Assembly (NCBI RefSeq): GCF_000718095.1
Contig: NZ_JOEI01000010.1
Coordinates: 124,001 to 188,000, forward strand
Length of the DNA: 64,000 nucleotides
From: Streptomyces scopuliridis RB72
GTDB lineage: Bacteria; Actinomycetota; Actinomycetes; Streptomycetales; Streptomycetaceae
Direction of reading: 5' to 3'
The notes beneath the pieces are model-generated. The model saw only the letters and a list, made by a program, of their open reading frames with translations, did not search any database and was not told where the DNA came from. A program made the position numbers and the translations under genes. The first letter of the stretch is position 1. Each line of letters opens with the position of its first letter. Of this stretch, positions 1 through 64,000 are shown piece by piece.

Positions 1-1
1 C

Positions 2-1387
2 GACCCACGGGATCCGCGCGCGGGGGAGCAGCTGACGGCCACCCGGGCGATAGTGGCGCACTTGAGTCCGGCGTTGCTCCCCGACCTGCCGGAGTCGGAT
101 CCGTCCTCGGGCATACGGGACATGACGTCAGCCGCCTATCTGGAGCACGCGGCGCACATGTCCCTCGGCCCGTCGGGCGTACCGCTCGGCGACAACGACC
201 TGCTTGTCCTCGACCGCGACGAGACGGACACGGGCGACGCGGGGACGTTACCGCCTCCCGTCCCCGGAGCGCGGTACTCCTGGGACCGTGACGCCATCAC
301 GCTGCTGGAACTGGTCCAGCACGGGGATCTGTCCCAGGCCGAGCGACTCGGTGCGGCGTTGCTGGCCCGGCTTCCCGCCGAAGGATCTCCCGCCCGCTTC
401 GCGATCTTCCAGAGCGTCCACGCCTATATCGCCCTGCAACGAGGTGAGATGGACACCGCGGTCACTCGCGCGGCCACCGCTCTGGAACACCTTCCCCACC
501 ACGGCTGGGGTGTGGTCATCGGCACTCCCCTGTCCACCCTGGTGCACGCCCACACCGCCATGGGCCGGTCCGACGAAGCCGCCCGCTACCTCGAATATCC
601 CGTCCCCGATGAGATGTTCCACTCCACCATCGGCCTGTTCTACCTCGTCGCCCGCGGCCACCACAGCCTGGCCACCGGACGCCCCTACGCGGCTCTCAAC
701 GATTTCACCGCCTGCGCCCCGCTGGGCGAGAAATGGCACTCCCGCTCGCGCCACCTCCTCGGCTGGCGCACCGGAGCCGCCGAGGCCTACGTCGCACTCG
801 ACGAACCGGCCCGCGCCCGCACCATGGTCGAACGCGAACTCGCCGACATCGGCCCCCGTCCCTCGCGCTTGCGTGGCAACGCCCTGCGGATCCTGGCCGC
901 CACGAGCCCTCCGGATCAGCGCGAGGCACTCCTCCGGGAAGCCGTGCACATCCTGCGCCTGTCCGACAACCGCTTCGCCCTGGCCCGGGCTCTCGCCGAT
1001 CTCGGCCGGAGCCAGCTCGACAACGGCCGCGTCCAGGAGTCCCGCACCGCGTGGGAGGAGGCACAGCAACTCGGACACCAGCCCGAAGCCCGTACTTCCC
1101 CTTGGATGACGTGGATGCCCAGCCACCCCCGCACCACCTCCGACCTTCCCGCCGTCAGCTCCTCCTCTGCCGACAAGCCTCTTCTCTCCGACGCCGAACG
1201 GCGCGTCGCCGCCCTCGCCTCCGAGGGCAAGTCCAACCGGCAGATCGCCCGGCACCTCTACATCACCGTCAGCACCGTCGAGCAACATCTCACTCGCGTC
1301 TACCGCAAACTCTCCGTGCGCCGCCGGGCCGAACTCTCCCAATTCCTCGGCCTCCTGACCAACGGGATGGACTTCCCCGCCGACTGA
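2..1387 (+). CDS. LuxR-family transcriptional regulator, 3' part (cut by left edge)
   Basis: The reading frame is open to the left edge with no stop, so the visible 461 codons are the C-terminal part of a larger protein and the true start lies outside the window. The last about 65 residues form a LuxR-type helix-turn-helix: LLSDAERRVAALASEGKSNR, then IA..L.IT.STVEQHLTRVYRKL. The preceding 300 residues are helical and alanine-rich with spaced aromatic residues, as in the TPR-like arm of large LAL/MalT-type regulators. An N-terminal ATPase domain is therefore expected upstream but cannot be seen. Known for the family: ATP-binding regulators that activate neighbouring genes. The target is unknown. 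Confidence 0.85.
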   Translation, partial: DPRDPRAGEQLTATRAIVAHLSPALLPDLPESDPSSGIRDMTSAAYLEHAAHMSLGPSGVPLGDNDLLVLDRDETDTGDAGTLPPPVPGARYSWDRDAITLLELVQHGDLSQAERLGAALLARLPAEGSPARFAIFQSVHAYIALQRGEMDTAVTRAATALEHLPHHGWGVVIGTPLSTLVHAHTAMGRSDEAARYLEYPVPDEMFHSTIGLFYLVARGHHSLATGRPYAALNDFTACAPLGEKWHSRSRHLLGWRTGAAEAYVALDEPARARTMVERELADIGPRPSRLRGNALRILAATSPPDQREALLREAVHILRLSDNRFALARALADLGRSQLDNGRVQESRTAWEEAQQLGHQPEARTSPWMTWMPSHPRTTSDLPAVSSSSADKPLLSDAERRVAALASEGKSNRQIARHLYITVSTVEQHLTRVYRKLSVRRRAELSQFLGLLTNGMDFPAD

Positions 1388-1488
1388 AGTGCCTGGTGTG
1401 GCCGCGGGAGCAGGGCGCGCCGAAGCGACCGTGGCTGGACGCTCGGGCTGCCGGACGGGCCGGCCCGGTGGCCAGGTGGCGGGGTCGG

Positions 1489-1626
1489 TTACGGCGTTAC
1501 CGCATTGCCGCCGAAGGTCACGACGAGGCGGCCATCCGCGGCGAAGGACCAGTTCAGTGCGCCGTTGTACGAGGCGCACCGGGACCCGTTGGAGCCGGAC
1601 CAGAACTGGTTCGAGCTGTCGGCCCT
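1489..1626 (-). pseudogene. 3' fragment of a small Trp/Asn-rich, probably secreted protein
   Basis: On the minus strand a short open stretch ends in TAA at 1489-1491 and reads DSSNQFWSGSNGSRC, then ALNWSFAADGRLVV and FGGNAVTP. The repeated Trp, Asn and Gly and the single Cys resemble small exported actinomycete proteins with lectin-like or inhibitor-like folds. No start codon or signal peptide is joined to it. It abuts the MarR fragment in another frame, which suggests a broken gene end. The family was not recognised. Confidence 0.3.
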
Positions 1627-1792
1627 TGGTGACCAGGTCCCGAGTGCGCAGTCCGTCGACGACGCGGGTGATACGGCTGGGAGTCAGGCCCATCGGCGCA
1701 GCGAGCTCAGCCATCCGCAAGCGGTGCTCGGGTGCTTCGCTGAGCCTGAGGAGGACGGCGAAGTCCGTCATCGTCAGGCCCGCGGTCCGGTT
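1622..1792 (-). pseudogene. MarR-family regulator fragment
   Basis: About 57 codons on the minus strand read as the winged-helix core of a MarR regulator: LTMTDFAVLLRLSEAP, MAELAAPMGLTPSRITRVVD, then LRTRDLVTKG. The N-terminal dimerisation helix and the wing and C-terminal helices are missing, and the frame runs into unrelated sequence on both sides. MarR proteins repress neighbouring genes and respond to small molecules. This copy can no longer encode a full protein. It lies back to back with a short-chain dehydrogenase fragment, as if a divergent regulator/enzyme pair had lost its shared promoter and both 5' ends. Confidence 0.65.
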
Positions 1793-1798
1793 CACCCC

Positions 1799-1920
1799 GC
1801 GCAACTGCGCGGCGCGGTCAAAGACGCCGCCGACGGGCTCGGACGCCTCGACATCCTCGTCAACAGCGCCGCGGTCATGGTGCCCGGCACCATCGACCCG
1901 GCAATCTACCGCTCCGCGTG
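1799..1920 (+). pseudogene. Short-chain dehydrogenase/reductase fragment
   Basis: Forty codons read AAQLRGAVKDAADGLGRLDI followed by LVNSAAVMVPGTID. This matches the region around the SDR strand-4 motif (NNAG, here NSAA). The N-terminal TGxxxGxG cofactor loop and the C-terminal YxxxK active site are absent, so the piece is a relic. It adjoins the MarR fragment on the opposite strand. SDR enzymes are NAD(P)-dependent oxidoreductases; the original substrate cannot be inferred. Confidence 0.6.
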
Positions 1921-1936
1921 CTGTCTCGCGCCCCGG

Positions 1937-2033
1937 GTTGACCGCCTGCGAGTTGACCGCCCGCGAGTTGGCGCCCCGTAACGGCGGGTACCCCCGCAAC
2001 CCCCGTAACGGCGGGTCCCCCGTAATGGCGGAT
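1937..2033. repeat. Short tandem repeats (15-bp unit, then GTAACGGCGGGT units)
   Basis: Three consecutive 15-bp units beginning GTTGACCGCC, GTTGACCGCC and GTTGGCGCCC span 1937-1981. They are followed by two copies of CCCCGTAACGGCGGGT and a third, diverged copy ending about 2033. The repeats lie in the debris field between the LuxR gene and GAPDH and are not part of a recognisable gene. They look like replication-slippage products. Confidence 0.6.
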
Positions 2034-2073
2034 CGTCCGGGGCCGGTCGGGCATCCCGCTCAGGTGGCACCGT

Positions 2074-2104
2074 TTGAATGATCAAAACAGCGAGGGGTTA
2101 CCAT
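2074..2104 (+). promoter_or_regulatory. Candidate promoter of the GAPDH gene
   Basis: TTGAAT at 2074-2079 and TACCAT at 2099-2104 resemble vegetative -35 and -10 elements and lie 32 bp upstream of the GTG start at 2136. The spacer is 19 bp, longer than ideal. The local base composition is clearly more AT-rich than its surroundings. Confidence 0.3.
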
Positions 2105-2135
2105 ATGAGCGCCGCCTAGCTCGAAAGATAAATCT

Positions 2136-3581
2136 GTGACTGTCGCTGAGGAATCGTTCACCAACTGGAAGAACCGCGAGGAGATCGCGGAGGCGATGAT
2201 CCCGATCATCGGGAAGCTGCACCGGGAGCGGGACATCACCGTCCTGCTCCACAGCCGCTCCCTGGTGAACAAGTCGCTGGTCAGCATCCTCAAGACCCAC
2301 CGATTCGCCCGGCAGATCGCCGGCGAGGAACTCTCGGTCACGGAGACGCTTCCGTTCCTGCGAGCTCTCACCACGCTCGATCTCGGCCCTTCTCAGATCG
2401 ACATCGGCATGCTCGCCGCGACGTACAAGGCAGACGACCGCGGTCTCTCCGAGGAAGAGTTCACCGCCGAGGCCGTCGCCGGCGCCACGGGTGACAACAA
2501 GATCGAGCGCCGCGAGCCGCGCGATGTCGTCCTCTACGGGTTCGGCCGCATCGGCCGCCTCCTCGCCCGCCTGCTCATCGAGAAGACCGGCTCCGGCAAC
2601 GGCCTGCGGCTGCGCGCCATCGTCGTACGCAGGGGCGCCGGCCAGGACATCGTCAAGCGCGCCTCGCTGCTGCGCCGTGACTCCGTCCACGGCCAGTTCC
2701 AGGGCACGATCACCGTCGACGAGGCGAACAGCAAGATCATCGCCAACGGCAACGAGATCAAGGTGATCTACTCCGACGACCCGACGTCGGTGGACTACAC
2801 GGCGTACGGCATCAAGAACGCCATCCTCATCGACAACACCGGCAGGTGGCGGGACCGCGAGGGCCTGTCGAAACACCTCCGCCCCGGCATCGACAAGGTC
2901 GTGCTGACCGCGCCCGGGAAGGGCGACGTCCCCAATGTCGTCCATGGCGTCAACCACGACATGATCAAGGCGGACGAGCAGATCCTGTCCTGCGCGTCCT
3001 GCACCACCAACGCGATCGTCCCGCCGCTGAAGGCGATGGCGGACGAATACGGCGTCCTGCGCGGTCACGTGGAGACCGTCCACTCGTTCACCAACGACCA
3101 GAACCTGCTGGACAACTACCACCAGTCCGACCGCCGCGGCCGGTCGGCGCCTCTCAACATGGTCATCACCGAGACCGGTGCCGCCTCCGCCGTCGCCAAG
3201 GCGCTGCCCGACCTCAAGGCGAGGATCACCGGCAGCTCGATCCGCGTCCCGGTGCCGGATGTCTCGATCGCGATCCTCAGCCTGCAACTGGCGCGCGAGG
3301 CCAGCCGCGAGGAGGTCCTCGATTACCTCCGTAACGTGTCGCTGAACTCGCCGCTCAAGCGGCAGATCGACTTCATCAGCGCCCCCGACGCGGTCTCCAG
3401 CGACTTCATCGGCTCGCGCCACGCCTCGATCGTCGACGCCGGGGCCACCAAGGTCGAGGGCGACAACGCGATCCTCTACCTCTGGTACGACAACGAGTTC
3501 GGCTACTCCTGCCAGGTCATCCGCGTCGTCCAACACGTGTCCGGCGTGGAGTACCCGACGTACCCGGCCCCGGCGGTCTGA
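2136..3581 (+). CDS. gap: Glyceraldehyde-3-phosphate dehydrogenase, long form
   Basis: The 481-residue protein would oxidise glyceraldehyde 3-phosphate to 1,3-bisphosphoglycerate (or run in reverse) in the cytoplasm. The nucleotide-binding loop GFGRIGR starts near residue 135 and the catalytic motif CASCTTN places the active Cys at 289. ETVHSFTNDQ and WYDNEFGYS are the usual downstream signatures. About 125 extra N-terminal residues, before the Rossmann domain, separate it from the standard 330-residue enzyme; streptomycetes carry this long type besides the glycolytic gene. The GTG start is preceded by a weak ribosome site. It is monocistronic and convergent with the Mrr-like gene. Cofactor preference (NAD or NADP) was not determined. 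Confidence 0.93.
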   Translation: MTVAEESFTNWKNREEIAEAMIPIIGKLHRERDITVLLHSRSLVNKSLVSILKTHRFARQIAGEELSVTETLPFLRALTTLDLGPSQIDIGMLAATYKADDRGLSEEEFTAEAVAGATGDNKIERREPRDVVLYGFGRIGRLLARLLIEKTGSGNGLRLRAIVVRRGAGQDIVKRASLLRRDSVHGQFQGTITVDEANSKIIANGNEIKVIYSDDPTSVDYTAYGIKNAILIDNTGRWRDREGLSKHLRPGIDKVVLTAPGKGDVPNVVHGVNHDMIKADEQILSCASCTTNAIVPPLKAMADEYGVLRGHVETVHSFTNDQNLLDNYHQSDRRGRSAPLNMVITETGAASAVAKALPDLKARITGSSIRVPVPDVSIAILSLQLAREASREEVLDYLRNVSLNSPLKRQIDFISAPDAVSSDFIGSRHASIVDAGATKVEGDNAILYLWYDNEFGYSCQVIRVVQHVSGVEYPTYPAPAV

Positions 3582-3595
3582 TCCTGGTATCAGGA
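3582..3595. terminator. Small hairpin between GAPDH and the Mrr-like gene
   Basis: TCCTG-GTAT-CAGGA is a 5-bp perfect stem placed immediately after the GAPDH stop codon. It overlaps the stop of the convergent gene. It is short, and there is no U-tract. Confidence 0.3.
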
Positions 3596-4315
3596 CAGTG
3601 CGGACGGTTTCCGGGGCGGGGGCAGCCGGTTGAGGATTTCCCACAAGGGCCGGGAGCCGGCGGCCCATTCGCCCAGCAGGTGCCGGTCGACCAGATGAAG
3701 ACGCTGGGACTTCGCGTACGGGGGGCACTTCGAGCTGAAGCGGCCGTTCGTGACGAGGACGATGACATCGCCGCCGTGAAGCTGGCGCCCGGTGCCGTTC
3801 AGGACGTGGAGGTCGGGGGTGCCGATCGCGGATCCGGACCAGCCGGCCCGGCGGTGTTTGCACTGGATGACCCAGCGGCGCCCGAGCGGGTCGGTGGCCT
3901 TCACGTCCGCGCCGTTGTCGCCGCGGCCACCGACCTGGACGGCGTCGTGGCAGCCGTCCCGCTTCATCAGATCCCGCACCGCGTACTCGAACTCCCGGTG
4001 ATGCAAGGCGTCCAGCTGCGAGAGCTGGTAGCGCAACCCCTGCTCCTTCACCCGTGCCCACTGCGCGTGCTGGCCGCGCCAGTGCACCCAGGCCGCACCG
4101 GCCCCGCCCGCCAGTACGGTCAGGACCACCAGCACCCACCGGTGCGCGGCCAGCCACTGGAACACTGCCACCGTGACGGACGCCCCCGCCACCACCATGA
4201 GCAGCCGTCCGATGCCCTCGATCGGCGCGGCCTGCTTCCCGCGCGTCCGCTGGCCCACCACCCTGCCGCGTCGTGCCGCGGGACGGTACCGGGTGGGCGG
4301 CCTGCGCCGGGTCAT
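3590..4315 (-). CDS. Membrane-anchored Mrr-like restriction endonuclease
   Basis: The protein has 241 residues. Residues 1-30 are very basic. Two hydrophobic segments follow at about 36-55 and 58-78, and the rest is a soluble Mrr_cat-type nuclease domain. Within it FEYAVRDLMKRDG, GGRGDNGADVKA and WVIQCKHRR match the PD-(D/E)XK core, with catalytic Asp and the Q-C-K strand. Mrr-family enzymes cut modified or foreign DNA; membrane-anchored versions are common in actinomycetes. Its start overlaps the stop of a 54-residue gene by ATGA (4312-4315), so the two are probably translated together. The partner is unknown and no methylase is nearby, consistent with a type IV-like or housekeeping nuclease. 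Confidence 0.85.
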   Translation of the reverse strand: MTRRRPPTRYRPAARRGRVVGQRTRGKQAAPIEGIGRLLMVVAGASVTVAVFQWLAAHRWVLVVLTVLAGGAGAAWVHWRGQHAQWARVKEQGLRYQLSQLDALHHREFEYAVRDLMKRDGCHDAVQVGGRGDNGADVKATDPLGRRWVIQCKHRRAGWSGSAIGTPDLHVLNGTGRQLHGGDVIVLVTNGRFSSKCPPYAKSQRLHLVDRHLLGEWAAGSRPLWEILNRLPPPRKPSALS

Positions 4316-4476
4316 CGCCGCGCCTCGGTATCGATGGCGATGCGACCGTCTCCGGCCGCCCGGGCGGATAAGACCGCCAGGCCCAGCGCCGAGTCCCCTT
4401 GGCGCGCTCCCGTCGCGGACCGTCGAACCCCCGGAACCTGGGGGCCGTTCCGCTTCACGTAGGCGTCAATCCCCAT
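4312..4476 (-). CDS. Small protein of unknown function upstream of the Mrr-like gene
   Basis: Fifty-four residues start at ATG 4476, chosen because GGGGAGAG lies just upstream at good spacing. The protein begins MGIDAYVKRNGPQVPG and ends DGRIAIDTEARR. It is basic at the front and has a short hydrophobic stretch (LGLAVLSARA) but no convincing membrane helix. Its TGA overlaps the ATG of the nuclease gene, so the pair forms one transcription and translation unit. The family was not recognised. It could be a regulator or partner of the nuclease, or simply a leader peptide. Confidence 0.55.
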   Translation of the reverse strand: MGIDAYVKRNGPQVPGVRRSATGARQGDSALGLAVLSARAAGDGRIAIDTEARR

Positions 4477-4741
4477 AGCTCTCCCCTTGGTTGGAACGGC
4501 GCTCCCCGCACCGGTGAACATCCAAGCACTCGCCGGAGACGGTCAGCGACCGATTGTCCACACTCTGTTATGGGATTGGCGGGTGAGACCACAGAGGCAT
4601 CTGCCCATCCCGGCAGGGGGAACTGCTCCGCCCTCAGGCCGTCGGCTTCGAGCCGCCGCGCCCCGGGGCCAGGGCCTGGGCGCACCAACCGCCGGCGTGC
4701 CGCGAGGCGGGTGGCGCGGGACACGCCGTTGGCGGTCAGGG

Positions 4742-4987
4742 TCAGGACGCGGTCCTCGGCGTCGAGGACGTGCCGACCGCGCAGGCGGCGGCGATCAGGA
4801 TGAGGACGGGCACCGGGCGGGTGCGGCGGACCGTGAGCGCGACAGCCACCAGACCGCCTACCAGCGTGGCCGCCAGGAGGTCCGCGGCCGTCGGAGCGGC
4901 ACCACGCGACAGCGCGTACCCGGGCCACACCGCGGCCTGGGCGCCGAGCAGCAAGACCGGGAGGAACTGGTTGTCAGTTCGTTCCAT
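4742..4987 (-). pseudogene. Truncated membrane protein, N-terminal remnant of a sensor histidine kinase
   Basis: From ATG 4987 the frame reads MERTDNQFLPVLLLG and continues with three hydrophobic stretches: LLLGAQAAVWPGYAL, LLAATLVGGLVAVAL and VPVLILIAAACAVG. It stops after 81 residues. This resembles the membrane part at the front of actinomycete two-component sensor kinases. The dimerisation and ATPase domains are absent downstream. Coding-like sequence continues in another minus frame (to about 4600), which suggests a frameshift and decay. No response regulator is adjacent. Confidence 0.4.
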
Positions 4988-5134
4988 GATGTGCCGCACG
5001 CTACGGTCACGTGCGGACCGCGGGCATCCGGCCGCAGGACGATCACCACCTCTCACCAGAGATAGGGACAGGCCCCGCGGCCACCCCCGCACGGCCCCAG
5101 CCGCGCACCGCAGGGCCGCGGCCAACGCCGAACG

Positions 5135-5473
5135 TCAGGCGTCGGTTGTGTGGTGGGGCGTCGCGTGTGAGTTACGCAGTTCTTCGTTGAGGCGCTGGGC
5201 TTCTTCGAGTTGGTCTTCGAGGATGACGATGCGGCAGGCTGCTTCGACGGGGGTGCCCTGGTCGACGAGTTCGCGGGCGCGGGCGGCGATTTTCAGCTGA
5301 TAGCGGGAGTAGCGGCGGTGTCCGCCTTCGGAGCGCAGGGGCGTGATCAGGCGGGCTTCGCCGATGGCTCTCAGGAAGGCGGGGGTGGTGCCGAGTATTT
5401 CGGCGGCGCGGCCCATGGTGTAGGCGGGGTAATCCTCGTCGTCGAGACGGTCGAGAGAGCTCTCTGCGCTCAT
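5135..5473 (-). CDS. MerR-like transcriptional regulator
   Basis: From ATG 5473 the protein has 112 residues. That start is preferred over GTG 5479 because AGAGG sits 6 bases upstream. A MerR-type winged helix covers residues 16-70: MGRAAEILGTTPAFLRAIGE, LITPLRSEGGHRRYSRYQL. It is followed by a helical tail, VILEDQLEEAQRLNEELR, likely the dimerisation coil. There is no C-terminal ligand domain, as in the short HspR/BldC-like members. A 6+6 bp inverted repeat 64 bp upstream is a candidate self-binding site. The gene appears to be transcribed alone; its targets are unknown. Confidence 0.85.
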   Translation of the reverse strand: MSAESSLDRLDDEDYPAYTMGRAAEILGTTPAFLRAIGEARLITPLRSEGGHRRYSRYQLKIAARARELVDQGTPVEAACRIVILEDQLEEAQRLNEELRNSHATPHHTTDA

Positions 5474-5536
5474 GTGCACCTCTGATCAGGGGAACGCGTC
5501 GAGGGGCCTCGATGCCGTACGCCGACGCGGCCCCGC

Positions 5537-5550
5537 GTGTTGTGCAACAC
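5537..5550. promoter_or_regulatory. Inverted repeat, candidate operator for the MerR-like regulator
   Basis: GTGTTG-TG-CAACAC is a perfect 6-bp inverted repeat with a 2-bp centre, 64 bp upstream of the regulator start. MerR-type proteins bind such dyads. The link is inferred from position only. Confidence 0.4.
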
Positions 5551-5654
5551 CATCTGCCGGCCTACTGGGATGGCCAGCCTTCTGCACCTCTTGCCTACGA
5601 GCACGACATTAGTCCCGACAGGCCCGCATGTCTACTCTCGCCATAACAGATTTT

Positions 5655-5780
5655 CTATGAGGGGGAATGTCGGTCTTCTGCCGTCACCGCTACGTCGACC
5701 GGAGCGCCGTAGTGCTTGCTCATGGCGAAGCTGAAGCCCCGCAGTCGGAACAGGGCGACGTCGAGCGTCCAGCCCGTCCT
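5655..5780 (-). pseudogene. C-terminal fragment of an unidentified protein
   Basis: On the minus strand about 40 codons read GWTLDVALFRLRGFSFAMSK, then HYGAPVDVAVTAEDRHSPS and a stop at 5655. Codon use is that of a real gene. Upstream the frame lacks a start with a ribosome site and becomes low quality. It is probably the tail of a deleted gene. The family was not recognised. Confidence 0.25.
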
Positions 5781-6016
5781 ATGTTCGCTCCACGTGCAGC
5801 CGCAACCGGGTGGCCACGGGCTGCACCGGCAGTGCCAGCCCTCCGAGGAGAGGCGGAAGACGCGCGGGAGCCGGCGGTGGCAGCGGTGTGGTCGATGCGT
5901 GATGCCTCTGATTCGCGGTGCGGCAGGGGAGACGCACGTCACATCCGCTCATGTCACAGCTTGCCGAGCTGTTCCGTCGTATCGGTACAGCCACCAACAA
6001 CGGCAAGGAGTGCATC

Positions 6017-6490
6017 ATGGGTGCTCGCTTGAATCTCTTCGACAACCCGGTCGCGGCCAAGTCCCTGAGGCACATCACCTCGGCGGGCAAGGTGGTCTCG
6101 GACTCGACGCTGCCGGCCGCGACGCGCGACCTGGTGCTGCTCCGGGCCAGCCAGATCAATGGCTGCGGTTTCTGCACCGACATGCATACCAAGGACGCCG
6201 CACACGCGGGGGAGACCTCCACCCGCCTCAACCTGGTCGCGGCCTGGCGAGAGGCCACGGTGTTCACCGATGCCGAGCGCGCTGCCCTGGAGCTGGCGGA
6301 GCAGGGCACCCGCATCGCCGACGCGGCCGGTGGTGTCACGGACGACGCTTGGGCGAATGCCGCCAAGCACTATGACGAGGACCAGCTCGCCGCCCTGGTA
6401 TTGCTCATCGCCGTCATCAACCTCTTCAACCGCGTGAACGTCATTGTCCAGCAGCCCGCCGGTGACTACCAGCCGGGCCAGTTCGGATAA
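6017..6490 (+). CDS. Carboxymuconolactone decarboxylase family (AhpD-like) protein
   Basis: The protein has 157 residues from ATG 6017, which follows AAGGAG by 6 bases. The redox motif C-G-F-C with a His three residues on (INGCGFCTDMH) is the AhpD-type active site, where the Cys pair and His act as a peroxidase or disulfide relay. The flanking helices SLRHITSAG, RDLVLLRASQ and ALVLLIAVINLFNRVNV match the all-alpha CMD fold. Such proteins usually serve as alkylhydroperoxidases. No AhpC or OxyR gene is adjacent, so its electron partner is unknown. A strong hairpin follows the stop. Confidence 0.9.
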   Translation: MGARLNLFDNPVAAKSLRHITSAGKVVSDSTLPAATRDLVLLRASQINGCGFCTDMHTKDAAHAGETSTRLNLVAAWREATVFTDAERAALELAEQGTRIADAAGGVTDDAWANAAKHYDEDQLAALVLLIAVINLFNRVNVIVQQPAGDYQPGQFG

Positions 6491-6541
6491 CGGGAGTACC
6501 CGGCCGGGACCGCCGGAGCCGTCCCGCACCAGAGGCGGCAC

Positions 6542-6576
6542 ACGCCCCGGGTGCCCCTCGTCAGGGCCCGGGGCGT
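6542..6576 (+). terminator. Terminator of the AhpD-like gene
   Basis: ACGCCCCGGG at 6542-6551 pairs perfectly with CCCGGGGCGT at 6567-6576 and is followed by TGTTGTG. The distance from the stop codon is 52 bp. Confidence 0.75.
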
Positions 6577-6732
6577 TGTTGTGTGGCGTGTCGTCAAAAG
6601 TAGCGCCGTACTCCCGCAGTGAGGGGACGGTTGTCATCCGCATGCTGCCGCTGAGGCAGGCGGACACTTTGTGCTCGGCCCAGATGCAGCGGAACTCATC
6701 GCTCGCTCCAGCATACGGTGCACGCCATGCCC

Positions 6733-6779
6733 GACAGGCCGCCGAAGCGGGCGGCATTCATCCCCTTCGGTGGCCTGTC
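6733..6779 (-). terminator. Long hairpin downstream of the SRPBCC gene
   Basis: Arms of 15 bp at 6733-6747 and 6765-6779 pair fully, counting one G-U pair, around an 18-base loop. The hairpin lies 60 bp beyond the stop of the minus-strand SRPBCC gene and is a likely terminator, usable in both directions. Confidence 0.6.
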
Positions 6780-6838
6780 AGGCGCCAGGGCTCACGTCCG
6801 ACGCGGCCGCTCCTCACACGACGGACAGGGCGATACAC

Positions 6839-7339
6839 CTAGTTGGTCATCGCTTTGCCGGTCTCCAGCAGGGTCTTCAGGTCGCTGAGCACGAGACTCC
6901 AGCCGCCGCCCGCTTCGCTGATCTCTCCCGCGACCTGGGCCGCGTGGGCCGGCGCGCCGGTGACGTCGTGGGTCACGGTGAGTCTCGTGACGCCGCCGTA
7001 CGGCTCTTCCTCGATCTCGTAGGTGAGGCGCGTGAACGGCTCGCCCGCCAACTCGGGGGAGAAGAGCATCCGGTACGTCTGGACGAGCTTGCGCGGCGGA
7101 TCGGCTTCGATGATCTCGCCCTCGATGATCTGTTCCGGCGCGCCGTGGCGGCGCATCTCGTCGCTCGACAGCACCCGGTATGCGCCGCCGGTGCGGGGAT
7201 CGAGTTCGGACGCGCAGCGGTAGCCGTACTTCTCGCTCCACCCGGGCTTCGTGATCGCGTCCCAGACCGCCTGGGGTGTCGCCCTGATGTAGACCCGGTG
7301 GACCTGAACGGTCGTGGTCTCCTCGGCTGCGACTGTCAT
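6839..7339 (-). CDS. SRPBCC (AHSA1/START-like) domain protein
   Basis: The 166-residue protein starts at ATG 7339, overlapping the stop of the ArsR-like gene by ATGA. The sequence VHRVYIRATPQAVWDAITKP, then GGAYRV, IEGEIIEADPPRKLVQTYRM and LTYEIEE follows the AHSA1 helix-grip fold with its hydrophobic cavity. Members bind small hydrophobic ligands or act as chaperone-like factors, and in actinomycetes they are very often paired with an ArsR regulator as here. The pair is co-transcribed from an autoregulated promoter upstream of the regulator. The ligand is unknown. A similar pair lies at 37137-38115. Confidence 0.88.
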   Translation of the reverse strand: MTVAAEETTTVQVHRVYIRATPQAVWDAITKPGWSEKYGYRCASELDPRTGGAYRVLSSDEMRRHGAPEQIIEGEIIEADPPRKLVQTYRMLFSPELAGEPFTRLTYEIEEEPYGGVTRLTVTHDVTGAPAHAAQVAGEISEAGGGWSLVLSDLKTLLETGKAMTN

Positions 7340-7656
7340 GTGTTTCCCTCCAGCTCGTTCTTGAGTTCTGCGAGCGCCGTCACCTGACGCTCGGTGTACT
7401 TGTCGATCCACCGGTCATGGATCAGCCGGATCGGCACCGGGTTCAGGAAGTGCAGCTTCTCCCGGCCGGACTTGCGCGTGACAACGAGTCCTGCCTCCTC
7501 CAGCACCTTCAGGTGTTTCATCGCTCCGTACCGCGTCATCTCCAGCTCGGACTCCAGCTCGGTCAGCGTGCGGCCGTCGCGTACGAAGAGCAGGTCCAGC
7601 AGGAAACGACGCGTCGGATCAGCCAGCGCCTTGAAGACACGGTCGTCGTCGGTCAC
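7336..7656 (-). CDS. ArsR-family transcriptional regulator
   Basis: The 106-residue protein starts at GTG 7656, where homology begins (TDDDRVFKALADPTRRFLLD); a longer frame exists but would run through the operator. The winged helix covers RTLTELESELEMTRYGAMKH and LKVLEEAGLVVTRKSGREKL. The Cys metal-binding box of the arsenic-type members is absent, so it is not a metal sensor of the classical type. It is the first gene of a two-gene unit with the SRPBCC protein. A perfect 6+6 bp dyad 14 bp upstream (7670-7685) is its likely operator. Confidence 0.88.
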   Translation of the reverse strand: MTDDDRVFKALADPTRRFLLDLLFVRDGRTLTELESELEMTRYGAMKHLKVLEEAGLVVTRKSGREKLHFLNPVPIRLIHDRWIDKYTERQVTALAELKNELEGNT

Positions 7657-7669
7657 AGCTCCAAAATAG

Positions 7670-7685
7670 GTGACCAGAAGGTCAC
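7670..7685. promoter_or_regulatory. Operator-like inverted repeat before the ArsR-SRPBCC pair
   Basis: GTGACC-AGAA-GGTCAC is a perfect 6-bp dyad just upstream of the ArsR start, in the place expected for an autoregulatory site. Binding is inferred. Confidence 0.6.
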
Positions 7686-7918
7686 ATGTAAAGGGTGTCA
7701 GCCTCACGGTCATGAGCCTCGACCCGACCGGCACTGGCCCGGACTCGGGTACGGCGATAAGGGGGCAGCCCATCGACTCGACCCCCCGGTCCACCCACGA
7801 ACTCGGCCTCCAGCCCGAGGCGTACGACCCGCAGGCGGGGTGGGGGCCCCGGTTGACGGGTGCCCAGCTGCGGGAACTGACCCTCTCTCGGGTCGGGGTT
7901 GTGCGGGAGGAGGCCGGG

Positions 7919-9538
7919 TCAGATCACGCGGAAGAGGTCGGCGGCGGCGTGGACGTCGGTGAGGTCCTCGATGGAGCGGAGGTTGTCGCACAGAGCCTCC
8001 AGGACCGAGCCGGCTTCGGCGGCGCGCGGGGCGCCGATGGCCACGCCGAAGACCCGGAAGCCCAGCAGGTGCTTGGCGTCGTTCCAGCCGCGCATCCATT
8101 CCTCGGTGACGCCGCATTCGTCGTCGGTGATCATCACGATGTCGCCGCGCGTGCGGGCGGTGTCGTTGAACTCCTCCTCCAGCAGTTCGCCGGCCGCTGT
8201 CAGCGGCCTCTGGTAGCTGGTGCCGCCGCCGAGAAAGGTCTCCGCGAAGTCGAGCACCTGGGCGATGCCGGCGGGCCGGCCGGCCGGGAAGCGGAAGACC
8301 TGGATCTTGTCGGCGGCGGAGAACAGGATGCCGACGAAGTCACGCTCGGCGTGGCGGGCCTGATCCAGCAGCGCCAGGGCGCACGCCTTGGACCACGCCT
8401 CCCGGGTGACTCCGCCGGGCCCTGTCTCGTACATGGAGTGCGAGGTGTCTACGCACGCGATGATGGCGCCCCGGCCGGTGCTCTGCTCTCCCTGGCTGTC
8501 GTAGAGCATCAGCTCCCCGGCGGCGTAGCGCGCGGCGAACACCGCACGCAGCTCAGGCAGGCCGAGGTTGGCCAGCTCGGAGGGGATCACGCGGGAGAGG
8601 TCATCGCCGAGCGTGACGCCGACCAGCTCCCCGGCGGTGTTCTCCACCTTACGGGCGCGCTCACCGCTGGCCATCTGCCGGAAACGGCCGATCAGCTCGG
8701 CCCACTGTGCGAGACGGCTGGTGCGCAGCCGCTCGGCGAGTTGGGCACGCTGGTCGAACGGCATCCGCTTCAGGTCGCCGGGAGCAACGCCCCATGCCCG
8801 CATCAGCGCGGCCTCCTCCCGCGCGGCCTCGGCGGCCTTCGCCGCCGCGTTCCGTGCGCCGGCACGGGTACCGGGGGCCGCCGCCGCGAGGGCCCGCGCG
8901 GCGTCCTGGGCGGTCCGCTGCGCAGCGGACTCGGCGGACTCGGAGGCGTCGATCGCCTGTTGGACGGCGTCGGCGGCCGGGGTCGGCACGGTGCCGTCCT
9001 CGTCGGCCTCGTCGGCGGCCCGCTGGAGCGCCGCGCCCACGGCGGTCGCCGCGCCTTCGGCGTTCTGCTGGGCCGTCTTCGCCTGCTCGGCCTGTTCCTG
9101 GGCATCCTGGGAGCGCTCCAGCATCCGGCGCAGCGCGGCAGCCTGGGCGAGCACGGCCATGGCGGCGGCGTAGGGGTCGCCGGCAGTCTCCCGGCGCAGT
9201 TCGGCGAACTCCAGTGACTCCACCAGTGAGGCGATGACCTGGTGGTTGACCAGTCGGGAGGCGTCCATCTCCGCGCGCTCGCGCAACCGCGGGCCGACTT
9301 TGTAGGCGGCCAGGAACGCGTCGGTCAGGAGGTCGGTGGCGTAGTCGTAGCGCTCGCTCAACTCATGGGCCAGCTCGCGCAGTCCGGCCGACTGCTCGTA
9401 GGTGTCGCGCCATGCGATCTGTTCGAACCGGTCCGCGACCACGGCCGCGGTGTGCCGCTCGGAAGCGGCAGCGGACAGGCCCAGCCACTTCCCGGCCCGG
9501 CTCGCCAGCTCGTCGAGCTTGCTCGGTGTCGTGCCCAT
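7919..9538 (-). CDS. VWA-domain protein, ViaA-like partner of the MoxR ATPase
   Basis: The 539-residue protein starts at ATG 9538 behind a GGGGGAG ribosome site. Residues 1-340 are helical and include a long Ala/Gln/Glu-rich coiled segment (about 150-240). The C-terminal third is a von Willebrand A domain whose metal site is visible as DTSHSM, with GGGTSYQRPL and DIVMITDDECG for the later loops. This layout (helical front, VWA at the end) and the gene order right after a MoxR AAA+ ATPase match the RavA-ViaA type, which works as a chaperone pair on membrane or redox complexes. The two genes are 19 bp apart. Confidence 0.85.
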   Translation of the reverse strand: MGTTPSKLDELASRAGKWLGLSAAASERHTAAVVADRFEQIAWRDTYEQSAGLRELAHELSERYDYATDLLTDAFLAAYKVGPRLRERAEMDASRLVNHQVIASLVESLEFAELRRETAGDPYAAAMAVLAQAAALRRMLERSQDAQEQAEQAKTAQQNAEGAATAVGAALQRAADEADEDGTVPTPAADAVQQAIDASESAESAAQRTAQDAARALAAAAPGTRAGARNAAAKAAEAAREEAALMRAWGVAPGDLKRMPFDQRAQLAERLRTSRLAQWAELIGRFRQMASGERARKVENTAGELVGVTLGDDLSRVIPSELANLGLPELRAVFAARYAAGELMLYDSQGEQSTGRGAIIACVDTSHSMYETGPGGVTREAWSKACALALLDQARHAERDFVGILFSAADKIQVFRFPAGRPAGIAQVLDFAETFLGGGTSYQRPLTAAGELLEEEFNDTARTRGDIVMITDDECGVTEEWMRGWNDAKHLLGFRVFGVAIGAPRAAEAGSVLEALCDNLRSIEDLTDVHAAADLFRVI

Positions 9539-9557
9539 GGTCCTGCTCCCCCGGCGT

Positions 9558-10775
9558 TCAGAGCTGGGCCTGCACCATGCTCGCGTCCACGCCGAGGGCC
9601 TCGGTGAGAACGCGGGCGCGGACGGCGCGCTGGCGGCCGGTGACTCGGTCGATGGCGGCGGTGGAGCGGCCGGCACCCGCCGCCTCCTCGCGCAGCTTCT
9701 CCAGCCGCTTCCCCGCCATGGCGAGCTTGTTGTGCGCCTTCTTGATGACCCACTCGCTCAGCGCCTCGCGGGACTGACCGGCCATGGCGTCGAGCTGGGC
9801 CTCCAGCTCCTCGATGGCGTCGGCCAGGTCGAGTGCCTCCTTGGCGTCGGGGTTGACCAGTTGCAGCACCTCGCGCTCGACGGTCGGGCGTTCGGCGGGG
9901 GAGTCCCACAGCACGTGAGTCAGCACCGACAGGTCGGTCTCGGCGACCGCCGGGCGGCCGTCGAGGTACGCGGACGCCTGGAGCAGGCCTACCGCCTGGC
10001 GCCAGCGGCGGTCGGAGGCGACGAGTTCCTTGCGGCGCAGGGCGGCCCGCAGCGTACAGATCGCGTCCACGATCACGTCAGGGACGTCTACGGCCGGGAC
10101 GGCTTCGGTCACGGCGTGCTGTAACGCGGCCAGCTCGATGGTGGTACGTGTCGGTGCCGCCGGGCGGCTGACGGCGGAGCGGACCAGCGCGGCGAAGTTC
10201 GAGGGGTCCGCCAGGTACCCGACCTCGATCCGCACCAGCAGCCGGTCGTAGATCGCGGCCGAATCCTCCCCGCCGGGCAGTTCGTTACTCGCCGTGATGG
10301 CCCCGATCAGGGGGCAGCGGATCGGCTCGCCGCCGCTCTCGGGGTGGTAGATCCGCTCGTTGAGGTAGCCCAACGTCTCGTTCAGCGCCGCCGTGGAGCA
10401 CTTGAAAATCTCGTCGATGAACGCGACATGCGCGGTCGTGGCGCGGCCGTCGTAGACCTGGCGGTACTCACCCCGGGCCAGCGCGGCGACGTCGATGGGA
10501 CCGAACATCCTCGTCGGCGCGGTGAACTTCGACAGGAGGATCTCCCAGTAGGCCGCCCCCTCGACCCTGCCCGTGAGCTCCCGCGCCATCTCGGACTTCG
10601 CCGTTCCGGGAGGGCCGAGCACCAACGAGTGCTGACCGGCCAGGAGCGTCACCAGCAGCGTCCGCACCACGTCAGTCCGCTCGTAGAAACGGTCCGACAC
10701 CTCGTCGCTGATCGCCCGCAGCTTCTCAGCCGTGTCCTGCGCGTTCCGCGTGTCCTGCGCGTTCTGTGCGCCCAT
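9558..10775 (-). CDS. MoxR-type AAA+ ATPase, RavA-like
   Basis: The 405-residue protein starts at ATG 10775 with AGGAG 8 bases upstream. AAA+ motifs are complete: Walker A GPPGTAKSE, Walker B VAFIDEIFK, sensor 1 around GAITASNELP, arginine finger region YDRLLVRIEVGY, and a helical lid containing RRWRQAVGLLQASAYLDGR. The tail of about 80 residues is helical, as in RavA. It would power remodelling of a client protein together with the VWA protein encoded next. The client is unknown, and no catabolic or respiratory operon is attached. Confidence 0.9.
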   Translation of the reverse strand: MGAQNAQDTRNAQDTAEKLRAISDEVSDRFYERTDVVRTLLVTLLAGQHSLVLGPPGTAKSEMARELTGRVEGAAYWEILLSKFTAPTRMFGPIDVAALARGEYRQVYDGRATTAHVAFIDEIFKCSTAALNETLGYLNERIYHPESGGEPIRCPLIGAITASNELPGGEDSAAIYDRLLVRIEVGYLADPSNFAALVRSAVSRPAAPTRTTIELAALQHAVTEAVPAVDVPDVIVDAICTLRAALRRKELVASDRRWRQAVGLLQASAYLDGRPAVAETDLSVLTHVLWDSPAERPTVEREVLQLVNPDAKEALDLADAIEELEAQLDAMAGQSREALSEWVIKKAHNKLAMAGKRLEKLREEAAGAGRSTAAIDRVTGRQRAVRARVLTEALGVDASMVQAQL

Positions 10776-10866
10776 CTTCAACTCCTGCCCAGTGAAGCCC
10801 TGTTGGGCTGACGAGACGGCCCTTTGCCCGAGCAAGATAACTTGGGGTTCGGAGCGGGTGTGTCGC

Positions 10867-11967
10867 TCAGTGGGGAGACCCGGCGATCTGTACGCGGTCG
10901 CTGTCGTTGTCGGAGAGGAACGACGCCAGTTCCCGCCCCTGCTCGGCCACGGCGGTGCGGTCGGCTGCGGAGAAGCGGCGCAGCGGCGTGACGAGCACGG
11001 TGCCGGCCGTGACGCTCCAGGTCGCGGCCACCCGGCCGTCGACCAGGACGACGCGGGCGCCGGTGACGGACAGGCCGCGGTGGGCGTCGTCGATGATCCG
11101 GGTGCGGTCGTGGTAGCCGAGGATCGCGTTGTCGAACGCCGGCAGGAACCGCACCGGGGCGGGCGTGTCGGGGTCGGGGCGCGGCGCGTCGGGGAGGTCA
11201 AGCAGTTCCCGGCCTCGCTCGTCGCGGAAGGTGACCAGCTCCTCGCGTATCGCGGCCACCGCGGCCGGCAGTCCGGCCAGGCCGCACCAGGCGCGCAGGT
11301 CGGCCGAGGCCGCGGGGCCGAACGCGGCCAGATAGCGCCGTACCAGCGCCTGGCCCACCGGATCGGAGCCGTCCGGGGACGGAGGGGCGATCTCGCGACC
11401 CAGCCAGGACGAAAGCAGGACGTTGCGCACTCCCGCCTTCGTGCGCCAGAGCCCGCGCGGTGGCAGCTGTGCCATCGGTACGAGGGCGGCGACCAGCATC
11501 TCGCCCAGTGCGCGCGTTCCCGGCGCCGGCCAGCGCTCGGCGAGCGCCCGCGCGAGCTCGGTCATCGAGCGGGGCTCGCCGTCGGCCATGACCGCCCGGC
11601 CCGCCGCGGCGAGTTCGTCGAGGTCTGTCCCGGCGAGCTCGCGACGGTAGGTCCCGAGTACCCGTTGGCGCAGCATGGTGTCGTGGCGGGCCCGCCAGGC
11701 CAGGGCGTCGTCGGCGGTGAGGAGGTGGACGGTACGGCGCATGAGGTGGGTCCGTACGACGCGCCGCCCGGTCAGCAGGTCCGAGAGCACCGCCGGGTCG
11801 AACGCGCGCAGCCGCGACCAGAGCCCGACGAACGGTTCCTGCGGTTCCTGCGCTTGCAGACCGCCGAGGTGCGCGACGGCGTCGAGGACCGGCACGTCGG
11901 CGCGATCGAGCAGCAACTGCCGTGCCAGCGTCGCGCGGTTGAGCGCCCGGGTGTCGAGAACGGTCAT
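10867..11967 (-). CDS. Winged-helix DNA-binding domain protein (HTH_42/AlkX-like), copy 1
   Basis: The 366-residue protein begins MTVLDTRALNRATLARQLLL. The family signature includes VAHLGGLQAQEPQEPFVGLW, LMRRTVHLLTADD, VRRYLAAFGPAASADLRAWCGL and RFLPAFDNAILGYHDRTRII. It belongs to the tandem winged-helix family that includes DNA glycosylase-like members, some acting on alkylated or crosslinked bases. A general DNA repair or DNA-binding role is likely. Its ATG overlaps the stop of a decayed aldo/keto reductase by ATGA, so it probably was the second gene of that operon. A paralogue with the same opening motif is at 33923-35071. Confidence 0.85.
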   Translation of the reverse strand: MTVLDTRALNRATLARQLLLDRADVPVLDAVAHLGGLQAQEPQEPFVGLWSRLRAFDPAVLSDLLTGRRVVRTHLMRRTVHLLTADDALAWRARHDTMLRQRVLGTYRRELAGTDLDELAAAGRAVMADGEPRSMTELARALAERWPAPGTRALGEMLVAALVPMAQLPPRGLWRTKAGVRNVLLSSWLGREIAPPSPDGSDPVGQALVRRYLAAFGPAASADLRAWCGLAGLPAAVAAIREELVTFRDERGRELLDLPDAPRPDPDTPAPVRFLPAFDNAILGYHDRTRIIDDAHRGLSVTGARVVLVDGRVAATWSVTAGTVLVTPLRRFSAADRTAVAEQGRELASFLSDNDSDRVQIAGSPH

Positions 11968-12236
11968 CGGGTCACGCCCGCGGCACGCTGGTCGGCCGGT
12001 CGCCGGCGCGGAGCCGCCCGTCTGAGGGCCGGTGGCGTGTACGACACGTCGAGCGGGCCGAGGCCGGTTCCGGGCGCCACGATCCGGTCGATCCGGTCGA
12101 GGACTTCGCCGTCGAGAGTGGTCGCGGCGCCGGAGAGGAGATCCTCAAGATGCTCCATGGTGCGGGGGCCGACGATGGCGCCCAGGCGGTAGGGGCTGAC
12201 CTGAATCCCGGTCCGCCCCAGCTCGCGCATCTTCAC
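11964..12236 (-). pseudogene. Aldo/keto reductase with most of the barrel deleted
   Basis: The first 15 residues (MRELGRTGIQVSPYRLGA) are the typical aldo/keto reductase start. They run directly into IVGPRTMEHLEDLLSGAATT and LDGEVLDRIDRIVAPG, which belong to the cofactor-binding C-terminus. Some 230 residues of TIM barrel, with the catalytic Tyr, Lys and His, are gone without loss of frame. The product of about 90 residues cannot be an oxidoreductase. The start is GTG 12236 or ATG 12230. It overlaps the downstream winged-helix gene by 4 bp, so transcription and coupling may persist. Confidence 0.8.
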
Positions 12237-12343
12237 GGTGACGCCATTCCCTTCGATTCCGTTCACGTCCTGGTTCACCGCGTCCGGTGCGCGGTACCGG
12301 ATCGGGCCGGTGGCCCGATCCGGACAAGGTCCGTCACCGGTGG

Positions 12344-12922
12344 TCAGGTCGACTTCTGCCCGTCGAGCGTCTCGCGCAGGATGTCCGCGTGCCCGGCGTG
12401 CTGGGCGGTCTCGGCGATGACGTGCGTCAGCACCCGGCGGACGCTGCGTACCGCTCCCGGCTCGTTCCAGGGCGCCTCCGGCAGCGCGTGCGTCGCCGAC
12501 AGGTCGGGCACGGAGGCGATGACCTCCTCGCTCCGGGCGGCGACCCGCTCGTAACGCGCGACGATCCCGGCCAGCGTCTCGCCGGGCAGCAGCTGGAAGT
12601 CGTTCTGGTGGTCGATCGCCCACTGCGGGAACTCGCGTGCGGTGCCGGCCGCGAGGTCGTCCCAGGTGACACCGTCGGGCAGGTCGTAGCGCATCGCCGA
12701 GGGGCCCTCGACCACGAAGCGCATCCAGCCTTCCTCGATGGACGCGACGTGCTTGATCAGCCCGCCCAGGCACAGCGCGCTGACCGTCGGGCGCTCGCCC
12801 GCCTGCTCGTCGCTGAGCCCGCGCACCGTCTTGGTCAGGGCGGATCGCGCGGTCGCGAGCGCGTCGAGCAGGTCGGCTCGCTCGGCGTCGAGGGGGGAGA
12901 GAGGCGTGGTCGTGGCGGTCAC
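12344..12922 (-). CDS. DinB-family (DUF664-like) protein
   Basis: The protein has 192 residues from GTG 12922, which follows AAGGA by 10 bases. An upstream ATG (12973) would add a low-complexity Asn/Glu stretch (MPENENKNENN). The four-helix DinB fold is indicated by ERADLLDALATARSALTKTV, LIKHVASIEEGWMRF, and HVIAETAQHAGHADILRETL. His residues at the helix ends (K-H, E-T-A-Q-H, G-H) form the usual metal triad. Members include thiol S-transferases such as bacillithiol and mycothiol-dependent enzymes. The gene is divergent from a WYL-domain regulator that probably controls it. Confidence 0.88.
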   Translation of the reverse strand: MTATTTPLSPLDAERADLLDALATARSALTKTVRGLSDEQAGERPTVSALCLGGLIKHVASIEEGWMRFVVEGPSAMRYDLPDGVTWDDLAAGTAREFPQWAIDHQNDFQLLPGETLAGIVARYERVAARSEEVIASVPDLSATHALPEAPWNEPGAVRSVRRVLTHVIAETAQHAGHADILRETLDGQKST

Positions 12923-13034
12923 GGTGATCAGGTCCTTCCGGTTGTTCTCGTTCTTGTTCTCGTTCTCTGGCACGAGACAACAATCGCAAGAGAAGCGGAC
13001 AGGTTGTGGCCGCTTCTCAGGTCAAGATGGAGTC

Positions 13035-14072
13035 ATGCCGAAGACCTCAGCGCGACTGCTCTCCTTGCTCTCGCTGCTCCAGGCGCGCCGGGACTGGCCC
13101 GGGGCGCTGCTGGCCGAGCGGCTGGACATCAGCCCGCGCACCGTGCGCCGCGATGTCGATCGCCTGCGCGAGCTCGGCTATCCCATCGTTGCCTTCAAGG
13201 GGCCCGACGGTGGGTACCGCCTCGACGCCGGTTCGGAGCTGCCTCCGTTGCTGTTCGACGACGAGCAGGCCGTCGCCCTCGCCGTCGCCCTCCAGATCGC
13301 CACCACCAGCGGCGCCGGCATCGAGGAAGCCGCGGTACGCGCGCTGAACACCGTCCGGCAGGTCATGCCCGCCCGGCTGCGCCACCGCATCGACACCCTC
13401 CAGGTCACCGCCGTCGAGCGGCCCGCGATCCGGCCGAACCCGCAGGTCGACAGTGGCGTGCTCATGACGCTCAGCGCGGCCGTCCACGCCCGCGAAGTGC
13501 TGCGCTTCGACTACGTCCCAGCGTCCCCACCGGGAGCCACCGACGACGACCGCGCCGAACCCCCTCCGCGCCGGGTCCAGCCCCATCACCTCGTCACCTG
13601 GGGCGGGCGCTGGTACCTCGTCGCCTGGGACCTCGACCGCGAGGACTGGCGCACCTTCCGCGCGGACCGGATCACTCCGCGTACCCCCACGGGGCCCCGC
13701 TTCACCCCGCGTGAACTGCCCGGAGGGAACGTGGCGGCCTTCGTCGCCGGCAGATTCCGCGGCTCAGACGGCTCAGACGGCTCACACGGCTCGGGCGACT
13801 GGCCCTGCCGCGGCGAGGTGATCCTCGACCTCCCCGCCGCCGCCGTGTCCCCCTACACCCGCGACGGAGTCGTCGAGGAACTCGGCCCTGACCGCTGCCG
13901 GCTCGTGCTGGGCTCATGGTCATGGCCCGGCCTGGCCGCCGCCCTCGGCAGGTTCGACGCCGGCATCGAGGTCGTCGGCCCGGCCGAGCTCAAGGACGCC
14001 TTCGCGCACCTGGCCCGCCGCTACGCCGACGCCGCAGCCGACGCACCCGCCCCACCGCCCCCGAGCCCATGA
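13035..14072 (+). CDS. HTH/WYL-domain transcriptional regulator (YafY type)
   Basis: The 345-residue protein starts at ATG 13035 after GGAG. The N-terminal DeoR-like helix-turn-helix is seen in LLAERLDISPRTVRRDVDRL, followed by YPIVAFKGPDGGYRL. The WYL domain is at about 160-225 (VQPHHLVTWGGRWYLVAWDL, then RTFRADRI). A C-terminal WCX-like region closes the protein. A Gly-Ser-Asp repeat (GSDGSDGSHG) inserted near residue 240 comes from 9-bp slippage repeats. WYL regulators sense ligands or nucleic acids. Divergent placement suggests control of the DinB-family gene. Confidence 0.9.
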   Translation: MPKTSARLLSLLSLLQARRDWPGALLAERLDISPRTVRRDVDRLRELGYPIVAFKGPDGGYRLDAGSELPPLLFDDEQAVALAVALQIATTSGAGIEEAAVRALNTVRQVMPARLRHRIDTLQVTAVERPAIRPNPQVDSGVLMTLSAAVHAREVLRFDYVPASPPGATDDDRAEPPPRRVQPHHLVTWGGRWYLVAWDLDREDWRTFRADRITPRTPTGPRFTPRELPGGNVAAFVAGRFRGSDGSDGSHGSGDWPCRGEVILDLPAAAVSPYTRDGVVEELGPDRCRLVLGSWSWPGLAAALGRFDAGIEVVGPAELKDAFAHLARRYADAAADAPAPPPPSP

Positions 14073-14251
14073 GCCGAGCGCACGTCGACCACCGTTCGGC
14101 GTGGCTCGGGCAGTGCGAAGAGCTGACACCGCGCCGCTTCACCGTCATCCATTCGGCTGTTCTTTCACGAGCCCGCGGAATGGGGGCAATCGACCGCTGA
14201 CGGGCCCAGCGGCCGGCCGGCTCAGGTGGGACGTTTCATGTGCGAGCAATA

Positions 14252-14268
14252 CCGCTTACACGTAGCGG
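14252..14268. promoter_or_regulatory. Inverted repeat just before the first CUT1 transporter operon
   Basis: CCGCT-TACACGT-AGCGG is a 5-bp dyad that ends 17 bp before the ATG of the solute-binding protein. It does not match the TTACATCGATGTAA operator of the nearby LacI gene, so a different repressor would be needed if it is a binding site. Confidence 0.3.
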
Positions 14269-14285
14269 CGTCACACTGATGAACC

Positions 14286-15551
14286 ATGCGCCACTCAAGA
14301 TCCTCCACCACCCGCATCAGCCGTCGGCAGCTGCTCGCCGTCTCCGGTGCCCTCGCGCTGACCGCCGCCTGCGGCTCCAACACCGGCCGCGGCGGGGGAG
14401 CGGGCGGTGGCCCCGCGCTCGGTCAGTGGTATCACCAGTACGGCGAGGCCGGCACCGAGGAGGCGGTGAAGCGCTATGCGGCCGCGTACGGGAAGGCGCG
14501 GGTCAACGTCCAGTGGCGGCCGGGGAATTACGACCAGCAGACCGCCGCGGCACTGCTGACCGAGAACGCGCCGGACGTCTTCGAGGGCGGGCCGACCCTG
14601 GACCAGATCCGGGGCGGTCAGGTCGCCGATCTCACCGGCCTGCTGAAGGGCGTACGGGACGACTTCCATCCCGCGGTGCTCGCCCCCAAGACGTATCAGG
14701 GCAAGGTCTACGGCATCCCGCAGGTCATCGACACGCAGATGCTCTACTACCGCAAGAGTCTGCTGGACAAGGCCGGTGTCCGGCCGCCGGGGACGCTTGA
14801 CGAACTGATCGACGCCGCAAAGGCGTTGACCACGAAGGACGTCAAGGGCCTCTTCCTCGGCAACGACGGCGGCGCCGGTGTCCTCGGTGCCACCCCGCTG
14901 CGCGCCGCCGGCCTGGAACCGGTCACCGCCGACGGGGAAGTCGGGTTCGACGACCCGCGGGCCGCCAAGACCCTTGGCAAACTGCACCGGTTCCACGCCG
15001 ACGGCTCCCTCCTGCTCGGTGCACCCACCGACTGGTCCGACCCGTCCGCGTTCGTCCAGGGGCTGACCGCCATGCAGTGGACGGGACTGTGGGCCCTGCC
15101 GCAGATCCAGAACACACTGGGCGACGACTTCGGCGTCCTGCCCTTCCCCGAGGACGGCCCACAGGGCGGCCCGTCGGTCCCGGTCGGCGCCTACGGCGCG
15201 GCCGTCAGCACGCACAGCGGTCATATCGACGCGGCGAAAGCGTACGTGAAGTGGCTGTGGGTCGAACGCACCGACTTCCAGGAGGACTTCGCGCTCTCCT
15301 ACGGCTTCCACATTCCCGCCCGGATCTCGCTGGCGAAGAAGGCGGCCAAACTCGCCAAGGGCGCGGCGGCCGACGCCGTCCGGTTCACGGCCGACCACGG
15401 ATACGCACAGCCCCTGCTGTGGACCGAGAGGAGCCGGACCGCCTACCAGGACGCCCTGAGCCGGATCATCACCGACGGCGCCGCCCCGGACGCACAGCTC
15501 AGGACGGTCGTCGCGACGACGAAGGCCGAGCTGAAGCGGGTGCGGTCATAA
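14286..15551 (+). CDS. Sugar ABC transporter solute-binding lipoprotein (CUT1)
   Basis: The 421-residue protein captures a sugar or oligosaccharide outside the cell for the two permeases encoded next. The signal region has a twin-arginine-like RR (TRISRRQLLAV), a hydrophobic core, and a lipobox LTAAC that puts the lipidated Cys near residue 30. The mature part resembles family 1 extracellular binding proteins: ENAPDVFEGG, YGIPQVIDTQMLYYRKSLLD and MQWTGLWALPQ. No ATPase follows, so a shared MsiK-type ATPase is expected. The substrate is unknown; two GH43 enzymes are encoded convergently downstream. Confidence 0.9.
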   Translation: MRHSRSSTTRISRRQLLAVSGALALTAACGSNTGRGGGAGGGPALGQWYHQYGEAGTEEAVKRYAAAYGKARVNVQWRPGNYDQQTAAALLTENAPDVFEGGPTLDQIRGGQVADLTGLLKGVRDDFHPAVLAPKTYQGKVYGIPQVIDTQMLYYRKSLLDKAGVRPPGTLDELIDAAKALTTKDVKGLFLGNDGGAGVLGATPLRAAGLEPVTADGEVGFDDPRAAKTLGKLHRFHADGSLLLGAPTDWSDPSAFVQGLTAMQWTGLWALPQIQNTLGDDFGVLPFPEDGPQGGPSVPVGAYGAAVSTHSGHIDAAKAYVKWLWVERTDFQEDFALSYGFHIPARISLAKKAAKLAKGAAADAVRFTADHGYAQPLLWTERSRTAYQDALSRIITDGAAPDAQLRTVVATTKAELKRVRS

Positions 15552-16498
15552 CCACCCGGACAACTCACAAGAACTGCGACTCACTTGGGCGGCGACTGCG
15601 CGGACCCCAGAACCGCTACGTGTGGTTCTGGGCCTTCGTCGGCCCCTTCGCCGCCGGGCTCGCTCTCTTCACCTACGTACCGCTGGTGTGGAGCGTCTGG
15701 CTGAGCTTCTTCGACGCCCACAACACGGTGACCCCGACCGAGTTCGTGGGCTTGGACAACTACACCGAAATCCTCGGCGACCCCTCCTTCACCTCCAGCC
15801 TCACCACCTTCGCCGTCTTCTCCCTCTTCATCGTCCCGGCGACATACGCCCTCTCGCTCGCCCTCGCGCTGATGGTGCACCGGCTGCGCTTCGCCCAGGC
15901 GTTCTTCCGCTCGGTCTTCTTCCTGCCCACCGCCTGCTCCTACGTCGTCGCCGCGATCATCTGGAAACTGTCGGTCTTCAACGGCGTGCGGTACGGGCTG
16001 GCGAACACGGTGCTCGGCTGGTTCGGCGGCTCCGACATCGCCTGGCTGTCGACCACCAGTCCGCCGTGGTACTGGCTGGTCATCGTGACCGTACGGCTGT
16101 GGCTCCAGGCCGGGTTCTACATGGTGATCCTGCTGGCCGGACTCCAGCGCATCCCCGCCACCCTCTACGAGGCCGCCGCGGTCGACGGCGCCCGCCCCGG
16201 CTGGCAGGTCTTCCGGCACATCACCTTCCCGCAACTGCGCGCGACCTCCGTCGCCGTCGTCCTGCTCCTGGTGGTCAACGCCTTCCAGGCCTTCGACGAG
16301 TTCTACAACCTGCTGTCCACCGCGGGCGGTTACCCGCCCTACGCCAGACCGCCCCTGGTCTACCTGTACTACGCCGCACTGGGCCAGGGGCAGAACCTGG
16401 GGCTCGGCAGCGCGGGGGCCGTGATCCTCGCACTGATCATCGCTGTCGTGACGGTGATACAGGCACGCTGGTTCGGCCTCGGACGCCGGGAGGACTGA
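15548..16498 (+). CDS. Sugar ABC transporter permease, MalF/UgpA-like (CUT1)
   Basis: The protein has about 316 residues and six predicted membrane helices, starting with WFWAFVGPFAAGLALFTYVP. The permease-to-ATPase coupling loop is clear: YEAAAVDGARPGWQVFRHIT. The start is odd: there is no ATG, GTG or TTG with normal spacing. Homology appears to begin at ATA 15548, which overlaps the preceding TAA as ATAA. The next usable codon, GTG 15620, would cut the cytoplasmic tail to nothing. I give the ATA position as most likely. The gene is translationally tied to the binding protein before it and lies 3 bp ahead of the second permease. Confidence 0.85.
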   Translation: MTTRTTHKNCDSLGRRLRGPQNRYVWFWAFVGPFAAGLALFTYVPLVWSVWLSFFDAHNTVTPTEFVGLDNYTEILGDPSFTSSLTTFAVFSLFIVPATYALSLALALMVHRLRFAQAFFRSVFFLPTACSYVVAAIIWKLSVFNGVRYGLANTVLGWFGGSDIAWLSTTSPPWYWLVIVTVRLWLQAGFYMVILLAGLQRIPATLYEAAAVDGARPGWQVFRHITFPQLRATSVAVVLLLVVNAFQAFDEFYNLLSTAGGYPPYARPPLVYLYYAALGQGQNLGLGSAGAVILALIIAVVTVIQARWFGLGRRED

Positions 16499-16501
16499 CC
16501 C

Positions 16502-17413
16502 ATGCGACGACACCCCAGACGCCCCGGACGCCTCAGACATTCCAGACACCCCACGAACGGTCCGGCGCCGTACCCGACGAGCCGGGCCTTCCACCGGCTC
16601 GCCCGCGGACTACGGCTCGTCCCGCTCATCGCACTCGCCGGGCTCTTCCTCCTCCCGTTCTACCTGCTGGTACGCAACGGACTGGCCGCCGAGGCGGACA
16701 TCACCGGCACCGACTGGACGTTCTTCCCGGACAGCCCGCACTGGGAGAACCTCCGGGAGCTGTTCGACGACAGCAGCGTCCCCATGCTGCACGCCCTGGG
16801 GAACTCGGCCGTGATCGCCGTCCTCACCACCGCCGGAACCCTGCTGCTCGCCTCGCTCGCCGGATACGGTCTGGCCCGTATCGAATACCCCTACGCGAAC
16901 CACGTCTTCTACGCGTTCCTGGTCACCCTCATGATCCCGTCCGCTGTCACGTTCCTCCCGAGCTTCGTCCTGGTCTCCTCGCTCGGCTGGATCTCCACCC
17001 TGCGCGGACTGATCATCCCGACCCTCTTCAGCGCCTTCGCGGTCTTCCTCTTCCGTCAGTACTTCCTCGGCTTCCCGCGCGAACTGGAGGACGCGGCCAG
17101 GGTGGACGGGCTCGGCCACTGGCGTACGTTCTGGCGGATCGTCGTGCCCAACACACGGCCGGTCTTCGCCGCCGTCGGCGCGATCGTCTTCATCGGCTCC
17201 TGGAACTCCTTTCTGTGGCCGCTGGTGATCGGCCAGGACCGCGACGCCTGGACCGTGCAGGTCGCACTCGCCACGTTCACCACCGCCCAGACCGTCAATC
17301 TCCATGAACTCTTCATCGCCGCCGCCGTCTCGATCCTGCCCCTGCTGGTGGTCTTCCTGGTGCTGCAGCGCCAGATCGTCGCGGGCGCCGAGCGCTCCGG
17401 CATCGACGACTGA
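16502..17413 (+). CDS. Sugar ABC transporter permease, MalG/UgpE-like (CUT1)
   Basis: The protein has 303 residues. A basic N-terminus (MRRHPRRPGRLRH) leads into six membrane helices. The coupling loop is EDAARVDGLGHWRTFWRIVV, followed by GSWNSFLWPLVI, both standard for the second permease of CUT1 importers. It pairs with the preceding permease to form the channel. The ATPase is not encoded here. A perfect hairpin follows the stop codon. Confidence 0.92.
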   Translation: MRRHPRRPGRLRHSRHPTNGPAPYPTSRAFHRLARGLRLVPLIALAGLFLLPFYLLVRNGLAAEADITGTDWTFFPDSPHWENLRELFDDSSVPMLHALGNSAVIAVLTTAGTLLLASLAGYGLARIEYPYANHVFYAFLVTLMIPSAVTFLPSFVLVSSLGWISTLRGLIIPTLFSAFAVFLFRQYFLGFPRELEDAARVDGLGHWRTFWRIVVPNTRPVFAAVGAIVFIGSWNSFLWPLVIGQDRDAWTVQVALATFTTAQTVNLHELFIAAAVSILPLLVVFLVLQRQIVAGAERSGIDD

Positions 17414-17433
17414 CCGAGCCCGGCACGGACACA

Positions 17434-17471
17434 CCGGCGCCCCGGAGGCCCGGAGGCCGGCGGGGCGCCGG
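17434..17471. terminator. Bidirectional terminator between transporter and GH43 genes
   Basis: CCGGCGCCCCG at 17434-17444 pairs perfectly with CGGGGCGCCGG at 17461-17471. It sits between two convergent genes and serves both. Confidence 0.8.
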
Positions 17472-17484
17472 TGCGTTGCCCGGG

Positions 17485-18867
17485 TCAGGCCAGTTCGATG
17501 CCGTCGAGTTCGGCGTACAGGGCGCCCTTGCTCAGCCGGATCGTGTTCCAGCCCTCGCGCAGGCCGATGGTCGCCCGCGCGCTCTGCCAGTTGTCCCAGC
17601 CCGTGTACGGATAGCGCATCTCGCCGGACGCGGTCCCGTTGACGGTGAGACGGTGGGAGGACGCCGCGGGGGAGCCAGCGGCTGTGAGCGAGCCGTTGCC
17701 GAAGCGGACGGTGAGCGTGTGGGAGCCCGGGGCCGGGGTGAAGACCGAGAACTCCACATAGCTGTCGTCGTAGTCGATGTGTCCGACGGCCCTGCCGTCC
17801 CACGCACCCGCCGCGTCCCGTACGACAGCGTGGTGCACCAGCGCGTTCTCCGCCTGATAGATGACTTTGCTGCCGTCGACGACAGGGTAGCCGTTCGCCC
17901 AGCCGAGGCCGGCGACGTACAGACCGCGGTGGGAGCGGTCGGCACTCCAGCCGTGGAAGACGATCAGGTCGCGGCCGTCGGGCCCGGTCACCACGTCCTG
18001 GCCACCGGGCCCGTGGACCGTGCCGGAGAAGGAGTCGGTGGTCATCAGCGGAGCCGCGGCCTTCGTGTACGGGCCCGTGAGGCTGTCGGCGACCGCGTAA
18101 CCGGTCTTGTAGCGGTCGTCGCCGTAGTGGTCGGCCGAGTAGAACAGCACGTAGCGACCCGCGCGCTTCACCAGGGCCGGTGCCTCGATGACATTGCCCT
18201 CCCAGGAGCGGTCCTGGCGGATGAGACGTACGGGATCCGCGGTGGTGCGCGTCCCGTCCCAGGTCACCTCCTGGAGGTGCAGCCAGGTGTCCTGGCCGCA
18301 GCAGTTGCCGTCGTTCTTCCACAGCAGATAGCGGTGGCCGTTCTCGGTGTACGACGACGGGTCGATCGCGCCGCCGAGGCCGGCCGGGCACACCAGCGGT
18401 CCGTCGCCCACGGGCCGGAACGCGCGGTCCGGTGAGGCCGCTTGAGCCACCCCGATGCACTGCTTGTCGCTCGCCCGGTCCCGGGCGACGTAGTAGAGGG
18501 TGAAGCCGGCGCCGTTGTCGAACACTTCGGGCGCCCACACCAGGGAGCGCTCCGGCATCGCCCAGCTTCCCACGGCGGGCAGGGCGTCGGCGGTGGCCAC
18601 GGACCAGTTCACCAGGTCCATGGACGTGCCGTGCTGGATGTTCTTGCCCTCCGCGTTGGTGGCGAAGGCGTGGTAGGTGTCGCCGGCCTTCACGACGTCA
18701 GGGTCGGGGAAGTTGCGGTCGAGGACCAACAGGGCGCCGCCCGCGGCCGACGCGGGTGCGGTGCTCAGACACAGCGCCATGGTGGCCAGGGCCGGCACGG
18801 CCGCGGCCAGGCGGGCGGCGCGGGGGAGGAGCCCGGCCTTTCCGCTACGACGTCCACGACCGGTCAC
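17485..18867 (-). CDS. Secreted GH43-family glycosidase with C-terminal carbohydrate-binding domain
   Basis: The 460-residue protein starts at GTG 18867, overlapping the previous stop as GTGA. A signal peptide covers residues 1-42 and ends in TAPASAAGG. The five-blade propeller shows the three GH43 acids: Asp in NFPDPDVVKAG, Asp in GGAIDPSSYTENG, and Glu in NVIEAPALVKRAG. From about residue 325 a CBM6/35-like beta-sandwich follows (IYQAENALVHHAVV to GALYAELDGIELA). GH43 enzymes mostly hydrolyse arabinofuranosides, xylosides or galactosides; the exact bond cannot be read. It forms an operon with the GH43 gene upstream, under the LacI-type operator at 20344. Confidence 0.88.
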   Translation of the reverse strand: MTGRGRRSGKAGLLPRAARLAAAVPALATMALCLSTAPASAAGGALLVLDRNFPDPDVVKAGDTYHAFATNAEGKNIQHGTSMDLVNWSVATADALPAVGSWAMPERSLVWAPEVFDNGAGFTLYYVARDRASDKQCIGVAQAASPDRAFRPVGDGPLVCPAGLGGAIDPSSYTENGHRYLLWKNDGNCCGQDTWLHLQEVTWDGTRTTADPVRLIRQDRSWEGNVIEAPALVKRAGRYVLFYSADHYGDDRYKTGYAVADSLTGPYTKAAAPLMTTDSFSGTVHGPGGQDVVTGPDGRDLIVFHGWSADRSHRGLYVAGLGWANGYPVVDGSKVIYQAENALVHHAVVRDAAGAWDGRAVGHIDYDDSYVEFSVFTPAPGSHTLTVRFGNGSLTAAGSPAASSHRLTVNGTASGEMRYPYTGWDNWQSARATIGLREGWNTIRLSKGALYAELDGIELA

Positions 18868-20333
18868 GAGGTGTACACCTCCGCCCGGTCCACACTCACG
18901 AACCCGCCCTGGGACGCGGCATTGTGCTCGCCGGTCACCCGTACGCGCAGGGTGTGCCGGCCGTACGGCAGGCGGGGGCTGAGGTACTGGACGCTCTCGC
19001 CGGTACGGATCGCGCCGTAGAAGTCGACGCGTCGCTCGGTGCCCCCGTCGATACTCAGGGCCGCGATGCCGTTGCCGGTGTCCCGGACGGACAGCAGGGC
19101 GACACGGGTGCCGGTGAAGGTGAAGGTCGCGGTGTTGCCGGCCCGGTCGCTCCAGTGGTCGTCGCCCCAGAAGCACTGAGTGGCGCAGCCGGTACCGGAG
19201 TTCCAACCGCCGGTGTAGGCGACGGTCCCGTCGCCGCTGGAGCGGCCGTCGTCGTTGATCCAGTGGCCGCCGGATCCCGGGTCGCCGGAGGGCAGGTCCT
19301 GCGTCGCGCCCAGGGCGAGCGGGCGGCCGAGGTTCGGGCTGCCGTCGGCGTTCCAGGTGATCTTCTGGGCGCGGGTGGTGCGGTCGGTGTAGGTGTACGT
19401 GGAGGTCGTCTTGGCGTGGTAGACCATCCAGTCCTCGGTGCCGTCGGGGGAGCGGAAGAAGGCGTGGTGGCCCGGTCCGTACACGCCACGGTCGTCGGCG
19501 CGGGAGAACACCGGCCCGGAGCGCTGGGTCCAGTTACGGGGCAGGAGCGGGTCGGCGCCGTTCGGCAGGGACATCATCCAGACCTGGTAGTCCGGCTTGC
19601 CCGTGTCGCACGTGGAGTACGTCATCCACGTACGGCCGTTGCGGTTCAGGAACTCCGGTCCCTCGCGGACCTCGGGGCAGCCGCCCGCGGCGTCGAGGGC
19701 GACCGCGTCGCCGGAGACGGTGTAGGGGTTCGACATCGGAGCGATGTTGAGGCCGTTGTGCTGGTAGGGGTTGAGGCCGCTGTAGGCGAGATAGAGGCGG
19801 CCGTCGTGCTGGAAGACGCTCGGGTCGATCGCGAAGTCGGAGGCGTGGTTGGGCGGGGTGAGCCTCGCCTTGAAGTGGTACGGGCCGGCCGGGTCGTCGC
19901 GTTCCGACTCCAGGACGTAGAGCCGGTGGTGTTCGTCGGTGCCGTCGTCGGCGGTGTAGTAGAGGTACCAGCGGTCGCCGAAGCGGAAGAACTCCGGAGC
20001 CCAGATGTTGCGGTTGCGCGAGGTGTCGGTGTCCGTCCACACCGTCACGGGGTCGGCGGAGAGCAGTGTGCTCAGCGAGGGCGAGCGCCACATCCGGATG
20101 CTGTCGCCCTGTGTGCTGGTCAGGTAGTACGCCCCGTTCCAGTACGTCGTGAACGGGTCGGCGCTGGGGTTGAGCGGATTACGGAAGGTGGTGCCCGCGG
20201 CAGCCGGGGCCGGGCTCGCGGCGATGGCCGGCGGGGCGGAGACGGCCGGCGGGGCGGAGAGAAAGCCGAGCAGGAGGGCCAGGAGCGCGGTGACGAGTGC
20301 CGCGCGACGGGCTGTGCGGGGTTCTGTATGCAT
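18864..20333 (-). CDS. Secreted GH43-family glycosidase with C-terminal beta-sandwich domain
   Basis: The 489-residue protein has an Ala-rich signal peptide (cleavage near residue 33-40). Catalytic acids of the GH43 propeller are Asp in NPSADPFTTYWNGAYYL, Asp in FAIDPSVFQHDGRLYL, and Glu in EVREGPEFLNRNG. IWAPEFFRFGDRWYLYYTAD is a family hallmark. The last about 115 residues (TVAYTGGWNSGTGCATQCFW onward) form a jelly-roll carbohydrate-binding module. An arabinofuranosidase or exo-acting role fits, but substrate is unproven. It is first in a two-gene operon with the second GH43 gene; the operator TTACATCGATGTAA lies 11 bp upstream of its ATG. Confidence 0.88.
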   Translation of the reverse strand: MHTEPRTARRAALVTALLALLLGFLSAPPAVSAPPAIAASPAPAAAGTTFRNPLNPSADPFTTYWNGAYYLTSTQGDSIRMWRSPSLSTLLSADPVTVWTDTDTSRNRNIWAPEFFRFGDRWYLYYTADDGTDEHHRLYVLESERDDPAGPYHFKARLTPPNHASDFAIDPSVFQHDGRLYLAYSGLNPYQHNGLNIAPMSNPYTVSGDAVALDAAGGCPEVREGPEFLNRNGRTWMTYSTCDTGKPDYQVWMMSLPNGADPLLPRNWTQRSGPVFSRADDRGVYGPGHHAFFRSPDGTEDWMVYHAKTTSTYTYTDRTTRAQKITWNADGSPNLGRPLALGATQDLPSGDPGSGGHWINDDGRSSGDGTVAYTGGWNSGTGCATQCFWGDDHWSDRAGNTATFTFTGTRVALLSVRDTGNGIAALSIDGGTERRVDFYGAIRTGESVQYLSPRLPYGRHTLRVRVTGEHNAASQGGFVSVDRAEVYTS

Positions 20334-20343
20334 GGGCAGTCCC

Positions 20344-20357
20344 TTACATCGATGTAA
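20344..20357. promoter_or_regulatory. LacI-type operator 1 (GH43 pair)
   Basis: TTACATCGATGTAA is a perfect 14-bp palindrome immediately upstream of the first GH43 start. The same sequence stands before the GH2/lacI pair, with a one-base variant before the transporter, which defines a small regulon of the LacI protein at 25802. Confidence 0.88.
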
Positions 20358-20428
20358 GTCCGGTCGGCACCGTAGGGAAGAGGCGTGGAGGTGTCAACGG
20401 CACGGGAGGTAAAGGCAGTTAGTCCGGA

Positions 20429-20446
20429 CAGGGCTCAGCAGCCCTG
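20429..20446 (-). terminator. Terminator of the second CUT1 transporter operon
   Basis: CAGGGCT-CAGC-AGCCCTG is a perfect 7-bp stem with a 4-base loop, located 11 bp after the permease stop on the minus strand. Confidence 0.7.
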
Positions 20447-20456
20447 ACCGCTCGGT

Positions 20457-21404
20457 TCACTGCCCGCCGAGCCCCGTCGTGGACACGGACTTGACGATGT
20501 GCCGCTGGAAGAACATGAACACCACGACGAGCGGCAGCGCGGCCAGGACGGCGGACGCCATCGACTGGGCGTACTGGATGCCGTAGGCGTCCTTCACCGA
20601 CGTGATGCCCACGGGCAGGGTCATCAGGGCGGGGTCGGAGGTGGAGATGAAGGGCCACAGGAAGTTGTTCCACGCCCCGATGAACACGAAGATCGACACG
20701 GCGGCGAGCATCGGCCGGGACAGCGGCAGCAGCACCGACCAGAAGATCCGCCAGTGGCCCGCGCCGTCGATCCGGGCGGCCTCTTCCAGCTCGTGGGGCA
20801 ACGAGTCGAAGTGCTTCTTCAGGATGAACACCATCACCGGTGCCACGGTCTGCGGCAGGATCACCGCCGCGTACGTGTCGAGCAGACCCAGGCTGAGCAT
20901 CTGCTGGAACCACGGCACGATAAGGATCTGGGGCGGGACGAGTACGGCCGCCACGGTGAGCGCGAACAGCCACCGACGGCCGGCGAACAGCGTGCGGGAG
21001 AAGGCGTATCCGGCCATCGCGGAGACCAGCACCGTGATCACGGTGACGGCGGCCGAGATGAGGAAGCTGTTGAGCATCCACAGCGGCAGGTCACCGCGCT
21101 CCCAGACGCTGCTGAAGCCCCGGAGCGTGAAGCCGTGGGAGGGCAGGAACCAGTGGACGGGATCGCTCGCGTCCTGCTCGGACTTGAAGGCGGTCAGCAG
21201 CGCCCAGGCCATGGGCAGCAGCCACACCAGGGCCATGACCGCGAGGGCGGCCAGGGCGAGCACACGCGCGGTCCGGCCGTCCCCGAGGGTGAGGTGCGCC
21301 CGAGGCCGGGGTGCGCGGCGCCGGTCCGCCAACGCCCGTACGGATCCCGGGACGTGTGGGGCGGGGGAAGGGGCGGAACGGACGGGCAGATCGGTGGAGG
21401 TCAT
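20457..21404 (-). CDS. Sugar ABC transporter permease, MalG-like (CUT1)
   Basis: The protein has 315 residues, with a basic 45-residue cytoplasmic N-terminus and six membrane helices (first LALAALAVMALVWLLPMA). The coupling loop EEAARIDGAGHWRIFWSVLL and the motif GAWNNFLWPFIS are diagnostic. It is the last gene of a binding protein, permease, permease operon and starts 1 bp after the previous stop. No ATPase is encoded, pointing to a shared MsiK-like subunit. The operon is controlled from the operator at 23769. Confidence 0.93.
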   Translation of the reverse strand: MTSTDLPVRSAPSPAPHVPGSVRALADRRRAPRPRAHLTLGDGRTARVLALAALAVMALVWLLPMAWALLTAFKSEQDASDPVHWFLPSHGFTLRGFSSVWERGDLPLWMLNSFLISAAVTVITVLVSAMAGYAFSRTLFAGRRWLFALTVAAVLVPPQILIVPWFQQMLSLGLLDTYAAVILPQTVAPVMVFILKKHFDSLPHELEEAARIDGAGHWRIFWSVLLPLSRPMLAAVSIFVFIGAWNNFLWPFISTSDPALMTLPVGITSVKDAYGIQYAQSMASAVLAALPLVVVFMFFQRHIVKSVSTTGLGGQ

Positions 21405-21405
21405 G

Positions 21406-22311
21406 TCACTTCTCCCGGCGGCGAAGGGCGGCGTACTGGGCGGCGGAGGCGAGGATGACCAGGGCGAAGAAGATGTAGCTGATCGCCGAGGCGTAGCCGA
21501 GCCGGTAGCCCGTGAAGCCGACGTCGTAGACGTACTCGACGACCGGGCGGGTGGAGTTGTTGGGGCCGCCCTTGGTGATCAGATAGACCTGGTCGAAGAC
21601 CTTCAGCGAGGCCAGGATCTGCAGCACGGTGATGACGACGGTGATCCGGCTGAGCTGGGGCAGCGTGATCGACCACAGGCGCCGCCAGGCCCCGGCGCCG
21701 TCGATGGCGGCCGCCTCGTACAGATGGTCCGGAATGGACTGCAACGCGGCCAGATAGAGCAGGAAGTTGAAGCCGACGGTCCACCACAGCGTGGTCAGGG
21801 CGATCGCCGACATGGCCACCGACTCGTCGCTGAGCCAGGCCACTTGACCGAGTCCGACCGCGTCGAGCAGGTTGTTGTACAGGCCCAGGTCGGGCTGGTA
21901 CAGCCAGATCCACAGCAGGCTGACGACACCGACGGGCAGCAGGTACGGGGCGAAGAACGCCAGCCGCCACACCCACTGGCCGGGCAGACCGGTGTGGACG
22001 AGCAGCGCCATCCCGAGCGCGACCGCGACGAGGGGAACCGTCGACAGGGCGGTGAACCACACGGTGTGGCCCAGGGCGCGCCACATCTCGGCGTCTCCCA
22101 GGGCCTCGGTGAAGTTGTCGAGGCCGATGAAGGAGGGGGCGTGGGCCGACAGGGAGGTGTCGGTCAGGCTCATCCACAGTCCCTGGCCCAGCGGCCACAG
22201 CATGAAGACGGCGAGCAGGACGAGGAAGGGGAGCGCGAAGAGCAGGCCGGGGGAGAGCAGCCGGCGCGCCGACAGGGCCCCGGGGCGGGGTGCTGCGTGG
22301 GGAGAGGACAT
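21406..22311 (-). CDS. Sugar ABC transporter permease, MalF/UgpA-like (CUT1)
   Basis: The protein has 301 residues from ATG 22311, preceded by a full AGGAGG ribosome site. Six membrane helices are visible, the first being LLFALPFLVLLAVFMLWPLG. The coupling loop YEAAAIDGAGAWRRLWSITL is canonical. It forms the channel with the MalG-like permease encoded next. It sits in the LacI-controlled transporter operon. Confidence 0.93.
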   Translation of the reverse strand: MSSPHAAPRPGALSARRLLSPGLLFALPFLVLLAVFMLWPLGQGLWMSLTDTSLSAHAPSFIGLDNFTEALGDAEMWRALGHTVWFTALSTVPLVAVALGMALLVHTGLPGQWVWRLAFFAPYLLPVGVVSLLWIWLYQPDLGLYNNLLDAVGLGQVAWLSDESVAMSAIALTTLWWTVGFNFLLYLAALQSIPDHLYEAAAIDGAGAWRRLWSITLPQLSRITVVITVLQILASLKVFDQVYLITKGGPNNSTRPVVEYVYDVGFTGYRLGYASAISYIFFALVILASAAQYAALRRREK

Positions 22312-22345
22312 CGTTGTGCCTCCTGCGCGGTGGTTCGCAGCCGGG

Positions 22346-23689
22346 TCAGGCCGGGCTGGGCTTGGAGAGGAAGGTGTTCAGGCGCCGCACCATGGCGCGG
22401 GCCGCACGGTCGGGGGCGAGGCCGTCGAGAAGGGCCTGCTGGAGGACCTGGGACATGGCGTTCTGGAAGTCGGATCCGGCGCCGGCGAACCAGACGGCCG
22501 GGTCGAGTACGACATGGCTCTGCGCCTGCACATAGTGCGCCTGGGGCCGCAGACGCTCGTACGCCTTCGTACGGGTGACCGGCCGGTAGGCGGGGATGTG
22601 GCCTGCGGTGGCCCAGATCTGACCGGCCTTCAGCAGAGCGGCCGCTGCCTGGTGGGTGCGGCGGCGCTGTGCGCGGTCCGGATCGGGGCGGTGCGGCAGG
22701 ACGAAGGAGTGCGCGTCGGCGTATACGGCGGGTGTGCCGAACACCGTGGGGAACGGGGCCGCTTGGACGTTCTTGTCCGCGGCCCGGAAGGTGCCGAGTT
22801 CCCACTCGCCCGACAGGATCATCGCCGTCTGCCGGTTGGCGAAGGCGGCGATGGCGGCCGCGTAGTCGAGCCGTTTGGGATTGACGCGGCCGTCGACGAG
22901 CCGGGCCATGAAGGCGATCACCTCCGCCATGCGGTCCTCGTCGACCTCGGCCGGTCCGCCCGCGGGCAGCCGGAAGGCCCCGCCGGTCTGCCGGTACAGG
23001 CCGTAGAACAGGCGCCAGCCCTGTGCGGTGTCGGTGACATACCCGAAGGCGATGCCCTGCTTGCCGGAGGCCTTGGCCAGCTCCCTCCCGGCGGCCAGGA
23101 AACGGTCGGGCGAGCTGAAGGCCTCCGCGTCCAGGGTGCCGTCCTTGGCCAACAGACCCGCGTCGGCGGCCGGTTCGGGGTGGAAGAAGACGATGAACGG
23201 ATGGGTGTCCAGCGGGATCGCGTACGTTCTGCCCTCGGACTGCGTGCGGGACCACACCGCGTCGGCGAAGTCGTCGCGCGTGACACCGTACTCCGCCAGG
23301 ACGTCCAGGTCCCACGGGTCCAGCAGGCCGGTGGGCGCGTACCCGGCCAGGCGGGACATGTGTGCCACCGCCATGTCCGGGCCTCGGCCGCCGGCGGATG
23401 CCATGGCGAGCTTGGTGTAGTACGGGGTGCCCCACTCCAGGACAGTGCGTTCGATCCGCGTGCCCCGCATATCGGGACGCGCGGCGTGCACCATGTCGTT
23501 GAGAAGACCGCCGTCGGCCCCGCTGAACAGATCCCAGAGGCGGACGGCGGGCTCGCCGGCCGCGACCGCGGATCCGCAGCCGCTGAGCGCACCGCCGCCG
23601 AGGACCGCCGCCCCGGAGGCGAGGGCCGCCGTCAGCGCGCGGCGCCTGGTCAGGCCGGGGCGACCGACTGGTACGGGCATGCCGGTCAT
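22346..23689 (-). CDS. Sugar ABC transporter solute-binding lipoprotein (CUT1)
   Basis: The protein has 447 residues from ATG 23689, chosen for AAAGGAG 8 bases upstream. The signal region is TRRRALTAALASGAAVL with lipobox LSGC. The mature protein matches family 1 binding proteins: GPDMAVAHMSRLAGYAP, RTYAIPLDTHPFIVFFH and AMILSGEWELGTF. It delivers substrate to the two permeases encoded downstream. The operator variant CTACATCGATGTAA lies 80 bp upstream, so the gene is in the regulon with the GH43 and GH2 enzymes. A galactoside or arabinoside oligomer is a reasonable guess for the substrate. Confidence 0.92.
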   Translation of the reverse strand: MTGMPVPVGRPGLTRRRALTAALASGAAVLGGGALSGCGSAVAAGEPAVRLWDLFSGADGGLLNDMVHAARPDMRGTRIERTVLEWGTPYYTKLAMASAGGRGPDMAVAHMSRLAGYAPTGLLDPWDLDVLAEYGVTRDDFADAVWSRTQSEGRTYAIPLDTHPFIVFFHPEPAADAGLLAKDGTLDAEAFSSPDRFLAAGRELAKASGKQGIAFGYVTDTAQGWRLFYGLYRQTGGAFRLPAGGPAEVDEDRMAEVIAFMARLVDGRVNPKRLDYAAAIAAFANRQTAMILSGEWELGTFRAADKNVQAAPFPTVFGTPAVYADAHSFVLPHRPDPDRAQRRRTHQAAAALLKAGQIWATAGHIPAYRPVTRTKAYERLRPQAHYVQAQSHVVLDPAVWFAGAGSDFQNAMSQVLQQALLDGLAPDRAARAMVRRLNTFLSKPSPA

Positions 23690-23768
23690 GTGGCTCCTTT
23701 CCCGCGGGCGGCGGTGCGGAGGGCGGGGCACTGTGGCCGCACCTCGCCGACACCGCCGCACTGCGGTA

Positions 23769-23782
23769 CTACATCGATGTAA
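23769..23782. promoter_or_regulatory. LacI-type operator 2 (transporter operon)
   Basis: CTACATCGATGTAA matches the palindrome TTACATCGATGTAA at 13 of 14 positions. It lies 80 bp upstream of the solute-binding protein start. Confidence 0.82.
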
Positions 23783-23819
23783 ATCATGGACAGGGCAGGC
23801 TGCTTCCGCTCGCGCGGAA

Positions 23820-25661
23820 TCAGGGGACGCGGTGCTGCGGAGCGCCTTCGAACGCCGCCGGGCGGGTCTGGGCGTCGCGCAGCGGCGCGGTGTCGACCTT
23901 CTCGGAACGGTCGAAACGGTAGACGCCGTTGCGTTCCTGGAAGACGTCGGTGAGCTGGGTGTAGCAGTAGCCGAACATGTCGGGGTCCGAGAGGAGTACG
24001 CCGGTCAGACCGGTGAAGCGTGCGATGAACTCCTCGGCGGTACGGGGCCGTTCGCCATAGCCCCAGGAGGCCTCCCGCTCGTCGCCGGCCGTCCCGGCCG
24101 CCGCCTGCGGGTCCCACCAGATGCCGCCGAACTCGCTGCAGAAGTAAGGCTGTCCGCGGTAGGGCACCGACCACGGCTGTCCGTCCGGTGCGGCGTTGGC
24201 ATAGGGCCGGTCTTCCGCCAGGCCGTCCATGGTCCTGGCGAAGGCGGCCGGGTCCTGCTCGTAGCAGTGGGAGTCGTATACGTCGGTCTCCGGCACCCGG
24301 TGCGCGTATCCGGAGGCGTCGATCACCGGGCGGGTGGGGTCGGCCTGCTTGGTGGCGAGGAACATCGCCCGGGTGACGTCGTCGAGTGCGGTGATGCGGT
24401 CGTGCAGCGGCTGGTACGTCTCGTTCAGTGGGCACCAGCCGACGATCGAGGGGTGCGAGTGGTCCCGCTCCAGGGCCTCCAGCCACTGGGTGACATACGA
24501 CGCGTCGGGGCGCTGGTTGTCGTCGCGGGCGCCGACCTCGCAGCCCCAGTCGCCGAACTCGCCCCAGACCAGGTAGCCGAGCCGGTCGGCATGGTGGAGA
24601 TAGCGCTCCTCGAAGACCTTCTGGTGCAGCCGGGCGCCGTTGAACCCGGCGCGCAGGCCCAGCTCGATGTCGCGGACCAGGGCGGCGTCGCTCGGGGCGG
24701 TCATCAGCCCGTCCGGGTAGTACCCCTGGTCGAGCACCAGGCGCTGGAAGACGGGTTCGCCGTTGAGTACCAGCCGCTTGCCGTGGACGGCGACCGAGCG
24801 CAGACCGGCGTACGAGCGTGCCGTATCGACGACCGTGCCCTCGGGGTCGAGGACTTCGAGGGACAGGCCGTACAGATGCGGATCCGTCGGCGACCAGACA
24901 CGCAGGCGGTCGTCGGGCAGCCGCAGTACGAGGCGCGGGCACAGGTCGAGGTCCGCGCGGGCCTCGGCCGTGGTGATGGCGCCATGGCTGTCGCTGAGCG
25001 TGGCGCGTACGCGGTGGCCGGGGGCGTTCGCGGTCAGCGGCAGTTCGAGGTGGAAGGAGCCGGAGGCCAGGTCGGGGGTGATACGGGGACGCTTGAGGGC
25101 GACGGTGCGCGGGACCGGCTCCAGCCACACGGTCTGCCAGATGCCGGTCGTACGGGTGTAGTGGCAGTGGGAGTTGGCGTACCAGGTGGCCTGCTTGCCG
25201 CGGGCCTGGACACCGTGCCGGCTGTCGCGGGCCCGTACGACGATCGTCAACTCCCCGCCGGACACGGCGACATCGCCGAGGTCTGCCGTGAACGGGGTGA
25301 AGCCACCGCGATGCCGGGCGACTTCGCCGCCGTTGACCCACACCGTGGTGTCGTGATCCACGGCCCCGAAGTGCAGCAGCACCCGGGCGTCGGCCCAGTC
25401 GGCGGGCACGGTCACCGTCCGCCGGTACCAGACGGCCTCCAGGAAGTCCGTCTCCCCGATCCCGGACAGCTCCGACTCGGGGCAGAACGGGACGAGGATA
25501 CGGTCGGCGAGTTCGCGTTCCAGCAGACCGCGTTCGAGACCGGTGTCGGACCGGTCGATCTCGAACTGCCACTCACCGTTGAGATTCAGCCAGGCCGCAC
25601 GGGTGAACTGCGGCCGGGGGTACTCGGGACGGGGCACGTCCGAGGGGTGCGGGACGGGCAT
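23820..25661 (-). CDS. Cytoplasmic GH2-family glycosidase
   Basis: The 613-residue protein has no signal peptide, so it acts on imported oligosaccharides. Domains: sugar-binding jelly roll (residues 10-185; EYPRPQFTRAAWLNLNGEW, TTGIWQTVWLEPV), immunoglobulin-like domain (190-290), and TIM barrel (295-600). The acid/base is Glu414 in WCPLNETY and the nucleophile is Glu510 in YFCSEFGG. The family covers beta-galactosidases, glucuronidases, mannosidases and some furanosidases. The closest relatives inside this window are the two secreted GH2 enzymes at 38.3-44.0 kb, which share the PEYPRPQ..R..W.NLNG opening. It is divergent from the lacI gene and both share the operator at 25717. Confidence 0.92.
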   Translation of the reverse strand: MPVPHPSDVPRPEYPRPQFTRAAWLNLNGEWQFEIDRSDTGLERGLLERELADRILVPFCPESELSGIGETDFLEAVWYRRTVTVPADWADARVLLHFGAVDHDTTVWVNGGEVARHRGGFTPFTADLGDVAVSGGELTIVVRARDSRHGVQARGKQATWYANSHCHYTRTTGIWQTVWLEPVPRTVALKRPRITPDLASGSFHLELPLTANAPGHRVRATLSDSHGAITTAEARADLDLCPRLVLRLPDDRLRVWSPTDPHLYGLSLEVLDPEGTVVDTARSYAGLRSVAVHGKRLVLNGEPVFQRLVLDQGYYPDGLMTAPSDAALVRDIELGLRAGFNGARLHQKVFEERYLHHADRLGYLVWGEFGDWGCEVGARDDNQRPDASYVTQWLEALERDHSHPSIVGWCPLNETYQPLHDRITALDDVTRAMFLATKQADPTRPVIDASGYAHRVPETDVYDSHCYEQDPAAFARTMDGLAEDRPYANAAPDGQPWSVPYRGQPYFCSEFGGIWWDPQAAAGTAGDEREASWGYGERPRTAEEFIARFTGLTGVLLSDPDMFGYCYTQLTDVFQERNGVYRFDRSEKVDTAPLRDAQTRPAAFEGAPQHRVP

Positions 25662-25716
25662 GGTGCTCCTTGCATCGAGAGTGCCGGTCGGTGCGAGGCT
25701 TATGGCACCATGGCGA

Positions 25717-25730
25717 TTACATCGATGTAA
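25717..25730. promoter_or_regulatory. LacI-type operator 3 (GH2 and lacI)
   Basis: TTACATCGATGTAA, a perfect palindrome, lies between the divergent GH2 (start 25661) and lacI (start 25802) genes, so repression and autoregulation can both act from it. Confidence 0.88.
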
Positions 25731-25801
25731 ATACGTCGGCGGAGGATGGTCCGGCCCGAAACCGATTCGTGATGGTCGGTACGATCATGGTCGGCGGAAG
25801 G

Positions 25802-26824
25802 ATGAACACAGTGGCGGCCAGACCGAGGATCAAGGACGTGGCGCGGTACGCCGGGGTCTCTCCCAAGACCGTCTCCAACGTCATCAACGACTTCGAGCAT
25901 GTATCCGAGCAGACCCGCGCCGCCGTCCGCGAGGCGATCGACGCGCTCGGTTACCGGGTCAACATCGCCGGACGGCAGCTGCGCCAGGGCCGCACCGGCA
26001 TGATCACCCTGGCGGTCCCGGAGCTCGACGTCGCCTACTTCTCCGAGCTGGCCAAGCACGTCATGGCCGAGGCCGACCGCCGGGGACGCACCGTCCTCAT
26101 CCACCAGACCGAGGGCGTGCGCGAACGCGAGCTGGCCGCGCTGCACGGCTTCGACACGCAGTTCTCCGACGGCGTCATCCTCAGCCCCCTCTCCCTCCTG
26201 CCCCGGGACCTCACCACCCGCGACCAGCGCCTTCCCGTGGTGCTCCTCGGCGAACGGCCCGCCGAGGGCGGCACCGACCACGTGGGCATCGACAACGTAC
26301 GGGCCGCGCGGGAGGCCACCGAGCATCTGCTGTCCCGGGGGCGCCGCCGTATCGCCGTCATCGGCGGAGCCGTCCGCGGACGCCAGGGCACCGACAGGCT
26401 GCGCACCGACGGCTACCGCCAGGCCCTTGAGGTCGCCGGCCTGCCCTTCGCCCCCGGCCTCGTGGTGCCGGTGGAGGCGTACCACTGGCAGGACGGTGCC
26501 CGCGCCGCGAGCGCACTGCTGGAGAAGGAGCCGCACCCCGACGCCCTGTTGTGCCTGAACGACCACCTCGCCCTGGGCGCGCTGCGGACGCTGTACGAAC
26601 GGGGTCGCTCAGTCCCCGGAGATCTCGACGTGGTCGGCTTCGACGACATCGAGGCCTCGCGGTTCAGCGTGCCCAGCCTGACGACGGTCGCCCCCGACAA
26701 GCCGGACATCGCGAAAGCCGCCGTATCCCTGCTGCTGGAACGCATCGACGAGCCGGACGCGGGATCCCTTCAGGACCATGTGGCCGGGCATCGGCTCATC
26801 GTGCGGGAGAGCAGCGGCGGCTGA
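25802..26824 (+). CDS. LacI-family regulator of the first glycan region
   Basis: The 340-residue protein starts at ATG 25802 behind GGCGGAAGG. The N-terminal helix-turn-helix IKDVARYAGVSPKTVSNVIN and hinge VREAIDALGYRVNIAGRQLR are followed by a periplasmic-binding-like effector domain (VGFDDIEASRFSVPSLTTV, VRESSGG). Three copies of TTACATCGATGTAA, one of them next to its own gene, are the predicted binding sites. It would repress the GH43 pair, the CUT1 transporter, GH2 and itself until a sugar effector binds. It is a close relative of the LacI protein at 49526; the recognition helices differ at SPK versus SIK. Confidence 0.93.
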   Translation: MNTVAARPRIKDVARYAGVSPKTVSNVINDFEHVSEQTRAAVREAIDALGYRVNIAGRQLRQGRTGMITLAVPELDVAYFSELAKHVMAEADRRGRTVLIHQTEGVRERELAALHGFDTQFSDGVILSPLSLLPRDLTTRDQRLPVVLLGERPAEGGTDHVGIDNVRAAREATEHLLSRGRRRIAVIGGAVRGRQGTDRLRTDGYRQALEVAGLPFAPGLVVPVEAYHWQDGARAASALLEKEPHPDALLCLNDHLALGALRTLYERGRSVPGDLDVVGFDDIEASRFSVPSLTTVAPDKPDIAKAAVSLLLERIDEPDAGSLQDHVAGHRLIVRESSGG

Positions 26825-26882
26825 CAGCACGTCAGATGTCATTCGCCGGAGTGGGCCCTCATCCCCCGGCGGCCGGCCGTCG

Positions 26883-27698
26883 GGAGGGCGCCCTCGATGA
26901 GATCGCGCGGCTGGGGCGGCCGAGACCCCGGGTGTCGAGCCCCATGCGGACGCCTTCGCGGAGATCTCCGACGGGCGCCTGGCCGAGGCCGCCTCCCGGC
27001 TCGTGGGCATCGACCCGCGGACCGAGACGCACAGCGACCCGTTGATCGGACTCGGCCCCTTCAGTCTGGTCCTCGACACACAGCCCGCCGTATCCGTCGC
27101 CGCCGGCCTCGGCGCCGATGTCGACCTGCTCATCGGGACCAACACCGAGGAGGGAAACCCCTATCCGGTCCCGGTGGGCCAGTACTCCTCCTCGACCGCA
27201 GGGGACGTCGACACGGCGGCGGCCCGCTCGCACCCGGATCCGGCGCGGCTCGTCGAGACGTACCGGAAGGCACGCCCCGAGGCGTCCTTCGGCGAGCTGC
27301 GGTCAGCCCTCATGGGCGACGCGCTGTTCGGCGCGGGCAGCCGGGCCCTGGCCGGCGCGCATGCCGCCCACCCCGAATCCGCCACCTTCCGCTACGAGTT
27401 CGCGTGGCGCTCCCACGCCTTGGACGGAGAGCTCGGCGCCACTCACGCGGTGGAGCTCCCCTTCGTCTTCGACCTCACGCACCTTCCCCGGCTGCGCGGA
27501 CCAGGCGGCCTGCTCGGCCCCGACGAGCCCCCGGCGGATCTTGCCGCCCGCGTGCACGAGACCTGGGTACGGTTCGCCAGGACCGGCAACCCCGGCTGGG
27601 ACCCGTACGACAACGAGCGCCGGGCCACGATGCGCATCGACGCCGCGTGGACCCAGGCCGATGACCCCCGCGGCCAGGAACGGCGGGCCTGGAGCTGA
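26883..27698 (+). pseudogene. Carboxylesterase (type B) C-terminal remnant
   Basis: About 270 codons run in one open frame, from near EGALDEIARLG to the stop. They match the C-terminal half of para-nitrobenzyl-type carboxylesterases: DPLIGLGPFSLVLDTQPA, LLIGTNTEEGNPYPV, FRYEFAWRS, THAVELPFVFDL and RVHETWVRFARTGNPGW. The region with the oxyanion hole and the nucleophilic Ser (GESAG) is missing, so the protein cannot be active. Only the acidic residue (TEEG) and the His (THAVELPF) of the triad remain. No good start and ribosome site is seen. It lies directly behind lacI. Confidence 0.78.
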
Positions 27699-27876
27699 GC
27701 CGAGGCGCCTTCCGTCCTCCAGCCGGATGTCTCTCACGTTCAAGAGGCGCATGATGGAAACGGACCATCGATTATTCCGCTATTCCGCGCGGGTGGGGGT
27801 GCCGCCGCCCCTACGCCGCGAGGGCCGGCCGCGCGGCAGGGGCCGGCGGGTCGGGATCGCGAGACCGGAGTACGCG

Positions 27877-29025
27877 ATGCGCGCTACTTTCACACTGGGC
27901 CGAATCGCGGGGGTACGGATCGGGGTCCACTGGAGTGTCCTGGTCATCTTCGTACTGATCGCCTTCAGCCTCGCGCAAGGCCGCTTCCCCCAGACGTATC
28001 CCGGTCACACCCCGCTGCTGTACTGGGGCGCCGCTCTCGCCACGGCCGTGGTCTTCTTCGCCTCCCTCCTCGCCCATGAACTGGCTCACGCGATCGTCGC
28101 CCGGCGTAACGGCGTGCAGGTGGACGACATCGTTCTGTGGCTGCTCGGAGGCGTGGCACGGCTCCGGTCGGAGGCAGCCACCCCGGCCGCCGAGCTTCGT
28201 GTGGCCGGCGTCGGTCCACTGGTCAGCCTGCTGCTGGGCGTGTTCTTCGGACTCTGCGCGTGGCTGCTGCGTCTCGGTTCCGCTCCGGGGCTGCTGGTGG
28301 AGGCCACCGCGTGGCTGGCGGGGATCAATGTCCTCCTCGCCGTTTTCAACGCCATTCCGGCCGCGCCCCTGGACGGCGGGCGGCTGCTGCGCGCCGTGCT
28401 CTGGTGGAGGTCCGGGGACCGGTATCGGGCGACCGCGGGGGCGACCGCCGCGGGCCGTGCCTTCGGCTGGTTCCTCGTCGTGGCCGGTTTCCTTCTCTTC
28501 GTGACGAGCAGAGCCCTGGGCGCTCTCTGGCTGGCTCTGATCGGCTGGTTCCTGATCGGGGCCGCCACGACCGAGGGCAGGCAGGCGCAGCTCAAGAACC
28601 TCCTCGCGGGCGTTCCGGTGCGCCAGGCCATGACACCGGATCCCGTCGTCGTGCCACGCTCACTGTCCGTGTCGGAGTTTCTCGGCGACCCCCGGTACCG
28701 ATACCGGCATTCGGCGTTTCCGGTCGTGGGGCCCGACGGGAACGCGCTCGGCCTGCTGACTCTGGAGCGGGCCAGACACAGCGCCGCCGCCGACCCGGGT
28801 GCCTGGGTCACGGACGCGATGCGGCCCCTGCCGGAGGTCCTGACCGCGGCGCCCGGCGACTCACTGGTGGATCTTCTGCCTCGTATGCGGCCCGGCGCCG
28901 AGTTCCGCGTCCTGGTGCTGGACGGGGACAGGCTCCTGGGCATCGTCTCCCCGTCGGACGTCAGCCGTACGATCTCCTGGCTGTCCTCGTCCCGCCCCGC
29001 CGGATGGGGCGGGAGGCGCGAATGA
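27877..29025 (+). CDS. Site-2 protease family (M50) metalloprotease with CBS domains
   Basis: The 382-residue protein starts at ATG 27877 with GGAG 9 bases upstream. Membrane segments cover residues 15-215. The zinc-protease motif HELAH is in helix 2 (LLAHELAHAIVARR) and the second metal motif is NAIPAAPLDGGRLL. Two CBS domains (about 250-365; VRQAMTPDPVVVPRSLSVSE, VTDAMRPLPEVLTAAPGDSL) follow, as in SpoIVFB-like proteins that sense nucleotides. Such proteases cut membrane proteins to release regulators. No obvious substrate such as an anti-sigma factor is adjacent. Confidence 0.92.
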   Translation: MRATFTLGRIAGVRIGVHWSVLVIFVLIAFSLAQGRFPQTYPGHTPLLYWGAALATAVVFFASLLAHELAHAIVARRNGVQVDDIVLWLLGGVARLRSEAATPAAELRVAGVGPLVSLLLGVFFGLCAWLLRLGSAPGLLVEATAWLAGINVLLAVFNAIPAAPLDGGRLLRAVLWWRSGDRYRATAGATAAGRAFGWFLVVAGFLLFVTSRALGALWLALIGWFLIGAATTEGRQAQLKNLLAGVPVRQAMTPDPVVVPRSLSVSEFLGDPRYRYRHSAFPVVGPDGNALGLLTLERARHSAAADPGAWVTDAMRPLPEVLTAAPGDSLVDLLPRMRPGAEFRVLVLDGDRLLGIVSPSDVSRTISWLSSSRPAGWGGRRE

Positions 29026-29028
29026 TCA

Positions 29029-29045
29029 CCCGCCCGAGGGGCGGG
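29029..29045. terminator. Hairpin between the M50 protease and zinc-ribbon genes
   Basis: CCCGCCC-GAG-GGGCGGG is a perfect 7-bp stem placed 3 bp after the protease stop, and it also faces the convergent gene ending at 29053. Confidence 0.6.
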
Positions 29046-29052
29046 CCGCTGG

Positions 29053-29298
29053 TCAGGAGGAGGGGGCGCTGTCGTCGCGGCAGGTAATGCCGGGACGGGT
29101 GTTCAGTGACCACATGTGCGTGCATCGCGGGCACTGAAGGTGGACGACCGGTCCCTTGCTGGAGATCAGATAGCGCCAGTGCTCACCGCAGTTGCGACGG
29201 CCTGCGCAGGTCGCGCAATGACGGGCGTCGTCGCAGACGGGGCAGGCCACCCAGGCGCGGCGGGCGAAGTCCGCCTGCGGGTCAATGGGCAGCCGCAC
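29053..29298 (-). CDS. Small zinc-ribbon-like protein
   Basis: The 81-residue protein is proposed to start at GTG 29298, overlapping the end of the upstream small gene by 17 bp. Four metal-ligand pairs are visible: CPVC, CATC, C-x2-H in NCGEHW, and CPRC, in order over residues 20-60. That spacing suggests two zinc ribbons. The rest has no known domain, and the C-terminus ends in acidic and Ser residues. It may bind nucleic acid or another protein. The exact start is uncertain; a longer form from 29325 is possible. Confidence 0.55.
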   Translation of the reverse strand: MRLPIDPQADFARRAWVACPVCDDARHCATCAGRRNCGEHWRYLISSKGPVVHLQCPRCTHMWSLNTRPGITCRDDSAPSS

Positions 29299-29533
29299 CG
29301 CCGGGCTCCTCCCTCGGCAGAACACCGGCCGCCACGAGCAGGTCGTAGGTGCGCCGCTGCTCGGCGTCCAGGCCCGAGTAGAGGAGCGCGTACGCCTCGT
29401 CCTCAGCGCGGAGTGCGGCCACCGGGTCCCAGTCGGGCCCGAGCGCGGCCACGACCTCCGCCCGTCGCCGGGCTTCTTCGAAGGTCAGATCGATGGTGAA
29501 GGGTATGAGGTCGGTGCCGTTGTCCTGGTTCAT
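29282..29533 (-). CDS. Small acidic protein, possibly DUF6400-like
   Basis: The 83-residue protein starts at ATG 29533 (GGAAG 10 bases upstream). The core reads FTIDLTFEEARRRAEVVAAL, GPDWDPVAALRAEDEAYALL, YSGLDAEQRRTYDLLVAAGV: acidic, helical, and similar in memory to a small Streptomyces protein family of unknown function; I am not certain of the family name. It overlaps the zinc-ribbon gene, so the two are probably co-translated. No catalytic motif is seen. Confidence 0.65.
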   Translation of the reverse strand: MNQDNGTDLIPFTIDLTFEEARRRAEVVAALGPDWDPVAALRAEDEAYALLYSGLDAEQRRTYDLLVAAGVLPREEPGGAAAH

Positions 29534-29761
29534 GGAGAAACTTCCGATGTGCCGACGGGACTCCGCCATCATTACCAGGCGACCGCGCGACAGGGAAGGG
29601 TGACCTTAGTCGCCCCGGATCCACGTACCACGGAGTACGTCGACGGGGCACCCTCGGATGAGCCGACGAGGGCGGCCCGTTGCCTGCACCGGGCCCCGCG
29701 CCGCAGACCCGGTTCGCGCGCGGCACTGTGACGTACTTCATGCCGCCCGGCCCGGCCCCCG

Positions 29762-30781
29762 TCACTGGTCATCGAGGTAGTCCCGCAGCGCTTGCGAACG
29801 CGACGGATGGCGGAGCTTGCTCATCGTCTTGGCCTCGATCTGGCGTATGCGTTCGCGCGTGACGCCGTAGATCTGCCCGATCTCCTCCAAGGTCCGGGAG
29901 CGACCCCCGAAGAGCCCGTACCGCAGGGAGATGATTCCCGCCTCGCGCGGGGCCATCTCCGCCAGGAGATCCCGGATGGCCCGCTGGAGGAGGCCGAACG
30001 TGACCACGTCCCAGGGGGAGGGCGAGTCGCTGTCCATGATGAGGTCGCCGAACTCGGTGTCGCCGTCGTCGGACAGCGTGATGTCCAGCGAGACGGGTTC
30101 CTTGGTGCAGGCGCTGAGTTCGGCCAGCCGCTCCACCGTGACGTCCGCCTTCTCCGCCAGTGTCTCCGGCGTGGGCTCGGTCCCGGTGTCGCGGATCAGC
30201 TCGCGACGGACCCGCGCCACGCGGTTGATGACCTCCACGGCGTGGACCGGTATGCGGATGGTGCGGCTCTGGTCGGCCAGGGCTCGGGTGACCGCCTGCT
30301 TGATCCACCACGTCGCGTACGTGGAGAACTTGAAACCCTTGGTGTAGTCGAACTTCTCCACGGCCCTGATCAGCCCGGTGTTTCCTTCCTGGATCAGATC
30401 CAGGAACTGCAGTCCCCGTCCGGTGTAGCGCTTGGCGACGGAGACCACCAGGCGGAGGTTGGCCTCGGTGAGGTGGTTCTTCGCGCGGCGGCCGTCCTCG
30501 GCGAGGAGGGTCAGGTCGCGGCGCAGGCGCGGATCCGGACCGGGCTCTTCGGCGAGAAGGTGCTCGGCGTACAGCCCGGCTTCGATGCGTTTGGCGAGCT
30601 CCACCTCCTGCTCGGCGGTCAGCAGCCGGACTCTGGCGATGAGCCGCAGGTAGTCCTTCACCTGGTCGACCGTGCCGCCGTCCACGGAGAGCCGAGGTTC
30701 GGGCGCGTCGGTCTCGTCGTCCTCCGCGCGCGGGAGTTCCTCCGCGTCCTCCACCTGGGCCGCTGCCTCCGAGACGCTCAC
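29762..30781 (-). CDS. Group 2 sigma factor, HrdD-like
   Basis: The 339-residue protein starts at GTG 30781, overlapping the UvrA-like stop as GTGA. Region 1.2 is followed by region 2 ([60 protein letters not shown]), region 3, and region 4 with helix-turn-helix [20 protein letters not shown]. The region 2.4 sequence is that of principal-like sigma factors, so it should recognise housekeeping-type promoters. The acidic N-terminus is short and lacks the long region 1.1 of HrdB. Being the last gene of a unit with a UvrA paralogue is unusual and hints at use under DNA damage or related stress. Confidence 0.92.
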
Positions 30782-33627
30782 GTCGGCTCCAGCAGTGAGC
30801 GCAGGAACCGTCCGGTGTGCGACCGGGGATCGGCCGCGATGTGTTCCGGGGGGCCTTCGGCGATGACCTCTCCGCCTCCGTGACCGCCTTCCGGTCCCAT
30901 GTCGATCAGCCAGTCGGCCACCTTGATCACGTCGAGGTTGTGCTCGATCACGATGACCGTGTTGCCACCGTCGACCAGCCGTTGCAACGCCGTCAGCAGC
31001 CGGTCGATGTCGGCGACGTGGAGGCCGGTGGTGGGTTCGTCCAGCACGTAGAGAGTGCGGCCGCGGGTACGGCGCTGGAGTTCGGTGGCGAGCTTGACGC
31101 GCTGTGCCTCGCCGCCGGAGAGCGTGGTGGCGGGCTGGCCGAGCTTTACGTAGCCGAGCCCGACGTCGTCCAGGGTCCGCAGATGCCGGGAGATGATCTG
31201 GTGGCCGTCGAAGAAGTCCAGGCTCTCCGCGACGGTCATGGCGAGGACGTCCGCGATGGACCTGCCCTTGTAGTGCACGTCGAGGGTTTCCCGGTTGTAC
31301 TGGGCGCCCTTGCACACCTCGCACGGGACGTACACGTCCGGCAGGAAGTTCATCTCGACCTTGATGGTGCCGTCGCCGTAGCAGTGTTCACAGCGGCCGC
31401 CCTTGATGTTGAAGGAGAACCGGCCGGGCTGGTAGCCGCGCACCTTCGCCTCCGGGGTCTGGGCGAACAGCTTGCGCAGGTGGTCGAAGACGCCCGTGTA
31501 CGTCGCCGGGTTGGAGCGGGGGCTGCGGCCGATCGGCGACTGGTCGACCTGGACCATCTTGTCGATGTGCTCGATGCCGGTGATCGTGCGGTGCCGGCCC
31601 GGCACCTTGTGCGCGCGGTGGATCCGCTGGGCCAGGGCGGTGTGCAGGATGTCGTTGACCAGGGTCGACTTGCCGGAGCCGGAAACACCGGTGACCGCGG
31701 TGAACAGGCCGAGCGGGAACGACACGGTCACGTCGCGCAGGTTGTGCTCGGACGCCGCGTGCACGGTGAGGGCCCGGCCCCGGGCGGGCTCTCGGCGCCG
31801 CGCGGGCAGGGGGATCGTACGGCGCCGTGACAGGTAGGCGCCGGTGACGGACTCGGGGTGCTCGGCCAGGTCCCGGGCGCTGCCCGAGCAGACGATCCGG
31901 CCGCCGTGCGTGCCGGCGCCGGGGCCGATGTCCACCACCCAGTCGGCGACCCGCAGGGTCTCCTCGTCATGCTCCACGACGATCACCGTGTTGCCGCGGT
32001 CACGCAGCCGCTTCAGCGTCTCGATGAGCCGCTGGTTGTCGCGCTGGTGCAGCCCGATGGACGGCTCGTCCAGCACATACAGCACGCCGGTCAGCCCCGC
32101 TCCGATCTGGGTGGCCAACCGGATCCGCTGCGCCTCCCCGCCGGAGAGGGAGGCGGCGGGCCGATCGAGCGAGAGATAGTCCAGCCCGACGTCGAGCAGG
32201 AACCGCAACCGCTCGCCGATCTCCGCCAGCACCGTCTCGGCGATCCGCCGCTCGCTGTCCGTCAGCTCCAACGCCCGTACGAACGCGACGAGTTCGCCGA
32301 GTGGCAGCGCGGCCGCCTGCGCGATGCTGCGCCCGCCGACCGTGACCGCCAGTACACCCGGGGCGAGCCGGGCGCCCCCGCAGGCCGCGCACGGCACCTC
32401 GCGCATGTAGCCGGCGAACCGGTTCTGAGCGGCCCCGGACTCGGTGCCCTCGGCGTAGCGGCGCGTGATGTGCGGGATCACTCCTTCGTAGCGGGCCAGA
32501 TGCGAGCGGTCACGGCCGAAGCGGTTCCGGTACGCGAGACGCTGCCGCCGCTCCGCTCCGTGCAGCACCATCTCTCGTACGTCGGCGGGAAGCTGACGCC
32601 AGGGGGTGGCGGTGCTGAAGCCGGCGTCGGCGGCCAGGGCTTCCAGCAGCCGGGTGAAGTACTCGGCGCCGCTGGTGTTGGTCCACGGGGCGATGGCGCC
32701 CTCCGCCAGGGACTTGGTGTCGTCCGGCACGACGAGAGCGGGGTCGATCTCCATCCGCGAGCCGAGGCCGGTGCAGGTGGGGCACGCGCCCCAGGGTGCG
32801 TTGAAGGAGAACAGGCGGGGCTCCAGCGACTCCAGGCCGATGTCGTGGGAGCGCGGGCAGGCCATCGCCTCGGAGAACACCAACTCGCGCCCGGCCGAGC
32901 CAAGTTCCTGATCCACGAACTCGACCCGGAGGACACCGCCCGCGAGCCCCAGCGCGGTTTCCACGGATTCCGTCAGCCGCTGCCGGACACTCGGCTTGAC
33001 GGCCAGCCGGTCCACGACCGCGTCGATGGAGTGCTTCTTGCGCTTGTCCAGTGCGGGCGGCGTGGCCAACGAGAAGACGGTCCCGTCCACTCGGACCCGG
33101 CTGAACCCGTCGGCGGACAACTGCCGGAAGACCTCGGTGTGTTCGCCCTTCCGGTCGCGGACGATCGGGGCCAGCACCTGGAAACGGGTCCCCTCCTCCT
33201 CGTCCAGCAGCAGATCGACGATGCGCTGCGGCGTCTGCCGGCTGACCGGCTCGCCGCACTCCGGGCAGTGGGGGTGGCCGATCCGGGCGTACAGCAGACG
33301 TAGGTGGTCGTAGACCTCGGTGATGGTGCCGACCGTGGAGCGCGGGTTGCGACTCGATGTCTTCTGATCGATGGCGATCGCCGGGGACAGCCCCTCGATG
33401 GCATCGACATCGGGCTTGTCGAGCTGCCCGAGAAACTGCCGCGCATATGCCGACAGGGATTCGACATAACGCCGCTGCCCCTCGGCGAATATCGTGTCGA
33501 ATGCCAGACTTGACTTTCCGGATCCCGATACACCCGTGAATACGATCAGCGCGTCCCGGGGCAGTTCGACGGACACGTCACGGAGATTGTGCTGACGGGC
33601 ACCTTTGACGACGAGCCGATTTCTCAC
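30778..33627 (-). CDS. UvrA-like excinuclease ABC subunit A, paralogue
   Basis: The 949-residue protein starts at GTG 33627. Two ABC cassettes are complete: Walker [10 protein letters not shown] near residue 32 and GVSGSGKST near 650, signatures [12 protein letters not shown] and [12 protein letters not shown], and Walker [12 protein letters not shown] and [11 protein letters not shown]. Zinc modules are CPRSH/CPTC and CEHC/CEVC, the first with the Cys-His pattern seen in actinobacterial UvrA. Damage sensing by the dimer recruits UvrB; no uvrB or uvrC is nearby. The genome's main uvrA is expected elsewhere, so this is probably a second copy. Its stop overlaps the sigma factor start. Confidence 0.92.
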
Positions 33628-33922
33628 TTCGTGAACCTCAGGTCTTGAGAGCTGGCCGGGGCCAACCGTAACACCGCAACATCGCTGGTTAAGGCCGCTG
33701 TTCAGCGCCCTTCGAGTGTGGGGAATATCGCCCTTGACAGGAAAGTCGAGCGTGTGGGCAATGGAAAGGGCTCACGCAATGGTTCCGGGTTTCCGAGGGG
33801 GTTGCCGGTGGGTGATCGGATCGGTCAGTACGCACCCGAGCCCGACCGACGGGCGCCGGAGCGCGACGGCCCACCCGGAGGCCGGCGCTTCCGCGTGATT
33901 GGGGGAACGAGAGAATCCCGGC

Positions 33923-35071
33923 ATGGAAATCACCGCGCACGCGCTCAACCGGGCCACGCTCGCCCGGCAACTGCTGCTGGACCGTGAGCCGCTCGACGTC
34001 GGAGACGCGGTGCGACGTGTGGTCGCGCTGCAGGCACAGCAGCCCGCCTCGCCGTACATCGCGCTGTGGAACAGACTCAGCGGCTTCGACCCGGCCGGCC
34101 TCGACACGGCCCTCGCCGGACTCCGGACGGTCAAGGCGACGCTGATGCGACTCACGTTGCACGCGGTCCACGCCGAGGACTACCGGACCTTCCGCGAGGC
34201 CATGGAGCCGACGCTGCGCGGCGGACGGCTCGGCGACGCGCGCTTCAAGGCCTCCGGGCTCACCGCCGACGACGCCGCCGTACTGGTCCCGGATCTTCTG
34301 AAGTACGCCGACGAGCCCCGTACCCCCGCCGAGATGGGGGGCTGGCTGGAAGCGAGGCTGGGCGCACCGATGGAGTCGGCGGCCCAGCGGATGCTGCGGC
34401 AGTACGCGCCGCTCTGGCACGCGCCGACGGGCGGGCCCTGGTCGTTCCGGACCCGGCCGTCGTACGTCGCGGCGGGCATGCTGCCCGTACTGGCGGATCC
34501 TGACGTGGCCGCGGGGAGTCTGCGGACCCTGATCCGCCGCTACCTGGAGGGCTTCGGGCCGGCGTCGGTGGCGGACATGGCGCAGTTCGCGCTGGTACAG
34601 CGGGCCCGGGTCAGAACGGCGGTGAACACGCTCGCCGGCGAACTCGACCAACTGGAAGGCCCTGGCGGCACGGTGATGTACGACATCCCGGGCGCACCGC
34701 GGCCGGCCGAGGACACTCCCGCTCCACCCAGACTGATGGCGATGTGGGACAGCACCCTGCTGGCCTACGCCGACCGCAGCCGCGTCATCCCGCCCGCCTA
34801 CCGCAAGCAAGTGACGCGTGTGAACGGCGACGTGCTGCCCACGCTGCTGGTCGACGGCTACGTCGCCGGCGTCTGGCGTGCCGTCGACGGCGGAATCGAG
34901 GCCACCGCCTTCCATCCCCTTCCAGGCGGTGTGTGGGAGGGATTGGCCGCGGAGGCCAGGTCGCTCATCGGGTTCCTCGCCGCCCGCGACCCCAGGGTCT
35001 ACGGACGCTACGACCACTGGTGGGCCAAGGGACTGCCGGGCGCGGAAATACGGCTGCTCCCTGGTGACTGA
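33923..35071 (+). CDS. Winged-helix DNA-binding domain protein (HTH_42/AlkX-like), copy 2
   Basis: The 382-residue protein starts at ATG 33923. It opens with ITAHALNRATLARQLLLDRE, the same block as the protein at 10867-11967, and shares VVALQAQQPASPYIALWNRL, LMRLTLHAVHAEDY, IRRYLEGFGPASVADMAQFA and RLMAMWDSTLLAYADRSRVI. The family contains tandem winged helices; some members are DNA glycosylases and others are uncharacterised. It is divergent from the UvrA-like gene, which makes a DNA repair link attractive but unproven. It appears to be monocistronic. Confidence 0.87.
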   Translation: MEITAHALNRATLARQLLLDREPLDVGDAVRRVVALQAQQPASPYIALWNRLSGFDPAGLDTALAGLRTVKATLMRLTLHAVHAEDYRTFREAMEPTLRGGRLGDARFKASGLTADDAAVLVPDLLKYADEPRTPAEMGGWLEARLGAPMESAAQRMLRQYAPLWHAPTGGPWSFRTRPSYVAAGMLPVLADPDVAAGSLRTLIRRYLEGFGPASVADMAQFALVQRARVRTAVNTLAGELDQLEGPGGTVMYDIPGAPRPAEDTPAPPRLMAMWDSTLLAYADRSRVIPPAYRKQVTRVNGDVLPTLLVDGYVAGVWRAVDGGIEATAFHPLPGGVWEGLAAEARSLIGFLAARDPRVYGRYDHWWAKGLPGAEIRLLPGD

Positions 35072-35257
35072 GCCGGGTGACAGCGGGAACGGGCGGCCGT
35101 CGGGAGCGCGGGCTCACGTGTCCGGGGTCGTGCGGTCGGCGGCGCGTCATCCCGTTCCTGGAACAGCGCGGCCTGCTCCTCGTCGCGCGACGAGCGGGCC
35201 GGGCGCCGGCTCAGCGCGTTCGCGCGGTCGTGCGGCGCGGCTTGTAGGGTGCGTCGT

Positions 35258-36433
35258 ATGCCGGATGCCCTGCCCCGTCCCGAGCCGTTCACCCAGCAGA
35301 CCGCCCCCGCGGCGCTTGAGGACCTCCGCGCACGGCTGCGCGCGACGCGCTGGCCGGACGCGCCCGAGGACGCCGGGTGGTCGCTCGGGACGGACCTCGC
35401 CTACCTCCGCGAGCTCGTCGCCTACTGGGCGGACGGCTTCGACTGGCCGGCGCAGGAGGCGGCGCTTGCCCAACTGCCCCGCTTCCGCGCGCGGCTCGGC
35501 GGCCTCGGGATCCACTTCGTGCACGCCCGGGCCGTGGCGCCGGCCGGGCCCGTCCTGCCGCTGGTCCTCAGCCACGGCTGGCCGGACTCGTTCTGGCGCT
35601 ACGCGAAGGTCATCCCGCTCCTCACCGATCCCGGCGCACACGGTGCGGACCCCGCCGACGCGTTCGACGTGGTCGTACCCGACATGCCGGGCTACGGGTA
35701 CTCCGACCGCCCCACCGGCCCGCCGCTCAACTCCATCGCCGTCGCCGGTCTGTGGGCCGAGCTCATGGGCGTCCTCGGCTACGAGCGGTTCGGCGCGGCG
35801 GGCGGGGACATCGGCAGCCACGTGAGCCGCTACCTCGCGCTCGACCACCCGGATCGGGTCGTCGCCGTCCACCGCATGGACGGGGGCCTGCCCGTCTTCG
35901 CCGGCGACCCGGCGGACCTCACGCCCGAGGAGCGCGCCTGGTTCGAGGGCGCCGCGGCCTGGGGTGCGACGGAAGGTGCTTACGGAGCCATGCACCGCAC
36001 GAAGCCCCAGACCGCCGCCTTCGGGCTCACCGACTCACCGGCCGGGCTCGCCGCGTGGATCGTCGAGAAGCTCCGGGCGTGGAGCGACTGCGACGGAGAC
36101 GTCGAACGGCGCTTCACGAAGGACGAGATCCTCACGAACGTCACGCTCTACTGGCTCACGGGGACGATCGGCTCGTCGATGCGCATGTACCACGCGAACG
36201 GCGCGATTCCGCCCGAGCAGCTCACCCGCCGGGTCGAGGTGCCGTCCGGCTTCTCGCTCTTCCGCGGCGATATCGTCCGGCCGCCGCGAGCGTGGCTGGA
36301 GCGCACGGCGAACGCCGTGTTCGTGACCGAGCCCGCGCGCGGCGGGCACTTCGCGCCGTTCGAGGAGCCCGAGCTCTACGCGGAGGAGCTGCGCGCGTTC
36401 TTCCGCCCCTACCGCCCGGCGGCGACCGACTGA
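35258..36433 (+). CDS. Epoxide hydrolase (EHN domain, alpha/beta hydrolase fold)
   Basis: The 391-residue protein starts at ATG 35258 after AGGG at good spacing. The EHN domain spans residues 8-115, with WPDAPEDAGWSLGTDLAYLR, and the hydrolase core follows. The oxyanion motif is HGWPDS (106-111), the nucleophile is Asp184 in GGDIGS, and the general-base His is near 364 in GGHFAPFEEPE. MRMYHANG precedes a lid Tyr pair. It would hydrate epoxides to diols in the cytoplasm, either in detoxification or in a biosynthetic route. No partner gene is adjacent. Confidence 0.9.
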   Translation: MPDALPRPEPFTQQTAPAALEDLRARLRATRWPDAPEDAGWSLGTDLAYLRELVAYWADGFDWPAQEAALAQLPRFRARLGGLGIHFVHARAVAPAGPVLPLVLSHGWPDSFWRYAKVIPLLTDPGAHGADPADAFDVVVPDMPGYGYSDRPTGPPLNSIAVAGLWAELMGVLGYERFGAAGGDIGSHVSRYLALDHPDRVVAVHRMDGGLPVFAGDPADLTPEERAWFEGAAAWGATEGAYGAMHRTKPQTAAFGLTDSPAGLAAWIVEKLRAWSDCDGDVERRFTKDEILTNVTLYWLTGTIGSSMRMYHANGAIPPEQLTRRVEVPSGFSLFRGDIVRPPRAWLERTANAVFVTEPARGGHFAPFEEPELYAEELRAFFRPYRPAATD

Positions 36434-36437
36434 GAGC

Positions 36438-36460
36438 GCCGCCCGCGCGCGGGGGGCGGC
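36438..36460 (+). terminator. Terminator of the epoxide hydrolase gene
   Basis: GCCGCCC at 36438-36444 pairs with GGGCGGC at 36454-36460, immediately after the stop codon. The loop is GC-rich and there is no U-tract. Confidence 0.5.
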
Positions 36461-36571
36461 CGGCTTCCCCAGATGCGGCCGGTGCGGCGGGGCAGGACGA
36501 TGGGAAGGTGTTCTGCCCGCCGGCCGGGGTCCTGCTCGGCCTCGGCCTGGGGCGGGACCGCTCGGGCGACC

Positions 36572-36666
36572 AGGCCCTGTCCGGCCGGTCTTCGCGGGCC
36601 CGCGACGCCGCAGTGACATGAGCCGCTGCCGCGGCCTGATCCGCGAAGACCGACCGGACAGGACCT
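36572..36666. repeat. Long inverted repeat, possible relic of a small mobile element
   Basis: The arms 36572-36597 and 36641-36666 (26 bp each) match at 24 positions in inverted orientation, around a 43-bp centre without any gene. Each outer end carries AGG(C/T)CCTGTCCGG, a motif that recurs in other intergenic spots of the window. It could be a MITE-like element or a large transcription-stopping hairpin. Confidence 0.6.
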
Positions 36667-36689
36667 AGCCGCGCATACAAGGGGTAGCC

Positions 36690-37085
36690 ATGTTGATCAT
36701 CGGGATTCTGCTGATGGCGGCCGCCGCCGCTTTCACCGCTCTGCTCATCGTCTTCAACCTCTCGGGAGGACCGGACTACGTCGTGTCGCTGTTCGGTAGC
36801 CACCCGTTCACGATCAACGCGCTGGGTGCCTTCCTGAGCGGGATCGCGCTGACGCTGATCTTCGGCCTCGGGCTGTGGCTCGCGCTGGGCGCCGCGGCTC
36901 TCATGGCCCGCAGGAGCAGGAAGCGGCGCGCAGCACGTGATGCCGTGGCCGAGCGCGAGGAACTCAGGGGGCGACTCGACGAAACCCGCGCGGACTCGGA
37001 CAGGGCGAGCTCCGCGGCCAGGGGCACCACCGAGGCCTCGCGCCGCCCGGCGCACCGCTTCCATCTCCCCAGGCACGGCCATTAG
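36690..37085 (+). CDS. Small membrane protein, LapA-like, with coiled tail
   Basis: The 131-residue protein starts at ATG 36690 after AAGGGG. Two hydrophobic helices are clear, residues 2-24 (LIIGILLMAAAAAFTALLIV) and about 44-72 (ALGAFLSGIALTLIFGLGLW). A basic patch RRSRKRRAARD and a Glu/Arg-rich helical tail follow. The pattern resembles LapA-domain membrane proteins, which work in envelope assembly in other bacteria, but the match is by shape only. Its neighbours give no clue. Confidence 0.65.
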   Translation: MLIIGILLMAAAAAFTALLIVFNLSGGPDYVVSLFGSHPFTINALGAFLSGIALTLIFGLGLWLALGAAALMARRSRKRRAARDAVAEREELRGRLDETRADSDRASSAARGTTEASRRPAHRFHLPRHGH

Positions 37086-37136
37086 TTCCGGGGCGGATAC
37101 GTGCCTGAACCGGGCCGGTGTGTCCACGCCCCAGGC

Positions 37137-37769
37137 TTACGCTCCCGTGTAGAAGCGGATCGTCGCGTCCGTGGTGGCCGCCACGACTTCGGCGTCCGCG
37201 CCCGAGGCGGCATACGCGTCGCCCCATGCCTGGCCCGACCGCGACATGAGCGCCTTCGCCTCGGGTGACGTCTGCCAGGCCGCGGCCTCCTCCTTGCTCA
37301 TCGCGCCGCCCGCGAGGTGCATCCCGAGCCCGAGGGACATCAGGTCCCAGCCGACCCCGACCGCCCCGGGACCGAACTGCCCCCAGAACTCCTCCGGCAC
37401 CACGGACACATGCTCCAGCTCGAACACCGTCCGCCCCTCGCCCTCCGGCGCGAGCCGCACCTCGACCTCGCTGAATCCCGGCTCCGGCCCGAACAGCCAG
37501 CTCACCCGCAGTCGCGCCGGCGCGGCGCACTCAAGGATCTCGCCCCCGGCGTTCCCCTCCAGCTGGTAGCGCCCGCCGACCTTGAACTCCCCGCTGACCG
37601 GCAGGAACCATCGCCCGATCCGCTCGGGCGAGGTCACCGCGTCCCATACGTCGGCGACGTCGGCGTCATACGTGCGCCGCAACAGCACCGTACGCGCCTC
37701 ACCCGCCGCGACCCGCCGCGTGCCGACCTCCCGGTGCAGCCGGTTGATCTCGTCGACGATCTCACTCAT
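37137..37769 (-). CDS. SRPBCC (AHSA1-like) domain protein
   Basis: The 210-residue protein starts at ATG 37769 and overlaps the ArsR-like gene by 8 bp (ATGAGTGA). The START-like fold is seen in VLLRRTYDADVADVWDAVTS, RIGRWFLPVSGEFKVGGRYQ, GGEILECAAPARLRVSWLFG and FELEHVSVVPEEFWGQFGPG. A C-terminal helical addition of about 60 residues, MSKEEAAAWQTSPEAKALMS, sets it apart from the shorter copy at 6839. It is co-transcribed with its ArsR regulator. Ligand unknown. Confidence 0.88.
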   Translation of the reverse strand: MSEIVDEINRLHREVGTRRVAAGEARTVLLRRTYDADVADVWDAVTSPERIGRWFLPVSGEFKVGGRYQLEGNAGGEILECAAPARLRVSWLFGPEPGFSEVEVRLAPEGEGRTVFELEHVSVVPEEFWGQFGPGAVGVGWDLMSLGLGMHLAGGAMSKEEAAAWQTSPEAKALMSRSGQAWGDAYAASGADAEVVAATTDATIRFYTGA

Positions 37770-38115
37770 CTCCGCTCACTTCCTCTCTCATCCTGCGCTC
37801 GCGCTTTCCCCGCGCGAGCTCCGTCCCGAGCGCGTCGAGCCGTTGCTCCCAGAACCCCCGGAACCTCTCCAGCCACGCGTCCACCTCACGCAGCGGCTCG
37901 GCCTCGACGGCGTACAACCGCCGAGTCCCCTCCGCCCGCACCGATGCGAACCCGCTCTCCCGCAACACCCGAAGGTGCTGTGACACGGCCGGCTGAGAAA
38001 TCCCGAACTCGTCCTGGATCACGGCACTGACCTCACCCGACGCCCGCTCGCCCGAGGCGAGCAGCTCCAATATCCGGCGTCTGACCGGATCCCCCAGAAC
38101 GTCAAAGGCGTGCAC
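37762..38115 (-). CDS. ArsR-family transcriptional regulator
   Basis: The 117-residue protein is taken to start at GTG 38115 (MHAFDVLGDPVRRRILELLA), the usual family opening; an ATG at 38151 would run through the palindrome. The winged helix contains GEVSAVIQDEFGISQPAVSQ and HLRVLRESGFASVRAEGTRR. No metal-binding Cys box is present. It is the first gene of a two-gene operon with the SRPBCC protein, the same plan as at 6839-7656. A palindrome at 38138-38147 is a likely self-binding site. Confidence 0.88.
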   Translation of the reverse strand: MHAFDVLGDPVRRRILELLASGERASGEVSAVIQDEFGISQPAVSQHLRVLRESGFASVRAEGTRRLYAVEAEPLREVDAWLERFRGFWEQRLDALGTELARGKRERRMREEVSGDE

Positions 38116-38137
38116 GCGGCGACTATGCCACCACTCG

Positions 38138-38147
38138 CTTATATAAG
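38138..38147. promoter_or_regulatory. Palindrome before the second ArsR-SRPBCC pair
   Basis: CTTATATAAG is a perfect 10-bp palindrome 23 bp upstream of the ArsR start. It is AT-rich and could serve as a -10 box plus operator. Confidence 0.45.
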
Positions 38148-38185
38148 GCAAGGGTTATGAATGGTCGACGGCTGTCCCGCCAGCT

Positions 38186-38199
38186 TTCCATCGTTGAAA
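38186..38199. promoter_or_regulatory. Candidate hybrid LacI-type operator before the PA14-GH2 gene
   Basis: TTCCATCGTTGAAA matches TTACATCGATGTAA and TTGCAACGTTGCAA at 11 of 14 positions each. The left half resembles the first operator and the right half the second. It lies 114 bp upstream of the TTG start of the GH2 gene. Confidence 0.4.
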
Positions 38200-38312
38200 A
38201 TGTGCGTGCACGACTGTTGTTATGTGTTTGGGGCTGTGGCTCAATGTTCGACTGTGTGCTGCCGCATCCCGCAGGTGCGAGGCACTTCTGTCCCTTCGAC
38301 GAGGACGACGCC

Positions 38313-41300
38313 TTGAGACGACAACCACTTCGCCCCCGCACGCTGCTTCGAGCACTCGCGTGTGCCGCCGCGCTGCTGCTTCCCGTGGGCGCCACGCTGG
38401 TCCCGGCCGCCGCTGCCGCTCCGACCGCCGCTGCGACCGTGAACGCCTTCGCGTCCGACGACCCGGCCACCGAGGTGCACGGACTGAAGGGGGAGTACTT
38501 CCGCATGTCCGCGCCGGGGGCCCGCGACTTCGCCGAACTCGGCGGCGTGGCACTGGACCCCGAGATCAACTTCCCTGGTCTCACCGGCACGTTCGAGTCC
38601 ACGACCGGGCGCACCGAGCACACGACGGCCCGCTGGACCGGGCAGATCGAAGCCCCCGCGACCGGTGACTACACCTTCTCCGCGATCGGCGACAACGGGT
38701 TCAGGCTCTTCCTCGACGGCGCTGTGGTCATCGACCACTGGCAGCCCGACTGGGACGTCGAGCAGCACAGCGAGCCGATCGCGCTGACCGCCGGCGAACC
38801 CCACGAGTTCCGGCTGGAGATGTTCCAGGACACCGGCGGCGCCAACATGTTCCTGCGCTGGGCGAGCCAGGACCTGAAGAAGCGGATCGTGCCGGAGGAG
38901 GCGTTCACACCGCCCGCCGACTTCGAGGTCTACCCGGTCGCGCTGAGCGTGGCCGAGGACGGCAGGCGGCTCCAGGCGACGTTCAACGACAAGGTCGAGA
39001 ACACCGGCGGCGTGAAGGACCATCTGAAGATCGAGGCCGACACCTCACCGATGCCGGTGACGTCGGTGGCCAGGGCGTCGGACAACCCCAAGGCGCTGAT
39101 CGTGACGCTGGCGGCCCCCGTCCAGAAGGGCCAGCAGGTCCGCGTCGCGTACGACGGTGCGGGCGGCCTGCGGGCAGGCGGGGAAACCGTCCCCGAGATC
39201 AGCCGCACCGCCAAGAACCGGTCCACACACCGGCTCACCACCACATGGGGCGACAAGCTGGACCGTAACCACCCGCTGCCGGAGTACCCCCGGCCGCAGC
39301 AGGTGCGCGATCAGTGGAAGAACCTCAACGGCCCCTGGGAGTTCGCCGGAGCGGCAGCGGGCGAGCAGCCGGCCTTCGGCAAGCGGCTCGGCGAACGGAT
39401 CACCGTGCCGTTCCCGGTGGAGTCCCAGCTCTCGGGTCTTGAGCGGCACGAGGATCACATGTTCTACCGCAAGCTCGTCACCGTGCCGGAGAACTGGTCC
39501 ATCGGCAAGGGCCGCGACGGCGGCAAGCGGCTGAGGCTCAACTTCGACGCCGTCGACTACCAGGCCGCCGTCTGGGTCAACGGCAAGAAGGTCGCCGAAC
39601 ACACCGGCGGCTACACCGGGTTCACCGCCGACATCACGGACGCGGTCAAGGGCACCGGCCCGCAGGAGATCATCGTCGCGGTCACCGATGTCACCGGACC
39701 GAATCAGCCGAAGGGCAAGCAGTCCACCCACCCGGGCGGGATCGTCTACACCCCGTCCTCCGGAATCTGGCAGACCGTCTGGATGGAGCCGGTCGCGCCC
39801 GCCGCGGTGGACTCCCTGACCACCACCCCGGACATCGGCAAAGGCACCCTCGCGCTGACCGTCAACTCCGCCGACGCCTCGCCCGGCGCCCGGATCAAGG
39901 CCGTCGCCCGCGACACGAAGGGGAAGGTCGTCGGTACGGTCACCGGTCCGGCCAATCGCGCGCTGACCCTGCCGGTCAGGAACCCGCGCCTCTGGTCGCC
40001 GGACGACCCGTATCTCTACGACCTCCAGGTGAGCCTGACGGACGGCCGGTCCACGGACCGCGTCGACAGCTACTTCGGGATGCGTTCCCTCCGTGTCGAG
40101 AAGGTCGGCGGCTACCAGAAGCTCGTACTCAACGGGAAGCCGTTCTTCTCGCTCGCCATGCTGGACCAGGGCTTCTGGCCCGACGGGCTGTACACCCAGC
40201 CCAGTGACGCCGCGCTCACCTTCGACCTGAAGGCGCAGAAGGACCTCGGCTTCAACGCGGTGCGCAAGCACATCAAGGTGGAGTCGCCCCGCTGGTACTA
40301 CCACGCCGACCGGCTCGGTCTGCTGGTGTGGCAGGACTTCGTCTCCAGCGACATCACCGGCGATCAGGGCAAGCAGGCGTTCCTCGCGCAGGGCAAGGAG
40401 ATGATGACGCAGCTGCACAACGCGCCCTCGATCGGCGGCTGGATCGTCTTCAACGAGGGCTGGGGCGAGTGGGACCGGGTCGAGACCGGGAAGATCACCG
40501 AGACCGTACAGGCCGATGACCCGTCGCGTGTCGTCAACGCCCACAGCGGGGTCAACTGCTGCTCGTCCAAGGGCGACTCGGGCAAGGGCGACATCATCGA
40601 CCACCACGACTACCTGAACAACGACGCGCCGTTCCCCGACCACCGCGCCGCGATGGACGGTGAGCACGGCGGCTTCACGCTCCGTACCGCCGGACACATG
40701 TGGCCGGGTGCTCCCGCGGCGATCTACAGCGGGGTCGCGGACAAGGCCGCGCTGACGGCGAAGTACGTCGAGAACACCCGAACGTACTATCTCGCCGCGG
40801 CCGGAGCCGAACTGTCCGGCTCCGTCTACACCCAGGTCAGCGATCTGGAGAACGAGCTCAACGGGCTCTGGACATACGACCGTCGTGAGATCAAGGTCGA
40901 CCCGAAGAAGGTGCGGCAGATCAATCAGCAGGTCATCGCGGCCGGCGCGGCGGCCGGCGACCGCGACCGGCTGAAGGGCGGCGCCGCCTGGTCGCTGGAC
41001 GAGAACAAGGGCACGACGGCCCGGGACAGCGGTCCCAACAAGGCGTCCCTGACCCTCGGTGAGGGCACCACCTGGGCGCCGGGCGTACGGGGCTCCGCCC
41101 TCCGGTTCAACGGCCAGGGCCAGTACGCCGAGACCCGCGGCCCGGTGGTCGACACCACCGAGAACTACTCGGTGTCCGCGTGGGCCACGCTCGACTCGCT
41201 CCCCGGCAACTACGCCACGGTGGTCAGCCAGGACGGCCGGCGGACGGAGAATCCCTTCTATCTCCAGTACGGCCAGGGCGCGTTCGCCTTCAGCACCCCG

Positions 41301-41588
41301 GGCGGTCACCGCGCCCGTCTGGAGATGAAGCCCGAGACCGGAAAGTGGTACCACCTCGTCGGTGTGCGGGAGGGAGACGACCTGAAGCTGTATGTCGACG
41401 GCACGCTCGCGGCGACAGCCCCGGCCGGGCCCGCCGATGTCAGCACCGGACCGCTCTCCGTCGGCCGTGCCAAGTGGAACGGTGGGAACGTCGACTTCTG
41501 GACGGGCTCCGTCGACCAGGTGAGGGTGTACGACAAGGCGCTCACCGCCGCGGAGGTGAGCGCGCTCCACGACGGCGAACAGCCGTAA
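38313..41588 (+). CDS. Secreted PA14-GH2-LamG glycosidase
   Basis: The protein has 1091 residues from TTG 38313, chosen because a clean signal peptide (residues 1-36) starts there. Domains in order: PA14 (57-198; GEYFRMS, GDNGFRLFLDGAVVIDHWQP), a linker sandwich (200-305), GH2 sugar-binding and Ig domains (315-620), TIM barrel (620-885), and LamG/concanavalin-like lectin (about 889-1091). Acid/base is Glu715 (FNEGWG) and nucleophile Glu784 (GEHGG). The family includes beta-galactosidases, and PA14-bearing Streptomyces enzymes specific for galactofuranose have been reported to my recollection. With the galactofuranose-type importer nearby, a beta-galactofuranosidase is the leading idea. Confidence 0.88.
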   Translation: MRRQPLRPRTLLRALACAAALLLPVGATLVPAAAAAPTAAATVNAFASDDPATEVHGLKGEYFRMSAPGARDFAELGGVALDPEINFPGLTGTFESTTGRTEHTTARWTGQIEAPATGDYTFSAIGDNGFRLFLDGAVVIDHWQPDWDVEQHSEPIALTAGEPHEFRLEMFQDTGGANMFLRWASQDLKKRIVPEEAFTPPADFEVYPVALSVAEDGRRLQATFNDKVENTGGVKDHLKIEADTSPMPVTSVARASDNPKALIVTLAAPVQKGQQVRVAYDGAGGLRAGGETVPEISRTAKNRSTHRLTTTWGDKLDRNHPLPEYPRPQQVRDQWKNLNGPWEFAGAAAGEQPAFGKRLGERITVPFPVESQLSGLERHEDHMFYRKLVTVPENWSIGKGRDGGKRLRLNFDAVDYQAAVWVNGKKVAEHTGGYTGFTADITDAVKGTGPQEIIVAVTDVTGPNQPKGKQSTHPGGIVYTPSSGIWQTVWMEPVAPAAVDSLTTTPDIGKGTLALTVNSADASPGARIKAVARDTKGKVVGTVTGPANRALTLPVRNPRLWSPDDPYLYDLQVSLTDGRSTDRVDSYFGMRSLRVEKVGGYQKLVLNGKPFFSLAMLDQGFWPDGLYTQPSDAALTFDLKAQKDLGFNAVRKHIKVESPRWYYHADRLGLLVWQDFVSSDITGDQGKQAFLAQGKEMMTQLHNAPSIGGWIVFNEGWGEWDRVETGKITETVQADDPSRVVNAHSGVNCCSSKGDSGKGDIIDHHDYLNNDAPFPDHRAAMDGEHGGFTLRTAGHMWPGAPAAIYSGVADKAALTAKYVENTRTYYLAAAGAELSGSVYTQVSDLENELNGLWTYDRREIKVDPKKVRQINQQVIAAGAAAGDRDRLKGGAAWSLDENKGTTARDSGPNKASLTLGEGTTWAPGVRGSALRFNGQGQYAETRGPVVDTTENYSVSAWATLDSLPGNYATVVSQDGRRTENPFYLQYGQGAFAFSTPGGHRARLEMKPETGKWYHLVGVREGDDLKLYVDGTLAATAPAGPADVSTGPLSVGRAKWNGGNVDFWTGSVDQVRVYDKALTAAEVSALHDGEQP

Positions 41589-41596
41589 CGCACGAC

Positions 41597-41631
41597 GGCC
41601 CGGCAGCGACGGAGCGAGTCGCTGCCGGGCC
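41597..41631. terminator. Strong terminator between the two secreted GH2 genes
   Basis: GGCCCGGCAGCGAC at 41597-41610 pairs perfectly with its complement at 41618-41631 around a 7-base loop. The two GH2 genes converge here, so it can work in both directions. Confidence 0.85.
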
Positions 41632-41671
41632 GGGCCGCCCCCGTGGCCCTCACGCCGCACGGAGGCTCAGA

Positions 41672-44017
41672 TCAGGGCGCCCACGGAGCCGCCACCGCCC
41701 AGGTGGTGTCCTCGGTGAACGTGGCCGGGTTGTCCCACGCGTGACCGCCGCCGGGAGTGGCCAGCCACACGTCGGAGTTGATGTGACGGATGTAGCTGCC
41801 GGGGAGGTTGGCGCTGGACAGGCGCACGCCGCCCGTGCCGGCGACCGTACAGAAGGTGGCGTCGGCCTTGAAGAGTGCCGAGCCGTCGTCGGCGTCCCGC
41901 CGGACCCGGAAGTCCCGGTGCCGCAGATACTCGCCGGGGTAGTTGCGGGACTCGAACGAATAGCAGTTGCCGTTGGCGAGACCGGTGACGACCTTCCAGG
42001 TGGCGTCGTTCTTGAGGAGTCCGTCGCTGCCGCTGTCGACGACCGCGGTGTGGGCCAACTGCTCGAAGTGGCGCAGGTACTTGTTGGTGTGGCCCGGGGT
42101 GGTGACCCGCAGGGAGATGTACTGCCCGGTGGGCAGGGTGACCGGTGGGGCGGGGGTACGGGAGGCCTGGATCAGCGCCTGGTTCGCCGCTCTGACCCGT
42201 GCGGCGTCGGCCTTGACCACCTGGCGGTCGTAGGTGAGCAGCCCGTTCACCTCGTTCTCGACGTCCGTGATCTCCGTGTAGACGGAGGCGGAGAGCCCCG
42301 CGGGCAGCTGACCGACACGGATGCTGTCGAGCAGACCGACGAGGCGGTCGTTGAGCGCGGCGAGGCTCGGCTGATCCTCGTAACTGAAGCCGCCGCCCGG
42401 ATACCACTCGTGCCCCGGCACCTTGTACCCGAGCCCGCCGAACTCGCCGAGGACGGCGGCCCGGGTGGCGGTGGGGGCGGTGTTTCCGGGACCGACGTAG
42501 ATGTGGTTGTCGACCACATCCCCATTGCCCCCGTCGACCGAGCCGCAGCAGTTGACCCCGCTCATGTTGTTCACCAGACGGGACGGGTCGTACGCCTTCA
42601 CCTCGTCGGCGATCCTGGCCTGGTCGTACTGTCCCCAGCCCTCGTTCTGGTTGACCCACATGACCAGGGACGGCGAGCTGCGGTGCTGATCGATGACGGC
42701 GTGGTACTCGGCCTCCCACTGGGTGCGGGCCGCCGCGTCGGGGGTCTTCGCGGTGTCCATCGCCGGCATGTCCTGCCACACCAGGAGCCCGAGCCGGTCC
42801 GCCCAGTAGAACCAGCGCTGGGACTCGACCTTGATGTGTTTGCGCACCATGTTGAAGCCCAGGTCCTTGTGTGCCTGAAGGTCCGACCTCAGCGCGGCGT
42901 CGGTCGGCGCGGTGTAGATGCCGTCCGGCCAGTAGCCCTGGTCCAGGGTGCCGGTCTGGAAGACGAACTGTCCGTTCAGCACGGGGCGCAGGACATCGCC
43001 GACCTTCGACGTGGCGATCGACCGCATCCCCGCGTAGCTGCCGACCGCGTCGACGACCGTGGCACCGTCGAGCAGTTCGGCTCGTACGTCGTAGAGGAAC
43101 GGGTCCTCCGGGCTCCACAGGCGGGGGTTCGCGAGGCGTACGGAGATCTCCGCGCCCGCGGCGCCGGTCGCCGTAGCGACCACGGTCCCGCCGCTGGAGA
43201 CCGTCACCCGGACACTGCGGCCGCCCGCCGCGGCGGCCCGCGCCGTCACCCGGAGCGTGCTGTCGCCCAGGTCCGGCGTCATGTCGAGACGGGTGAGGTG
43301 CGACGCGGCGACCGGTTCCAGCCAGACGGTCTGCCAGATGCCGGACGCCGCGGTGTAGAAGATGCCCCCGCCCGGATGGGGCGTCACCTCGTTGATCCGC
43401 TGCTTGCCGACCGCCTGGCCGCCGGTCTGTGTCGGGTCGTGGACGGAGACCACGACGGTGTTCGTACCGCCGTTCAACTGGGGCGTGATGTCGTACGAGA
43501 ACGCGTCGTACCCGCCCTTGTGCGCCCCGACCTGGGTGCCGTTGACCCAGACGGTGGTCTGCCAGTCGGAGGCGCCGAAGTGGAGCTGGACCCGGCGGCC
43601 GGTCCAGTTCGCGGGGACCGTGAAGGCGCGCTTGTACCAGAGCTTGTCGTTCTCGGTGATCCTGCGCTGGATGCCGGAGAGCGCGGACTCGGCGACGAAC
43701 GGAACCCGGATGCGGTCGGGGAACGCCGACGGCTGCCCGGCGTCACGGCCGGTCACCGCGAAGTCCCAGATGCCGTTGAGATTGGTCCAGTCGGGGCGGG
43801 TGAGCTGGGGGCGCGGATACTCGGGCAGCGGATTGTCGACGGGCACCTGGGCGGTCCAGGGCGTGGTCATCGGAGCGGGCTTCGGCGTCCAGGGCGCCGC
43901 CTGGGCGGGGGTCGTCGCGCCCCCTACCAGCGCGGTCGCCACCAGCGTCAGCATGCCGGTCGCGGCTGTCAGACGTCTCCACCACGGCCGGCGGCCGGGG
44001 TTGGACACACGCTTCAT
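41672..44017 (-). CDS. Secreted GH2 glycosidase with C-terminal AbfB (CBM42) domain
   Basis: The 781-residue protein starts at ATG 44017 behind GGAGGAG. Signal peptide 1-40 ends in TTPAQAAPW. Domains: GH2 sugar-binding (62-240), Ig-like (245-340), TIM barrel (345-620) with acid/base Glu459 (NQNEGWG) and nucleophile Glu525 (LGEFGG), then an arabinofuranose-binding AbfB trefoil (632-781; SFESRNYPGEYLRHRDFRVR). The binding module points to arabinofuranose-decorated polymers. It is closely related to the PA14-GH2 protein and the cytoplasmic GH2. An operator-type palindrome lies about 170 bp upstream. Confidence 0.9.
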   Translation of the reverse strand: MKRVSNPGRRPWWRRLTAATGMLTLVATALVGGATTPAQAAPWTPKPAPMTTPWTAQVPVDNPLPEYPRPQLTRPDWTNLNGIWDFAVTGRDAGQPSAFPDRIRVPFVAESALSGIQRRITENDKLWYKRAFTVPANWTGRRVQLHFGASDWQTTVWVNGTQVGAHKGGYDAFSYDITPQLNGGTNTVVVSVHDPTQTGGQAVGKQRINEVTPHPGGGIFYTAASGIWQTVWLEPVAASHLTRLDMTPDLGDSTLRVTARAAAAGGRSVRVTVSSGGTVVATATGAAGAEISVRLANPRLWSPEDPFLYDVRAELLDGATVVDAVGSYAGMRSIATSKVGDVLRPVLNGQFVFQTGTLDQGYWPDGIYTAPTDAALRSDLQAHKDLGFNMVRKHIKVESQRWFYWADRLGLLVWQDMPAMDTAKTPDAAARTQWEAEYHAVIDQHRSSPSLVMWVNQNEGWGQYDQARIADEVKAYDPSRLVNNMSGVNCCGSVDGGNGDVVDNHIYVGPGNTAPTATRAAVLGEFGGLGYKVPGHEWYPGGGFSYEDQPSLAALNDRLVGLLDSIRVGQLPAGLSASVYTEITDVENEVNGLLTYDRQVVKADAARVRAANQALIQASRTPAPPVTLPTGQYISLRVTTPGHTNKYLRHFEQLAHTAVVDSGSDGLLKNDATWKVVTGLANGNCYSFESRNYPGEYLRHRDFRVRRDADDGSALFKADATFCTVAGTGGVRLSSANLPGSYIRHINSDVWLATPGGGHAWDNPATFTEDTTWAVAAPWAP

Positions 44018-44097
44018 CGGTACGTCTCCTCCACGGATGACGCTCCCCGCGACCGGACCGGCGTGGGGGAGCGGTGCGGATGGGGTCGTGCGGCGGT

Positions 44098-44175
44098 CGT
44101 GCGGGTGATGAGGCGGCTCGTGGTACGGGTGATGAGGCGGCTCGTGGTGCGGGTGATGATGCGGGCTCGTGGTCC
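44098..44175. repeat. Tandem 24-bp repeats in the GH2-AbfB leader
   Basis: Three imperfect units built on CGTGGT(A/G)CGGGTGATGAGG lie between the operator at 44188 and the GH2 start, inside the expected untranslated leader. They read as His/Pro repeats on the minus strand, but that frame has no start with a ribosome site. Confidence 0.65.
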
Positions 44176-44187
44176 GGGGCAACTCGC

Positions 44188-44201
44188 TTGCAACGTTGCA
44201 A
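44188..44201. promoter_or_regulatory. LacI-type operator (second type), GH2-AbfB side
   Basis: TTGCAACGTTGCAA is a perfect 14-bp palindrome. It is predicted to be bound by the LacI protein at 49526. It differs from the first-region operator at positions 3, 6, 9 and 12 only. Confidence 0.82.
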
Positions 44202-44344
44202 AATTGACGGTCGGCCGTATGACAGCATGCCGTCGAACGAGTGTCCAGGGCTGTCACGGAACCCGGCGCCCGCCGCCCGCCCGGCCGGGACGCCCCGGGC
44301 GCCGCGCGCGGCCGACATATTTTGGAAACGCATCGACAACTCTC

Positions 44345-44372
44345 TTGCCGCCTGCGGCGCAGCGCCTATATA
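44345..44372 (+). promoter_or_regulatory. Promoter of the importer operon
   Basis: TTGCCG at 44345-44350 and TATATA at 44367-44372 form -35/-10 elements with a 16-bp spacer. The operator-like site at 44368 overlaps the -10 element, the classic place for repression. Confidence 0.55.
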
Positions 44373-44381
44373 ACGTTGTAA
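44368..44381. promoter_or_regulatory. LacI-type operator (second type), importer side
   Basis: ATATAACGTTGTAA keeps the AACGTT core and the right half GTTG-AA of the palindrome TTGCAACGTTGCAA. It overlaps the presumed -10 box of the importer promoter and lies 180 bp from the perfect copy. Confidence 0.6.
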
Positions 44382-44573
44382 ACCGAGCCGCCGACAGGCA
44401 GCGCGGACTCTCACGACCGCCCTCGTCACCGCTCGTGGCAGGGCCGTGAGGATGCGGCGTCATCAAGCCCTGACGCGGCTGATGACCGTTCAGCGCGCCC
44501 CGTCCATGCCCTGCCCCATGCCCCGACCGCACCCGACCGGAGTGCCGTCATCCCGCCAAGGAGCGTCCCGCGC

Positions 44574-45659
44574 ATGATCAATCAGCGTCGATCCCGTACT
44601 CTCACCGCGGCCTGCGTGTTCGCCGCGACCGCTGCGCTGGCCGTCTCCGGCTGCTCCAAGTCGGAGACCACGGACAGCGCGGGCGGTGACAGCGGCCAGG
44701 GAGCCCAGGCGGCCAAGACCCCCGAGGCCACGTCCGGTTCGGGCTGCTCGCTGCAGACCTACGGCGCGCCGAAGCTGGACCTGAAGGACGCGGTGGTCGG
44801 CTTCTCCCAGTCGGAGAAGGAGGCCAACCCCTTCCGTATCGCCGAGACCCAGTCCATCAAGGACGAGGCGGCCAAGGTCGGCGTCAAGAAGCTGCTCACC
44901 ACCAACGCGCAGTCGCAGCTCTCCAAGCAGATCAGCGACATCCAGGACATGCTGTCCCAGGGCGCCCAGTTCCTCATCGTCGCGCCGCTGAACTCGGACG
45001 GGCTGGAGCCGGCGCTCAAGGCGGCCGCGGCGAAGAAGGTGCCCGTCCTCACCATCGACCGCAAGGTCAACTCCACCGCCTGCAAAGACTATGTCGCCTT
45101 CCTCGGCTCCGACTTCGTGGAGCAGGGCAAGCGCGCGGCCGACGCGATGATCAAGACGACCGGCGGCAGCGGCAAGGTCGCCATCCTGCTCGGCGCCTCC
45201 GGCAACAACGTCACCACGGACCGCACCAAGGGCTTCGTCGATCAGCTGAAGGCCAAGGCGCCCGGCCTCGAAATCGTCGCCCAGCAGACCGGCGAGTTCG
45301 CCCGGGACAAGGGTCAGCAGGTGATGGAGCAGCTCATCCAGTCCAAGCCCGACATCACCGCCGTCTACGCGGAGAACGACGAGATGGGTCTCGGCGCGGT
45401 CACCGCGCTCAAGGCGGCCGGGAAGAAGCCCGGCAAGGACGTCAAGATCGTCTCGGTCGACGGCACCCGCAACGCCGTTCAGGCGCTGGTCGACGGGGAG
45501 TACAACGCGGTCATCGAGTCGAACCCGCGCTTCGGGCCGCTCGCCTTCGCCACCGCGCAGAAGTTCTACGCGGGCGAGGAGATTCCGGAGAACGTGATCA
45601 TCGCGGACCGCGCGTACGACGAGTCCAACGCCAAGGAGTCCCTCGGCGGGGCGTTCTGA
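44574..45659 (+). CDS. YtfQ-like sugar-binding lipoprotein of a CUT2 importer
   Basis: The 361-residue lipoprotein has a signal with lipobox VSGC (Cys near residue 27). The mature protein resembles the galactofuranose-binding protein YtfQ: AVVGFSQSEKEANPFRIAET, QLSKQISDIQDMLSQGAQFL, IVAPLNSDGLEPALKAA, VPVLTIDRKV and AVYAENDEMGLGAVTALKAA. Such proteins capture monosaccharides; YtfQ prefers galactofuranose, while relatives bind L-arabinose or other furanoses. It is the first gene of a complete four-gene importer, followed by a hairpin that may raise its level over the later genes. The operator at 44368 should control it. Confidence 0.88.
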   Translation: MINQRRSRTLTAACVFAATAALAVSGCSKSETTDSAGGDSGQGAQAAKTPEATSGSGCSLQTYGAPKLDLKDAVVGFSQSEKEANPFRIAETQSIKDEAAKVGVKKLLTTNAQSQLSKQISDIQDMLSQGAQFLIVAPLNSDGLEPALKAAAAKKVPVLTIDRKVNSTACKDYVAFLGSDFVEQGKRAADAMIKTTGGSGKVAILLGASGNNVTTDRTKGFVDQLKAKAPGLEIVAQQTGEFARDKGQQVMEQLIQSKPDITAVYAENDEMGLGAVTALKAAGKKPGKDVKIVSVDGTRNAVQALVDGEYNAVIESNPRFGPLAFATAQKFYAGEEIPENVIIADRAYDESNAKESLGGAF

Positions 45660-45667
45660 CCCCTCCG

Positions 45668-45704
45668 CCGCGCGGCGAAGGGCAGCGCCCCCTTCGCCGC
45701 GCGG
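45668..45704 (+). terminator. Intra-operon hairpin after the binding-protein gene
   Basis: CCGCGCGGCGAAGGG at 45668-45682 pairs perfectly with its complement at 45690-45704 (15 bp, 7-base loop), between the lipoprotein gene and the ATPase gene. It likely acts as a partial terminator or an RNA-stabilising element that gives excess binding protein. Confidence 0.7.
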
Positions 45705-45772
45705 CCAGGTCCTGTCCGGCCACGGCGGTCCCGGGCCCACCCCCTTGGAACAGCGGAAGGCCAAGAAGACCC

Positions 45773-47383
45773 ATGGCACCACCCGAAGCAGCAGCTCAGG
45801 CGCCGGCGGAGAGCACCCCGCCGGCGGCCGGCACCGTCCTCGAAGCCCGCGCGGTGAGCAAGCGGTTCCCGGGCGTCGTCGCGCTCGACAACGTCTCCTT
45901 CTCCCTGCGCGCGGGCGAGACCCATGCCCTGGTGGGCGAGAACGGCGCCGGGAAGTCCACCCTCATCAAGGTGCTGACCGGTGTGTACCGGCCCGACGAG
46001 GGCGAGGTACGGATGACCGGCCAACAGGTGCGGTTCGCCCGGCCGTTCGAAGCGCAGCAGGCGGGCATCTCCACCATCTACCAGGAGGTGAACCTCGTCC
46101 CGCTGATGAGCGTGGCGCGCAATATCTTCCTCGGCAGGGAGCCCAAGAACCGCTTCGGCCTCATCGACTTCGGCCGGATGCACCGCGAGACCACGGAACT
46201 GCTCGACGGGTTCGGTGTCCATGTCGACCCGCGCCGGCCACTGCACACCCTGGGCATCGGCACGCAGCAGATGGTCGCGCTGGCGCGCGCCGTGTCCGTC
46301 AACGCGCGGGTGGTCGTCATGGACGAACCCACCTCCTCCCTGGAACCGCGCGAGGTGGAGACCCTCTTCCGGGTCATCGCCGGCCTGCGCGGCCAGGGCA
46401 TCGCCGTGATCTACGTCAGTCACCGCATGGACGAGCTCTACCGGATCTGCGACCGCGTCACCGTCCTGCGCGACGGCCGCCACATCCACACCGGCGACCT
46501 CGCGGAGCTGAACCGGATGCGGCTCGTGTCGATGATGCTCGGCCGCGACATGGCCGAGGTCCGGCGCAGCGGAGTGACCGGCTTCGCCGCCGGGGGACAT
46601 GACGCGGAGCGCACGCCCGTACTCACCGCCAGTGGCCTGACCCGCCGTCACCAGCTCCAGGACGTCTCCCTGTCGCTGTACGGCGGGGAGGTGCTCGGCC
46701 TCGGCGGCCTCCTCGGCTCCGGGCGCAGCGAGACGGCGAAGGCCCTGGCGGGCGCGTTGAGCCTGGACGGGGGCGAACTCACCGTCGGTGGCCGCAGACT
46801 GCGCAGGCTCACCTCCGCGGGCGCGATCCGGGCGGGCATCAGCCTGCTGCCCGAGGACCGCAAGGCGGAGGGAATCATCCCCGGCCTGTCGGTGCGCGAG
46901 AACATCGTGCTCGCCGCGATGCCGCGTCTCTCCCGCGCAGGAGTGGTCTCGCGGCGCAAGCAGGACCGTATCGTCGAGGTCTTCATGAAGCGGCTGCGGA
47001 TCAAGGCCGCCGGTCCCGAACAGAAGGTCGGGGAACTCTCCGGCGGCAACCAGCAGAAGGTGCTGCTGGCCCGCTGGCTCTGTCTGGAACCCAAGGTCCT
47101 CCTGCTCGACGAACCGACGCGGGGCATCGACGTCGGCGCCAAGGCCGAGGTCCAGGGCCTCATCGACGAACTCGCCGGCGAGGGCCTGGCCGTGCTGCTC
47201 ATCTCCTCGGACATCGAGGAACTCATCGAGGGCGCCGACCGGATCGTCGTCCTGCGCGGCGGGGCCGTCGCGGGCGAACTGTCCGGCGACGACGTGGGCG
47301 AGAGCCAACTGCTCGAAGTGCTCGCCGACCACGCACCGGTGCCCGAAGGGAAGGCCCCGGCCGCACAGGAGGACCCCCGATGA
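45773..47383 (+). CDS. YtfR-like sugar ABC transporter ATPase (two cassettes)
   Basis: The 536-residue protein carries two fused nucleotide-binding domains, typical for CUT2 monosaccharide importers. Walker A of the first is GENGAGKST and the signature region is LGIGTQQMVALARA. The second cassette has the usual degenerate GLLGSGRSE, signature LSGGNQQKVLLARW and Walker B LLLDEPTRGIDVGAKAE. It drives uptake through the two permeases encoded next. The stop overlaps the next ATG (ATGA), so translation is coupled. No regulator domain is attached. Confidence 0.94.
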   Translation: MAPPEAAAQAPAESTPPAAGTVLEARAVSKRFPGVVALDNVSFSLRAGETHALVGENGAGKSTLIKVLTGVYRPDEGEVRMTGQQVRFARPFEAQQAGISTIYQEVNLVPLMSVARNIFLGREPKNRFGLIDFGRMHRETTELLDGFGVHVDPRRPLHTLGIGTQQMVALARAVSVNARVVVMDEPTSSLEPREVETLFRVIAGLRGQGIAVIYVSHRMDELYRICDRVTVLRDGRHIHTGDLAELNRMRLVSMMLGRDMAEVRRSGVTGFAAGGHDAERTPVLTASGLTRRHQLQDVSLSLYGGEVLGLGGLLGSGRSETAKALAGALSLDGGELTVGGRRLRRLTSAGAIRAGISLLPEDRKAEGIIPGLSVRENIVLAAMPRLSRAGVVSRRKQDRIVEVFMKRLRIKAAGPEQKVGELSGGNQQKVLLARWLCLEPKVLLLDEPTRGIDVGAKAEVQGLIDELAGEGLAVLLISSDIEELIEGADRIVVLRGGAVAGELSGDDVGESQLLEVLADHAPVPEGKAPAAQEDPR

Positions 47384-48366
47384 CCCAGGCCACTCTCACC
47401 CCCGCCCCCGCCCCCGCCCCCGCGCGCCCGCTGGCCCGGCTCCGTGACCCCGCCTGGTACCAGGAGTACGGCGTGTACGCGGCCGTGGCGGTCTTGCTGG
47501 TCTTCAACGCGCTGTTCACCGAGCACTTCATGACCGCCGACAATCTGCGCACCCAGCTCGTCCAGGTCGCCCCCATCGTCATCGTGGCGCTGGGCATGGC
47601 CTTGGTCATCGGCACCGAGGGCATCGATCTGTCGGTCGGCTCGACCATGGCACTCGCCGCCGCCCTGCTCCCGCTCTATCTCGGATACGGGCTGGTGCCG
47701 GGGCTCGTCGTGGCCCTGCTCGCGGGAGCCGTCGTCGGAGCCGTCAACGGCACCCTGGTCTCATTGATCGGGCTGCAGCCCATCGTCGCCACCCTGGCCC
47801 TGTTCGTCGGCGGCCGGGGCATCGCCCTGGTCATGGCCGACGGCCAGCTCAAGCAGATCATCAACCCCGACATCCTCGCGCTCGGCACCGGATCTTTCCT
47901 CGGTGTCCCGCTGGTGGTGCTGATCGCCGGGGTGCTCGCGGTCGCCGTCGCCTTCCTGGTGCGGCGTACCACCTTCGGCCGTCAGATCGTCGCCGTCGGA
48001 GGCAACCGGTCGGCCGCCTCCCTGGCGGGACTGCCGGTCACCCGCGTTCTGATGGGGGTGTACATACTCTGCGGAGTGCTGGCCGCCCTGGCGGGGATCC
48101 TCGCCACGGCCAGGCTGACGGCGAGCGACCCCTCCTCGCTCGGCACCCTCATGGAGCTCTCCGCCATCACGGCGGTCGTGGTCGGCGGAACCCCGCTCAA
48201 CGGCGGCTCCATCCGGGTCCTGGGCACCGTCGCCGGCGCCCTGCTGATGCAGCTGCTGCGCGCCACCCTCGTCAAGCACGACCTGCCCGACTCCACCGCA
48301 CAGATCGCCCAGGCGGCCATCATCATCGCCGCCGTCTACGTCGCCCGGGAGCGTCGGTCCCGATGA
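47380..48366 (+). CDS. YtfT-like sugar ABC transporter permease (CUT2)
   Basis: The protein has 328 residues and eight to ten hydrophobic helices. VIVALGMALVIGTEGIDLSV is the CUT2 permease motif, and GLPVTRVLMGVYILCGVLAA and AVVVGGTPLNGGSIRV are other hallmarks. It overlaps both neighbours by ATGA. CUT2 importers normally have a single permease gene; two different ones in series, as here, are characteristic of the YtfQRT-YjfF galactofuranose system and its relatives. Confidence 0.92.
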   Translation: MTQATLTPAPAPAPARPLARLRDPAWYQEYGVYAAVAVLLVFNALFTEHFMTADNLRTQLVQVAPIVIVALGMALVIGTEGIDLSVGSTMALAAALLPLYLGYGLVPGLVVALLAGAVVGAVNGTLVSLIGLQPIVATLALFVGGRGIALVMADGQLKQIINPDILALGTGSFLGVPLVVLIAGVLAVAVAFLVRRTTFGRQIVAVGGNRSAASLAGLPVTRVLMGVYILCGVLAALAGILATARLTASDPSSLGTLMELSAITAVVVGGTPLNGGSIRVLGTVAGALLMQLLRATLVKHDLPDSTAQIAQAAIIIAAVYVARERRSR

Positions 48367-49424
48367 ACGAAACCACACCCGCTCCGGTCGCTGCCGTCCC
48401 GGCGCCGAAGAAGACTCCCGCACCGGCCGGCGGCGGGGCTCCCCGCGAGGAACCCGCCGCCGAGACGCCCCTCAAGCAGCGTCTCGCCGAGCTCGTGCAG
48501 CGTCAGGGCGTGCTCGCGGTCCTTCTCGCGGTCATCCTCGTCGCCTCGTTCGTCTACCCGACGTTCGCCACCCTCGACAACGCCCGCGGCGTGACCGTCC
48601 AGGCGTCGTTCCTCGCCGTGGTGGCCCTCGGCATGACGCTGGTCATCATCACCGGAGGCATCGACCTGTCGGTCGGATCGGTGTTCGCGCTGGGAGGTGT
48701 GCTCGCGGCCTGGGCTTCACAATGGGGCTTCTTCACGGCGCTCCTGGTGCCCCTCGTGGTGTGCGGGGCGATCGGGCTGCTGAACGGTTTCCTCATCGCC
48801 CGCGCCGGCATGGCCCCCTTCATCGTCACGCTCGCCACGCTGCTCGCGGCCCGGGGTCTGCTCCTCGCCCTCACGGACGAGGGCGCCACCACCTATCTGG
48901 TGCCCAAGGACTCCGTGTTCGCCGAGCTCGGGCAGGGCAGCGTCCTGGGCTTCGGTTATCCCCTCCTGATCGCCCTGGTGCTGTTCGGGGCGGGCGGAGT
49001 GCTGCTGCAACGGACCTCTTTCGGGCAGTCGCTGTTCGCGGTCGGCGGGAGCAGCGACGCGGCCGGCCTGATGGGGCTGCCCGTCGCCCGTACCAAGATC
49101 CTGGTCTACACGCTCAGCGGGCTGCTGGCGGGACTCGCCGGCGCGCTGAACGCGGCCAGGCTGTCCTCGGGCGTCACCATCGTCGGCGTCGGCATGGAGC
49201 TCGACGCCATCTCCGCCGTCGTCATCGGCGGCACGCTCCTCATCGGTGGCGCCGGCTCGGTCAGCGGCACGCTCTGGGGCGTCCTGCTGCTGGCCGTCAT
49301 CCAGAACCTGATCAACCAGATCGGCTCGCTCAACTCCTCGTACCAGTCGGTGGTCAGCGGCGGCTTCCTTATCGTGGTCGTCGTGGCACAGCGCTATCTG
49401 GCGCGCAGCCGCAGAACCACCTGA
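48363..49424 (+). CDS. YjfF-like sugar ABC transporter permease (CUT2)
   Basis: The protein has 353 residues. It opens with about 40 Pro/Ala/Glu-rich cytoplasmic residues that most CUT2 permeases lack, then has the membrane core: LGMTLVIITGGIDLSVGSVF, ALTDEGATTYL, GLPVARTKILVYTLSGLLAG, AVVIGGTLLIGGAGSV. It is the second permease of the importer and probably forms a heterodimer with the first. The lacI gene follows after 101 bp. Confidence 0.92.
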   Translation: MNETTPAPVAAVPAPKKTPAPAGGGAPREEPAAETPLKQRLAELVQRQGVLAVLLAVILVASFVYPTFATLDNARGVTVQASFLAVVALGMTLVIITGGIDLSVGSVFALGGVLAAWASQWGFFTALLVPLVVCGAIGLLNGFLIARAGMAPFIVTLATLLAARGLLLALTDEGATTYLVPKDSVFAELGQGSVLGFGYPLLIALVLFGAGGVLLQRTSFGQSLFAVGGSSDAAGLMGLPVARTKILVYTLSGLLAGLAGALNAARLSSGVTIVGVGMELDAISAVVIGGTLLIGGAGSVSGTLWGVLLLAVIQNLINQIGSLNSSYQSVVSGGFLIVVVVAQRYLARSRRTT

Positions 49425-49525
49425 ACCAGGCCGGGTTCCGCGTGGCCGTCCGGCCACCGGGACCCGGCCACCCCAGGGCCCCGGACCTCACCGGGGCCGG
49501 GTTCCCTGTCGAGTCAAGGAGTGCC

Positions 49526-50569
49526 GTGGGCGTCAGCCTCAAGGACGTTGCGCAACGGGCGGGCGTGTCCATCAAGACCGTGTCGAACGTGGTCAACAAC
49601 TATCAGCACGTCACCCCCCAGATGCGGGCCAAGGTGCAGCGGGCCATCGACGAACTCGGCTACCGGCCCAATCTCACCGCGCGCCATCTGCGCAAGGGGC
49701 GCACCGGCATCATCGCCCTGGCCGTACCCGAGTTCGGCAACCCGTACTTCGCCGAACTGGCCGGCGCGGTCATCGACGCGGCGGCCAGGCACGACTACAC
49801 CGTGCTGGTCGACCACACCGCCGGCCTGCGCGAGAACGAGCTCCTGGTCTGCCAGGGCTTCCGCTCGCATGTGATCGACGGCGTCATCCTCAGCCCGATC
49901 CACCTGGAGACCGAGGACCTCATGGCGCGCAGCGAGACCGCGCCCCTGGTCCTGCTGGGGGAGCGCGAGTACGAGGCCCCGTACGACCACATCGCCATCG
50001 ACAACGTCACGGCGGCCCGCGCGGCCGTACGCCACCTCCTCGACCGCGGCCACCGCCGTATCGCCTTCCTCGGCTCACGCACCGGCCGCGAACGCCAGCC
50101 GGCCCATCTGCGGCTGCGCGGCTGGCGCGAGGAACTGGTGGCCGCGGGCATCGCGCCCGACGAGAGCCTGGTGATCGTCACCGACGGCTACGGACGGGAG
50201 GACGGCGCCGCCGCCATGGCCGCGCTTCTCGACCGGGGGGAGCGACCGGACGCCGTCTTCGCCTACAACGACCTCATCGCCATCGGCGCGATGCGCACGC
50301 TCACCGAACGCGGTCTGCGCATCCCTGACGATGTCGCCGTCGTCGGCTTCGACGACATCGAGGAGAGCCGGTACGGGGCCACCACGCTCACCACCATCGC
50401 CCCGGACAAGGAGGCCATCGCCCGGCTCGCCGTCGACAGTCTCGTCGAACGGCTCTCGGGCGAGCCGGTGGCCGAACCCCGCAGGCCCCGCCCCGGCTAC
50501 CGCCTGGTCGTCCGCGAATCCACCGCGTCCCGAAGGACCCCGGACCCGGGGCAGCCGGGACACGCCTGA
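49526..50569 (+). CDS. LacI-family regulator of the second glycan region
   Basis: The 347-residue protein starts at GTG 49526 with AAGGAG 7 bases upstream. DNA-binding part: LKDVAQRAGVSIKTVSNVVN and the hinge VQRAIDELGYRPNLTARHLR. Effector domain: IALAVPEFGNPYFAELAGAV, DHIAIDNVTAARAAVRHLL, VVGFDDIEESRYGATTLTTI. Same signature and similar length as the LacI protein at 25802, so the two are close paralogues. Predicted sites are TTGCAACGTTGCAA and its relatives at 44188 and 44368. It probably controls both secreted GH2 genes, the importer and galM, releasing them on binding a sugar. Confidence 0.93.
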   Translation: MGVSLKDVAQRAGVSIKTVSNVVNNYQHVTPQMRAKVQRAIDELGYRPNLTARHLRKGRTGIIALAVPEFGNPYFAELAGAVIDAAARHDYTVLVDHTAGLRENELLVCQGFRSHVIDGVILSPIHLETEDLMARSETAPLVLLGEREYEAPYDHIAIDNVTAARAAVRHLLDRGHRRIAFLGSRTGRERQPAHLRLRGWREELVAAGIAPDESLVIVTDGYGREDGAAAMAALLDRGERPDAVFAYNDLIAIGAMRTLTERGLRIPDDVAVVGFDDIEESRYGATTLTTIAPDKEAIARLAVDSLVERLSGEPVAEPRRPRPGYRLVVRESTASRRTPDPGQPGHA

Positions 50570-50661
50570 AGCGCGGCGGCGGGACCCCGGGACGCATCCG
50601 CACGCGCCGCCCCTGGCAGCCCACGCTCCTCCCCGCCATCCGTTCGTCGCAAGGATCCCTG

Positions 50662-51762
50662 ATGCCCACCCCCACCGCGCACAGCAAGCCGTTCGGCACC
50701 GCTCCCGGGCGGAAGGAGGTCGATCTCTGGACGCTCGACTCCGGATCCGGAGTCCGGGCCGAGATCCTCACCTACGGCGGCATCCTGCACCGGCTCATGG
50801 TGCCCGACACCGCGGGAGACACCGCGTCGGTCGTCCGCTCGCTCGCCTCCCTCGACGACTACACGGGGAAGAACCCCTACTTCGGGGCCCTCATCGGCCG
50901 TTACGCGAACCGCATCGCGCACGGCCGCTTCACCCTGGACGGCGCGGTGCACCACATCCCCGCCAACGACCGCGGCCACGCGCTGCACGGCGGTCCCGAC
51001 GGCTTCCACACCAGAGTGTGGAAGGCCGCGGCCCACCGTACGGACCGCACCGCGGCGCTCCGGCTCACCCTGCACAGCGCCGATGGCGACATGGGATTCC
51101 CCGGCGCGCTCGACGTCACCGTGACGTACACGCTCGACACCGAAGGCACCCTCGCCCTCGACTACACCGCGACCACCGACCGCCCCACGGTCGTCAACCT
51201 CACCAACCACGCCTACTTCGACCTCACCGGCGGGGGCGGCATCCTCGGCCATACCCTCCAGGTGGACGCCGACGGGTATCTGCCCGTCGACGGAGGGGGC
51301 ATCCCGCGCGGCCCCGCCGTACCCGTCCGGCACACCCCCTTCGACCTCACCGTTCCGCACCCGCTGGGGGACCGGATCGGCCTGCCCGACGAACAGCTCA
51401 GTGCGGCCGGGGGTTTCGACCACTGCTGGGTCCTGCGGGACGCGGAACCGGGACGCGCCGCAGACCCGCGCCGAGCCGCCCGTCTCGCCGCCCCCGGCGA
51501 GGCGAGGGTGATGGAGGTATGGACCACGGAACCCGGCATCCAGGTCTACACCGCCAACCAGCTCGACGGCTCCCTCACCGACCCCGCCGGCCGGCCGCAC
51601 GAACGGCACGGCGCCGTCTGCCTGGAGACCCAGCACCTGCCCGACTCGCCCAACCGCCCGGGTCATCCCTCCACGCTGCTGCGCCCGGATGAAGTGGCCT
51701 CCAGCCGGACCGAGTTGAGGTTCCCACACCTCAGGCGGGGACGGGACGCCACCGGCGGCTGA
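50662..51762 (+). CDS. galM: Aldose 1-epimerase (mutarotase)
   Basis: The 366-residue protein would interconvert the anomers of galactose and related aldoses. Signature parts: NPYFGALIGRYANRIAHGRF, HALHGGPDGFHTRVW with the first catalytic His, VVNLTNHAYFDLTG with the second His, and the base Glu near LETQHLPDSPN. There is no signal peptide, so it acts in the cytoplasm. It follows the lacI gene by 92 bp and completes the sugar-import unit: imported galactose has to be in the anomer used by the Leloir enzymes, which are not present here. Confidence 0.93.
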   Translation: MPTPTAHSKPFGTAPGRKEVDLWTLDSGSGVRAEILTYGGILHRLMVPDTAGDTASVVRSLASLDDYTGKNPYFGALIGRYANRIAHGRFTLDGAVHHIPANDRGHALHGGPDGFHTRVWKAAAHRTDRTAALRLTLHSADGDMGFPGALDVTVTYTLDTEGTLALDYTATTDRPTVVNLTNHAYFDLTGGGGILGHTLQVDADGYLPVDGGGIPRGPAVPVRHTPFDLTVPHPLGDRIGLPDEQLSAAGGFDHCWVLRDAEPGRAADPRRAARLAAPGEARVMEVWTTEPGIQVYTANQLDGSLTDPAGRPHERHGAVCLETQHLPDSPNRPGHPSTLLRPDEVASSRTELRFPHLRRGRDATGG

Positions 51763-51982
51763 ACGGTCCCCGCGGACGACGGCGGGACGGCGCGCGGCCC
51801 TTCTGAGTGCGTCGTCCCGTGCTGTCAACGGAGCATCGGCAGGGGAATTACCGCGCGATGGGCCACCGGTTACCGCCCGGAGTTAGCGTCCGTGAGTCCT
51901 CAGGGACACAGGCGTCCTCCAGAGGCGGACGGCGGGGGTGTGTACATACGAGCGGTGACGAACATAGAGGAGGCGCCTCGCC

Positions 51983-53305
51983 ATGACAGGCAATGAGTGG
52001 CGACGGGCCGTGGTGTTGGGCGGGAGCATCGCGGGCCTGCTCGCGTCCCGGGCACTGTCGGAGACGTACGACGAGGTCGTCGTGGTGGACCGCGACGAGT
52101 TGACCGGCCTTCCCGAGCCCCGGAAGGGGGTGCCCCAAGGGCGCCACGTGCACGGGATCCTGGCGCGGGGGCAGCAGATCCTCGAAGAGTACTTCCCCGG
52201 TATCACCGGGCAGTTGGAGGAGTCGGGCGCGGTCACGGGCGATGTGGCCGGGAATGTCCGCTGGATCATGGACGGCGTCGCGATGAGCAAGGGCGACTCC
52301 GGGCTGCTCGCGGTGTCCGTCTCCCGGCCGACACTGGAGGCCCATGTCCGCCGCCGGGTGAGGGCGTTGCCGAATGTCGAGTTCCTCGACCACCGTGAGG
52401 TAGTCGGCCTGCGCTTCGCCCCTGGGGCGCGCCAGGTGACGGGCGTACGGACGGTGGAGCGCGGCGGTTCCGGCGATGCCTCCGTCCTCCCCGCCGATCT
52501 GGTGGTCGACGCCCTGGGGCGTGGCTCGCGGGTCCCGCGCTGGCTGAGACACCACGGCTGGCCGACTGTCCCGGAGGAACGGACCCAGGTGGGCCTCACC
52601 TATACGACACGCCACTACCGCGTAGGGCCCGAACCGTCGCCCGGTGATCTCTCGGTCGACATCGTTGCCACACCGGACCACCCGCGAGGGGCGATTTGCG
52701 CCCGCATCGACGGCGGGCGCCAGATCGTGACCGCGTACGGAATCCTCGGCGACGTGCCGCCCACCGACCCCGAGGGCTTTCTCGACTTCCTCAAGTCGCT
52801 CTCGTCACCCGAGGTCTACGAGGCGATGGTCGACCGGGAGCCGCTCGACGCCCCGGTGTCCTACCGGTTCCCCGCGAGTCTGCGCCGCCGCTACGAGCGG
52901 ATGACACGCTTGCCGGCCGGGCTGCTCGCCGTGGGCGACGCGGTGTGCAGCTTCAACCCCACGTACGGACAGGGCATGACGGTCGCGGCCCTCGGTTCGC
53001 TCGTGCTGCGCGCGCACACGGCGGGCGGCAGCCTGCCCGATCCGCTCGCGTACTTCCGCGATCTCGCCCATGAGGCGGTCGACGAGGCGTGGCGGCAGGC
53101 GCTCAGCAACGATCTGGGGTTCCCCGGTGTCGAGGGGGACCGAACGCCGGAGATCCTCGCCGACCAGGAGTACATCGGCCGGATCCTGGAGGCCGCGCAG
53201 CGGAACGGTGACGTCGCGGCGGCCTACGCGCGGGTCATCGGTCTCGTCGACCCGCCCGAGGCCCTTCGCACCCCTGAGGTGCGTGCGGCGCTGGGGGCCG
53301 GCTGA
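51983..53305 (+). CDS. FAD-dependent oxidoreductase/monooxygenase-like protein
   Basis: The 440-residue protein starts at ATG 51983 after AGAGGAGG. The dinucleotide motif VVLGGSIAGLLASRAL sits at residues 10-26, the first sheet ends at VVVVDRDE, and a GD motif is at LLAVGDAVCSFNPTYGQGMT. It resembles PHBH-fold flavoprotein hydroxylases and related 2-polyprenyl phenol hydroxylase-like proteins, which add oxygen to aromatic or polyketide substrates. A reductase for it is not adjacent; the FMN reductase lies 5 kb away. Substrate unknown. Confidence 0.85.
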   Translation: MTGNEWRRAVVLGGSIAGLLASRALSETYDEVVVVDRDELTGLPEPRKGVPQGRHVHGILARGQQILEEYFPGITGQLEESGAVTGDVAGNVRWIMDGVAMSKGDSGLLAVSVSRPTLEAHVRRRVRALPNVEFLDHREVVGLRFAPGARQVTGVRTVERGGSGDASVLPADLVVDALGRGSRVPRWLRHHGWPTVPEERTQVGLTYTTRHYRVGPEPSPGDLSVDIVATPDHPRGAICARIDGGRQIVTAYGILGDVPPTDPEGFLDFLKSLSSPEVYEAMVDREPLDAPVSYRFPASLRRRYERMTRLPAGLLAVGDAVCSFNPTYGQGMTVAALGSLVLRAHTAGGSLPDPLAYFRDLAHEAVDEAWRQALSNDLGFPGVEGDRTPEILADQEYIGRILEAAQRNGDVAAAYARVIGLVDPPEALRTPEVRAALGAG

Positions 53306-53352
53306 CGCGTTCGACGCGCCCGCGACGTCACGGTCCGGGCGCACTCCGCCGG

Positions 53353-53386
53353 GGCGGGTTTCCGCACCACGGCCCGGAAACCCGCC
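53353..53386 (+). terminator. Terminator of the FAD oxidoreductase gene
   Basis: GGCGGGTTTCC at 53353-53363 pairs perfectly with GGAAACCCGCC at 53376-53386 (11 bp, 12-base loop), 48 bp after the stop. Confidence 0.7.
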
Positions 53387-53452
53387 GGTCATGCCCGCGC
53401 ACACCGGTCACCGACGCCGACACGCCCATCTCCCCATGGACAGGCAGCCTTG

Positions 53453-54304
53453 ATGCAGATCCCCTTGAACGAGCTGGTCTTCGACGTCGATGTGGCGGGA
53501 CCCGAGGACGGCGAATCCGTACTCCTCCTCCACGGCTTTCCCCATAACCGGCAGTCCTGGACCGACATCGCGCCGGTCCTGCACCGGGCCGGGCTGCGCA
53601 CCATCGCCCCCGACCAGCGTGGATACTCACCGGGTGCCCGTCCGGAACCGACCGAGGCGTACGCGCTGCCGGAGCTCGCGGGCGACGCGCTGGGCATCCT
53701 GGACGCCCTCGGCATCGCGTCGGCGCACGTGGCCGGCCACGACTGGGGCGCGGTCGTCGGCTGGTACATGGCGGCGCGTACGCCGGAGCGGGTACGGAGC
53801 CTGACGGCGTCCGCGTTCCCCCATCTGGACGCCTACCAGCACGCGCTGCGCGTCGACCCGGAACAGCGCGACAACTCCGGGTACATCGAGGTGCTCAGCG
53901 CCGAGAACGCGGCCGACTCCTTCCTCGCCGACGGCGCGGCCGGGCTCGACGGCTGGTTCCGGCAGGCCGGCGAGGGCGTGCTGAGCGAGGAGCAGATCCG
54001 GCGGTACGTCCGCACGCATACCGCCCCCGGGACGCTGCGGGCCGCGCTCCAGTGGTACCGGGCGGGCACCCTGCGGGACGACAACGGTCCACTCGGGCCC
54101 GTCACCGTACCGACCACGCACATCTGGAGCGAACACGACCCCTCGGTCAGTGTCTTCGCCGCGGAGCACACCGCCGACCATGTGACGGGGGAGTACCGTT
54201 TCGTGCGGCTCCAAGGGGTCTCGCACTGGCAGCCCCAGCAGGTGCCGGAGACGATCGCCGCGGAGATCCTGCGCCGTGCGGGCCGAGGCGGGGGGCTCGT
54301 CTAG
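53453..54304 (+). CDS. Alpha/beta hydrolase, epoxide hydrolase- or dehalogenase-like
   Basis: The protein has 283 residues from ATG 53453 (a TTG directly before it would add one residue). The fold is evident in LLLHGFPHNRQSWTD (oxyanion hole), the nucleophile motif VAGHDWGAVVGWYMAAR with Asp97, and the base His near GVSHWQPQQVP. Asp in place of Ser as nucleophile places it with soluble epoxide hydrolases and haloalkane dehalogenases. It has no EHN domain, unlike the enzyme at 35258. The stop overlaps the convergent NmrA-like gene by CTAG. Confidence 0.88.
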   Translation: MQIPLNELVFDVDVAGPEDGESVLLLHGFPHNRQSWTDIAPVLHRAGLRTIAPDQRGYSPGARPEPTEAYALPELAGDALGILDALGIASAHVAGHDWGAVVGWYMAARTPERVRSLTASAFPHLDAYQHALRVDPEQRDNSGYIEVLSAENAADSFLADGAAGLDGWFRQAGEGVLSEEQIRRYVRTHTAPGTLRAALQWYRAGTLRDDNGPLGPVTVPTTHIWSEHDPSVSVFAAEHTADHVTGEYRFVRLQGVSHWQPQQVPETIAAEILRRAGRGGGLV

Positions 54305-55125
54305 GGCCTGTCTTCAAAGTAGCGCCGTCCGCCCGAAGGGCGGGCCCGGGGGCGTCCGGTGCGTGCGATCGCAAGGCGGAGGGTCGCCCCAGTACTGGAC
54401 CAGCCGAACAGTTTCGCCACAAAGCGGGCCTGCTCCTCCGGCAGGCCCTCCGCGGTGAGCCCGGCCACATAGTCCTCCTCGGAGACCGGTACGTAACGGA
54501 TCGCGCGGCCGGTCGCCTTGGCGATCGTGTCGACCGCCTCACCCATGCTCAGGGCGCGCGGGCCCGAGAGCGCGTAGGTGGTCTCCTGGTGTCCGCCGCC
54601 GGTGAGTACGGCCGCCGCGACCTCCGCGATGTCCTCCGCGTCGATGAACGGCTCCAGTCCGTCGCCGCACGGCAACCGCAGTTCCCCGGCCCGTACCGGC
54701 GCGCTCAGGGTCTCGTCCTCGGTGAAGCCCTGCATGAACCAGGTCGGCCGGAGAATCGTCCAGGCGGCGCCGGAGTCCTTGAGCGCGTTCTCCGTCGCCA
54801 GCAGCTCCGGTTCGCCGGAGTCGTCCCAGCCGCGCGCCGAGAGCAGCACCAGCCGCTCGACACCCCTCTCGACGGCGAACGGGGCGAACGCCCGCATCCG
54901 TTCGCCGGCGTTCTCATCCTGCGAGTCCACCAGATAGGCGGCGCGCGCCCCGGACACCGCGGTCTCCCAGGTGGCCTCGTCGAACCAGTCGAACCGGACC
55001 GAAGTGGAGCGCGACACCGGCCTGACGTCCTCGCCGAGCCGCCGAAGCCGCTCCACCACATGCCGGCCGGTCTTGCCGGTGCTGCCGACGACCAGGAGGG
55101 GACCATGTTCGTTAGCGCGTCTCAT
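54301..55125 (-). CDS. NmrA-like NAD(P)-binding protein
   Basis: The 274-residue protein starts at ATG 55125. The nucleotide motif GSTGKTG is at residues 14-20 (LLVVGSTGKTGRHVVERLRR), followed by VERLVLLSARG, AWTILRPTWFMQGF and EPFIDAEDIAEVAAAVL. These atypical SDR-type proteins may bind NADP to sense redox state or reduce a small molecule; the classical Tyr-x3-Lys is not visible. Its C-terminus ends in GRRYFEDRP, just opposite the hydrolase stop. It is a single gene, and the regulator gene at 55247 lies downstream on the same strand. Confidence 0.88.
   Translation of the reverse strand: MRRANEHGPLLVVGSTGKTGRHVVERLRRLGEDVRPVSRSTSVRFDWFDEATWETAVSGARAAYLVDSQDENAGERMRAFAPFAVERGVERLVLLSARGWDDSGEPELLATENALKDSGAAWTILRPTWFMQGFTEDETLSAPVRAGELRLPCGDGLEPFIDAEDIAEVAAAVLTGGGHQETTYALSGPRALSMGEAVDTIAKATGRAIRYVPVSEEDYVAGLTAEGLPEEQARFVAKLFGWSSTGATLRLAIARTGRPRARPSGGRRYFEDRP
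54329..54343 (+). terminator. Hairpin downstream of the alpha/beta hydrolase
   Basis: CCGCCC-GAA-GGGCGG is a perfect 6-bp stem, 24 bp after the hydrolase stop. It lies inside the 3' coding end of the convergent gene. Confidence 0.4.
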
Positions 55126-55246
55126 GGGGCGAGTAGACCATGAACTCTCCATGTGGATCAGAGCAGTTGGCCGAAAGGCGCCGGTGATCCGGGGCGTGTC
55201 GCGAGGGCGGGAACGGTGTGCTCGCGAATCCGCCGCGACCGCGGTC

Positions 55247-58200
55247 TCACCGGGGCACACTCCCGGGGTCCGACGCGAACCGCTCCTCTTCGTGTGCCGC
55301 GGTCTCGTGGTCCCGGGCCGCCCCGGCCGCCAGCCCGGCGCGGAACGCGTCCTCGCCCAGCGCCGCGCTGATCCGCGCGGAGATCCGTTCCACATCGCGG
55401 CGCTCGGCCGGCGGCAGCGGGGCGCCGGACCGGGTCCTGGTCTCCGCGGCGGTCCCCAGCAGCCGCGCGGCCCGCGTGTACCGTCCCGCCAGCGTATGCG
55501 CCCCGGCCAGTCCCTCCAGGGCCAGCGCGACGGCCCGGGAGTCACCCGTCACCCGGGCGGTGGTCAGACAGTCCTGGTGCAGGGAGAGTGCGGCGGCCGC
55601 GTCCCCGCGCTGCTCGGCGATGAACCCCAACTCGGCCAGAACCAGAGCGAGTCCGGTGAACGCTCCTCGGCTGCGGTTCCACTCCCGCCACGGCCGCAGA
55701 TGCTCCTCCGCGATATCCAGCCGGCCCTGACGCCGGGCGCCCAGCGCGAGTCCCAGCTCGGCGAACTGCTCCACCGGACGGTTCCCCTGGTCGACCGAGA
55801 GCCGCAGCGCCCGCCAGTGCAGTTCCTCCGCCTCCGTCAGCCGCTCCGCCAGCAGGGCGATCCGGCCCAGGCCCGACAGCTTGCGGGACACCTCCGACCA
55901 CAGCTCCAGCGACTCGGCGATCCGCAGCCCCTCACGGTGCAGCCCGGCCGCCAGCTCGTAGTCCGCGTTGATCTCCGCGAGGACGCTCAGCACCTCGGTC
56001 GCCTTGAGCTGGCCCCAGGCGTCACCGAGGGCGATGAAGTGCCCCCGGGCCTCCAGGGCGTTGCCGCGCATCGCCTCCAGATTGCCCCTGGCCATGGCCA
56101 GGGCCGCGCGGGTGCTGAGCGCGGCTGCCACTCCCCAGGTGTCGCGCAGCGCGCGGAAGTCGGTGAGGGCGCTGTTCATCCGCTCCTCACCGGCCGTCAG
56201 GGCTCCCAGGCTCCACTCGGCGAACCCGAGGAACCACTCCGCCCTGGCCCGGCCCACCGTACGCTCGGGCCGGTCCTCGTCCAGCGGGGCGTCGCCGCCC
56301 GGCCCGCTCTCGCCCAGCAGCATGCCGAGCCCCGTGTACCAGGTCTGCGCCTCGGCCCGGTCGGCCGTCGGCGCCTCTCCTTCCGCGCCGAGCGCGTTGG
56401 CCAGCGCACGGCACCCTTCACCGAGCCTGCCGCGCAGAAACCAGTACCAGGTCAGGGCGTTCGCCAGCCGCAGCGCCCACGGCGCGGAGCCGGTACGCCG
56501 TGCCTCGTCCAGGGCCCGCTGGAAGTTGGCGGATTCCGCGTCCAGGATCTGCAGCCAGTGGCGCTGGTCGCGGCCGTGCAGATGCGGCCGGGCGCGTTCG
56601 GCCAGTTCGGTGTAGTGCCGCAGATGGCGAGCGGCCAACTCCGCGGCATCGCCCAGCTCCTGGGACTTCCGCTGTGCGTAGACCGCGACGGACTCCAGCA
56701 GCCGGTAGCGCGGCACGGGCTGGCTGTCCGTCCTGATCACCAGGGACCGGTCCACCAGCCGCGCCAGAATGTCCAGCACCTCGTCGCCGGAGACCTCCGT
56801 GCTGACGCACAGGTCCTCGACGGCTTCCAGCGTGCAGCCCTCGGCGTGCACGGCGAGTCCGCGCAGAAGCGTCTGCTCCTGCGCGCTGAGTAAGCTCCAG
56901 CTCCAGTCGATGGTCGCCTGGAGCGTCCGCTGCCGCTGCGGCGCGCCCCGGTATCCACTGTTCAGAATCCGGAAACGGTCGTCGAGCCGGTCCAGCAGCT
57001 CCTGCACGCCGAGTGTCCGCAGCCGGGTGGCCGCGAGCTCCAGCGCCAACGGCAGCCCGTCCAGCCGACGGCAGATGTCCGTGACCTTGGGCGCTGTGAC
57101 CGCGTCGAGGACGAAACTCGGATCCACGGCCCTGGCCCGCGCGGTGAAAAGCTGGACGGCACTGGAGCGCCGGAGCGTGGCCGTGTCGCTGCCGGGCAGT
57201 GGCAGGCTCAGCGGCGGCACGGGCCACACCGTCTCACCCGGTATGCGAAGCCCCTCCTGACTGGTCGTCATCAAGGTGAGGTGCGGGGCGGCTTCCATCA
57301 GGGCGCTGACCAGTTCGGCCACCGCGTCGACCACATGCTCGCAGTTGTCCAGGACCAGCAGAAGCCGCCGGGAGCCCAGCGCTCCCGTCAGCCGCTGTAC
57401 GGAGCCGCCTGCGGACGAAACGATCCCCGCCGTGCCCGAGTCCTCGCGGATACCGATCACCGCCATCATGTGCTCGGCCAGCGGCCCCGGCCCCGCGGGC
57501 CCCGCTCCACCGAGCCCCGCCAGCTCCACCAGCCAGACCCCGTCGGGGAATTCGGCGTCCAGTTCCCTGGCCGTGGCGGTGGCGAGCCGGGTCTTGCCCA
57601 CCCCGCCGGGGCCGGTGAGGGTGACCAGCCGGCGCTCGCGTACCAACTGCGTCACCTCCGCCAGCGCCTCGTGCCGCCCCACCAGAGGGTTCACCCCCGC
57701 GGGCAGATTGGTGCGCGACCGGATGCCGGGGATCGTGTGCAACGCGCCCTTGGCGTCCTGGAGTTTGGGGTCCTGGCGGAGTATGGCCTGCTGGAGCTCC
57801 TCGATGGCCGGCCCGGGGGTGAGCCCCAGCTCCTCGTCGAGGCGCCTCCTCAGCTCCGCGTAGCTGTCCAGCGCCTCCGAGGAACGCCCGACCCGGTAGA
57901 GGGACCGCATCTGCACCACCCGGAGCCGCTCGCGCAGCGGATGGGAGGTCACGAGCGTGGTCAGTTCGCCGATCAGCATGCTGTGCTCGCCCAGTTCGAG
58001 ACGCGCCTCGGCATGCTCCTCCACCGCGGTGAGGTGCTCTTCCTCCAGACTGGCGATGGCGGCCTGGGCGAACGGCTCGTCCGCGAAGTCGGCGAAGGCG
58101 GGTCCCCGCCAGAGTGCGAGAGCGTCCGTCAGGACGGTGGCCTTCGCGCGCGGGTCCTCCGTCGTACGGGCGCGTGCCACCAACGTCCGGAAGCGGTCCG

Positions 58201-58510
58201 CGTCCACGGATGTCTCCGGTGCCTTGAGCGCGTAGCCGGGAGATCTGTGCGTGATCAGCTCGCGGCTGCCGGGCTCGGCCTCCTCCAGCGCGCGGCGCAA
58301 CTGCGAGACCTTCGCCTGGAGGGCCCCTACTGGGTTGGCGGGGAGAGTGGAGCCGCCCCACAGGTCCTCGACGAGCCTGTCCGCCGGCACCACCCGCCCG
58401 TTGTGAGCGAGCAGGTCGGCGAGCAGGGCCCGGACCTTCACCTCTGGTACCCGTACCAGCCTTTCCTTGGTCGCCCACACCTCCAGCGGTCCCAGCACCC
58501 CGAATTGCAT
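55247..58510 (-). CDS. AfsR-like SARP regulator with NB-ARC ATPase and TPR region
   Basis: The 1087-residue protein starts at ATG 58510. An OmpR-like DNA-binding domain spans residues 1-95 (VRALLADLLAHNGRVVPADR, LVEDLWGG) and a BTAD domain 100-245. A STAND ATPase follows with Walker A GPGGVGKTRLA at 300-310 and Walker B RRLLLVLDNCEHV near 400. From about 680 to the end there are helical, TPR-like repeats. Such proteins integrate signals, including Ser/Thr kinase input, and activate antibiotic clusters in streptomycetes. It is divergent from the FMN reductase/thioesterase genes and a likely controller of them. Confidence 0.92.
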   Translation of the reverse strand: MQFGVLGPLEVWATKERLVRVPEVKVRALLADLLAHNGRVVPADRLVEDLWGGSTLPANPVGALQAKVSQLRRALEEAEPGSRELITHRSPGYALKAPETSVDADRFRTLVARARTTEDPRAKATVLTDALALWRGPAFADFADEPFAQAAIASLEEEHLTAVEEHAEARLELGEHSMLIGELTTLVTSHPLRERLRVVQMRSLYRVGRSSEALDSYAELRRRLDEELGLTPGPAIEELQQAILRQDPKLQDAKGALHTIPGIRSRTNLPAGVNPLVGRHEALAEVTQLVRERRLVTLTGPGGVGKTRLATATARELDAEFPDGVWLVELAGLGGAGPAGPGPLAEHMMAVIGIREDSGTAGIVSSAGGSVQRLTGALGSRRLLLVLDNCEHVVDAVAELVSALMEAAPHLTLMTTSQEGLRIPGETVWPVPPLSLPLPGSDTATLRRSSAVQLFTARARAVDPSFVLDAVTAPKVTDICRRLDGLPLALELAATRLRTLGVQELLDRLDDRFRILNSGYRGAPQRQRTLQATIDWSWSLLSAQEQTLLRGLAVHAEGCTLEAVEDLCVSTEVSGDEVLDILARLVDRSLVIRTDSQPVPRYRLLESVAVYAQRKSQELGDAAELAARHLRHYTELAERARPHLHGRDQRHWLQILDAESANFQRALDEARRTGSAPWALRLANALTWYWFLRGRLGEGCRALANALGAEGEAPTADRAEAQTWYTGLGMLLGESGPGGDAPLDEDRPERTVGRARAEWFLGFAEWSLGALTAGEERMNSALTDFRALRDTWGVAAALSTRAALAMARGNLEAMRGNALEARGHFIALGDAWGQLKATEVLSVLAEINADYELAAGLHREGLRIAESLELWSEVSRKLSGLGRIALLAERLTEAEELHWRALRLSVDQGNRPVEQFAELGLALGARRQGRLDIAEEHLRPWREWNRSRGAFTGLALVLAELGFIAEQRGDAAAALSLHQDCLTTARVTGDSRAVALALEGLAGAHTLAGRYTRAARLLGTAAETRTRSGAPLPPAERRDVERISARISAALGEDAFRAGLAAGAARDHETAAHEEERFASDPGSVPR

Positions 58511-58684
58511 ATGCCCAGCGTAGCCCAGGCAGTTCGGCGGGGAATGGAATTGTCGCAGGTCACCATTGTCCCCACCGGCACCGGAGGCGGCCCGAAGCGG
58601 ACCCGAAGGAAATCCGAAGGCGCATGTCGCACAGTGATTTCCGGCAAAAGGCGGAAGCGGAGCGGCGAAGGGGATGGGGCGCGT

Positions 58685-59296
58685 ATGAGCGACATGGACC
58701 GACTGCGGCTGGTGATCATCATTGGCAGCGTCAGGAAGGGCCGGTTCGGGCCCGTCGCCGCGGAGTGGCTCGCCTCACGAGCGCGCCTGCGTGACGATTT
58801 CGACATCGATGTCATCGATCTCGCCACCGCCTGGCTGCCGGATGTGATGTCCACCGAACTGTCGGCCCGTAAACCGCAGGCGGTCCAGGATCTGGCGCCG
58901 TGGCTGGCGGCGGCGGACGCTTTCGTGGTGGTGACGCCCGAGTACAAGCAGAGCTTCCCCGCCTCCCTCAAGAGCGCCATCGACTGGTACGACGAGGAGT
59001 GGCACGCCAAGCCCGTCGGATTCCTCTCCTACGGTGGCGCGTCGAGCGGGCTGTGTGCCGTCGCCCAGCTGCGGCAGGTCTTCGCGGAGGCCCATGCCGT
59101 GACGATCCGGGAGACCGTCAGCTTCCACGACTACCAGGAGCGCTTCGACGCCCAGGGCCGGCCTTTCGACATCGAGGCCGGCCATGAGGCGGCCCGCGTG
59201 ATGTTCGACCGGCTGAGCTGGTGGGCCCGCGCGCTGCGCCAGGCACGCCAGATCGAACCGTACGAACGCGCCACCGACGTGTGCGCGGGGGCGTGA
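58685..59296 (+). CDS. NADPH-dependent FMN reductase family protein
   Basis: The 203-residue protein starts at ATG 58685. The flavodoxin-like fold is visible in LRLVIIIGSVRKGRFGPVAA (phosphate loop GSVRKGRFG), VVVTPEYKQSFPASLKSAID (flavin-binding PEY), and VGFLSYGGASSGLCAVAQLR. It would use NAD(P)H to reduce FMN, quinones or azo dyes in the cytoplasm. It sits 27 bp ahead of the thioesterase gene in the same direction, so the two probably share a transcript. In a biosynthetic setting it could feed a flavin-dependent oxygenase encoded further right. Confidence 0.9.
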   Translation: MSDMDRLRLVIIIGSVRKGRFGPVAAEWLASRARLRDDFDIDVIDLATAWLPDVMSTELSARKPQAVQDLAPWLAAADAFVVVTPEYKQSFPASLKSAIDWYDEEWHAKPVGFLSYGGASSGLCAVAQLRQVFAEAHAVTIRETVSFHDYQERFDAQGRPFDIEAGHEAARVMFDRLSWWARALRQARQIEPYERATDVCAGA

Positions 59297-59323
59297 GTCG
59301 TGGAGAGAGGAGGGAGAAGCGCC

Positions 59324-60079
59324 ATGGACAGCAAGTGGTTCCGACGTTACGGCCAGGCCGGTCCCGGTGAACCCGGCAGTCCCCGGCTGATCTGTTTCCC
59401 GCACGCGGGCGGCGCGGCCAGTGCCTACGCCGGGCTCGCGCGCCTGCTCGCACCGCACTTCGACGTCCTGGCCGTGCAGTACCCCGGCCGGCAGGATCGC
59501 AGGCGCGAGACACCGGAGCGGGGGATCGCCCCGCTGGCCGGGAGGATCGCCGCGCGACTGCTGGAAGGGGGCCCCGGACCGTATGTGCTCTTCGGGCACA
59601 GTATGGGGGCGCTCGTCGCCTACGAGACCGCTCGCGCACTCCAGAAGCGGGGCTCGGCCGGCCCCGGCCGGCTCTTCCTCTCCGGGCGCGGTGCCCCGGG
59701 GGTGACCCCGTCCCCACACGATCAACTCGACGGCGACGAGGCGATCCTGGCCGCCGTCCGGCGCCTGGGCGGCACCGACGCCGCCGTGCTGGACGATCCG
59801 GAACTGCTCGACATGGCGCTTCCCCCGCTGCGCGCCGACTACGCCGCCCTCGCCTCGTACCGCTGGGCGCCGGATCCCGTGCTGGACGTTCCGGTCACCG
59901 TCCTCGTCGGGGCCGACGACCCGGTGGTTCCGGTCGAGGCGGCGGACGGATGGCGGGAACGGACCACGCAAGAGGGCGAGATGCTCGTCTTTCCCGGCGG
60001 TCACTTCTATCTGGGTGGACAACTCGGGGAGGTGGCCGGGGTGATCGCGGACCGGGCCGGGGTCCGGGTGAGGTCCTAG
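59324..60079 (+). CDS. Type II thioesterase (GrsT/RifR-like)
   Basis: The protein has 251 residues from ATG 59324, which follows GAGGGAG. Opening RLICFPHAGGAASAYAGLAR, nucleophile Ser93 in LFGHSMGALVAYE, acid Asp198 or 199 in VLVGADDPVVP and His227 in FPGGHFYL complete the catalytic triad. The family removes stalled or wrong acyl groups from carrier proteins of polyketide and non-ribosomal peptide synthases. None is in the window, so the synthase is expected beyond the right edge. It is co-directional with the SARP gene that follows. Confidence 0.93.
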   Translation: MDSKWFRRYGQAGPGEPGSPRLICFPHAGGAASAYAGLARLLAPHFDVLAVQYPGRQDRRRETPERGIAPLAGRIAARLLEGGPGPYVLFGHSMGALVAYETARALQKRGSAGPGRLFLSGRGAPGVTPSPHDQLDGDEAILAAVRRLGGTDAAVLDDPELLDMALPPLRADYAALASYRWAPDPVLDVPVTVLVGADDPVVPVEAADGWRERTTQEGEMLVFPGGHFYLGGQLGEVAGVIADRAGVRVRS

Positions 60080-60153
60080 GGCGTGTTTCACCAGGGAACC
60101 GTCCGGCGGAGGCGGTAAGAGGCGGTCATACACCCGGGATTTGTGATCGGCGG

Positions 60154-60187
60154 ATTTTGCAACGTGGGAAATTTTGCCGGCTTGACA
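60154..60187 (+). promoter_or_regulatory. Direct repeats and -35-like box before the SARP gene
   Basis: Two ATTTTGC heptamers (60154-60160 and 60171-60177, 17 bp apart start to start) stand directly ahead of TTGACA at 60182-60187. SARPs bind heptamer repeats next to the -35 box, but usually at 11 or 22 bp spacing. Confidence 0.4.
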
Positions 60188-60273
60188 CCAGATATCGACC
60201 ACTACAGACCGGTTCGCGGCAGTACGTCTATGCGTGCATCGAATCAGCACACTTCACCCATGAGGGGACAAGC

Positions 60274-62688
60274 GTGGAGTTCAGGATTCTGGGTCCGTTA
60301 GAGGTGTCACTCAGAGGCCGGGCGGTACCGCTGGGGGGCTTCAAACAACGAGCGGCGCTGGGGCTGTTGCTGCTCCGGGTGAACCGGGTGGTGGCCACCA
60401 GCGAGATGCTGGCCGCCCTGTGGCCCGAGGAGGATCTGCCGGCGACCGCCCGGAAGATCGTGCAGAACGCCGTTTGGGGGCTGCGGGCCATCCTCGCGGA
60501 GCCGCCCGGCGTCGGCGCGGTGCCGGCGGAACGTCCCGAACTGCTCACCCAGGCACCCGGGTACATCCTGCGCGTCGATCCGGGCCGGCTCGATGCGAAT
60601 CGGTTCGAACGGCAGGTCGCCGAGGGGCGGGCCCGGCTGGTCGCGGGGGATGCGGAAGCGGCGGCGAGGCTGCTCCGTGAGGCGCTCGCCGAGTGGCGCG
60701 GACCCGCGCTGGCCGACCTCTCCGAACAGGGCGTCGCCTGGCCGGAACTGACCGCGCTCCGCCAGCTCCGGCTCGATGTCATGGAAGACCGCTTTGAGGC
60801 CGAACTGGCGTGCGGTCGTCATCAGGGTGTTCTGGGTGAGCTGGTCTCGCTCGTCGCGGCCGAACCGCTGCGGGAACGTCTGTGCCGGCAGCTGATGCTG
60901 GCCCTCTACCGCTGCGGCCGACAGGCGGAGGCCCTCAGCGTGTTCACCCGGGTGCGCCACGCCCTCGTCGAGGAGTACGGTCTCGAACCTTCGCGTGACC
61001 TCCAACTCCTCCAGCAGAGCATCCTGACCCATGATCCGTCCCTGGCCGCGCCCGTCGAGGCCGGGGCCGACCGGCTGGAGCTCGCGACCGTACGCCCGCT
61101 GCACGCCGGCCCGCCGCGAGCCGCGGAACCGGTACGGCAGGATCACGGGGCCGGCGAGGAGTGGCGGTGGCCCGAGGGCGAGCGCCGGGAGAGCCACCGC
61201 ACCGGTCCGGATCACCGTTCCGAAGGCGGGGTGCGCCGGGATGCCGGTGAAAGACCGGCGCCGGAGCGAAGAACCGGACACGAGCCCCGGCCGGACGTGC
61301 CGCCGGGCGCCGTCGGCGGCCCGGACGCGACGGGGGCAGCCGCGGGACCGGTGGCCGAGCGGCGGCAGGTCAGCGTGGTGCTGGTGCGCACCGGATTCAG
61401 CGGCGAGGCCGCCGCGCTCGCCGCCGACCGGATCGCCCTGTCGCTGCACGACGCGGTCAGCGCCTTCTCCGAGAGCGTCGAGGGTTTCGGCGGCACAGTC
61501 GTCGGCTCGCTCGGTTATGTGTCCGTCGCCCTGTTCGGGCTGAGAGAGGACCGGCCGACGGCGTCACTGGACGCGGTGGCGGCGGCGCTCGCCGTACGGG
61601 ACCGGCTCAACCGGATGCCGGGACCCACCTTCCACGCGGTCGTGATCGCCGGTGCCGCCCTCGTCCGCCATGATCCCCACGACCCGGGCGCGCCCGTCAC
61701 CGTCGTCGGCCGACTGCTCGACGACGCCCAGACCCTGCTGACCGCCGTGCCGCCCGGCGAGGTGTACGTCAGCGGGGACGCGGCCCGGGTCACGGAGGTC
61801 CGGATGCGGCACCGGCCGGTGGTCCATCTGGAGGCCGACGTGGAGGGACCGCGCCAACGCACGCCCGGGGAGCGGTATGACGCGCCGTTCGCTCCACCGG
61901 ACGATCAGGCCCCGCACGAACGCGAACTCGCCATCCTCACCGATCTGCTCGACCGCTCCCGGAGCCATGAGGCTCCGCACCTGGTGACGATCCTGGGAGA
62001 ACCGGGCGCCGGGAAGACGCGGTTCCTGGAGGAATTCGAGCACCGGGTCTCCCTGCGCTCCCCGGAGGTGCGCGTGGTGCGGGTGGGGGCCGCGGAAGCC
62101 GACGACAACGGGCCTCGACTGGCCCGTGACATCCTGGCCGCCTGCTGTGGGCTCCCGGCCGGGGCGGGCGCCGACAGCCGCTTCACCGAGGCGGTCAGAA
62201 GGCTGGCGGGCCACGGCGCCCGCGCGGAGCGTCTGCTGAAGGTCCTCCATCCGCTGATGGGCCCGGCGGCCAAGGCTCCGAGCCACGAGGAAGTCCATGA
62301 GCGCTGGATCGAGTTGGTGACACTCTCGGCACGCGAACGGCCCCTCATCCTCTGCTTCGACGATGTCCACCGGTCCCAGGACTCCGTGCTCGACTGCGTC
62401 GAGCAGCTCGTCGCCACGGCCGGGGCCGCACCGCTGTTCGTGGTCGCCTCCGCGCGGCCGGAACTGCTGGAGCGCAGGCCCTTCTGGGGGAGCGGACAGC
62501 GGCACGCCGGCACCCTGACCCTGGACCGGCTGTCGGACCGGAGAGGCGATCTCGTCTCGCGGTTTGCCGGCCGCCCGGGACCGGCGGAGGGAACGGCCTA
62601 CGCTGCCGGTCACCCGCGCCGGCGTGCGCACTGGGGCCAGGCACTCTCCGGTCATGAACCGTTCGCGGTGGGGCACGCGGAGCGATGA
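60274..62688 (+). CDS. SARP regulator with cyclase-like and ATPase domains
   Basis: The 804-residue protein starts at GTG 60274 behind GAGGGG. DNA-binding domain 1-95 (EFRILGPLEVSLRGRAVPLG) and BTAD 100-250 define a SARP. A charged linker (260-355) is followed by a region like class III cyclase domains (about 362-540; RRQVSVVLVRT, FGGTVVGSLGYVSVALFGL) in which metal-binding Asp residues appear lost. An ATPase core follows: Walker A GEPGAGKTR at 575-583 and Walker B LILCFDDVH near 695. It ends soon after the ATPase, without the TPR arm of longer relatives. It probably activates the adjoining biosynthetic genes. Confidence 0.88.
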   Translation: MEFRILGPLEVSLRGRAVPLGGFKQRAALGLLLLRVNRVVATSEMLAALWPEEDLPATARKIVQNAVWGLRAILAEPPGVGAVPAERPELLTQAPGYILRVDPGRLDANRFERQVAEGRARLVAGDAEAAARLLREALAEWRGPALADLSEQGVAWPELTALRQLRLDVMEDRFEAELACGRHQGVLGELVSLVAAEPLRERLCRQLMLALYRCGRQAEALSVFTRVRHALVEEYGLEPSRDLQLLQQSILTHDPSLAAPVEAGADRLELATVRPLHAGPPRAAEPVRQDHGAGEEWRWPEGERRESHRTGPDHRSEGGVRRDAGERPAPERRTGHEPRPDVPPGAVGGPDATGAAAGPVAERRQVSVVLVRTGFSGEAAALAADRIALSLHDAVSAFSESVEGFGGTVVGSLGYVSVALFGLREDRPTASLDAVAAALAVRDRLNRMPGPTFHAVVIAGAALVRHDPHDPGAPVTVVGRLLDDAQTLLTAVPPGEVYVSGDAARVTEVRMRHRPVVHLEADVEGPRQRTPGERYDAPFAPPDDQAPHERELAILTDLLDRSRSHEAPHLVTILGEPGAGKTRFLEEFEHRVSLRSPEVRVVRVGAAEADDNGPRLARDILAACCGLPAGAGADSRFTEAVRRLAGHGARAERLLKVLHPLMGPAAKAPSHEEVHERWIELVTLSARERPLILCFDDVHRSQDSVLDCVEQLVATAGAAPLFVVASARPELLERRPFWGSGQRHAGTLTLDRLSDRRGDLVSRFAGRPGPAEGTAYAAGHPRRRAHWGQALSGHEPFAVGHAER

Positions 62689-62733
62689 CCGCCGAATGGA
62701 GCGGCGGTGCGAGGGACTTGCTTCCCTGAAAGC

Positions 62734-63399
62734 ATGGATGACGACACGATCCCGCCGCACCCCGCCCACCGGACCGCTCAAGCCGGGGACATGACCCTGG
62801 CCGCGCTCGTGGGCCGGCAGTTCGTCGAAGCGCTCGATGCCGGTCTGCGGCGGGCGAGAGCCACCGACCGGTACCGGGCGCGTCCCTCGGCCCTTCCCTC
62901 TGCGGTCGAGCCGGAGGCCGCCGTCCCAGCCGTCTCCGCCGTCTCTACCGCGGAGCGGTGGCCGGAGGCGGAACGCCCCGCTGTGCCCGCCCCGGAGCGG
63001 CGGCCGGAGCCGCTTCGTCCCGCCGACACGGCCGCGGCGCTCCTGGGGCGTCATGCCCACGCGATCCTGCGGGGCTTCGAGACCTCGTTGCCGCTGGCCG
63101 TGGTCCCGAGCGGAGTGCCACGTCGTGTGTCGCGGCTCTCGCTCACCGTCTGGGCCCGGGAGGTCCTGCGGACCGCCATGGACCTCGACGACCCGCCACG
63201 TCCGAGGACGCCACCGCCCGGCGCGGAGCAGCGGGTGATCGCGGCGGCCCTGCTGCTGGAGTGCGCGGCCGTGGTGCTGGCCGGACATGCTGCCGGTGCC
63301 GAGGCGATCGGCGCTCTGGCCCGGGCGATCCGTACCCCCAGGACCGACGCGGTGACGACCCGGCCCGCCCCGGCGGCGGTCTCCCGGCAGAGGTCGTGA
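62734..63399 (+). CDS. Protein of unknown function
   Basis: The 221-residue protein starts at ATG 62734 (MDDDTIPPHPAHRTAQAGDM). A Pro/Ala/Glu-rich middle (residues 60-100; VPAVSAVSTAERWPEAERP) separates two likely helical parts. The second contains AAALLGRHAHAILRGFETSL and VIAAALLLECAAVVLAGHAA, the latter hydrophobic enough to be a buried helix. No catalytic motif or known family was recognised. Its codon use is normal for the genome, so it is likely expressed. It lies 45 bp behind the SARP gene in the same direction. Confidence 0.6.
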   Translation: MDDDTIPPHPAHRTAQAGDMTLAALVGRQFVEALDAGLRRARATDRYRARPSALPSAVEPEAAVPAVSAVSTAERWPEAERPAVPAPERRPEPLRPADTAAALLGRHAHAILRGFETSLPLAVVPSGVPRRVSRLSLTVWAREVLRTAMDLDDPPRPRTPPPGAEQRVIAAALLLECAAVVLAGHAAGAEAIGALARAIRTPRTDAVTTRPAPAAVSRQRS

Positions 63400-63452
63400 C
63401 CAGTGGCGAAGGCGCGCGGTACGCGGACGGGTGCCGGGCGCCCGGACAGGGC

Positions 63453-64000
63453 CTACGCGACATCCGCGCTGCCGTCCGGGACGGGCAGCGACCGCAGCAA
63501 CCGGTCGAGCGTGTCCCCGGCGGCGGAGGCGAGGCTGATGGTCAGGGAGTGCTGACGGCCGCCCGCCCAGTCGGGGCGGAGTTCGAGCAGGAGCGCGCGG
63601 GCACCGACGACATTCAGCAGGGGGACATCGACGGAGGTGTCGGTGAGATGCTCGACGGTCTCCAGAAGGATGTCGTCGGCATGGTGCAGATCATCCCAGA
63701 TGAGGACCAACGGCTGTTCGAGCGCGGCCTTGACGACGAAGTCCCGCCAGGCGCCGAGCGTTTCGCCGGTGGAGGGCATGCGCTGTGCCGGGCGGACCGG
63801 AGCGATCAGCGGCTTCAGCGCGGCGAGCATCGCCCGCGCGCCGTCCGCGGTGCCCGCCAGCCGTATCAGCGTCCCCTCGGCCTTGCGGAGCGCGGTCCGC
63901 TCCGTGTCCTCGTGGCCTATCCCGCAATACGCGGCGAACATCTCGGCGGGCGCGCTCAGCGGCCCGCCGGAGCCCGGACACCGGACCGAGCCGGTCAGCA
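63453..64000 (-). CDS. SARP-type regulator, C-terminal ATPase part (cut by right edge)
   Basis: The frame is open to the right edge; about 182 codons are visible. Walker B appears as PLVLIWDDLHHADDILLETV, and RDFVVKAALEQ precedes it in the same spacing as ERWIELVTLSAREP-like sequence in the SARP at 60274. The protein ends soon after the ATPase (LDRLLRSLPVPDGSADVA), again without TPRs. The same layout and the related order of blocks make it a second SARP-ATPase of the same type. The N-terminal DNA-binding part lies outside the window, so the SARP assignment is inferred from similarity to its neighbour. Confidence 0.65.
   Translation of the reverse strand, partial: LTGSVRCPGSGGPLSAPAEMFAAYCGIGHEDTERTALRKAEGTLIRLAGTADGARAMLAALKPLIAPVRPAQRMPSTGETLGAWRDFVVKAALEQPLVLIWDDLHHADDILLETVEHLTDTSVDVPLLNVVGARALLLELRPDWAGGRQHSLTISLASAAGDTLDRLLRSLPVPDGSADVA

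Follow-up and report, generated by a model that had tools for sequence, protein, structure and literature searches.

Galactofuranose, a rare sugar with a five-membered ring, is absent from mammals and present in moulds and several bacteria, and its use as food by microbes is, to our knowledge, poorly known. Galactofuranosidases and furanose importers have already been described, but separately. On the enzyme side, ORF1110 of JHA19 was assayed as galactofuranose-specific and devoid of arabinofuranosidase activity (PMC4560423), and its AbfB domain is dispensable (PMC5391426; PMC4560423). JHA26 has a relative of PA14 type, whose substrates also include galactomannan of Aspergillus (PMC5391426). 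On the importer side, the 2023 GafABCD study reports that GafA proteins, such as MSMEG_1712, bind both D-galactofuranose and L-arabinofuranose, credits an Arg-Asp pair in the pocket with making room for the furanose, and sees furanose importers in no direct connection with genes for D-galactose (PMC10191376).

The window analysed here is a stretch of 64,000 nucleotides from Streptomyces scopuliridis RB72, in which positions 38313-51762 hold two secreted GH2 proteins, a two-permease CUT2 importer, a LacI-family regulator, and galM. This grouping, proposed in a preliminary description of the sequence, is borne out by Pfam. The GH2 gene of AbfB type lies on the minus strand, whereas the PA14-type GH2 gene, the importer, the regulator, and galM are on the plus strand. 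Since the former diverges from the importer, there must be at least three transcription units, and the reading of the locus as a single operon was rejected. In our opinion, the locus probably serves for foraging D-galactofuranose (we give this a probability of about 0.7), with two secreted exo-beta-D-galactofuranosidases, a CUT2 importer for D-galactose, and control by LacI. The central idea of the preliminary description, that secreted furanosidases cut a polymer and a furanose-type importer with a LacI of its own brings in the monosaccharide, thus finds support in the homology of the enzymes, the phylogeny of the permeases, the conserved synteny, and the operator-like sites that the genes share.

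The first enzyme (P0001; 38313-41588, plus strand) is a candidate secreted beta-D-galactofuranosidase of PA14 type, with Pfam PA14, GH2, and Laminin_G_3 domains. Its reading frame opens at 38157, and the start at 38313 given in the preliminary description is preferred because a predicted operator occupies 38186-38199; position 38313 is a TTG that is followed by a signal-peptide-like stretch. The second secreted enzyme (P0002; 41672-44017, minus strand; Pfam GH2 and AbfB) is a beta-D-galactofuranosidase by homology and resembles an orthologue of JHA19 ORF1110. Its frame opens at 44257 and, given the predicted operator upstream, the likely start of the protein is 44017, at residue 81 of the frame (MKRVSN...). 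The JHA19 enzyme (structures 9J6M/9J6N) is the best PDB match of both proteins, which both contain GH2 domains: P0002 scores 1088 bits, with 467 of 587 residues identical (79.6%), and P0001 scores 495 bits, with 263 of 566 identical (46.5%) in the catalytic domain. Of 18 acidic residues mutated in published work, a class of residue that matters for the activity of ORF1110, one could not be placed with the inferred numbering offset of 23, and the other 17, including D423, E464, and E530, are kept in both proteins. As judged by sequence, both group with the published Streptomyces beta-D-galactofuranosidases. The statement in the preliminary description that PA14-bearing Streptomyces enzymes for galactofuranose had been reported before proves correct (PMC5391426).

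The importer, all on the plus strand, is formed by a substrate-binding lipoprotein (44574-45659; Pfam Peripla_BP_4), an ATPase (45773-47383; ABC_tran), Permease A (47380-48366), and Permease B (48363-49424; both BPD_transp_2). Two permeases in a CUT2 importer had been regarded as the hallmark of galactofuranose systems. The feature is not unique to them, since E. coli LsrC/LsrD is another such pair; what stands is the tree, in which Permease A groups with YtfT and Permease B with YjfF, with support of 100/99 for each group. In the corresponding tree of binding proteins, the locus protein and GafA/YtfQ form a 100/100 set that leaves out RbsB and the other E. coli CUT2 binding proteins. The importer is placed phylogenetically as a sister lineage of YtfQRT-YjfF/GafABCD, its lipoprotein being sister to GafA/YtfQ. 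Strict membership of the YtfQRT-YjfF family was rejected, as the pocket Trp is lacking and all four proteins fall below the curated NCBIfam equivalog cut-offs (YtfQ, 202 against 510 bits; YtfR, the closest model for the ATPase, 569 against 850; YtfT, 173 against 535; YjfF, 217 against 363).

By BLAST, the binding protein is nearly as similar to RbsB (35.7% over 255 residues, 138 bits) as to YtfQ (35.8% over 288 residues, 167 bits), a PDB search gives a ribose-type chain 161.5 bits against 164.9 for YtfQ, and each permease scores higher pairwise against RbsC than against YtfT/YjfF. A Trp stands above the sugar ring in YtfQ, in MSMEG_1712, and in rows of GafA type; the locus protein has Phe at this place, as have the 20 readable rows of its lineage without exception, and it carries a one-residue insertion relative to GafA proteins. 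Its loop reads EKEANPFR, compared with GSE-SGWR in YtfQ and TLN-NPFF in RbsB. The similarity to RbsB, the RbsB-like NPF loop, and the uniform Phe would fit an importer that has lost its furanose specificity and takes up galactopyranose, or another pyranose or pentose, after mutarotation. We consider this unlikely, because the pocket equals GafA at 10 of the 12 positions compared and RbsB at 8, and the furanose-pocket Arg-Asp pair is retained (equivalents of R32 and D105 in MSMEG numbering), together with the equivalent of E28, the Glu being present in 19 of 20 lineage rows.

The surroundings of the importer were compared in 150 Streptomyces genomes, 47 of which carry it. A galactofuranosidase-type GH2 gene lies within 8 kb in 42 of these 47, so the enzyme and the importer are grouped more often than by chance. 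The linked loci show several different gene orders, and such GH2 genes also accompany 62 of 80 named importer loci in the wider actinobacteria and 7 of 9 in Micromonosporaceae. It is true that a matching GH2 occurs somewhere in 31 of the 103 Streptomyces genomes that lack the importer (46 of 47 among those that have it) and that five importer genomes show no GH2 inside 8 kb. Nevertheless, the idea that enzymes and importer are unrelated genes brought together by chance is hardly credible, as it is contradicted by the synteny and by the operator-like sites that both share.

The preliminary description had left the sugar as galactofuranose or arabinofuranose, and the neighbouring genes now favour D-galactofuranose. 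Of seven loci outside the class with the same importer, three have galT/galK after it or next to it, and one of the three also has galE and a PA14-LamG GH2; in the other four, the stretches searched, most of them short, contain no gal gene. In contrast, the same search finds araA/B/D at four of eight GafA-type loci, where araA adjoins the importer. D-galactose is favoured over L-arabinose on account of these different neighbours. The reading as an arabinose locus was rejected, since araA/B/D are absent beside the importer from 97 Streptomyces stretches (E 1e-8), yet found at the GafA-type loci. The Streptomyces importer loci themselves contain galM at most and no galTEK; in this strain, galTEK genes are recognized by sequence elsewhere in the genome. 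The galactose mutarotase gene galM (50662-51762, plus strand; Pfam Aldose_epim) scores above the PRK11055 cut-off (275 against 240 bits) and below that of TIGR02636 (291 against 398).

A related question is whether the importer is a general one for furanoses, with L-arabinofuranose taken up no less readily than D-galactofuranose, as by MSMEG_1712, and whether the locus serves for mixed furanose polymers of plants and fungi. Its Glu28, Arg32, and Asp105 are indeed shared with the GafA proteins that bind both sugars (PMC10191376), and at three of the loci scanned (L218, L226, and L239), which lie beyond Streptomyces proper or close to it, the GH2 is replaced by a neighbour of the GH127-type beta-L-arabinofuranosidase family. 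AbfB domains are also typical of arabinofuranosidases, but the close homologue ORF1110 has a dispensable one and no such activity. Taking this together with the distribution of the ara genes described above and with the Leloir genes and galM that accompany the locus-type importer, we find a general furanose importer rather unlikely and still favour D-galactofuranose as the probable substrate.

The LacI-family regulator (49526-50569, plus strand; Pfam LacI, inside an open reading frame at 48722-50569) starts at a GTG preceded by AAGGAG, and is predicted to bind the palindrome TTNCAACGTTGNAA, which is found upstream of both GH2 genes and of the importer. The predicted operator before the PA14-type GH2, TTCCATCGTTGAAA (38186-38199), has one mismatch to it and occupies the same place in relatives. 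The divergent stretch of 360 bp before the importer contains two predicted operators: TTGCAACGTTGCAA (44188-44201), a perfect palindrome and the sole exact match in the 8.24-Mb genome, and ATATAACGTTGTAA (44368-44381), 180 bp away, which includes TATAAC. Three of the four best palindrome sites of the genome are at galactofuranosidase genes. Moreover, GH2-AbfB genes distant from the importer carry the site in six of seven importer-bearing genomes and in none of four genomes without it. With three mismatches allowed, the window contains 9 matches to the pattern where 4.0 are expected, only a weak enrichment, and one of 100 shuffles reached that number. Upstream of the importer, the distances within the pair of sites go in steps of about 11 bp, as DNA looping needs, and here the two are about 17 helical turns apart; the periodicity test gives high values at any period from 10 to 12 and thus does not by itself fix the period. 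The TATAAC inside ATATAACGTTGTAA may be the -10 element of the importer promoter: a conserved TTGCCG-18-TATAAC is seen by eye at this site, proximal to the binding-protein gene, where a promoter scan found no consensus sigma-70 promoter.

We think that the locus would work as follows. The two secreted GH2 enzymes, by their homology to assayed ones, would free furanose-form D-galactose from fungal galactomannan or other galactofuranose polymers, fungal or bacterial in origin, and the lipoprotein-dependent importer would take up the D-galactose, plausibly still as the furanose. Inside the cell, ring opening and GalM would convert the sugar to the pyranose, which feeds Leloir enzymes whose genes lie elsewhere in the genome. 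The conservation of the sites suggests that LacI represses both GH2 genes and the importer, and the spacing of the pair in the divergent stretch that these two probably form a repression loop. A more ambitious proposal is that co-evolved enzymes and a Phe-type importer constitute a unit for capture before mutarotation, which takes D-galactofuranose ahead of pyranose-using competitors, the Trp type being tied to L-arabinose, and that a galactofuranose-responsive LacI loops the DNA between helically phased operators. We offer this one tentatively, as a possibility that is somewhat doubtful.

The combination had been called little described. This holds for the joining of a galactofuranosidase to an importer, for which our literature searches found no paper, but both GH2 domain types and a neighbouring second secreted GH2 are in print (PMC5391426; PMC4560423). 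From these genome comparisons, what appears to be new is the importer-galactofuranosidase linkage, the distinction of gal-linked and ara-linked importer types, the shared palindrome, and the spacing steps of about 11 bp. The locus and its relatives would supply the link between furanose importers and D-galactose genes that was missing in the 2023 study, and furanose importers would split into galactose-linked and arabinose-linked lineages. Sites, proteins, and sugars are now named for direct test. The regulator and the binding protein, presumably furanose-specific, might be of use as biosensors for mould glycans.

Compared with the known enzymes, the GH2 proteins of the locus have the same catalytic domain as JHA19 ORF1110 (subfamily GH2_18) and JHA26 ORF0643, all of them being secreted, and the same two accessory-domain types. 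JHA19 also has a second secreted GH2 gene adjacent to its galactofuranosidase gene. Here, however, one locus unites both types with galM and the genes of an importer and a LacI protein, and P0001 bears a LamG domain in addition. RbsABC is a CUT2 importer as well and its binding protein has the NPF loop in common, but it has a single permease gene (rbsC), falls outside the locus group in the trees, and its RbsB pocket shows Phe where the locus protein has Arg, and Asn for Glu28. YtfQRT-YjfF of E. coli and GafABCD (Shewanella ANA-3, MSMEG_1712) share with the locus the gene order binding protein-ATPase-permease-permease, whereas the neighbours of the locus importer are galactofuranosidase and gal genes instead of ara genes.

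The region 38313-51762 of the window (C10:124001-188000 within the 8.24-Mb genome) holds eight genes. The first, on the forward strand, encodes a secreted GH2 protein with PA14 and LamG domains (38313-41588), and the second, on the reverse strand and divergent from the importer genes, a secreted GH2 protein with an AbfB domain (41672-44017). On the forward strand follow the genes for a binding protein (44574-45659), an ATPase (45773-47383), permease A (47380-48366), permease B (48363-49424), a LacI regulator (49526-50569) and galM (50662-51762). The ATPase and permease genes overlap or almost abut, and the binding protein contains LAVSGC, which we take to be lipobox-like. Thus, the gene set of the preliminary description (two secreted GH2 proteins, a two-permease CUT2 importer, LacI and galM) is present. 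Gene content, homology, synteny, site conservation and spacing were established directly, and we would give a probability of roughly 0.7 to the reading that the whole locus serves D-galactofuranose foraging, with higher confidence for the enzymes and lower for the imported ring form.

For both GH2 proteins the nearest solved structure is that of the beta-D-galactofuranosidase of Streptomyces sp. JHA19 (ORF1110), an enzyme identical over the catalytic domain at 467 of 587 positions for the AbfB protein and 263 of 566 for the PA14 protein. In a mutational study of the JHA19 enzyme by Matsunaga and colleagues, which covered 18 acidic residues, the loss of D423 and E464 had the most drastic effect; the enzyme was active on pNP-beta-D-galactofuranoside and Aspergillus galactomannan and inactive on arabinofuranoside and the pyranosides tried, and the neighbour of ORF1110 is another secreted GH2 gene (PMC4560423). 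With an inferred numbering offset of 23, 17 of the 18 mutated residues match the expected letter; both window proteins keep every one of these 17, D423 and E464 included. The same group published a PA14-type enzyme and stated two types for Actinobacteria (PMC5391426), which bears out the earlier statement that PA14-bearing galactofuranosidases are described in Streptomyces. Since the furanosidase group within GH2 comprises GH2_18 and GH2_19 (PMC12243196), and given the JHA19 homology and the published AbfB and PA14 types, the window enzymes are of known kinds; judged from sequence, they would be specific for galactofuranosides. A second sugar locus in the window (18864-26824) holds a GH43 gene, a binding protein with two CUT1 permeases, a LacI gene and a GH2 with no evident export signal (46% to the AbfB protein over part); its palindromes, TTACATCGATGTAA (20344 and 25717) and CTACATCGATGTAA (23769), are nearly identical.

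Enzymes and importer tend to occur together. Among 150 Streptomyces genomes, whose relatedness means that counts are not independent, the binding protein and permease B were each found in 47, while 77 gave a match to GH2 at E 1e-60, weaker 38-46% paralogues counted. GH2 was present in 46 of the 47 importer genomes vs 31 of the 103 without importer, and lay within 8 kb of the importer in 42; the exceptions have it 10.7 kb away (G066), on other contigs (G075, G119) or not at all (G117), or the contig ends within the PA14 domain (G028). Gene order varies by group: window-like, PA14-GH2 divergent from LacI-importer, or LacI-importer-GH2. For the best 80 of 230 relatives, GH2 of this kind stands at 62 loci, including seven of nine in Micromonosporaceae. 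At L218, L226 and L239 the place of GH2 beside the same importer and LacI is taken by a protein of the GH127 family (PF07944) that carries ricin-type lectin domains; L228 and L232 have ORFs of similar size.

Predicted operator sites lie at 38186-38199, 44188-44201 (an exact palindrome) and 44368-44381. The RB72 genome has one exact match to TTNCAACGTTGNAA, between the AbfB-GH2 and the importer, and three further one-mismatch sites: upstream of the window's PA14-GH2, at 60157 (probably chance) and on contig C1, where the site lies between an additional PA14-GH2 and a LacI gene divergent from it, 68% identical to that of the window, with no importer adjoining (C1:129835-132454). The reversed control pattern gave one match of the same kind. 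In 97 fetched stretches, which were selected around the module, are mutually related and include two overlapping, 72 of 79 sites (≤1 mismatch) fell in the regions upstream of module genes, which make up 6.5% of the bases. Of eight control palindromes, seven matched 0 to 3 times and the eighth, the near variant TTNCATCGATGNAA, 34 times. Across the 150 genomes, sites averaged 3.38 with importer vs 0.55 without (p = 3e-17, relatedness not accounted for), the control pattern 0.70 vs 0.49, and at least one site occurred in 44 of 47 vs 42 of 103. Where the AbfB-GH2 lies far from the importer, a site (≤2 mismatches) was found in six of seven importer genomes vs none of four without importer. Against a strict tie between site and importer speak several importer-free genomes whose PA14-GH2 is preceded by a variant such as TGACAACGTTGTCA, and the one-mismatch site of locus L121. 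The DNA-binding helix is SIKTVSNVVNNY or nearly so in the compared Streptomyces LacI proteins of this group, and SLATVSNVVNGY-like in four Micromonosporaceae proteins, whose loci carry no site. Some relatives (L042, L044, L045, L057, L060 and others) have, between two GH2 genes, a second LacI gene (46-49% identical) preceded by TTGCAACGTTGCAA, a gene that the window does not have. Close groups of three operator-like sites occur away from the importer at G032:C131:6529-6723 and G123:C1:383101-383264.

Two predicted sites recur upstream of the importer, and their spacing over 68 distinct intervals was 168-169 bp (18), 178-180 bp (45), 191 bp (1) or 46, 122, 155 and 166 (one each). The interval middle is weakly conserved, with indel positions differing between relatives, and a tree of binding-protein and ATPase genes, leaving out the four odd-spaced rows, implies at least six changes among the three main classes. 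Steps of about 11 bp would keep both sites on one helix face, as a repression loop would need; the periodicity score of spacing alone picked out no single period. We think that LacI may repress by looping between the paired sites, and that enzymes and importer would be co-induced.

Among solved structures, the importer's binding protein is closest to MSMEG_1712 (210 bits), followed by YtfQ (165), Shewanella GafA (165) and the ribose-type 2IOY (161.5). In a 42-row tree, which carries a program warning on long branches, the YtfQ/GafA set falls together with the window protein and its relatives (100/100), apart from RbsB and the remaining CUT2 binding proteins of E. coli; YtfQ and the GafA type make up a group of 13 (100/99), and the window's own lineage did not resolve as a single clade (88/51 and 82/62). 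In a tree of 40 permeases, A groups with YtfT and B with YjfF (100/99 each); pairwise scores place RbsC above YtfT and YjfF for both. At 12 pocket positions, part named in PMC10191376 and part picked from conserved motifs, the window protein shares its residue with MSMEG_1712 at ten and with RbsB at eight. It shares Glu, Arg and Asp with GafA and has Pro-Phe plus one extra residue instead of Gly-Trp, the Phe being found in all 20 readable rows of its lineage. None of the window's importer proteins reaches the NCBIfam cut-offs. Given these shared and diverging features, we regard the window importer as a sister lineage of GafABCD and not a member. A third binding-protein group near GafA (L289, L300, L301), on a long branch, has the Trp, lacks the loop Gln/Gly and has Trp in place of the pocket Phe.

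Neighbouring genes point to D-galactose, more than L-arabinose, as the sugar that may be imported, perhaps as the furanose. A search of 296 genomes across the phylum gave window-type matches in 20 at E 1e-45 and MSMEG-type matches in 23, lists that overlap because the lineages cross-match; gal and ara genes were mapped in 20 fetched stretches. Outside the class, galT and galK adjoin the importer at three of seven window-type loci (L292-L298): L292, with binding protein-ATPase-permeases-galT-galE-galK on one strand and a PA14/LamG GH2 upstream; L296; and L298, with galK on the opposite strand. These genes pass NCBIfam or TIGR cut-offs. The other four loci, three on stretches of ≤10 kb, gave no gal gene. 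The gene araA is present at four of eight GafA-type loci (L283-L288, L290, L291), accompanied at three of the four by araB and araD; L286 has galT and galK too, behind another CUT2 importer. The two importer types coexist in genome G087, at different locations. The 97 Streptomyces stretches gave no match to AraA/B/D or GalT/GalK at E 1e-8 and a lone GalE match (27%); in RB72, galT-galE-galK lie on contig C7.

Both enzyme types, their gene adjacency in one strain and furanose importers were already known. The literature searched gave no report joining galactofuranosidases to an importer and regulator, in agreement with the initial view that this combination is little described, and neither a galactose-linked furanose importer lineage nor an operator of this kind was found. 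For GafABCD, PMC10191376 reports that genes of D-galactose catabolism were not directly linked to it; unlike GafABCD, the window-type lineage does show such a direct link.
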